IMG/VR virus record: IMGVR_UViG_3300013100_000027
Location: 1 to 27,878 of that record
Direction: 5' to 3' (one strand)
Origin: a virus
DNA: 27,878 nt
Part shown: positions 1 through 27,878 of the stretch, piece by piece
How positions within the stretch are numbered: the stretch's first letter is position 1
How the letters are laid out: each line of letters opens with the position of its first letter
Program-made: the position numbers and the translations under genes
Notes under the pieces: model-generated
Told to the model about the DNA's origin: nothing
The model's input: only the letters and a program-made list of their open reading frames with translations
Database searches by the model: none

Positions 1-74
1 GCGGTGTCGGCCCGATGACGCGCGCCTGCCTGCTGGAAAACACCCTGTACGCCGCAGAGACCCTGCACGCTTAA
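1..74 (+). CDS. folD: FolD C-terminus (partial, 5' end outside window)
   Basis: The first bases encode GVGPMTRACLLENTLYAAE and end at TAA 72-74. This matches the conserved C-terminal GGVGPMT motif of bifunctional methylenetetrahydrofolate dehydrogenase/cyclohydrolase. That cytosolic enzyme interconverts methylene-, methenyl- and formyl-tetrahydrofolate in one-carbon metabolism. Only the last 23 residues are present. It is a chromosomal housekeeping gene, not part of the phage, and a strong terminator follows it. The identification rests on a short but very characteristic motif. Confidence 0.88.
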   Translation, partial: GVGPMTRACLLENTLYAAETLHA

Positions 75-89
75 TAACCGGGTGTACTG

Positions 90-119
90 AAAAAGCCCTG
101 CCTTATCGCAGGGCTTTTT
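90..119 (+). terminator. Rho-independent terminator of folD
   Basis: A 12-bp perfect stem (AAAAAGCCCTGC / GCAGGGCTTTTT) encloses a 6-nt loop and ends in a T run, 15 bp after the folD stop codon. The A tract on the other side would let it work in both directions, shielding folD from the prophage. Confidence 0.93.
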
Positions 120-192
120 ATTGCCCGTAATAAATCCTTTTTTTTCTTAGTTTTTAAGCACTTTCGTCTGGTTCCAGAAGAACATTCGACAG

Positions 193-212
193 TTTCTGAT
201 CCATACTCCTAA
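193..212. other. Left attachment core (att) of the prophage
   Basis: The 20-mer TTTCTGATCCATACTCCTAA occurs here and again at 27759-27778, next to the integrase gene, and the flanking sequence differs on either side. This is the expected product of site-specific integration. The core lies in the intergenic space behind the folD terminator, and no tRNA sequence is visible in it. The crossover could be anywhere within the identical 20 bp. Confidence 0.88.
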
Positions 213-425
213 TATTAATTTTGTGTTTTCCAGAGTTTTACAAAGTAGCAAGGCCCAGCAAATACAGGGCCTTTCCACTTTGGGATACACACCATTCGAT
301 AGCGGAACGCGGTCAGTGGTACAAAAATTGGTACGAAATCCATCCCTCCCACGGCGTCCTGCCGACCGAACACAACTGCTCAAAGAACCGACTGCTAAGC
401 TCTTCACTCCGCCAGAGGAACGCCG
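213..425. other. Left prophage end, no convincing gene
   Basis: This stretch lies between the att core and the first gene. It contains a 7-bp GC-rich hairpin (AAGGCCC 250-256 / GGGCCTT 267-273) with only a weak T run, and two GGTAC-containing repeats described separately. Open frames here lack a Shine-Dalgarno site and resemble nothing I recognise. Confidence 0.5.
317..338. promoter_or_regulatory. Candidate integrase arm-type sites, left end
   Basis: Two tandem copies, TGGTACAAAA (317-326) and TGGTACGAAA (329-338), lie about 105 bp inside the left core. The same pair recurs at the right end (TGGTACAAAA 27691-27700 and CGGTACAAGC 27702-27711) with almost the same spacing. Paired direct repeats near both att cores suit binding sites for the N-terminal arm-binding domain of a tyrosine integrase. 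Binding is inferred. Confidence 0.5.
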
Positions 426-638
426 ATGCCAAACTCAGACCTACTCCCCTCCCTTCTGTCCAAGCTCTACGAAAACCAGCTGGCCCTTGAGGCTTCCATC
501 ATGGAGCTATCGAACTGGGTTGAGCAGCGTGGCTCCGCTGAGGTCGCAGAAAATATTCGGGGTGCGCTGCATACCATCGACGACAACGAAGAGTTCATCA
601 AGCTAACACTGGCTGTGCTCATGTCTCCTGACGGATAG
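426..638 (+). CDS. Small conserved-looking phage protein, function unknown
   Basis: 70 residues, acidic, predicted mostly helical, no membrane segment or known motif. ATG 426 is preceded by AGAGGA at a good distance, which decides the start over longer overlapping frames. It is the first gene inside the left att site. It points rightward, away from the leftward lysis genes, so it belongs to the accessory end of the prophage. I recall similar short proteins in Pseudomonas prophages but can assign no role. Confidence 0.6.
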   Translation: MPNSDLLPSLLSKLYENQLALEASIMELSNWVEQRGSAEVAENIRGALHTIDDNEEFIKLTLAVLMSPDG

Positions 639-678
639 CCTCCCGTCGCCTCAAATCGCACACCAGACAAACCTCAAC

Positions 679-698
679 TACTGTATGCGCATACAGTA
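679..698. promoter_or_regulatory. LexA-type SOS box (perfect palindrome)
   Basis: TACTGTATGCGCATACAGTA is a 20-bp perfect palindrome. Its core CTGTATGCGCATACAG (681-696) fits the gamma-proteobacterial LexA consensus CTG-N10-CAG, including the TAT/ATA flanks. It ends 16 bp before the ATG of the next gene, the right place to block its promoter. Repression by host LexA and induction by DNA damage are inferred from the site. Confidence 0.72.
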
Positions 699-714
699 AT
701 TGAGTTAACCCACT

Positions 715-1071
715 ATGAATATCGACGAAGACACCTCCGCGTGGCTTGGCTGCCCCACACCACTCGAAATGTACCAACACCAGTGCGCCCTACTTGAGGA
801 CGAGCTCGTCGAGACTGAATCGATGCTCAGAAAGGCGCGGGCCAACATCGCAGGCCTGGTGCAGATGAATGACCTGCTCGCCACCGGAAAGGCATCAGCA
901 GAGGCGGCTCTCAGAGAAGCCATCGGGCGAAGTTCAACCGTGACCAATCAGGCGCCTGACAACGTGAGCTTTCGTCCCATAGATCTGGTTACCGGCCAGC
1001 GCGACCACCTGCTCAGAGAGAACCAGCGACTGCTGATGGAGCTGAAAAATCTAAAAGAGCCTTCAACCTAG
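715..1071 (+). CDS. Putative SOS-controlled coiled-coil protein, function unknown
   Basis: 118 residues. The N-terminal third and the last 25 residues are rich in E, L, R and K with heptad-like spacing (for example LLEDELVETESMLRKARANI near residues 26-45), suggesting coiled coils. No catalytic motif, signal peptide or membrane segment is seen. ATG 715 has only a weak Shine-Dalgarno site, but a perfect LexA-type box sits directly upstream. Its neighbour downstream is convergent and overlaps by 9 bp. No family is recognised. The regulation implies a role during the DNA-damage response or prophage induction. Confidence 0.62.
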   Translation: MNIDEDTSAWLGCPTPLEMYQHQCALLEDELVETESMLRKARANIAGLVQMNDLLATGKASAEAALREAIGRSSTVTNQAPDNVSFRPIDLVTGQRDHLLRENQRLLMELKNLKEPST

Positions 1072-1272
1072 CTCGTCTGCGTATACAGTCAGAGCTCTAT
1101 CTGACAGGTCGATCCAACCGGCCGCATCAATAAGTCCATGCGACCTCAAAACGTTCGCAGCGGACATGCTCGTGTCGTACCGCTCTTGAGGGGATAGAGA
1201 TCCGGTCGCTGCCCGAATGCTCGACGGGGTTGATCCCTCTAATGCATTGCCTTGCCCATTACTGATCGTCAT
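1063..1272 (-). CDS. Small hypothetical protein
   Basis: 69 residues on the minus strand, convergent with the preceding gene (9-bp overlap) and divergent from the SRAP gene, with an 83-bp gap. The upstream AAGAG is only a weak ribosome site. Codon use is ordinary for the region, and residues 30-69 look like a compact helical domain. No motif is recognised. It could be spurious, but it fills an otherwise empty 200 bp neatly. Confidence 0.42.
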   Translation of the reverse strand: MTISNGQGNALEGSTPSSIRAATGSLSPQERYDTSMSAANVLRSHGLIDAAGWIDLSDRALTVYADELG

Positions 1273-1355
1273 GACGAATGCTCTTGCCCAGTGTTTACCC
1301 TGTAGATACTGACCGAATCCTGGGGGTTCACCATCCCCGACGAGCGGAGACGACC

Positions 1356-2036
1356 ATGTGCGGAAGATTGACGCAGTACCGCGGCATCCATGACTTTGTT
1401 GCAGCGCTGAGCATGCCTAATGCTCTGGCCAACTCTGTGGGCGATCAACCGATCGAGCGCTACAACGTCGCGCCGACAACACAGGTTGCGCTGCTTCACC
1501 TGCAGGGAGACTTACTGCACGCCGACCAGCTAAGGTGGGGATGGCGGCCGCACTGGGCGAAGGATCGTGCCGCGCCGATCAATGCCCGTGTCGAGAAGGT
1601 TGCCCACGGCCCTTTCTTCCGGGCGATCTGGCCGCATCGTGTAATCACACCCATAGACAATTGGTTTGAATGGGTGGACGAAGGCGGCCCGAAGAAACAA
1701 CCGTATTTGATCCGTCGGCGGGACGGCGCGCCAGTGCTGTGCGCGGCCATTGGCCAACTGCCAGACGCGGACGAAGGACCTGGCGAGCATGACGGCTTTG
1801 TGATCATCACCGCCGACAGCGCCGGCGGCATGGTGGACATCCACGACCGTCGGCCCGTGGTGCTGACGCCGGACTTGGCTCGTGAATGGTTGGACCCGGC
1901 CACGCCCAAAGAGCGCGCCGAGCAGATGGTGCTGCATCAGGGCGAACCGGCCGAGGCTTTCGAATGGTTCAAGGTCGATACCGCCGTGGGCAATGTGCGG
2001 AACCAGGGGCCCAAGCTGATACAACCGGTCCCTTAA
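1356..2036 (+). CDS. SRAP-family (YedK/HMCES-like) abasic-site protein
   Basis: 226 residues. The SRAP signature residues are visible: Cys2 directly after the initiator Met (MCGR), Asn76 in INAR, Glu105 in WFEW and His163 in IHDRRP. In this family Cys2 becomes the new N-terminus and forms a thiazolidine cross-link with abasic sites in single-stranded DNA, shielding replication forks. The need for Cys at position 2 fixes the start at ATG 1356, preceded by CGGAGA. An in-frame start at 1278 would bury the catalytic Cys. The gene converges on the Dam gene with a 4-bp overlap. A chromosomal copy is usual in hosts, so this phage copy may protect phage replication or assist SOS survival. Confidence 0.93.
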   Translation: MCGRLTQYRGIHDFVAALSMPNALANSVGDQPIERYNVAPTTQVALLHLQGDLLHADQLRWGWRPHWAKDRAAPINARVEKVAHGPFFRAIWPHRVITPIDNWFEWVDEGGPKKQPYLIRRRDGAPVLCAAIGQLPDADEGPGEHDGFVIITADSAGGMVDIHDRRPVVLTPDLAREWLDPATPKERAEQMVLHQGEPAEAFEWFKVDTAVGNVRNQGPKLIQPVP

Positions 2037-2827
2037 AACAGCCCGCCTAAGTCGGAGGGCTTCCAATTCATAATCACGAGCTCGCCACTGACCTCGGCCT
2101 TTCCCTGACGCTGATTGGTGGTGCTGTACCGAATGTCCAGCGTTTCGAAGTGGAACCCTTCAAAAACCAGCCGGATATCAGGATGGTCGTTGATGCTCAC
2201 CATCACCTTGCCTTTACAACGGCGCATGAAGTCGGCCATCCGCTCATAGTTTTCAAAGGGGAAGTCCACGCCATATCCGGCGGTCTGCCAGTAAGGCGGG
2301 TCCATGTAATGGAAGGTGTGCGGTCGATCGTATCGTTCAGCACATTCAAGCCAAGGGAGGTTTTCGACGTACGTGCCCGACAGGCGCTGCCAAGCGGCCG
2401 AGAGGTTTTCTTCGATCCGCAGCAAGTTAATGGCAGGCCCGGTGGTGGCCGTACCGAACGTCTGCCCGGTGACCTTGCCGGCGAAGGCATGGTGTTGCAG
2501 GTAGAAAAACCGAGCGGCGCGCTGGATGTCGGTGAGGGTTTCAGGGCGGGTCATCTTCTGCCACTCAAACACCTGCCGGGAGCTGAGCGCCCATTTGAAT
2601 TGGCGCACGAACTCCTCGAGATGGTTCTGCACCACCCGATACAGCGTAACCAGGTCGCCATTGATGTCGTTGAGGACTTCAACGGGGGCCGCCTGGGGCC
2701 GCATAAAATAAAGGGCGGCGCCGCCGGCGAAGACCTCGACATAGCACTCATGTGGAGGGAAGAGAGGGATCAAGCGATCAGCCAAGCGGCGCTTGCCACC
2801 CATCCATGGAACGATTGGGGTTGTCAT
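2033..2827 (-). CDS. Dam-type (D12 class) N6-adenine DNA methyltransferase
   Basis: 264 residues. Class alpha N6-adenine methylase motifs are present in order: PWMGGKRRL near residues 7-15 (the start-proximal GGK motif), EVFAGGAALYF at 31-41 (S-adenosylmethionine binding) and MDPPYW at 175-180 (catalytic DPPY). The start MTTPIV is chosen because GGK then sits at the usual distance from the N-terminus, and AAAGGA lies upstream. The upstream 27-codon extension is unlikely. It is the last gene of the leftward late operon after the spanins. Probable roles are modification of phage DNA against host restriction or of host GATC-type signals. Specificity cannot be read from the sequence. Confidence 0.92.
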   Translation of the reverse strand: MTTPIVPWMGGKRRLADRLIPLFPPHECYVEVFAGGAALYFMRPQAAPVEVLNDINGDLVTLYRVVQNHLEEFVRQFKWALSSRQVFEWQKMTRPETLTDIQRAARFFYLQHHAFAGKVTGQTFGTATTGPAINLLRIEENLSAAWQRLSGTYVENLPWLECAERYDRPHTFHYMDPPYWQTAGYGVDFPFENYERMADFMRRCKGKVMVSINDHPDIRLVFEGFHFETLDIRYSTTNQRQGKAEVSGELVIMNWKPSDLGGLF

Positions 2828-2897
2828 TTTTTGCAATCCTTTGCAATTGAGGTTTTCATTGAGGCCATTCTGATTTTTTGCGGCCGCGGTTTTTAGG

Positions 2898-3404
2898 TCA
2901 GCGGGCAATTACCCTGATGTACGCTTGGCACGCCCGCAACGCGATCAATCCTTGGTCGCCGTCGTCGGTAATGCCGATAATTCGTTGAGCATGCGCTGGG
3001 TCAATTTGGGCTCGACGGGTTGCATGAACCAAGCCGCCGGCGCCGGAGGCGGTAGGCACGTCGCAGCCACTGGCTGAATCCGTGGCGTCGAGAAGGACTG
3101 ACAGCCGCACATCAGCAGTAGCAAGCTGGTCACGCAGGCGAGCCTGGTTGCGTTGGACATTGGATAGTTCTCTGCTGTGTTGTTGGTCTTGGCCGGCGAG
3201 CAGTTGCTCGAGCGTCAGGCGCTTGTCCGTATCATCGCGCGCCTGCTTGGCAGCTGCCGCACTGATTAGGCCCAGGTCGGATTGGAATTGGGCTGCCTGC
3301 CTCGCCAGCCTCCCGTCGTAGCGCCAGTCCTGCACCCTCCATGTCGAAAAACAAGCAATGGCCAGTGCCGATATCAGGCATACCAGCTTCTGTCCCGGCG
3401 TCAT
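2898..3404 (-). CDS. Rz: Rz-like i-spanin
   Basis: 168 residues with an N-terminal uncleaved membrane anchor (about residues 6-22, LVCLISALAIACF) and a long charged, helical periplasmic part. This is the layout of Rz, the inner-membrane spanin subunit that with Rz1 fuses inner and outer membranes at the end of lysis. The start overlaps the endolysin stop by 4 bp (ATGA), so the two are translationally coupled. A second reading frame inside it encodes the Rz1 lipoprotein, the classical nested arrangement and the strongest support. Confidence 0.9.
   Translation of the reverse strand: MTPGQKLVCLISALAIACFSTWRVQDWRYDGRLARQAAQFQSDLGLISAAAAKQARDDTDKRLTLEQLLAGQDQQHSRELSNVQRNQARLRDQLATADVRLSVLLDATDSASGCDVPTASGAGGLVHATRRAQIDPAHAQRIIGITDDGDQGLIALRACQAYIRVIAR
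2945..3160 (-). CDS. Rz1: Rz1-like o-spanin lipoprotein nested in Rz
   Basis: 71 residues, wholly inside the Rz gene in another frame. It has a short charged N-terminus, a hydrophobic run (LLLLMCGC) ending in a lipobox-like Cys at residue 20, and a proline-rich middle (PPPAPAAW). Outer-membrane spanins have exactly this form: a lipid-anchored, proline-containing small protein that binds the end of Rz. The lipobox has Cys at -2, which is unusual. Hidden genes of this kind are easily missed. Confidence 0.82.
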   Translation of the reverse strand: MSNATRLACVTSLLLLMCGCQSFSTPRIQPVAATCLPPPAPAAWFMQPVEPKLTQRMLNELSALPTTATKD

Positions 3405-3934
3405 GCCAGCACCTCCAGCGCCTTGTCGTATAGCGCCTGACGATCGTCCAGCCCGGTGAGCCCGCCATTGATGCGCCGGGTTATCTTCACGAACTGCCCT
3501 TGATCCGCCAGGGTGTTCAGCCCACGGGTAGACCAGAACCAGGCCCCCGACATCGCGGCGTACTGCGGCTGCTCCAGCAGTGTTGGTTGATTGATCAAGT
3601 CCAGGCCCAGCGCCTCACCGCACGCCGTATAGTTCGCACGGCCCGTTATCTGGATCAGGCCCCGACCACGGTAATTGGAGCCATCACCCGGCACGATATT
3701 GCCGAGGTCGGCGCGGCCTTCGTAGCCGGCCTGCTGCGCCGTCGGCCCCCAAATCTCGCGCACGTAGCACAACTGGCCTGACTCATGCCCGACCTGGGCG
3801 ATGAATGCGGCTGCGCGTCTTGCGCCGACAATGCCGTAACGGTTCATGGCCGTGTTCAGGGCAGAAACAAAAACGCCGGCTTGGCGGCCGGCGTTCGGGA
3901 GGATCTGCAGCAACTGCTGCTGAGTAATTGGCAT
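3401..3934 (-). CDS. Endolysin, glycoside hydrolase family 19 (chitinase-like)
   Basis: 177 residues. GH19 features are visible: HESG with the catalytic Glu at about residue 51, a second acidic residue at Glu60, and the block YRGRGLIQITGRANY near 88-102. GH19 phage lysins cleave the N-acetylmuramic acid/N-acetylglucosamine backbone of peptidoglycan. No signal peptide is seen, so export depends on the holin, which here lies far upstream at the head of the late operon. It is followed by Rz/Rz1 with an ATGA overlap, giving an endolysin-spanin cassette that appears intact. Confidence 0.93.
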   Translation of the reverse strand: MPITQQQLLQILPNAGRQAGVFVSALNTAMNRYGIVGARRAAAFIAQVGHESGQLCYVREIWGPTAQQAGYEGRADLGNIVPGDGSNYRGRGLIQITGRANYTACGEALGLDLINQPTLLEQPQYAAMSGAWFWSTRGLNTLADQGQFVKITRRINGGLTGLDDRQALYDKALEVLA

Positions 3935-3991
3935 ACAAGCTCCTAACGTGAATCGCCCGCACGCGGCGGGTATGGATGGTGCAAAGAGTCG

Positions 3992-5041
3992 CTACGCCAG
4001 GCTGACAACCTTGACGGGCTTCGCGGCTTTCTTCGGCTTCTTGCCCTTGGCTTTTGCTTTGCCCTTTTTGCCGCCGTTGCACTCGACGGTGGTGGACCAG
4101 CCGGCTTGGGTGAATGTCTGCTCCACGGAATCCACCAGATACTCGCCGTCGAGCCCCACCTTGAAGCCTCGGGCGTTAATAGATCGTTCCGCGAATAGAT
4201 CCGTGCGCCCGGGCATTTCCAGGCGCACGCCGGCAGTCGAGCGGTTGAACGCAGCGAGACGCGCCTTGGCCGCGGATTCGGCAGCAGTTTTGTTAGGGTG
4301 AATATGGCGGTCGGTGTGTACTGCCGGCAGACCGTCCGGTACGTCGTCATTCTCCAGGGAGACCACAGACAACTTGCCTGTCTTCTTATCTTGATGCTTG
4401 GCCGCCACGGTTTTGTGCGCGTTACGGTCACCAAGGCGGAATTGCCAGCGGCTTACGTCGCTGCGCGTGATAGTGATCGCGGCAATTGTCTTACCGCTGG
4501 CACTCAGGCCCGCTTGGCGCTGCATCACCATCAGTTTCCCGTCGCCCACCTTGGCCGTACAGTCGTACTGTTTGGCCAAGCGCGTGACAAAGCTAAAATC
4601 AGATTCATGGAGCTGGTCAGCCCGGGCGACCTTCGTGGCGATGGTGCAAGCCGGCGTCCAACTGTTGCGGGCCGCAATGTCAGACACGATCTTCGATAGC
4701 GGCACGTCCTCCCAGCTATCGCTGCGGATAGACTTACCGGTCCCACGCATGTCGCTGGCCTTGCCCCGAATAACGATTGTGTCCGGCGGACCTGAAACTT
4801 CGATTTCATCGACCACATACCGGCCCAGGCGCACCAGGGACGTTTCGGCATAGCCTAGGTAGACCTCGATCCCGGCGCCGCGCTTGGGCAGCGTCACCAG
4901 TCCGTCCCGGTCATCAATGCGCAACTCAAACTCGTCCGACTCCATGCCGGGCTTATCCGTGGTACGCAACAGCAAAAGCCGATCGTTAATCAGCGACGTG
5001 ATATCGGAACCGTTCGCGACGATTCGAAATTGCGGGGTCAT
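3992..5041 (-). CDS. D: Phage late control D / tail hub protein (P2 gpD-like)
   Basis: About 349 residues from ATG 5041 (MTPQFRIVANGSDITSL); a GTG 24 bp upstream is an alternative. The N-terminal 'DITSLINDRLLLLRTTDKPG' pattern, the central hub domain and the following position after U and X match the P2 gpD family, a T4 gp27-like component joining the baseplate hub to the tail. The C-terminus is a lysine/alanine-rich tail (about 20 residues). The gene should directly follow tail X, but a plus-strand gene now separates them. It has no visible defect, though the rest of the tail machinery is missing. Confidence 0.88.
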   Translation of the reverse strand: MTPQFRIVANGSDITSLINDRLLLLRTTDKPGMESDEFELRIDDRDGLVTLPKRGAGIEVYLGYAETSLVRLGRYVVDEIEVSGPPDTIVIRGKASDMRGTGKSIRSDSWEDVPLSKIVSDIAARNSWTPACTIATKVARADQLHESDFSFVTRLAKQYDCTAKVGDGKLMVMQRQAGLSASGKTIAAITITRSDVSRWQFRLGDRNAHKTVAAKHQDKKTGKLSVVSLENDDVPDGLPAVHTDRHIHPNKTAAESAAKARLAAFNRSTAGVRLEMPGRTDLFAERSINARGFKVGLDGEYLVDSVEQTFTQAGWSTTVECNGGKKGKAKAKGKKPKKAAKPVKVVSLA

Positions 5042-5083
5042 AGGGCATTGGCCAATAGAGCGCACTGGGCGGAATTAAAGGGA

Positions 5084-5101
5084 GGCGTTACGCGTAACGC
5101 C
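5084..5101. promoter_or_regulatory. 18-bp perfect palindrome upstream of the moron gene
   Basis: GGCGTTACGCGTAACGCC reads the same on both strands. It lies between the D gene start and the plus-strand exported-protein gene at 5166, about 65 bp before its ATG. There is no T run, so it is not a terminator. A dimeric repressor operator for the moron promoter is the simplest reading. Confidence 0.45.
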
Positions 5102-5165
5102 GAATGGACTCAGCCCACGGCCGCCAATAGAATCCCGGCCTTCAACTCAGCCAGTAAGGAACCCC

Positions 5166-5537
5166 ATGAAACGGACTTTATTTGCCGCACTGCTCGCCGG
5201 CGTCGCACTTACCAGCCACGCTGCCGAATCATCGAAGCGTGAAGCAAAGGACTTTATTACCCGCCTGGATGCGGCGGTAGAACGCGGTAACGCGCAGATC
5301 CTCAGCGGCAAGATTGATCCTGTAGCCCGCCGTAAGCAGGCCCAGGACTTGACCGGACTCCAGAACGAAGGCGAGAAATTCGGCGTTCTCTTTACCCCGT
5401 TCCACATGTGCAACGAGGCTTCAATCAGCGCGGCGTCGTCCTGGCAAGGACTGCTTAGCAACAACAAGCAGCAGTTCGATAACGGCATAGACAGCTACGA
5501 AAAAGAACGCCAGGAATGCCTGGATGCCGTGAACTGA
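5166..5537 (+). CDS. Moron: small exported (periplasmic) protein, function unknown
   Basis: 123 residues with a clear Sec signal peptide (MKRTLFAALLAGVALTSHAAE, cut likely after SHA-A). The mature part is helical and charged with two Cys (in HMCNEAS and RQECLDA) that could form a disulphide. AAGGA precedes ATG 5166 at good spacing. It is transcribed opposite to the late genes on both sides, wedged between tail X (2 bp from its stop) and D, and has its own upstream region. This is the typical position of a lysogenic-conversion gene expressed from the prophage. Superinfection exclusion or envelope modification is possible; no family is recognised. Confidence 0.75.
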   Translation: MKRTLFAALLAGVALTSHAAESSKREAKDFITRLDAAVERGNAQILSGKIDPVARRKQAQDLTGLQNEGEKFGVLFTPFHMCNEASISAASSWQGLLSNNKQQFDNGIDSYEKERQECLDAVN

Positions 5538-5538
5538 A

Positions 5539-5745
5539 TCAATCCCACAGGGCCACTTGCTCATCCACAGGGCCTGGCAAATCCGGCAAGACGATAACCA
5601 CGCCGGCGCGGTAAGGTTGATCCTCATCGGCCAGGCCCTGATTGGCCGCAAGCACTGCCTCAACACTGCCCACCAGATGGCCATAGACGTTATGGCAAAT
5701 GGTATCGAGCAGATCCCCGTCAGATGTTCTGCATGTCGTCGCCAT
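5539..5745 (-). CDS. X: Tail protein X (P2 gpX-like, LysM-like fold)
   Basis: 68 residues. The pattern GDLLDTICHNVYGHLVGSVE, then VLAANQGLA, then a C-terminal LPD...V.LWD matches P2 gpX very closely in length and order. GpX is an essential tail component with a LysM-like fold, probably at the tail hub. ATG 5745 is chosen from that alignment. It overlaps the end of the U gene by 26 bp, consistent with coupled translation. Longer upstream extension has no homology to the family. Confidence 0.88.
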   Translation of the reverse strand: MATTCRTSDGDLLDTICHNVYGHLVGSVEAVLAANQGLADEDQPYRAGVVIVLPDLPGPVDEQVALWD

Positions 5746-6565
5746 AGCGCACAAACTCCAAGATGAACGCCTGTTTGCGGGGGATACCGCCCTGCATAAG
5801 CGCGCTTTGATCTTCGTCAATGGTCTTGAGGCACCAGGTACCCAGCACAAACCCATAGCCCGTGGTCAGGGTCAACGGCTTGAGCTGGGAGCCTATCGAG
5901 CGCAACGTGTTGAGCTGTTCCAGACCGCCACGGTAGCCCGGAAAAATATCGCCCTTGAGCGTGATCTTCTCGTCACCCATGCCCACGGCCTGCTGGGCCG
6001 ACCGACGCGTCAGGCGCTCCTGGGAGGCCCAGCGGTATTCAGTCGAGCGGCGCAGCGAGTCAAAGGCCGCCGTATCAAGGTTGAAGTAATACGGCTGCGC
6101 CTTCGGGTCCAGCGGCTGAATGATCAGCAGATGGGGGAACGGCTTCACCGCCTCTTTCGCCGGCGTGCCGTCCGTAGCAAACGCACCAGTGGGCAGGATA
6201 TTTGCCAGCGACGGGTCAATCTTGCCGGCGATCTTGTTGATCGCAGTAGCCGCCCGCCCGGCCTGCTCCTTCAAGGTGCCCAGGCGCTCGTCAATCTGCG
6301 ACAGCGCGCGCGTAGCACGGTTGTAGGTGGCCACCACCTGGCCAACCTTGGCTTGGGCGGTCGCAATGCCACGCATGACTCGCTGAAGCTTCTCCCCCAC
6401 GGCAGGGCCAATGAACGGCAAATCCTCCAGCTCGTTGGCCGCGCCGGTGATTTCGCTGATCGCACCGTTTACCGGTCCAATCACCCCGTCGATACTGCGC
6501 CGGCCCGCTTCGCCGGCCGAGGCCAGGTACTTCAGGCCGGACTGTAGCTGTGCCAGTGATTCCAT
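5720..6565 (-). CDS. U: Tail protein U with N-terminal extension
   Basis: 281 residues. The C-terminal half (about 145-275) carries the P2 gpU pattern: EYRWASQERL, then GDEKITLKGDIFPGYRGGLEQL, then YGFVLGTW and a final LEFVRYGDD. GpU is the tail completion protein at the head-proximal tube end. P2 gpU is about 160 residues, so roughly 135 extra N-terminal residues form an alanine-rich helical region here. It starts 9 bp after the tape-measure stop and overlaps tail X. It seems intact despite damage upstream. Confidence 0.85.
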   Translation of the reverse strand: MESLAQLQSGLKYLASAGEAGRRSIDGVIGPVNGAISEITGAANELEDLPFIGPAVGEKLQRVMRGIATAQAKVGQVVATYNRATRALSQIDERLGTLKEQAGRAATAINKIAGKIDPSLANILPTGAFATDGTPAKEAVKPFPHLLIIQPLDPKAQPYYFNLDTAAFDSLRRSTEYRWASQERLTRRSAQQAVGMGDEKITLKGDIFPGYRGGLEQLNTLRSIGSQLKPLTLTTGYGFVLGTWCLKTIDEDQSALMQGGIPRKQAFILEFVRYGDDMQNI

Positions 6566-6574
6566 ATTCCCCCC

Positions 6575-7459
6575 TTAGGTGTGCGGCGCGTCGTATAGCT
6601 TGCGGTTCTCGAGCTGCTGGGCGATTTCCCGTTGCTGCTGCTCTATCAGCGGCCGCAGCTGGGCCATAAGCTCGGCCGGATCCTTCACATCGCCTTGCAC
6701 CGTCAGCGTGATAGGCGCGTGAATGTCCACTTTGGGCTCGATCTTGGCCGGCTGGACCTTCGCCACCACGGCCGCCGCAAGTGGCGCCGCTACCGCATCG
6801 GTGCTGGCCTGGGGCATCATCATGGACCGCGCAGCATCACCCGGATTGACCGCGCCAGGCGTTGCAGGCAAAGCACCCTGGCCGGGATTGGCCAACATCA
6901 GCGGCCCCGTACGCGATGGGGAAAACGACTTGGCGATATCCCCCAACACTGGCGGGATGTCCTTGCCGGCATCCTTCATCATCAGCGGCCCGGCCACGGG
7001 CATGACCTTCTTGCTTTCGTCAGAGCCATACATTGACTTGCCGATGGCACCGCCCAGGGCGTCACCGCCCAAGCTTCCCAGATAGCCCCCAATCAGGCCG
7101 CCTAGGATGGTGCCGATTACCGGCACTGCCGAACCAATGGCCGCCCCGGCCGCCGCACCGGCGAGCGTGCCAGCAAGGCCGCCAGCCGCAGCGCCATAGC
7201 CTTCGGCTTTTTCGTCCTGGGTTTCAGCGTTGTCGTAAGTGTCTTTGACCTTAAAACCGGCCTCTATAACGGCCAATACTGCCGGCCCCTTCATGCCCGC
7301 CCCAATGCCGCGCCCTGGACTTCGGCCACCACGGCGACCGCCCTTACCCTTACCTTTTCCATCCTTGCCGCCAGCGTCATCGAGGTCGCCCATACCCATG
7401 CCGCCAGAACCGCCAACAGGCATATTGGTAACAATCACCTTTTGCGGGATGTTGGGGTT
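6575..7459 (-). pseudogene. Tail tape measure protein, C-terminal remnant
   Basis: Roughly 295 residues remain, from about QKVIVTNMPVGG to the stop at 6575. A glycine/lysine/arginine-rich linker is followed by a long Gly/Ala hydrophobic stretch (GAAAGAAIGSAVPVIGTILG and onward), then a helical C-terminal end, as in tape measure proteins that line the tail tube. Its position directly before U fits P2 gpT. Tape measures are normally 600-1000 residues, so most of the N-terminus is gone. The frame continues without a stop into tail-fibre sequence, giving a chimeric open frame. It has no start of its own. Confidence 0.72.
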
Positions 7460-7475
7460 ACCCAGGGCAATGCCG
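7450..7475. other. Deletion joint: tail fibre to tape measure
   Basis: Fibre-like GLQTIDGIALG passes without a stop into tape-measure-like QKVIVTNMPVGG. The rest of the fibre, the fibre chaperone, sheath, tube, gpE-like and most of the tape measure gene are missing. The exact base cannot be fixed without relatives to align. Confidence 0.6.
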
Positions 7476-7894
7476 TCGATAGTTTGAAGGCCTCCCAACG
7501 CAATGCTACTCAGGGTTGCAACCACAACGGATTGCTTCAAATCGAGCTTGCCAATTTCTTCCGCGACCTTGAGGTCAACATACTCTCGGGTTGCGAGGAC
7601 AATCGCCGGGTCAATCTTCAGGACGACGCTCGCGGTATTCGCGACGATGAAATTCATCCGAATGATTTGGGTTTTGCCAGTCCCCTGCACAAGCAAAGGC
7701 TTGAAGCTGGGCGCACAGTTGGCCACCGCCACCATGTCGCCGTCGGCGTCATACAGAGCGATTTCCCGGATCCACTTACCACCCACGTCGGCCGGGATAA
7801 CCTGCTCGGTGATGATGATGTTCGGGTTTGCCGGATCGGTTCGCACCTGATTGACCGCCGCGCGGCGCCATTCGTTGATCAGGCGCGTTTGCGC
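7460..7894 (-). pseudogene. Tail fibre (P2 gpH-like) N-terminal domain remnant
   Basis: About 145 residues match the baseplate-attachment domain of P2 gpH: LINEWRRAAVNQV, then IITEQVIPADVGGKWIREIA, LYDADGDMVAVANCAPSFKP and a closing YVDLKVAEEI. The domain begins abruptly near the residue equivalent to about 50 of gpH. Before it the frame runs out of phase through terminase sequence. After GLQTIDGIALG it passes in frame into tape measure. Both ends are therefore deletion joints and receptor-binding parts are missing. An ATG at 7966 could in principle start translation, but only through out-of-frame terminase codons. Confidence 0.82.
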
Positions 7895-7910
7895 GCGGTT
7901 CGCGAGTGAA
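7885..7910. other. Deletion joint: terminase large subunit to tail fibre
   Basis: On the minus strand, terminase homology ends after QFTR and tail-fibre homology begins within a few codons in a different frame. Everything normally between them in a P2-ordered late region (rest of terminase, portal, protease, capsid, completion, baseplate V/W/J/I genes and the first part of the fibre) is absent. The join lies in alternating GCGC-rich sequence. Confidence 0.75.
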
Positions 7911-9302
7911 CTGGCGTCGTATTTCCTGGCCCACTTTCTTGCGAAGCTCAACGCTTGCAGGGTCACCGGTCAGCACCCAACGGTGAACTAGCCATGCTTC
8001 CTCACCGGCGCCGAAAGCCCAAACACGGCCCTCATAACGGTCATCCTGCGTGTCAATCCCGCCGAACAGCGCGACACCCCGTGCGGGCACTTTCAGGTAG
8101 TTACTACGCCGCTTGGCCAGCACTTCCCATTCCAGTTTCTCGCCTTGGTCTTCTTCCCATGCTTCGCCCAGGGTGGTGTTGATAAAAGTCTTGAGCTTGC
8201 CCCGGTCCTTGCCGACCTTCAGCCATTCGCTGACCACCGAAGCCCAAGTAACGAACTCGGAATACACGGTCCAGATGTGGAACGTGACAGATCGCGGCGT
8301 GGTGATGGGCTGATCATCAGCGGAAAACCAGTCCATGCCGTCGCGGGTCCAAATGCCTTGTCGCTCGCAGATGTAGCGCCCGGTAACTGACGCCTGGATC
8401 ATTTCGTGGTATTCAAACGAGCAACCGTTGCCGGACTCACACAAGTACCAGGCCTTTTCTACCTGGCCGTACCCATCGAGCCTCCAGCGCATGCCGTAAG
8501 GCTTTTCGAAGGCGCCCCACTTCAAGTGCTGTTCTGTGCCGCAGCACGGGCACTTGATGTTGAACCGAAGGAAGTGAGGCGACTCATCAGCCGCGCGGCT
8601 GATTTGGCAGCCCTCCCCCACTGACTCGTCGTCCTCACCGCCGGCAACGATCACCCCAGGCGTTGACCCGCGAATCGACTTAGGGAACGTCGCACCTTCA
8701 AGGCGCTTATCCCCCAGCATCGTCGGGGAGCCCTCACCCTCGATATCAGCGTCGAACTTTGACAGTTCGTCGTAGATCACTTCATCAGGGCTTTTCTCCC
8801 GGTAGTTTCGCGCCGCCTTACCGCCCAGACACCAAAGCATTTTCGAGTTATCAAAACGCTTTTCGTCCAGGGTGTTATCCCGGTGCTTCACCCCGTACCA
8901 GGGCGCCAAAGCGCGCACTAGGGGAACGTCGCGGATCATCGTTTCGATGTGGCGCTTCATCATGGTGTCGGCGTCCGGATCGGTCGGGCACCAGGACAAC
9001 ACGTTGCGTTTCTTGTGCTGGATCTTGTAGCCCTTATTGGCTACCAGCATCTTGGTATAGCCAACCCGTGCGGACTTCAGCACGTTGACTACAGCGATCA
9101 GGTCATTGCCCATCGCATTAAGAATGGCAACCTGAAACGGCGCCGTAGTCCAGCGCCCCTCCTGATAGGACGACTCGGAGGAAAGGTAAAAATGCTTATC
9201 GGCCCACTCAACCGCCGTCAGTGGCGGTTCCTTGTAGAGACCGCTTAGGCCCTTACGGACGCTATCAATCAGCGCCCTCATCCAGGGCTTCGACGAACTC
9301 AT
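7895..9302 (-). pseudogene. Terminase large subunit (lambda gpA-like), 3' truncated
   Basis: About 466 of an expected 600-650 residues. Seen in order: the deviant Walker A KSARVGYTK (76-84, as in lambda gpA), Walker B EVIYDEL (174-180), a zinc-binding pattern (CPCC near 251-254, CES and GC near 288-294), and the start of the nuclease domain GGIDTQDDR with its first catalytic Asp at 417. After QFTR (466) homology stops; the frame runs through foreign sequence to a stop at 7776. The nuclease domain is mostly lost, so DNA cutting should fail although the ATPase part is whole. GGAG before ATG 9302 supports the start, which overlaps the small subunit. Confidence 0.88.
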
Positions 9303-9819
9303 CTAGAAGCTCCGGCAAGGTGTCGGCCAGGTTGACCGCTTCGTTCCGCGTAACGGCTATTTCACGTTGGATAGCCTCGATGTGACGCACCTCGATATCC
9401 GGGTGCTTGCGTTTCACTTTGATGTGAATGGTGTCCAGGGTTGAGCCGAGCATCGCGCTCAACTTGCCCAGGGCGAACAGGCAGAAATCCACCGGCACCA
9501 GCTTTTTGGCTTTCACCCGATTACGCATTTCTTGGGCGTCGGCTTGCTCAGTGGTCAACCGCAGTTTCTGCTGCGCTTGTTTGTACTCAATCAGCGGATC
9601 GATGGGTTGGCCGTCGTCATCGAGCGGTTGTTGTTTCTCGCCCTTGTGAACCAGCCGGTTATCCAGCACAGAACGCACGTCATAAAACGACTCTCGGCCG
9701 ATCTTGGCGATGGGCGTCACCCCCCATTTATCGAAGGCTTGCGTGGTAATCCCGAGGCTGTCCGCCATGCGCGACTTGTTCAGCCACTCAGGTTTACGGG
9801 TGATCGATTGATTAGCCAT
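9265..9819 (-). CDS. Terminase small subunit (Nu1-like)
   Basis: 184 residues. The N-terminus has a winged-helix-like DNA-binding pattern (MADSLGITTQAFDKWGVTPI, then FYDVRSVL), as in lambda Nu1, which recognises the cos region and recruits the large subunit. The rest is helical with a glutamine-rich middle. It overlaps the large subunit start by 38 bp. The Shine-Dalgarno site before ATG 9819 is weak (AAAGG is about 17 nt away), so an internal start at MADSLGI is possible. It appears intact, unlike its partner. Confidence 0.8.
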   Translation of the reverse strand: MANQSITRKPEWLNKSRMADSLGITTQAFDKWGVTPIAKIGRESFYDVRSVLDNRLVHKGEKQQPLDDDGQPIDPLIEYKQAQQKLRLTTEQADAQEMRNRVKAKKLVPVDFCLFALGKLSAMLGSTLDTIHIKVKRKHPDIEVRHIEAIQREIAVTRNEAVNLADTLPELLDEFVEALDEGAD

Positions 9820-9868
9820 AACTACACAACAACCAACCTTTGAAAATGGGTCATATATAGCGAAGACG

Positions 9869-9907
9869 CGGGGCCCGAATTACCCCCATGAGGGGTGGGG
9901 GTCCGGG
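9869..9907. other. GC-rich dyad upstream of terminase, candidate cos region
   Basis: The run GCGGGGCCCGAATTACCCCC (9869-9888) leads into a hairpin ACCCCCA (9882-9888) / TGGGGGT (9896-9902). It lies 50-90 bp upstream of the small terminase start. In lambda-type phages with Nu1/gpA terminases, cos sits just upstream of this gene and is GC-rich with dyad symmetry. No T run follows, arguing against a terminator. Position and composition are the only support. Confidence 0.3.
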
Positions 9908-10017
9908 AGTACCTTCGTCTTTTCGTATCGACCGACCTGTCAAGCGAAAAAGGCGATGAAATCGAAGAAAAGACCACTTTTTTCACCTTTTCTCTGACTT
10001 ACCGTCGACTACGGCCA

Positions 10018-10410
10018 TCAACGAGCCGAAGCCATCGCTTCAGCCCAGGCGGTGGCTGCGTCAGCCTGATAGTTCGCGTTGACGATGTTCTGCCCGATCT
10101 TGAAGAACGGGAAAATAGTTCGATACCTGGGCGCTGAATCACTGAAGATAAACACTGGCCGTACCTCATCGCCCTTACCCAGCGACTTGCGCTCCCACAC
10201 ACCCTGCGTACCGTCGATCTCACCAGCGAAGAAGCTACGAGCATTGCCCTTGCGACGACTTCGGGCGCTACCGGTAGCGTTCGCCTGATAGCCCCTCGAA
10301 GACTCAGCAGCTCCAAGGCCCGATAGGATCTTCAACATCGTGCCGCGAGATACGTTGCCGTATTGGTTCATAAATGCTGTGGTGGGCACTGCGTATTGGC
10401 CGCTGCGCAT
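10018..10410 (-). pseudogene. Phage virion protein, C-terminal remnant (minor-tail/head-tail type)
   Basis: About 130 residues with a recognisable phage structural pattern: YGNVSRGTMLKILSGLG, then FFAGEIDGTQGVWERK, RPVFIFSDSAPRYR and IFPFFKIGQNIV, ending in an alanine-rich helix. The layout resembles minor-tail-Z-like or neck proteins, but the exact family is uncertain. The 5' part is lost: the frame begins in holin sequence read out of phase, with no Shine-Dalgarno site. Finding a virion fragment between holin and terminase is unexpected and suggests rearrangement as well as loss. Confidence 0.5.
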
Positions 10411-10694
10411 GATGCCGCGCGCAAGCCACCTGCAACGTCTGCGCCTATCACCGCGATTACAATGCCCAAGCCGGCGGCCAGGTAGAGGTTGTTCCAAAGG
10501 GCCATTGCGAGCAGCAACGTGGCCATACCCAACAGTCCAGAAGCTAGAAAGCGCAGTGCCACTCGCTGAAGGATTTGGCGAAGGCCTAGGTCACTGCCTG
10601 ATGCGCGAAGCATTTCTCCAGACAAACCGGCGAGGCTTAGTAGAACCAACAACCACAAAGGCACATCGGTCAATGCCTGATGCTCGGAGTTCAT
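10368..10694 (-). CDS. Holin with replaced C-terminus
   Basis: 108 residues with three hydrophobic segments (about 13-30, 50-70 and 72-92), the hallmark of pyocin/phage holins of the Pseudomonas late region. The start (MNSEHQALTDVPLWL) and GADVAGGL near the end agree with what I recall of that family. GAGGA precedes ATG 10694. After residue 91 the usual charged tail (normally of the type YERW) is replaced by 17 unrelated residues because of the adjacent deletion. Membrane segments are complete, so pore formation may survive, but timing may change. Confidence 0.78.
   Translation of the reverse strand: MNSEHQALTDVPLWLLVLLSLAGLSGEMLRASGSDLGLRQILQRVALRFLASGLLGMATLLLAMALWNNLYLAAGLGIVIAVIGADVAGGLRAASCAAANTQCPPQHL
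10400..10424. other. Deletion joint: holin to virion-protein fragment
   Basis: Holin homology ends at ADVAGGL (last codon 10422-10424). The virion-protein frame becomes recognisable from about 10400, in another phase. The joint contains GC-rich alternating sequence, similar to the joint near 7895. Confidence 0.6.
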
Positions 10695-10771
10695 CTTGAG
10701 TCCTCAAATAGGTCGGCCTCCACGTAGCTGGCATCCGCTTTAGGCAAGGAGACAGGCGTGGGACCGAAAAC

Positions 10772-10799
10772 AAAAAAGCCCTGCTCAATGGCAGGGCTT
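10772..10799 (-). terminator. Leftward rho-independent terminator
   Basis: Stem AAGCCCTGC / GCAGGGCTT with a 6-nt loop and an A tract at 10772-10777, so the T run lies on the minus strand. It would stop leftward transcription coming from the cargo genes before the holin. It could equally be the tR'-like terminator overcome by the Q-like protein. Confidence 0.85.
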
Positions 10800-10812
10800 G
10801 TAATTAGGAACA

Positions 10813-10840
10813 AAAAACCCGGCTCAGGGGCCGGGTTTTT
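10813..10840. terminator. Bidirectional rho-independent terminator
   Basis: Stem AAAAACCCGGC / GCCGGGTTTTT with loop TCAGGG has an A tract on one side and a T tract on the other, so it can act on both strands. With its neighbour 14 bp away it insulates the cargo block from the late operon. Confidence 0.88.
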
Positions 10841-10915
10841 AAGGCGTCTCGCTGCGTTCACAGCAATACACGCTGCTATAAAAACAAATCTATTCCGTGC
10901 GGAAAAGCATTAATT

Positions 10916-11311
10916 TCAATAACCGTAACTTTTCCTAAGGATGTCACTCCCAGCCGGAGTAATGACGTACCCACCAGAACCGTTTGACTCAAGAAAGCCC
11001 CTTTTAACAAGTGAGTCGATAGTCTTGAATGAGTAGGTTTCTAACTCTTCTTTTTCACGCTGAAACTTACTATCTGGGTAAAGCACGTAACCAAGGGAGG
11101 CAGAATTGAGTGCAACACTTTGGATCTCTGTCAGCCTGACCTTGGGCGTCTGTGTCGACAATGGCACCGAATGTTCAACCGGCTCAACCTGCTCTAGCTC
11201 TCCCTCTCTCCAATCACTAGCCTCGACGGGCGCTGCTTTTTTTCTAGACCGAAGCACCACAACGATAACCACAACCGAAACAATCAGCACCACTTTTACA
11301 TAGACGTCCAT
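10916..11311 (-). CDS. Membrane-anchored protein with winged-helix-like C-terminus
   Basis: 131 residues from ATG 11311, preceded by AAAAGG. One N-terminal membrane segment (about residues 5-20, VVLIVSVVVIVVVL) is followed by RSRKK, so the rest should be cytoplasmic. A loose acidic linker leads to a C-terminal domain: IDSLVKRGFLESNGSGGYVITPAG has the helix-turn-strand wing seen in winged-helix folds. AT-rich and lying downstream of the large nuclease-NTPase gene on the same strand (about 200 bp apart). It could be a sensor, partner or regulator of that protein; no family is recognised. Confidence 0.68.
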   Translation of the reverse strand: MDVYVKVVLIVSVVVIVVVLRSRKKAAPVEASDWREGELEQVEPVEHSVPLSTQTPKVRLTEIQSVALNSASLGYVLYPDSKFQREKEELETYSFKTIDSLVKRGFLESNGSGGYVITPAGSDILRKSYGY

Positions 11312-11508
11312 GTGACCTTTTCCGTTATTAAATTGCGAAATCCGGCTCCACTTGAGCATCCATTTACATTCGTCCTGACCAACGACTGAATGGAATTTGG
11401 CGAATAAGCCTTGATATCATCATCGGCTGAGAACGGCCAAAGTGCACATTAAACTTTCCAAAAAAATCTGGAACGCCTCATATTACCTAGAACTAGAACT
11501 GAGTAAAA

Positions 11509-13965
11509 TCAAAAGCCAGAGTCTTTAGCCCCATTTTTAACGATAGCCGCTCTTACTCTTTCAAATGTTGAGTTTTCCTGCTGAACATAGTCGGAAAAAT
11601 TGAAGTACGTCGGCGGCGACGAAAAATCCCTCCAAACACGAAGAAGATAACTTTTGAATATGATCGATCTGTCGTAACGATCCTCAATTCGAAGAGACTC
11701 AACTTTTCGCAACATAGAGTTGAATGCGTCACCATCAAATATAGGCGTATCAAACACCATTGCATCGAGATATGTAAAGGTCCCACACCATCGTTTAAGA
11801 TGGTAAGCGCCAACACTTGTTATACGAAAACTTGAAGGCATTTCGCCTATTAACCCGCTCTCATCCTCTTCAAATGTTAGTCGCTGAGACGTTTCGATCA
11901 ATTTCTTATTTGTAGTCTTTCTTAGCGCCACTTCAACTTGATTATTAGTAAATCCAAAATTTTGCATTTCACCAACTAGCTTTGCAGTCGCGCAGAAACC
12001 ATCCCTATCTTTGTGCGGCCCGTCATTATTTAGGAAGGACAACATGATGAGAACGAGGAAGTGTTCCCTCCGATCTGGTGATGACACGTCAAACACATTC
12101 ATTGCTAGCGAAGTGTCAGCATTGTAGTGAGAAAAATCACCCAACAAGGCGCTTTTTGTGAACTCATGTATTGGCACAGCATATGAGCCCTGTTCCTCCA
12201 TGTGTTTTATTATTTTTTCGGCATCTACATTGGGGCTTCCAATGAAACCAGTCACAAACTCAATAACCGCTCGAATATTCCCCCCTGTAATATTCACTAA
12301 AAATTCTTGAAGCGCCTCGCTCTGATCTAAAGAAACTATTAAGGCTTTCAAAAAACATGCTAGGCTTCTAGCATTAACTCGCACAAAATCTAAAGTCTCT
12401 AGTGGTATCTGCCCTTCTGCCATATCAAGAGCAAACTTAAGTCGCTTGTCGATTACAACATCTACTCTAGGAGGTGATATTGTGAATATCTTATGAGGAT
12501 AGGCAGTTAAAGCCCCTGAGCGCTTTGACTTATAAAACGTCTGAGGTCGTACTGCGATAAATACCGTGGCCGCCCAACTATTAGCTAGCTCCTGAGATAT
12601 GATAAAAGCATCTTGCTGAATCAAAAAATCTCGTTGATCTGCATTATCCAAGAAGATTATTATTTGCTTTTTTCTTGCTTTAGAAATATGTAAAATCGAA
12701 GCTTTCAAATGCTGGTCATTACTTCCAAGTTTTTTTGATAGATCAGTTAGAAGCGCCTCCTCGTATTTTACGGGATCATCTTTATATGCCCTACCCCATA
12801 CACTATTAGCAAAACGTGAAATTTCTTGATGGTAAACACCTCTGACGAAGCCATCCTCGTGAAGATCAACGTCGTAAACAGAGAACAACTGCCGCTCTAT
12901 TTCTTCCAATACAAATGTTTTAAGATCTGCTGTAAGTGCCCCTTTTGACCCAAGGTCGATATATATATATAAGGAATTTTTAAATTCTTCATAGGCGCTG
13001 TTGTAGACGAGATTTTTAACGAAAGAAGTTTTGCCTACACCTACATCTCCGATCAGAACAATTGGTCGCCTGGAAAGTGCTTCTGCGATGACATCGGATG
13101 CAAATGTATCTTTCTTTTTGTTTTTGACTGAAGCAGTATGCGGGTGTGGCTCTGATGTGCTGAACATCGACGCGTAGCGTGCGTCCAAAATATTCCTACT
13201 GAGAAGTGCGTACTTTGATAAGGCACCGCTTTCGCAGTAACACTCCTTGAAGAATAGGGCTTCAACCTCTTTCGTCTCCAGAACGTCTTGTATTAGGAGT
13301 TCTGATAGTTGCTTTAACGTGGCTTGTATGTCGCTCGCATATCTAATCTTTGGAAAGTCTACAAGTCTTGCGGAGAGTTTGTGAGGGATTACGTTCTCCC
13401 CAGTGGAAAGATACCTTACAATATTTTTTTCTTTGAGTCCTTCTTTGGATAAGAGCTGCCAAGCGACTGAGAATTTTTCTAACAGATGATCTAGGCTTTT
13501 AAAAAGAACCGCATCAGCATCTAAGACTGATATACCATCTTGTCTAGACGCTAAAAATGCTATGAATTGGTGTCCGTTGGATACAATGCCGATCGGCACT
13601 CCGCGTTTTCCGCAGTACTCTTGAGCTTGAACGATAGCTTCCTTTGCCTCTGGGCTCATAGCGCAAAGCGATGGCATGTCAATTTTGAGTTTATTTGTTC
13701 CAGCAGGAATCTCAAATACAATGCCCTCGCGCTTAGCCTCCAGAATTGCAATCCGGGGCGATCCTAACTCATAGTCTGTGAATTTCCCTCGCTCATGACG
13801 CTCCACCTCGATTTCCGATCGACTCCAATCTAGGCAATGCTCGATAATGTAATCGATGATATGAAATCTGGTTTCTGCCTCGTTCCTATCCGGAGATACC
13901 TGCTTAGCGCGCTCTTCGACGATGAGGTTTTCTAGATTGGTACGCGCCGTGTGCATGGTGATCAC
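11509..13965 (-). CDS. HsdR_N-type nuclease fused to P-loop (STAND/AAA-like) NTPase
   Basis: 818 residues. Residues 25-130 look like the type I restriction HsdR N-terminal nuclease domain of the PD-(D/E)XK fold: Glu31, Asp64 (FTDYE), Glu76 and Lys78 (ILEAK), and the Q..Y motif at 115-117 (QEY). Residues 300-560 form a P-loop ATPase: Walker A GDVGVGKTS (306-314), Walker B IIIFLDNAD (435-443), and the later AVRPQTF. The C-terminal 250 residues are helical, perhaps sensing. GTG 13965 is chosen because AAAAGGA sits 7 nt away; ATG 13956 is possible. No HsdM, HsdS or helicase motifs are present, so it is not classical restriction. AT-rich cargo; an anti-phage effector is likely but unproven. Confidence 0.8.
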   Translation of the reverse strand: MITMHTARTNLENLIVEERAKQVSPDRNEAETRFHIIDYIIEHCLDWSRSEIEVERHERGKFTDYELGSPRIAILEAKREGIVFEIPAGTNKLKIDMPSLCAMSPEAKEAIVQAQEYCGKRGVPIGIVSNGHQFIAFLASRQDGISVLDADAVLFKSLDHLLEKFSVAWQLLSKEGLKEKNIVRYLSTGENVIPHKLSARLVDFPKIRYASDIQATLKQLSELLIQDVLETKEVEALFFKECYCESGALSKYALLSRNILDARYASMFSTSEPHPHTASVKNKKKDTFASDVIAEALSRRPIVLIGDVGVGKTSFVKNLVYNSAYEEFKNSLYIYIDLGSKGALTADLKTFVLEEIERQLFSVYDVDLHEDGFVRGVYHQEISRFANSVWGRAYKDDPVKYEEALLTDLSKKLGSNDQHLKASILHISKARKKQIIIFLDNADQRDFLIQQDAFIISQELANSWAATVFIAVRPQTFYKSKRSGALTAYPHKIFTISPPRVDVVIDKRLKFALDMAEGQIPLETLDFVRVNARSLACFLKALIVSLDQSEALQEFLVNITGGNIRAVIEFVTGFIGSPNVDAEKIIKHMEEQGSYAVPIHEFTKSALLGDFSHYNADTSLAMNVFDVSSPDRREHFLVLIMLSFLNNDGPHKDRDGFCATAKLVGEMQNFGFTNNQVEVALRKTTNKKLIETSQRLTFEEDESGLIGEMPSSFRITSVGAYHLKRWCGTFTYLDAMVFDTPIFDGDAFNSMLRKVESLRIEDRYDRSIIFKSYLLRVWRDFSSPPTYFNFSDYVQQENSTFERVRAAIVKNGAKDSGF

Positions 13966-14342
13966 AACTAATTCCTTTTAAGAGAGGGTAGGATCGGATG
14001 TCCCATAATCCTTGTGTTCCTCTTGGATGTCCATCCATCACTAAATCTGTATCCACTTGAACCGCCTCTAATCTTGTAGGCGCAGCTGCCTGTCGCCACT
14101 GTCAGCTTTTGGCCGAGGCTGTGTAAAAGCGTTTTTCAGCGCGACAGTACTCAAAACCGGATTAGAAATCGCGCTTCTATGCGAATTCCACCAAAAGTAC
14201 AGATTTCAATCTCAGGTGCGTACTTTTCGGCCGCGGAAACCGAGGCCGACTTTTTCAACAGAATCGGCCATAAATAGACAGTCGGATGGTGTCTAGGAAA
14301 TCTGGGGCGACTCAGATAGCAGTCAGGAAAGCGTCGCAGAGG
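13966..14342. other. Gene-free stretch between cargo and Q gene
   Basis: This 377-bp gap holds the ribosome site of the nuclease-NTPase gene (AAAAGGA at about 13973-13979), presumably its promoter, and the inverted-end element at 14110-14270. Base composition changes here from AT-rich cargo to GC-rich phage backbone. No credible gene is present. Confidence 0.6.
14110..14270. mobile_element. 161-bp element with imperfect terminal inverted repeats (MITE-like or IS remnant)
   Basis: The left end TGGCCGAGGCTGTGTAAAA (14110-14128) and the reverse complement of the right end, TGGCCGATTCTGTTGAAAAA (14251-14270), share TGGCCGA..CTGT..AAAA. The inside has further GGCCG-containing dyads and no coding capacity. 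The right end resembles insertion-sequence ends I recall from Pseudomonas, but the family is not certain. No clear target duplication is visible. It sits at the border between cargo and phage backbone. Confidence 0.45.
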
Positions 14343-14732
14343 TCAAGCCACCGCCCTCATCTCACTCACAGCACAATCCACCCAAGCAGCCCCAGCCCTC
14401 GCCAACTCACGTGCTTTCCCTTCACTGAGTCCGAAATACTTCCCCACTCGCAACATTGGCCACTTTTCACCGTAGTAAAGCCAAAGCACGTCTCCCATCT
14501 GTTGATCCCGATGAGTTAGCCTAGCCACAGCATTATCGATAGCTACGGCCCACTCATCTGTTATGCAGTAATTCTTACTAGCTGATACCTGTGCTACCGC
14601 CTGCCGCATCAGCGCCAAAGTCGGAGACGTGTAACCAGGCACCCCCATCCCGTCCATTCTCCACCATCCCCACTGCTCCAACAGATACTCGGTGTCGCCT
14701 AACGGCCGGCCTGCAGGCTTACGAATCATCAT
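14343..14732 (-). CDS. Q-like phage antitermination protein
   Basis: 129 residues. The order YLLEQWGWWRMDGMG, then GYTSPTLALMRQA, then a helix-turn-helix-like stretch (MLRVGKYFGLSEGKARELAR) matches the lambdoid Q antiterminator family (phage 82 type) as I know it. Such proteins bind near the late promoter and let RNA polymerase pass the terminators ahead of the late genes. AGGGGAT lies just before ATG 14732. It ends the leftward early operon, the expected place. The late operon now begins 3.6 kb further on because the cargo block lies between. Confidence 0.75.
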   Translation of the reverse strand: MMIRKPAGRPLGDTEYLLEQWGWWRMDGMGVPGYTSPTLALMRQAVAQVSASKNYCITDEWAVAIDNAVARLTHRDQQMGDVLWLYYGEKWPMLRVGKYFGLSEGKARELARAGAAWVDCAVSEMRAVA

Positions 14733-14736
14733 GCTC

Positions 14737-15057
14737 TCAATCCCCTGTGTAATTTGTTCCGCCTGCTCCCAGGCGGTTTGGTTGCTCGTATTGGCTCTGT
14801 GGCCCTATCGGTGTCGGAGGAGTCTTTAACGCCAAGACTTCGCGCTGTACCTGTTGCAATTTAAAACTCAATTGGGTGACCAACTCGTCGACAGAAAGCA
14901 CCAACTTGCTCCCCTGAACAACCCAACCTGAGCCGTTGCAATCCGTGCAAACCAGCTCATAAAACACCCCCGCCACTACCGCCCTACCCTTGCAGATCGA
15001 GCAGGGTTCAAGCTCGATCCGCTCCCGCTTAAAGCCAGGCCCCTGTCGTTTCTGCAC
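14737..15057 (-). CDS. Small zinc-ribbon (DnaJ-type CxxCxG) protein
   Basis: 106 residues. Two Cys pairs, CSICKG (about 18-23) and CTDCNG (about 37-42, followed by SGW), resemble one DnaJ-type zinc-binding unit. A leucine-rich helical part and a polar tail follow. It starts with GTG 15057 inside the recombinase gene (29-bp overlap), supported by GAGG upstream, and its stop lies 4 bp before the Q start. Similar proteins sit next to Q in other Pseudomonas prophages as far as I recall. Function unknown; RNA or protein binding is possible. Confidence 0.65.
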   Translation of the reverse strand: MQKRQGPGFKRERIELEPCSICKGRAVVAGVFYELVCTDCNGSGWVVQGSKLVLSVDELVTQLSFKLQQVQREVLALKTPPTPIGPQSQYEQPNRLGAGGTNYTGD

Positions 15058-16357
15058 GTTTTAAAACCTCGCCCTTAACAAATTGTGGTTCTGGCTCGCA
15101 GGCCCCGCCATTCAAGGCGTCTACGAGGTTTTGATAATCTTCATATCTAACGCCTGTCTGCGCGTGAATAGCTTTGAAGCCACGCGCATCTAACCAGTCG
15201 TGCCACTTCACCAACGCCAGGCGGCGCTGCTCTTTGGCCTGGGTGTTGATGTAGGTGGAAGCGATTTTGCCCAGCGAGTGGTTGAGCAACATCTCGCCGA
15301 TGTGGCCGTCGACGCCGAGGTCAGTCCAGGCGGTGCGGGCGACCTTGCGCAAATCGTGACTGGTCCAGGCGCCCTGCCCCAACCGAGTGAACACGGCACT
15401 GGCTTGGTTATCACTCAGCGGCTTGCCACGGCGCGATGGGAACAGAAAAGCGCCTGTGTAGCCCTGGGCGGTCTGGCGGTCACGGTAACGGCGCAGCAGC
15501 GCGCACACTTGATCAGTCAGCGGTACGCGCAACTCGGTTTTGCTTTTGGTGTGTTCCGCCGGCAGGAACCACTCACACTCAGGCAATGCAATGTCAGCCC
15601 ACCGCGCCTGGCGGGTTTCACCGATCCGGGTGCCGTGGCACAGCATCATCAAGGCCAGCATGGCGTCACCTGGCGCGCTGTCGAAGCGCTCAGCCAGCAG
15701 CGCCACCAACTCGGGCACCTGCACATCACGCAGCCGGGCGGGCTTGGGCTGAATGCGCGCCGACGTGAAGTTGCTGAACTTCAGCTCGGCCATCGGGTTG
15801 GCGGGGATCAGGTCCAGCTTGCGCGCCTGACGAAAGGCCATCGCCAGCAGACGAAACAGCTGCTGAACATACGACAGCGACAGCTCAGCCTGCACCGGCC
15901 ACATCAGCAACCGGTCGAGGGCCTGGGCATTGACATCGCTAAGCAGCAAATCATTCAGCCGCGGCTTTAGCTGGCAGCTGATCGCAGACTTGATGGCCGC
16001 GCGGCGCTTGTCGGACAGCGCCCGTGACTTGGCCATGCGCTCGCCGAACCAGTCGAGCAGCTCGCCGACGGTCAGCCAGCCCGACACGCTGGCCGCCCCA
16101 TCCGCCGCCACACGCAGGCGCACTGCCGGCAACGCCGCGATCACCTGCTTGGTATTCAGGTTAGGAAAGGCGCCGATACGGTGCCACTGGCGCTTGTGGA
16201 GCAGGTACCAAGAGCCGCGCGCACGGTTCTTGGCGAAACGAAAGTGCAATGCAGGGTGGCCGGCATCGCGCAGGTCACGCACATGCTCGAGCTTGGCGTT
16301 GCGCACAATCTCGGCATCCGACAGTTTTACTGTCAGGGTTTTGATTTGGGTATTCAA
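15029..16357 (-). CDS. Second tyrosine recombinase inside the replication operon
   Basis: 442 residues. The full catalytic set is visible: Arg244 (GTRIGE), Lys271 or 273 (TKSKTE), His334 and Arg337 (SHDLRK), His360 (LNHS) and Tyr369 (STYIN). A SAM-like core-binding domain occupies about 92-190. The start is TTG 16357: AGGAGG lies 5-6 nt upstream and the TTG overlaps the preceding stop (TTGA). It has no att-like sequence or excisionase beside it and is co-transcribed with dnaB. That suggests a role in phage DNA processing, such as dimer or replication-intermediate resolution, rather than integration. A nested, captured integrase is the alternative. Confidence 0.87.
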   Translation of the reverse strand: MNTQIKTLTVKLSDAEIVRNAKLEHVRDLRDAGHPALHFRFAKNRARGSWYLLHKRQWHRIGAFPNLNTKQVIAALPAVRLRVAADGAASVSGWLTVGELLDWFGERMAKSRALSDKRRAAIKSAISCQLKPRLNDLLLSDVNAQALDRLLMWPVQAELSLSYVQQLFRLLAMAFRQARKLDLIPANPMAELKFSNFTSARIQPKPARLRDVQVPELVALLAERFDSAPGDAMLALMMLCHGTRIGETRQARWADIALPECEWFLPAEHTKSKTELRVPLTDQVCALLRRYRDRQTAQGYTGAFLFPSRRGKPLSDNQASAVFTRLGQGAWTSHDLRKVARTAWTDLGVDGHIGEMLLNHSLGKIASTYINTQAKEQRRLALVKWHDWLDARGFKAIHAQTGVRYEDYQNLVDALNGGACEPEPQFVKGEVLKRAETTGAWL

Positions 16358-16563
16358 ACGTTGCCCTCCTTTCGGGCAAGTAGGTCAACGACCTCAAAAG
16401 TCGATGGCCACATCCAATCGCCGTAGCGCTTGGCCATGGCCTCATCAGCGAACAAAGCCACGGCATGGTCAGGCAGGACGTCCATGTCCAACTTGAAGCC
16501 GCAGCAATGCACCGCATAGCGGTAATTGGCCGGGACCGGAACGGCCAGGCGAATCGGTGCCAT
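16354..16563 (-). CDS. Small phage protein, function unknown
   Basis: 69 residues. The start overlaps the helicase stop by one base (TGATG) and its stop overlaps the recombinase TTG start, so all three are translationally coupled. No membrane segment or motif; aromatic-rich C-terminal half (YGDWMWPSTFEVV). The tight packing is the main evidence that it is real. Confidence 0.65.
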   Translation of the reverse strand: MAPIRLAVPVPANYRYAVHCCGFKLDMDVLPDHAVALFADEAMAKRYGDWMWPSTFEVVDLLARKEGNV

Positions 16564-17930
16564 CAGTTGTTTTCCTTTCTGTAACGACCGGCCAGGCTGC
16601 TGACCTTTTCGGGTTTGGTCGGCTCAACCCAGCCCGCTGCGAGCTGTTCGAATCGGCTGTACTGACCGTGGAAAGCGGCACGCACGGTGCCGCCGGCAAT
16701 ATCACGGCCCTTGCCGATAATGATTTCGGCAATGCCTTTGGCTTCGGAGTGTTCGTGGTAGACCTCGTCGCGGTACACGAACAGGATGATGTCCGCGTCC
16801 TGCTCGATGGCACCGGATTCACGCAGGTCAGAACACAGCGGACGCTTGTTCGGGCGCTCTTCGCATTTACGGGAGAGCTGGCTGAGCAGGATCACCGGAA
16901 CGCCCAGCTCGCGGGCCATGAGCTTCGCGGTGCGTGTCATGTGGCTGACTTCCTGCTCACGACTGGAGGTGCGCGAGTCGGACTCCACCAATTGCAGGTA
17001 GTCGATGAGAATGAGGTCCAAGCCATACCGACGCATATGGCGGCGAGCGGCCGAGCGCAGTCGATTCATTGACATCGACGCGCGATCCGACAGGAATAGA
17101 TTCGACTTCTTGAGCTTGCCGGCGGCACTCATCAGCTCGGCGCCGTGGGTGTTCGGCGCTTTGCCATTTTTGATCAGCTGTAAGGGCACCCGCCCTTCGG
17201 ACGCCATGAAGCGATCCATCAGGCCCGTGTTATCCATCTCCAAACTGAACGCCATTACGCTTTTCCCATCACGGATAGCCGCGTGAGACGCGATGTTCAT
17301 GGCGAGCGTGGTCTTGCCCATGGCCGGGCGGCCAGCGATGATGATCAGTTGGCCAGGCTTGAGGCCTTGCAGCTTCTCGTCCAAATCAGGAATGCCCGTG
17401 GACAGGCCGTCAATTTCGTCACCACGATCAGCCCGGGCCTGCAGCACCTCGATGTAGTCGTTGAGAAAGTCCTCAGCCTTGACCACTTCGGATGTTGCCG
17501 ATTGGCTGTCAATGGCGTGGGACTCAGCCTGTACCGCTGCAACCTTGTCAGCCGCCGGCTGGTCACCGTAGGCAATGTCGTTGATCCGCACGCTCAGCTC
17601 GATGATCGACCTATCCAGGCTGCGCTCACGAACCGTTCCGGCGTAGGAAGCGGCGTTTGCAACGCTTGGCGTATTGCGGGCAATTTCTGCGGCGTAGGCA
17701 AACGAACTCGCACCACCAGGCAGATCCCCCACATAAACCCCGACGGTCACGATATCGACGGGATGACCATCACCGTGCAAGGCCAAAATTCCACGATACA
17801 GCTCGGCGTTGTCCTCGTAGTAAAAGTCCTCGGGCACCAGGTCGGCGGCCAATATGTCGATCAACTCAGGGCGTAGGAACATCGCACCCAACACACCATG
17901 TTCGGCTTCCAGGCTGTAGGGATCACGCAT
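16563..17930 (-). CDS. Replicative DNA helicase, DnaB family
   Basis: 455 residues. The N-terminal DnaB domain (EAEHGVLGAMFL) is followed by a linker and a RecA-like domain with Walker A GRPAMGKTT, Walker B LILIDYLQL, the SQLSR motif and EQDADIILFVYRDE, all standard for DnaB. It would be loaded at the phage origin by the O-like protein just upstream, so the phage carries its own helicase instead of a DnaC-like loader for the host enzyme. ATG 17930 is chosen because GAGGG lies 8 nt away; a TTG 15 bp upstream lacks support. It overlaps the O-like gene by 8 bp. Confidence 0.93.
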   Translation of the reverse strand: MRDPYSLEAEHGVLGAMFLRPELIDILAADLVPEDFYYEDNAELYRGILALHGDGHPVDIVTVGVYVGDLPGGASSFAYAAEIARNTPSVANAASYAGTVRERSLDRSIIELSVRINDIAYGDQPAADKVAAVQAESHAIDSQSATSEVVKAEDFLNDYIEVLQARADRGDEIDGLSTGIPDLDEKLQGLKPGQLIIIAGRPAMGKTTLAMNIASHAAIRDGKSVMAFSLEMDNTGLMDRFMASEGRVPLQLIKNGKAPNTHGAELMSAAGKLKKSNLFLSDRASMSMNRLRSAARRHMRRYGLDLILIDYLQLVESDSRTSSREQEVSHMTRTAKLMARELGVPVILLSQLSRKCEERPNKRPLCSDLRESGAIEQDADIILFVYRDEVYHEHSEAKGIAEIIIGKGRDIAGGTVRAAFHGQYSRFEQLAAGWVEPTKPEKVSSLAGRYRKENN

Positions 17931-18630
17931 TGTAATTACCCTCAACGACCTTCACGAAGTTGCTCGGGGCAATCAGCCAATCGAAGTTGCAGCGGAAAGG
18001 ATTACCGCCAGAAGCCGAGACCTTGCCCATCAGAAACTCGCTGGAGCGCACCAGGGCGAAGTACTCGGCCCAGAAACTGAGATCCTGATGAACATCGCTC
18101 TCGTTCCAACGTGCGCTGACCTTGGCAATCCGATCCTTGGTCAACAACATGACCCGGGGAAACTCCGGGATCGTTGCGTTGAACAAATCGACGATTGCCT
18201 GGGTTGGGCATTTCGGCTTCGAAATTTTCGTTGGTTGCTCGGCGCCAACAAGAGGTGACGGTTCACTTGATGGTTCTATTACGGTTCTGGGTGCGGCTGC
18301 TGCGGGGGGTTGTGTCGTGAGCTGCGGGGGTGATGGTGCATCTGCTGCGGGGCGCGCCTCCTGCGGGGGTGCATAAGATGCGGGGGTTAGGGTGTAAATT
18401 GTCGACCGCCCCATCCGTTCCCGGACAGACAAAATCCCCACCTGGCAAAGCCACTTTATGGCGGCCTGAACAGTCCTTTCAGCGAGGCAAGTACGCTCAG
18501 AGATTCGGGCAATAGAAGGCCAGCAAACACCCTCGTCGTTTGCATTGTCAGCCAGCGAAATTAGGACTGCCTTTTGCGGGCCACTCATGCCTTGCAACGG
18601 CCAGCACAGGCTCATGATGATGGTACTCAT
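17923..18630 (-). CDS. O-like replication initiator with helix-turn-helix domain
   Basis: 235 residues from ATG 18630. Residues 10-85 form a winged-helix domain (GPQKAVLISLADNAND, then SIARISERTCLAERTVQ and AIKWLCQVGIL), as in lambda O-type initiators and helix-turn-helix replication proteins. A Pro/Ala/Gln-rich linker (about 90-115) is encoded by repeated G-rich units that may be origin iterons. The C-terminal part (TKISKPKCPT onward, SFWAEYFALVRSSEFLMGK) resembles DnaT/primosomal C-terminal domains that bind helicase. AGGA lies 9 nt upstream. Four-base overlap with the preceding gene and 8-bp overlap with dnaB show one operon. Confidence 0.82.
   Translation of the reverse strand: MSTIIMSLCWPLQGMSGPQKAVLISLADNANDEGVCWPSIARISERTCLAERTVQAAIKWLCQVGILSVRERMGRSTIYTLTPASYAPPQEARPAADAPSPPQLTTQPPAAAAPRTVIEPSSEPSPLVGAEQPTKISKPKCPTQAIVDLFNATIPEFPRVMLLTKDRIAKVSARWNESDVHQDLSFWAEYFALVRSSEFLMGKVSASGGNPFRCNFDWLIAPSNFVKVVEGNYNA
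18300..18386. repeat. Five CTGCGGGGG-type repeats in the O-like gene, candidate origin
   Basis: Copies start at 18300, 18322, 18345 (last base C), 18361 and 18378 (first base A), spaced 22, 23, 16 and 17 bp. In lambda-type phages the replication origin is a row of iterons inside the O gene, bound by O itself. The repeats encode the proline/alanine-rich linker, so low complexity is an alternative cause. The regular spacing close to two helical turns favours an origin. Confidence 0.45.
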
Positions 18631-18851
18631 GCAGGGACATCCTGGGCAGGAGCCAGGGATGCTTTCAAGTAATCGAGGCATTCCCGGCGTAATTGAGACT
18701 TAAAAGCGCGCGAATACTGGCCACTGATCATCAGGGCGGCATTCATCGCGGCGGATTGATTGGTGACTGTGTGTCGAGACACCTTTTCGGGCTCGCCGGG
18801 AAGTGTCGTGTCATCGCCAGAACTATTGACTGGGGGGGTGTTTTTGATCAT
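18627..18851 (-). CDS. Small phage protein upstream of O, function unknown
   Basis: 74 residues. ATG 18851 has GAGGT five bases upstream; the stop overlaps the O-like start (ATGA), showing coupling. It is polar with a helical, positively charged C-terminal half. First gene after cro in the leftward operon, a position held by CII-like or unknown proteins in other phages, but no helix-turn-helix is evident. Confidence 0.65.
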   Translation of the reverse strand: MIKNTPPVNSSGDDTTLPGEPEKVSRHTVTNQSAAMNAALMISGQYSRAFKSQLRRECLDYLKASLAPAQDVPA

Positions 18852-18878
18852 TATTGACCTCGCTAAAACGCTGTACTG

Positions 18879-18903
18879 AACCGCCCTGCCAGGCGGTTTT
18901 TTT
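18879..18903 (+). terminator. Rightward-facing terminator in the cro-O interval
   Basis: Stem AACCGCC / GGCGGTT, 6-nt loop and a 5-T run on the plus strand. No plus-strand gene lies upstream, so it would stop antisense or stray rightward transcription before it reaches the immunity region. On the minus strand it still forms a hairpin but without a T run. Confidence 0.7.
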
Positions 18904-18995
18904 ATGTCTGCTATTTGCGCACTGGATGAATCAACAGCTAATCCAGATCACTACCAGACCTCGCTCTTCAGGTACAAAATCATCCCAACGAACGG

Positions 18996-19199
18996 CTAAG
19001 CGGCCTCTGGATATAGATCCGGTCTAAGCTCATGGCGCGGTATACCGGTTGCCTGCTCGACGGAGATCACGCGCTCCGCTGGCACTCGCCCGGAGGCACA
19101 CCAGCGCTGAACGTTCTGTGGCGTGCAGCCAAGAACGCGAGCAAGGGCCGACTGGCTGCCTGCTGCCTTAGCCGCACGCTCTGCTGCATTAGGTTCCAT
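18996..19199 (-). CDS. cro: Cro-like repressor (YdaS-type helix-turn-helix)
   Basis: 67 residues with a helix-turn-helix: GSQSALARVLGCTPQNVQRW (about 14-33). It is divergent from the CI-like gene with 109 bp between starts that contain three operator-like dyads, the lambda cro/cI layout. GAGGA stands 4 nt before ATG 19199. It would be the first product of leftward early transcription and would shut off the repressor gene and commit to lytic growth. Upstream extension of the frame has no support. Confidence 0.87.
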   Translation of the reverse strand: MEPNAAERAAKAAGSQSALARVLGCTPQNVQRWCASGRVPAERVISVEQATGIPRHELRPDLYPEAA

Positions 19200-19222
19200 A
19201 GAATCCTCGTTAAAACTGCGAT

Positions 19223-19297
19223 TACAACCCAAAGTTACAGTTTTTCGAATATCTCTACAAGTGAGAATTGCAATGCTCGCTACAAGTGCTGGTTGTA
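19223..19297. promoter_or_regulatory. Three-site operator between cro and cI (OR-like)
   Basis: Three 17-bp sites share TACAA-N7-TTGTA: TACAA..TTACA (19223-19239), TACAA..TTGCA (19256-19272) and TACAA..TTGTA (19281-19297). Centre distances are 33 and 25 bp. The third is a perfect dyad. They lie exactly in the divergent promoter region, as OR1-OR3 do in lambda. The same motif recurs after cI, which supports repressor binding. Affinity order cannot be read from sequence. Confidence 0.72.
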
Positions 19298-19308
19298 TTC
19301 TCACTTCC

Positions 19309-20025
19309 ATGACTACGACCTCCTCACGCATAGCCGCAGCACGAGAAGCGCAGGGACTCAATCAATCTGAGTTAGCCCGCAAGCTTGGCGTTAGCCCTCA
19401 GTCGGTCCAAGCATGGGAGTCGGGGCGCACAGCTCCGCGATACCCGCGTATCAAGCATCTGAGCGAAGTGCTTGGCGTCTCAATGGCTTACTTGATGGGT
19501 GAATCTGGGCCAGCCGAATCACACAGCGCCACTACTGACACCTCTCTGCAAGCAATCGAACCCTGGGACGAAACCACCCCTCTTGATGAAGATGAGGTTT
19601 ACGTACCTTTTCTTCGCGAGATTGAGCTCGCGGCCGGCTCTGGAAGATTTGCCATAGAGGAAAGCGACAGATCTCGACTGCGCTTTTTCAAGAAGGATCT
19701 GCGGCATAACGGCGTTCAATTCAGCAACGCAAAGTGCGTGGTTGTAAGCGGGAACAGCATGCTTCCGGTATTACGAGACGGCGCAACCGTGGGTATCAAT
19801 GTTGGAAAAAATACACTGAAGGACGTGGTTGACGGGGAGATGTACGCCATCAATCACAACGGCCAACTCAGAATTAAGCAACTGTTTCGCCTACCCACAG
19901 GCATTCGCTTGCGAAGCTTCAACCGCGATGAGCATCCTGATGAGGAGTACACATTTCAGGAGATCCAGGAGCAACAACTTGGCATCCTGGGCCATGTGTT
20001 TTGGTGGGCAATGTACTCCCGCTAA
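19309..20025 (+). CDS. cI: CI-like repressor with S24 self-cleavage domain
   Basis: 238 residues from ATG 19309. N-terminal XRE helix-turn-helix (LNQSELARKLGVSPQSVQAW, about 17-36). Then a cleavage site Ala-Gly in ELAAGSGRF, the nucleophile Ser in SGNSMLPVL, and the general-base Lys in RIKQLF, as in LexA/CI S24 proteins. RecA filaments would trigger self-cleavage and prophage induction. No Shine-Dalgarno site precedes the chosen ATG and the last operator ends 11 bp before it. The mRNA may therefore be leaderless, as lambda cI is from pRM. An earlier in-frame Met (near 19273) would overlap the operators. Confidence 0.92.
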   Translation: MTTTSSRIAAAREAQGLNQSELARKLGVSPQSVQAWESGRTAPRYPRIKHLSEVLGVSMAYLMGESGPAESHSATTDTSLQAIEPWDETTPLDEDEVYVPFLREIELAAGSGRFAIEESDRSRLRFFKKDLRHNGVQFSNAKCVVVSGNSMLPVLRDGATVGINVGKNTLKDVVDGEMYAINHNGQLRIKQLFRLPTGIRLRSFNRDEHPDEEYTFQEIQEQQLGILGHVFWWAMYSR

Positions 20026-20054
20026 CCAATTCTAAATTCATTCCAAATCATCAG

Positions 20055-20078
20055 AGCCCGCCATTGAGCGGGCTTTTT
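20055..20078 (+). terminator. Rho-independent terminator of cI
   Basis: AGCCCGC / GCGGGCT stem with loop CATTGA and TTTT, 30 bp after the cI stop. It separates repressor transcription from the rightward early genes. Confidence 0.9.
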
Positions 20079-20124
20079 CATGCATCCTGAAATTACAAAA
20101 ATGCATCCTTTCTGCATAAATAAT

Positions 20125-20161
20125 TACAACCAATGCTTGCTTATTACAATTTACAGTTGTA
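20125..20161 (+). promoter_or_regulatory. OL-like operators with candidate rightward early promoter
   Basis: TACAATTTACAGTTGTA (20145-20161) is a perfect match to the TACAA-N7-TTGTA operator seen next to cro. A weaker copy, TACAA..TTGCT, lies at 20125-20141. A possible promoter TTGCTT (20137-20142), 17-bp spacer, TAATTT (20060 bp region, 20160-20165) would have the perfect operator between its two boxes, so repressor should block it. The -10 box is a poor match. Lambda pL/OL is the counterpart. Confidence 0.62.
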
Positions 20162-20207
20162 ATTTTGCCTCATCGCCGGATAACAACCGGCCAGATGGAA
20201 GGCAGCG

Positions 20208-20402
20208 ATGAACCGGCCTAAACGGTTCAGAGGGTTGGCAACTGACCCGGGTGCGCAGCGTAAAGCGCCAAGACGAGTTATCCAGCGGGAGAACAAGCCG
20301 AAAGGCCCGCGGCTGGACAAACAATTTGATGGGCCGGCGACCGACGCCAGTAGCGGGAAGCCGGCAAGCGACACCAGAAGCTTTCACTTCTGCACCTGGT
20401 GA
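20208..20402 (+). CDS. Small basic protein, first gene after the OL-like operator
   Basis: 64 residues, very basic in its first 35 (MNRPKRFRGLATDPGAQRK, then APRRVIQRENKPKG), polar and disordered-looking afterwards. GGAAGG precedes ATG 20208. It occupies the place of N in lambda: first gene from the repressed rightward promoter. An arginine-rich N-terminus would suit an RNA-binding antiterminator, but there is no sequence evidence beyond charge and position. It may also be a non-antiterminator early protein or, less likely, spurious. Confidence 0.45.
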   Translation: MNRPKRFRGLATDPGAQRKAPRRVIQRENKPKGPRLDKQFDGPATDASSGKPASDTRSFHFCTW

Positions 20403-20437
20403 CGGGTGCAGCGGGAAAACAACCGGGAGTCAAAGCG

Positions 20438-20818
20438 ATGAACGAAATCATCAACGGCGCATGGAAGGGTCACCTCGGTAGAGGCCTTGCACCCAAAGAG
20501 CTTCAGTACCTACTGGCCGCGGCCCAGGGCATGACGGCCAAAGAGATCGCCCGCCAGTTCGACGTTGCAGCCTGCACTGTGGCCAAGCGCCTCTCCTGCG
20601 CCATGTTCAAGCTAGGCGTGACTCGCCAGACCGCCATGATTGCTGAGGCTATGCGCCGCCAGATCATCTCGCCGATGTGCTTCGCCCTGGCGGTCCTCAT
20701 AGCCATCCACGCAATGATCGGTGATGAGTCAATGCGTCGTGATCGCCGGGTGCCAGAACGCCGTACAGCAGAGGTCAGGATGGTACGCCGCGCCGAACAA
20801 CCGATGCTGCTCGCTTAA
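20438..20818 (+). CDS. LuxR-type helix-turn-helix protein with hydrophobic segment
   Basis: 126 residues. The C-terminal DNA-binding domain of LuxR/GerE type is visible: LAPKELQYLLAAAQGMTAKE, then IARQFDVAACTVAKRL and a final FKLGVTRQTAMIAEAM (about 17-75). It has no receiver or ligand-binding domain. Residues 79-98 (MCFALAVLIAIHAMIG) look like a membrane segment, followed by an Arg-rich tail. GGGAG lies upstream of ATG 20438. Such minimal LuxR proteins are common in Pseudomonas prophages as I recall; the target is unknown. Rightward early operon. Confidence 0.75.
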   Translation: MNEIINGAWKGHLGRGLAPKELQYLLAAAQGMTAKEIARQFDVAACTVAKRLSCAMFKLGVTRQTAMIAEAMRRQIISPMCFALAVLIAIHAMIGDESMRRDRRVPERRTAEVRMVRRAEQPMLLA

Positions 20819-20840
20819 CTCAAACACCGAGGAAAAAGAT

Positions 20841-21125
20841 ATGCCTCCATCAATTCAAGAGCGTGCCGAAGGGCTCGCGGCTCTCCGTGTCCGCGCAACC
20901 ATTGCCACCAGCGCGATGTACGCCATGATCGGTAAAGAGCAGCCCGTGCAAGAGGTTCGCTTCCAGGTAATCAATAAGGGCAGCGGCGCTTATCACGTTG
21001 TCGAGCGCTCCACCGGCAAAGTCATGGGGATGTGTTTCACCTGGAAGGCGGCGGTCAACCGCGCCCAGCTGCTCGAGGCTCGCGCCGACGGCAAGAAGAT
21101 CCACATTGAAGGATGGTCCCAGTGA
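20841..21125 (+). CDS. Early-operon protein, function unknown
   Basis: 94 residues. GAGGAAAAAG in front of ATG 20841 is a strong ribosome site and rules out the longer upstream frame that overlaps the LuxR-type gene. The middle (VRFQVINKGSGAYHVVERST, then GKVMGMCFTWKAAVNRAQLL) suggests a small alpha/beta fold with an exposed helix. A WKAAVNRA-type ending is frequent in small phage proteins of unknown role. Same direction and spacing as its neighbours. Confidence 0.7.
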   Translation: MPPSIQERAEGLAALRVRATIATSAMYAMIGKEQPVQEVRFQVINKGSGAYHVVERSTGKVMGMCFTWKAAVNRAQLLEARADGKKIHIEGWSQ

Positions 21126-21223
21126 TCAACGCAACGCCGTGAAGCGCATCAGCAAGATAGACGCTGCGCGGCGCAGGCCAACATGGCTGGCAATTCAGGC
21201 AAGTGGAATCGAAGAGGTAGGCC

Positions 21224-21730
21224 ATGGCTGCCGAACAGAAGGAACGCACAGCCAGGCTTGCCGATAAGCGGCAGGAACTGGGCGAGCAGGAATTGCGTCA
21301 CACGGTCCCCTACGGCACTCGGCAGATGCTCGATGAGCTGATGCGCTGGCATGAGATAGAGGAGGTTAGTGAAGCGGTGCAACTGCTGGTGATGAATGGT
21401 CGTGCAGAGGATCTTCCGCCGGCGCCTCCGAATATCAAGGGGCCATCCGACATGATCCGCCACTACTTCCGGCATGGGATGCGTGACCGGCTCGAAGAGC
21501 TCACCGCCGAATTGGGTGATACGAAGAACCGGGCGACCATCTGGCGCCTGATCGCACACGCTCATTCGCTGGGCGCTGATAAGTCCAGCCCGCTATTCAA
21601 AATTAAGCGCCATGGTTTCGAGATATCTGAAAACGTGGCGCGCAAATTACGGCAAGTAGGCTTTGCCGAATCGCTCCAAAAGAACACCAAGACGACGGCA
21701 ACGAATAACAATGATGCTCACTATCTCTGA
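21224..21730 (+). CDS. Early-operon protein, function unknown
   Basis: 168 residues, mostly helical and charged, no membrane segment. GAAGAGGT precedes ATG 21224. The stretch PYGTRQMLDELMRWHEIEEV looks like a ribbon-helix-helix-like or dimerisation helix pair, and a second similar unit occurs at MRDRLEELTAELGDTKNRAT. The last 15 residues are Thr/Asn-rich and low complexity. The start of the AT-rich HEPN block lies only 24 bp beyond its stop on the opposite strand, so the C-terminal end may have been altered by that insertion. Confidence 0.65.
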   Translation: MAAEQKERTARLADKRQELGEQELRHTVPYGTRQMLDELMRWHEIEEVSEAVQLLVMNGRAEDLPPAPPNIKGPSDMIRHYFRHGMRDRLEELTAELGDTKNRATIWRLIAHAHSLGADKSSPLFKIKRHGFEISENVARKLRQVGFAESLQKNTKTTATNNNDAHYL

Positions 21731-21753
21731 TAGTTCGTGAGCAAAGCAGAGAC

Positions 21754-22998
21754 TTAGTCATCCTTATCATAGTGCCGTTGATATCTCAGAGCTTTGGCAA
21801 CTGACTTTTTCAAGTACATTAAATCATCAAATCCACTAGGCAGGTCTAAAAACCTATTCGCGTCCGCTAGTGTTGGATATACATTATAATTACTAATATA
21901 GAAAAGCACTGCTTCTTTAAAGAACATCTGAAGCTGAAAACAGTGGTAATCTAAATTTTCCACCTCATGGCCAGTATGTACATTTCGATTACGATACTCC
22001 CTAAGATGCTCTAAGATTTGCGCGTGATATGGCCGATCCGAAAACATAAAAGAGCAGCGCCTAACTATGGCCTCCGCATTATTTTCAGAAGGGCTAACCA
22101 TGGACTCAAGCGCGGCCCAAAGCTTGAGTATAACTATGTTTTTGTCATGCTCATCAAATGCACGGACGTAACGCACAATTGCAGACTTAATTATTGAGGA
22201 ATTTCCGTGTACCCCAACCTTTTTAAATATAGTTCGAGACACTTTCGCCATAGCTTCTCGCGACTTGGCAACCGTCGGCTTTATTACCGTATAATTTCTC
22301 TCATACCAGAACAAATTTTCATCAACTAACGTTCCATTTTCTTGATGGAGCGAATGTAAGCCTCCAAGCAGTATACGATTTAAAGAACCGATTTTAGGTT
22401 TGCCGAAATTAAATTCGGATACCGGATTGGTCAAAAGGGAGAAAACGCCCCTCACATAATCTAATTCGTAAATTGCCGAATGAAACGCATCCATCTTATC
22501 CTTTGATTTTAAAGTTACAGTTATTGAGCTATACCCTTTAGGCAAGGGCTCAAGATCGCTGGTCCACTTGAGCTTGTCGCGAGTATTAAACTTTTTTGGC
22601 AGGCCTGTTGGATAGCACTTTATAACTGCTTTGTTCGTCAGTATAGCTTTAATAGGAAATCCATCCCGAAGAGAGATAGACGTAGCCATCACATAGGTGT
22701 CCTCTCTTTTCCTTCCGCGCCTTATTACAGCAGCGTTCAATTCTTGAAGAAATGAATCCTTCGTGAATACACTACCTTTCGCAAAAGAAGCTTGGGCTTC
22801 CATAAAAATAGATCTGGTGGTTGAGTAACTATAATCACCATCAAAATCCAGCATGGTTAACATAACACTGTCTATCTCATGCTTTTCAAAAGCAGAGTAA
22901 CTAACCTGACCTTCATTACTAACCGTAGTAATTTCTCTAAGCTTGTCAATAAGTACTTGCGGCTTCAATCTATCATTTTTCTTCCATTTGACTTTCAT
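21754..22998 (-). CDS. HEPN-like domain protein (ApeA-like C-terminus), candidate defence gene
   Basis: 414 residues from ATG 22998, with AAGGAGTGAAT as a near-perfect ribosome site. The C-terminal third (about 285-385) has the HEPN pattern: a helix with LKLWAALESMVSP, then SFMFSD, then YRNRNVHTG, where Arg336-X4-His341 is the RX4-6H ribonuclease signature, and a final helix KEAVLFYISNY. This resembles ApeA-like HEPN families. The N-terminal 280 residues are not recognised and may sense a trigger. AT-rich, leftward, opposing the early operon. RNA cleavage leading to abortive infection is a reasonable hypothesis only. Confidence 0.72.
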   Translation of the reverse strand: MKVKWKKNDRLKPQVLIDKLREITTVSNEGQVSYSAFEKHEIDSVMLTMLDFDGDYSYSTTRSIFMEAQASFAKGSVFTKDSFLQELNAAVIRRGRKREDTYVMATSISLRDGFPIKAILTNKAVIKCYPTGLPKKFNTRDKLKWTSDLEPLPKGYSSITVTLKSKDKMDAFHSAIYELDYVRGVFSLLTNPVSEFNFGKPKIGSLNRILLGGLHSLHQENGTLVDENLFWYERNYTVIKPTVAKSREAMAKVSRTIFKKVGVHGNSSIIKSAIVRYVRAFDEHDKNIVILKLWAALESMVSPSENNAEAIVRRCSFMFSDRPYHAQILEHLREYRNRNVHTGHEVENLDYHCFQLQMFFKEAVLFYISNYNVYPTLADANRFLDLPSGFDDLMYLKKSVAKALRYQRHYDKDD

Positions 22999-23129
22999 AT
23001 TCACTCCTTGATCCGGCTCCATGCCGGTCACTCGTAATACCCCAATCCAAACCAAATTGCCACCACCGGCCACGGAGGGCGGCGCCTGCTAATGCGTCTG
23101 AGTGCGCCTTTTCGGGCGCCTTATGGATA

Positions 23130-24131
23130 TCAGTTCACCGAGCTTGCAAAAGCTCGGCAGAGCTCCAATTTTTGGGTCAGCAACTTGGAATCATCGGTTG
23201 CTCCAGGATGCAACATGCTGCCCTTTCCCTCTGCGATAGCTGCAACCATAGACAATGCGCTAAGAAGGTTGAAGAGACGGAGATAATTCTCCGCAGTCGC
23301 ATATCCGTAAAAAAGTCCGTGAGCAATTCCGTGTCGATTTAATGACGTCGAATCACTGACATCATTCGTATGCTGATAGAGCTTTGTAGTGAAATATGCT
23401 GAGATCCCATCATACATCTGAACCCTTTCATGAAACCGACTTAGAAATTTGCTGTTCAAGTCGGCTGGTAGCCAGCTGTATCCATCAAACATCATATCGA
23501 GTTCTTTTGACTTAAGCCGATCAAAGACTTTAAGTAACTGATGAATACTTACAGAAGCTTCAACACGCAGGCCTACTTTTACTCCTAGCGCTCTAACCAC
23601 CCCCTCTATACAGGGAAGTAATCCTATGATAGCTACGTTATGTAGTCCGACAGAATAAGCTTTAGCTGATTCAATTAGTGTTTTGTGGAAACTGACATAC
23701 GTTTTCCTCAAGGCCCAGACGCCGCAGATAAGTTCCGCCAGCCCATCCGACGGGTACATAACTCTGAGCATTTCACTACCTATATCGAGACGATCCAGCT
23801 CCGAGGGTGCCGAAAGTATTCGCGAAGCATACCCACCGAGAAACCCCATACTATAGTAAGGAGGAACAACTATATCTGCTTGAATAAATGCGTCCCGCAT
23901 CCAGGTTACAGCTAACGAGCTAGGGACTGTTGTTAGATCGCGAGGAAAGAATGCTGTACCTTCAAATGTAGTGAATCGATACCCAGGAATTGCCGCAAAA
24001 TAATTAACGGTCACCTCTTCTACCGCAATGTATTGCACGCCCGAACTCTCTAGACGTTTTTTTACAGCTTTGATTCCACGCTTTAGTGACTGGCTTCTCT
24101 TACACAGTCGGTACACCTCGGGAAAGTCCAT
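23130..24131 (-). CDS. Second HEPN-like protein, partner candidate
   Basis: 333 residues. Residues 150-300 look like a HEPN fold: AIIGLLPCIEGVVRAL (168-182), then LNRHGIAHGLFYG (264-276) with Arg266-X4-His271, and a closing helix NYLRLFNLLSALSMVA. The NRHG..HG form is typical of HEPN proteins linked to defence or toxin modules. ATG 24131 has GGG upstream at moderate spacing. It lies 131 bp upstream of the other HEPN gene on the same strand and has the same AT-rich composition, so the two probably moved together. Its start is divergent from the C5 methylase (48 bp apart). Confidence 0.68.
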   Translation of the reverse strand: MDFPEVYRLCKRSQSLKRGIKAVKKRLESSGVQYIAVEEVTVNYFAAIPGYRFTTFEGTAFFPRDLTTVPSSLAVTWMRDAFIQADIVVPPYYSMGFLGGYASRILSAPSELDRLDIGSEMLRVMYPSDGLAELICGVWALRKTYVSFHKTLIESAKAYSVGLHNVAIIGLLPCIEGVVRALGVKVGLRVEASVSIHQLLKVFDRLKSKELDMMFDGYSWLPADLNSKFLSRFHERVQMYDGISAYFTTKLYQHTNDVSDSTSLNRHGIAHGLFYGYATAENYLRLFNLLSALSMVAAIAEGKGSMLHPGATDDSKLLTQKLELCRAFASSVN

Positions 24132-24179
24132 AGCACCCTAACTCTTAATTTTACGTGAACATACAGATGAGGCTCATTA

Positions 24180-25103
24180 ATGCCAACTGCTATCGATTTG
24201 TTCGCCGGACTCGGCGGATGGACCCGCGGCGGAAAAGACGCCGGACTCAATGTTCTCTGGGCCGCCAACCACTGGCCGGCAGCCGTAGAGTGGCACACCA
24301 AGAACAACCCGGAAACGCAGCATGTGTGCCAGGACCTGCACCAGGCTGATTGGTCGCAGGTGCCGAAGCACGAAGTCATGCTTGCATCCCCTTGCTGCCA
24401 GGGCCACGCAAAGGCGCGCGGCAAGGCCGCAGGAAACCCGCAGCACGACAACTCGCGCTCAACTGCCTGGGCACCGGTTGCAAACGCTGAAGTCAACCGA
24501 CCTGACTTCGCTGTGATCGAGAACGTGCCTGAGTTCATGGACTGGATCCTGTACCCGGCCTGGGCAGATGCGATGCAGCGCCTGGGTTACTCGCTGGCAC
24601 CACATATAGTGGACTGCGCCGACCTCGGCGTACCACAACATCGAGTTCGCCTGTTCATGGTCTGCTCCCGCAGCAAGGCTCCGCTCTACCTGCAACTCCA
24701 GCAGCACCAACATGTACCTGCCAGCGAAATTATCGACTTCAACGCAGGCAAGTGGTCGCCGATCATCAAGCCTGGCCGTGCCGAATCAACGCTGACCCGC
24801 GTAAAAAACGGCCGGGAACGGTTCGGCGAGCGGTTCGTAATGCCATATTATGGCTCCGGGTCTGGGCTCACCGGGCGCAGCCTGGACCGCCCGATCGGTA
24901 CCATCACCACCCTGGACCGATGGGCCGTCGTCGACGGTGACCGGATGCGCATGATCACAGCCGACGAGGCCATGGCCGCACAGTCCTTCCCGGAAAACAC
25001 ACTGCGCCCAGACAACCACCGCCTGACCATGCACATGACTGGCAACGCGGTGCCGCCACTAGCCGGCAAACGTATCATCGAAGCATTATTGGCCGCGGCA
25101 TGA
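24180..25103 (+). CDS. C5-cytosine DNA methyltransferase
   Basis: 307 residues. All main motifs are in order: I IDLFAGLGGW (5-14), IV ASPCCQGHA with the catalytic Cys of the Pro-Cys pair (about 69-77), VI VIENVPE, VIII QHRVRLF, and X GNAVPP near the end. The target-recognition region between VIII and X is short (about 100 residues). GAGG precedes the ATG. Many phages carry solitary C5 methylases that protect DNA from restriction. No cognate endonuclease is evident. GC-rich like the backbone, unlike both neighbours, so it belongs to the original early operon. Confidence 0.93.
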   Translation: MPTAIDLFAGLGGWTRGGKDAGLNVLWAANHWPAAVEWHTKNNPETQHVCQDLHQADWSQVPKHEVMLASPCCQGHAKARGKAAGNPQHDNSRSTAWAPVANAEVNRPDFAVIENVPEFMDWILYPAWADAMQRLGYSLAPHIVDCADLGVPQHRVRLFMVCSRSKAPLYLQLQQHQHVPASEIIDFNAGKWSPIIKPGRAESTLTRVKNGRERFGERFVMPYYGSGSGLTGRSLDRPIGTITTLDRWAVVDGDRMRMITADEAMAAQSFPENTLRPDNHRLTMHMTGNAVPPLAGKRIIEALLAAA

Positions 25104-25117
25104 GCTGGTGTTTTTGC

Positions 25118-25867
25118 CTACCAAGGTTTCTCCTGTGATTTACCGGACTGCATAAGCCAGACAAGAAACTCGTGCCCTTTGGTTGTTAAGAAAATTGCTG
25201 AACCTACAGACCTGATCAGCCCTCTGAACCTCAGAAACTCCAAATAGTTGTCCACTGTCCAAGCGTCCATGTGAGGAGCGAATTGTAACTTATGAGTTTC
25301 CCAATAAGCCTCGACCTCTGACATCGCACATCCAGTAGCAAGTCTTTGATTCAAATAGTTAAGAAATTTTATCTGCCCACCGAATATCGAGGAATATATA
25401 GTTTCAAAGTCATACAAAACTCTCATCATCGCAAGTCGTGAAATTAAATACTCAGTTACCTCAACAGGCTGCATACCTTCTATTTCAGATAGAATGTTAG
25501 ATTTAGTATCGACCAGACATTGGGTCACCCCATATGGCGGTAACGGTATAACTAGTTTCTTTGTCGGCGTTTTTTTGCTTTCCTCTGTTGAGGGATCATC
25601 GACAAGAGTGCCAGTTGAAACACCGACAGGCTTGATTACTAAATCTCGATCACCCTGCATTTCTTCTGGAGCCGGGACTGGCCCAAACTCGACGCCCGCC
25701 GGCCCTAACTTATTAAGTCGCCCTATCGCGCCTCGAAACTCAGCTTTAAAATTGGATATCAAAAAATAACTGATAATAAGCGCTGCATGCGGCCATTTAA
25801 ACGCTGTCCATGCCAAGTAAATAAACGACTTTATAGATTCCCATGCGCCCCATAAATACAACTCCAT
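25118..25867 (-). CDS. Membrane protein with cytoplasmic winged-helix-like C-terminus
   Basis: 249 residues from ATG 25867 (AAGGAGAAAG upstream, excellent). One or two hydrophobic segments near the N-terminus (about 10-22 and 26-40, WPHAALIISYFLIS) precede a basic stretch and a Pro/Thr-rich linker. The remaining part is helical and ends in a winged-helix-like unit (NYLEFLRFRGLIRSVGSAIF, then LTTKGHEFLVWL). AT-rich and leftward, inserted 14 bp after the methylase stop. The order membrane anchor, linker, winged-helix-like end repeats that of the 10916-11311 protein at larger size. Unknown family; lysogenic conversion or defence is possible. Confidence 0.68.
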   Translation of the reverse strand: MELYLWGAWESIKSFIYLAWTAFKWPHAALIISYFLISNFKAEFRGAIGRLNKLGPAGVEFGPVPAPEEMQGDRDLVIKPVGVSTGTLVDDPSTEESKKTPTKKLVIPLPPYGVTQCLVDTKSNILSEIEGMQPVEVTEYLISRLAMMRVLYDFETIYSSIFGGQIKFLNYLNQRLATGCAMSEVEAYWETHKLQFAPHMDAWTVDNYLEFLRFRGLIRSVGSAIFLTTKGHEFLVWLMQSGKSQEKPW

Positions 25868-25930
25868 TTTCTTTCTCCTTAGTTGCAAATCAGGCAATCA
25901 TTTCACTGTAGCTGATCCATCCTCCCCATT

Positions 25931-25967
25931 CCACCGCCCGGGCATGGCCCGGCAAGGGCTCCCCATG
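25931..25967 (+). repeat. Hairpin plus ribosome-site repeat, copy A
   Basis: Stem CCGGGC-ATG-GCCCGG followed by GGCAAGGGCTCCCCATG. It is nearly the same as copy B at 26250-26286. The ATG opens only a six-codon frame (MPTENL, stop). It may be what remains of a gene start cut off by the adjacent insertion. Confidence 0.6.
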
Positions 25968-25979
25968 CCTACAGAAAAT

Positions 25980-26225
25980 CTATAGGTCTGCCCCAGCAAT
26001 CAGCCTGGTCCCGACTTCACGCCCAGCCACCTGCGCCAGGCCACGGTCAACATAGGTTCGGTCACCTGCAACAACCGGCACTACCACTTCACCACCACGC
26101 TTTATCTCGACATTGATACGCCAGGTCTCCCGGCCTTCCTCGTCCTTGTCGCATTCCATGTAGTTCCAAACCTGAAAGCCTTCGATCTCATCGTAAATAT
26201 CGTGCTTGGTCATGGTCCTGCCCAT
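25980..26225 (-). CDS. Small hypothetical protein
   Basis: 81 residues from ATG 26225, or 77 from ATG 26213 (MTKHDIYDEIEGF). Neither start has an ideal ribosome site: GCAGGA lies only 2 nt before the second. The pattern of charged and aromatic residues (WNYMECDKDEEGRETW, then RINVEIKRGGEVVVPVV) suggests a small beta-rich fold. It is leftward between two hairpin repeats and opposite to the Xis/Int pair. Function unknown. Confidence 0.55.
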   Translation of the reverse strand: MGRTMTKHDIYDEIEGFQVWNYMECDKDEEGRETWRINVEIKRGGEVVVPVVAGDRTYVDRGLAQVAGREVGTRLIAGADL

Positions 26226-26249
26226 TTATAGGAATGGGCCATCGTAGCA

Positions 26250-26286
26250 CCACACCCCGGGCATTGCCCGGCAAGGACTCCCCATG
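26250..26286 (+). repeat. Hairpin plus ribosome-site repeat, copy B
   Basis: Stem CCGGGCA / TGCCCGG followed by GGCAAGGACTCCCCATG. It matches copy A over about 35 bp with few changes. The hairpin ends just before the AAGGA, so folding could limit access of ribosomes to the following ATG. Confidence 0.6.
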
Positions 26287-26331
26287 AACATCATCAAAAC
26301 AGCGCAGCTCTCAGCGGGCAGCGGGAGGTAG
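26284..26331 (+). CDS. Possible 15-codon leader peptide before xis
   Basis: ATG 26284 follows AAGGACTCCCC and reads MNIIKTAQLSAGSGR then TAG. Its last codons contain GGGAGG, the ribosome site of the xis-like gene that starts 2 bp after the stop. Translation of the leader could thus couple to or compete with xis translation. Too short to be proven by sequence. Confidence 0.3.
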   Translation: MNIIKTAQLSAGSGR

Positions 26332-26333
26332 TT

Positions 26334-26678
26334 ATGGCAGACGCCCAAGAAAGACCTGAAGCATTCCAGCTCGACAAGGTTCCGGAGGTCCGCATGGCCG
26401 AGATCATCGGGACCACCAAGCGGGCGCTGGAAGGCAAGCGAGACCGCGGGGTCATCCCCGAAGGTGTGTGGAACAAGATAGATAACCGGATTTTTTATAG
26501 CATCAGGAGATATGAAGCATGGCTAGAAAGCCAATGGGCCTGCCCACAGGAGTTGAATTCGTTGGCCAGTCCGTTCGCATTCGATTCACCTGGCGAGGCG
26601 AGCGGCGCTGCGAGACTCTCGCACACCCACAAACACCAAAAGGGATTAAAGCGGCAGCCGATCTACGCGATCAAGTAA
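26334..26678 (+). CDS. Excisionase-like DNA-binding protein (Xis candidate)
   Basis: 114 residues. The region RMAEIIGTTKRALEGKRDRGVIPEG, given here in parts as RMAEIIGTTKRALEG and KRDRGVIPEGVW, then IFYSIRRYEAW, resembles MerR/Xis-type winged helices found before integrases in Pseudomonas phages. Its last 53 codons overlap the integrase start in another frame (160 bp). The two would be translated from one message. GGGAGG precedes the ATG. It should bend attachment DNA and steer Int toward excision. The overlap-coded C-terminus is polar and looks disordered. Confidence 0.72.
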   Translation: MADAQERPEAFQLDKVPEVRMAEIIGTTKRALEGKRDRGVIPEGVWNKIDNRIFYSIRRYEAWLESQWACPQELNSLASPFAFDSPGEASGAARLSHTHKHQKGLKRQPIYAIK

Positions 26679-27715
26679 TAAGCCTGGCTAAGCATGGGGT
26701 TCTGGATGATCAGCGCTACGCTGAACTATTCCCGAACTCCAGCTATATGCCCATTTCACTTGTGATGACGTTCGGCGAGTACGCCCAGGCCTGGATCAAT
26801 AGCCTGGAGATCGTGCCCGGCACACGCAGAAACTATCGCGCAACGGTCAACACCTACTGGATGCCATGGCTTGGGCAGCTCCCGATCACGGCAATCACCA
26901 CGATGGTGCTACGTAGAGTCATAAGCGAAACAGTTTGGGAAACACAGTCGATTAAGCGCGAGTCGATAGCGCGGGTCACTTCACTACTGAAGTCTGCCGT
27001 GCAAGATGAGTTGATCGATCGCAACCCAGCGACGCCGATCAAGCTACCGAAGAAATCAAAAAAGCAGGTTGACCCTTTTTCCGGAGATGAAGCGGCCGCA
27101 ATCATCGAATGGATGTACGCGAATTTCAAAAAACCAGCCGTGCGGATATTTGCTGCGTACTTTGAGTTTGCCTTTTTCAGCGGGATGAGGACAGGAGAGA
27201 TAGCGGCATTGCGCTGGGATGAGATTGATATGGACGCGCGCACTGCACACGTCTGCCGGATTGTTGTGGATGGGGAAGTAGAGGAGCGCACCAAGACGAA
27301 GTACGCCAGAACGGTGATGCTCAATAGTCGAGCGTTGAATGCCTTGCGGCAGGCCAAGCAGATCGCAGATGATCGATTGCTACAGCGGCGCAGAATCAAA
27401 ACGAAATCGCAGTACGTGTTTCCGCCATCGGGTGGATCTGAATTCATCTGCCGGCCATCCCAGACGGGCGACCAGTTCAGCAAGGCGTTAACGGCGCTTG
27501 ATCTACGACATAGACCGCAGTACAACTGCCGACACACCTATGCCACCATGTGTCTAATGGCGGGCATGAACCCTGCATTTATCGCCGGCCAACTTGGGCA
27601 CAGCATCCAGGTGCTGCTGACGACTTACGCAAAATGGCTATCGTCAAGCACTGACTGGTCAGAAGTTGGAAAGCTTGAGCAATCGATGATTGGTACAAAA
27701 TCGGTACAAGCCTAA
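26519..27715 (+). CDS. int: Prophage integrase, tyrosine recombinase
   Basis: 398 residues. N-terminal arm-binding domain (about 10-60, IRFTWRGERRCETL), core-binding domain (84-172), catalytic domain with Arg224 (SGMRTGE), Lys259/261 (RTKTK), Arg338 (NCRHTY), His361 (LGHS) and Tyr370 (LTTYAKW). The usual His three residues before the second Arg is Tyr335, a tolerated variant. CAGGAGA precedes ATG 26519. It overlaps the Xis-like gene and ends 43 bp before the right att core. It should recombine the chromosomal site behind folD with the phage site. Its C-terminal codons include the candidate arm-type repeats. Confidence 0.93.
   Translation: MARKPMGLPTGVEFVGQSVRIRFTWRGERRCETLAHPQTPKGIKAAADLRDQVISLAKHGVLDDQRYAELFPNSSYMPISLVMTFGEYAQAWINSLEIVPGTRRNYRATVNTYWMPWLGQLPITAITTMVLRRVISETVWETQSIKRESIARVTSLLKSAVQDELIDRNPATPIKLPKKSKKQVDPFSGDEAAAIIEWMYANFKKPAVRIFAAYFEFAFFSGMRTGEIAALRWDEIDMDARTAHVCRIVVDGEVEERTKTKYARTVMLNSRALNALRQAKQIADDRLLQRRRIKTKSQYVFPPSGGSEFICRPSQTGDQFSKALTALDLRHRPQYNCRHTYATMCLMAGMNPAFIAGQLGHSIQVLLTTYAKWLSSSTDWSEVGKLEQSMIGTKSVQA
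27691..27711. promoter_or_regulatory. Candidate integrase arm-type sites, right end
   Basis: TGGTACAAAA (27691-27700) and CGGTACAAGC (27702-27711) repeat the pair at 317-338. They lie within the last codons of int, 48-68 bp from the right core. Confidence 0.5.
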
Positions 27716-27729
27716 CCAATCATCGGCTT

Positions 27730-27751
27730 AGAGCCTTTATTTAAAGGCTCT
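27730..27751 (+). terminator. Hairpin after int, probable weak terminator
   Basis: AGAGCCTTTA / TAAAGGCTCT is a 10-bp inverted repeat with only TT between, 14 bp after the int stop. No T run follows, so termination would be inefficient. It may instead be an architectural element next to the att core. Confidence 0.5.
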
Positions 27752-27758
27752 CTATCAC

Positions 27759-27778
27759 TTTCTGATCCATACTCCTAA
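27759..27778. other. Right attachment core (att) of the prophage
   Basis: Identical 20-mer to 193-212, TTTCTGATCCATACTCCTAA. Beyond it lies chromosomal sequence, so removal of the prophage would rejoin the folD downstream region to 27779 onward. Confidence 0.88.
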
Positions 27779-27801
27779 AATGTAACGGCATTTATCCAAA
27801 A

Positions 27802-27817
27802 ACCGTTCCCGAACGGT
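27802..27817. other. Short hairpin in the chromosomal flank
   Basis: ACCGTTC-CC-GAACGGT, without T run, in the leader region of the following gene. Role unknown; could be an operator. Confidence 0.3.
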
Positions 27818-27848
27818 ATTTCCTTACTTTTTTAGCGAGTTCATCCGC

Positions 27849-27878
27849 GTGAAAATTCGTCTCTCTATCGTCAGCCTA
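27849..27878 (+). CDS. Possible start of a chromosomal exported protein (partial)
   Basis: GTG 27849 opens a frame reading MKIRLSIVSL up to the window edge, which looks like the start of a signal peptide. No good ribosome site is visible. Identity cannot be judged from ten codons. Confidence 0.35.
   Translation, partial: MKIRLSIVSL

Follow-up and report, generated by a model that had tools for sequence, protein, structure and literature searches.

The virus record IMGVR_UViG_3300013100_000027, 27,878 bp with zero N and analysed here at its full length (the window), carries a prophage in which the gene for the terminase large subunit runs into a tail-fibre gene, and the fibre gene into a tape measure gene. 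Is such an element a broken phage, a product of assembly, a phage on its way to becoming a satellite, or DNA that its host retains for other genes? The evidence below makes an ordinary, recently inactivated defective Pseudomonas prophage the most probable answer.

Insertion site and host

An exact 20-bp direct repeat bounds the element, which spans 27,566 bp counted from one repeat to the other:

193-212, att repeat on the folD side, TTTCTGATCCATACTCCTAA
27759-27778, att repeat at the far end, exact copy of 193-212

To the left of the 193-212 repeat the sequence itself shows the C-terminus of folD, in agreement with the folD integration site proposed by the first-pass annotation. A cryptic prophage lies between att sites and lacks essential morphogenesis genes; here host DNA (the folD end) stands outside the repeats, and such genes are missing relative to an intact homologue, the prophage IMGVR_UViG_2630968593_000003 (G009). 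We infer that the host belongs to the genus Pseudomonas. The E. coli genomes searched with the window gave zero matches, and none of the isolate phages matches more than about 4% of it at the nucleotide level.

Three deletions in the head-tail block

The deletions were sized against intact relatives, chiefly the 43.5-kb prophage G009, whose folD flank and integrase are those of the window. Three joints were located:

7899-7900, joint J1, terminase large subunit to tail fibre; 8,519 bp missing relative to G009; overlap AA (2 nt)
7461-7472 (about 7464), joint J2, tail fibre to tape measure; about 5.6 kb missing; in-frame fibre-tape measure fusion
10422-10425, joint J3, holin to minor-tail gene; 427 bp missing; overlap TTG (3 nt)

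These positions fall close to 7895, 7460 and 10410, where the joints had been noticed from the window by itself. J2 is given as a range because the fibre allele is divergent there. The total loss from the head-tail block is about 14.5 kb. When the G009 proteins from the deleted intervals were searched in the window by tblastn, only four fragments were recovered, those of the minor tail protein, TerL, fibre and tape measure. The head-tail adaptor, portal, head maturation protease, decoration, baseplate and sheath proteins gave no match in this search, which bears out the claimed absence of portal, head, sheath and baseplate genes. The remnants and the altered holin are as follows:

10018-10422, minus strand, minor tail protein, C-terminal fragment of 134 of 245 residues (tblastn match to residues 101-245), phrog_1924 3.2e-26
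7899-9302, minus strand, terminase large subunit (TerL), first 468 of 687 residues, PF05876 and PF20454
7464-7899, minus strand, tail-fibre fragment, about residues 48-193 of 632, PF12571 5.2e-37
6575-7464, minus strand, tape-measure C-terminal fragment, 296 of 829 residues, phrog_794 4.9e-30
10368-10694, minus strand, holin, PF16085 4.3e-19; C-terminus changed via J3

TerL retains its ATPase domain, and the nuclease domain is cut, with 135 of 294 model positions matched. At J3 the final 23 of the 114 holin residues are exchanged for 17 out-of-frame ones, as compared with the G009 holin. The description of an element that lost its structural genes and is otherwise whole therefore needs correction: the three deletions are there, but the terminase is cut too, so that packaging is damaged, and the tail genes U, X and D survive.

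The overlaps of 2-3 nt at J1 and J3 point to illegitimate recombination. Could the joints instead be an assembly or amplification chimera, with the missing genes present in the organism? The element is known from a single record, and a second copy of any joint was found neither by exact-pattern search of the viral_contigs collection for each joint nor among the 399 Pseudomonas genomes sampled, where no match crosses J1-J2. However, the overlaps are far below an assembler k-mer and thus too short to mislead it, which together with zero N argues against repeat-driven misassembly. The alignment with G009 is collinear, order and orientation agreeing as with the other intact relatives, and an analogous deletion is seen in an isolate assembly, that of Pseudomonas sp. 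GL-B-19. We therefore regard a chimera as unlikely.

Functions retained outside the deletions

The genes for integration, immunity, replication and lysis, and part of the tail genes, lie outside the deleted intervals:

26334-26678, plus strand, excisionase, phrog_9668 1.3e-40; open
26519-27715, plus strand, tyrosine integrase, phrog_1 1.4e-55; open; 92% nucleotide identity to G009
18996-19361, minus strand, Cro-like ORF of the immunity switch
within 19123-20025, plus strand, S24-type CI repressor of the immunity switch
16563-18681, minus strand, O-like initiator and DnaB helicase for replication; open, with no stops and few private changes
14343-14732, minus strand, Q-like late antiterminator, phrog_79 6.5e-28
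2898-3934, minus strand, endolysin and Rz spanin with a nested Rz1-like ORF, phrog_181 and phrog_2466; open
3992-6565, minus strand, tail genes U (5720-6565), X (5539-5856) and D (3992-5065), phrog_4094 8.9e-138, PF05489 and phrog_52; open

The first-pass annotation saw no visible defect in the immunity, replication, excision, lysis and methylase genes. This holds for integration and excision, immunity, replication, the methylases and most lysis genes, which are open, but not for the holin, whose end is altered by J3. In incomplete prophages the genes most often missing are those for portal, terminase, plate, capsid and lysis (PMC7744054). The damage to portal, terminase and head genes seen here follows that published pattern and favours the reading as an ordinary defective prophage. 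The lysis genes are mostly kept here, contrary to their usual loss, and this counts against that reading.

Two further genes were seen in this part of the element. Beside DnaB lies a second tyrosine recombinase (15029-16357, minus strand), which is distinct from the integrase located by the att repeat and is also conserved among the relatives. A 123-aa ORF with a signal-peptide-like start (5166-5537, plus) interrupts the tail genes between X and D on the opposite strand; it has no family match and is absent from G009 and from the prophage of Pseudomonas extremorientalis LMG 19695.

The following course of events would account for the element. A temperate cos-type phage, to which a contractile tail is assigned because the intact relatives carry a sheath, would have integrated beside folD in a Pseudomonas, and three deletions within it, between sequences sharing little or no homology, would recently have inactivated it by removing the head-tail block. 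The defective prophage is probably still able to excise, as predicted from its sequence. By the activities its genes suggest, it should also hold lysogeny, replicate and perhaps lyse the cell upon induction, whereas particles could presumably not be built by the element.

Age of the deletions and their rarity among relatives

In the codon comparison, remnants and retained genes alike are without internal stops and show few private changes. The private nonsynonymous and synonymous changes number 2 and 3 in 467 codons of TerL, 0 and 0 in the terminase small subunit (TerS), and 0 and 1 in the minor-tail fragment. The deletions thus appear recent. Only the fibre fragment departs from this, having 16 nonsynonymous and 12 synonymous private changes; these probably reflect a divergent allele and could include decay.

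How often is the block lost in relatives? The tail gene U product (gpU) has matches in 120 of the 399 Pseudomonas genomes, a number that probably includes tailocins; the yardstick was therefore restricted to gpU that shares a contig with TerL, the pairs being made by hand. In eight of the nine pairs the two genes are about 15-19 kb apart; in the ninth, from GL-B-19, the distance has collapsed to under 4 kb. At every gpU locus where the fibre gene was reached, it lies about 6.0-8 kb upstream, as against less than 1.5 kb in the window. Block loss recurs, yet is rare among the relatives sampled here.

Packaging site and dependence on a helper

Next to the truncated TerL, the packaging site and the small subunit are kept:

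9867-9882, minus strand, cos core TAATTCGGGCCCCGCG; aligns to the ends of the F10, JBD68 and Hali phage records; conserved in relatives
9265-9819, minus strand, terminase small subunit, intact, phrog_57 1.3e-36; 98.9% nucleotide identity to G009

The F10, JBD68 and Hali records start about 65 bases before terS, and since several records agree within a few bases, we infer that they start and stop at the physical cos ends. The element thus retains the cos core and TerS but lacks the end of the TerL nuclease domain, and the truncated TerL should fail to cut cos.

The length of the element also bears on packaging. At 27.6 kb it has about 65-70% of the length of intact relatives (39-43 kb). For lambda, the lower limit for packaging is roughly 75-78% of genome length. 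Judged by that limit, the element would be a poor fit for a lambda-like head, and a dimer would be too long.

The retained cos makes rescue by a helper phage possible. The element could then be a helper-dependent proto-satellite, which excises and replicates itself while a related cos phage gives terminase, heads and tails and packages it via the common cos. The cos core is the same as in the intact relatives and TerS is intact; the immunity region is mostly unalignable with that of G009, so that a cos-sharing phage could be heteroimmune. There is a precedent in E. coli O157 Sakai, where Sp4, a defective prophage without intact terminase, was packaged; the authors explain this by another resident terminase that acted on a nearly identical cos (PMC2669165). 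Defective prophages have also been suggested as a starting point of helper-dependent elements and proposed as proto-hitchers (PMC11389934).

A phage satellite of the P4 or PICI type is without virion genes of its own, and the window has only fragments and the tail genes U, X and D. A satellite also forms a distinct lineage across hosts, and here the exact-pattern search of viral_contigs gave zero matches to the joints, and no match in the 399 sampled Pseudomonas genomes spans J1-J2. No capsid-size or hijacking genes are found among the PHROG matches, where satellite genes may be poorly covered, and both the cut terminase and the short genome stand against an established satellite. We thus consider a helper-dependent proto-satellite quite improbable. 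We give equally little credence to a satellite at its birth, with virion genes just lost, attachment, replication, lysis, TerS and cos kept, and a heteroimmune cos-sharing helper already carrying it. The suggestion of an early step toward a satellite is not supported, for the searches found the joints in no other sequence, most relatives are intact and the deletion at J1 has truncated the packaging motor. The retained cos is nevertheless the one notable detail of the defective prophage: a related virus might still carry the element, and such a rescue, if true, would illustrate how satellites may begin.

Accessory genes and the question of domestication

The first-pass annotation also considered an element domesticated for defence or conversion genes. 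Several accessory genes are open: an 818-aa P-loop NTPase (11509-13965, minus strand, phrog_14719) in the interval between Q and the holin, a C5 methylase on the plus strand, a Dam-type methylase on the minus strand, and two further large ORFs. The NTPase has zero PADLOC matches. Its slot measures between about 0.3 and 3.6 kb in different relatives and holds a different ATPase-like ORF in G009; it resembles a cargo hotspot, and because intact phages carry other DNA of variable length there, the NTPase appears to be normal cargo of such phages. The 399 genomes revealed no lineage of the deleted form, as judged by matches across J1-J2. The deletions appear too young to reveal selection, and the private changes are too few to measure it. 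With remnants little changed since the loss, joints found nowhere else and intact relatives the rule, retention by the host for such genes is very improbable.

The two further large ORFs, of 439 and 333 aa (21754-24131, minus strand), have no significant Pfam, PHROG or PADLOC match. By eye only, their R-x4-H stretches RNRNVH and RHGIAH recall HEPN nucleases. A SRAP gene (plus strand) lies close to the folD end.

An R-type tailocin was rejected, as the tblastn search with the G009 block found no sheath, tube or baseplate genes in the window.

Comparison with known systems

Broken prophages of this kind are common, and the finding adds no new kind of system. The Pseudomonas phages F10, JBD68 and Hali have a similar terminase (TerL about 65-68% amino acid identity) and, at the ends of their records, a similar cos region; they are complete phage genomes, unlike the window, and no sheath or baseplate gene is annotated in the F10 record. 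The defective lambdoid prophages of E. coli O157 Sakai likewise have structural or packaging defects, and several retain excision and replication genes; their activity was measured (PMC2669165), while that of the present element is predicted only.

The closest relatives are G009 and the LMG 19695 prophage, which share the gene order, terminase, tail genes U, X and D and lysis genes at mostly about 84-97% nucleotide identity, G009 also having the folD flank and integrase of the window. Unlike the window, both keep the 14.5 kb of head, sheath, baseplate and fibre genes, and their immunity and accessory regions differ from those of the window.

The most similar damage is that of the collapsed prophage of Pseudomonas sp. 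GL-B-19 (L120, 2643-8541), which keeps TerL, tape measure, U, X and D and has lost the head-baseplate block with a short overlap. The portal start is joined there to the region just before the tape measure; comparison with a sibling prophage in the same genome shows 12.7 kb missing and a 4-nt overlap at the joint. The GL-B-19 prophage differs in that the deletion is single and independent, TerL and tape measure have long, open reading frames, and, unlike in the window, an endolysin match was not found between D and Dam. The window gives a clean, apparently recent case of prophage head and tail gene loss, which can be compared both with an intact prophage sharing its site and with another loss that arose independently.
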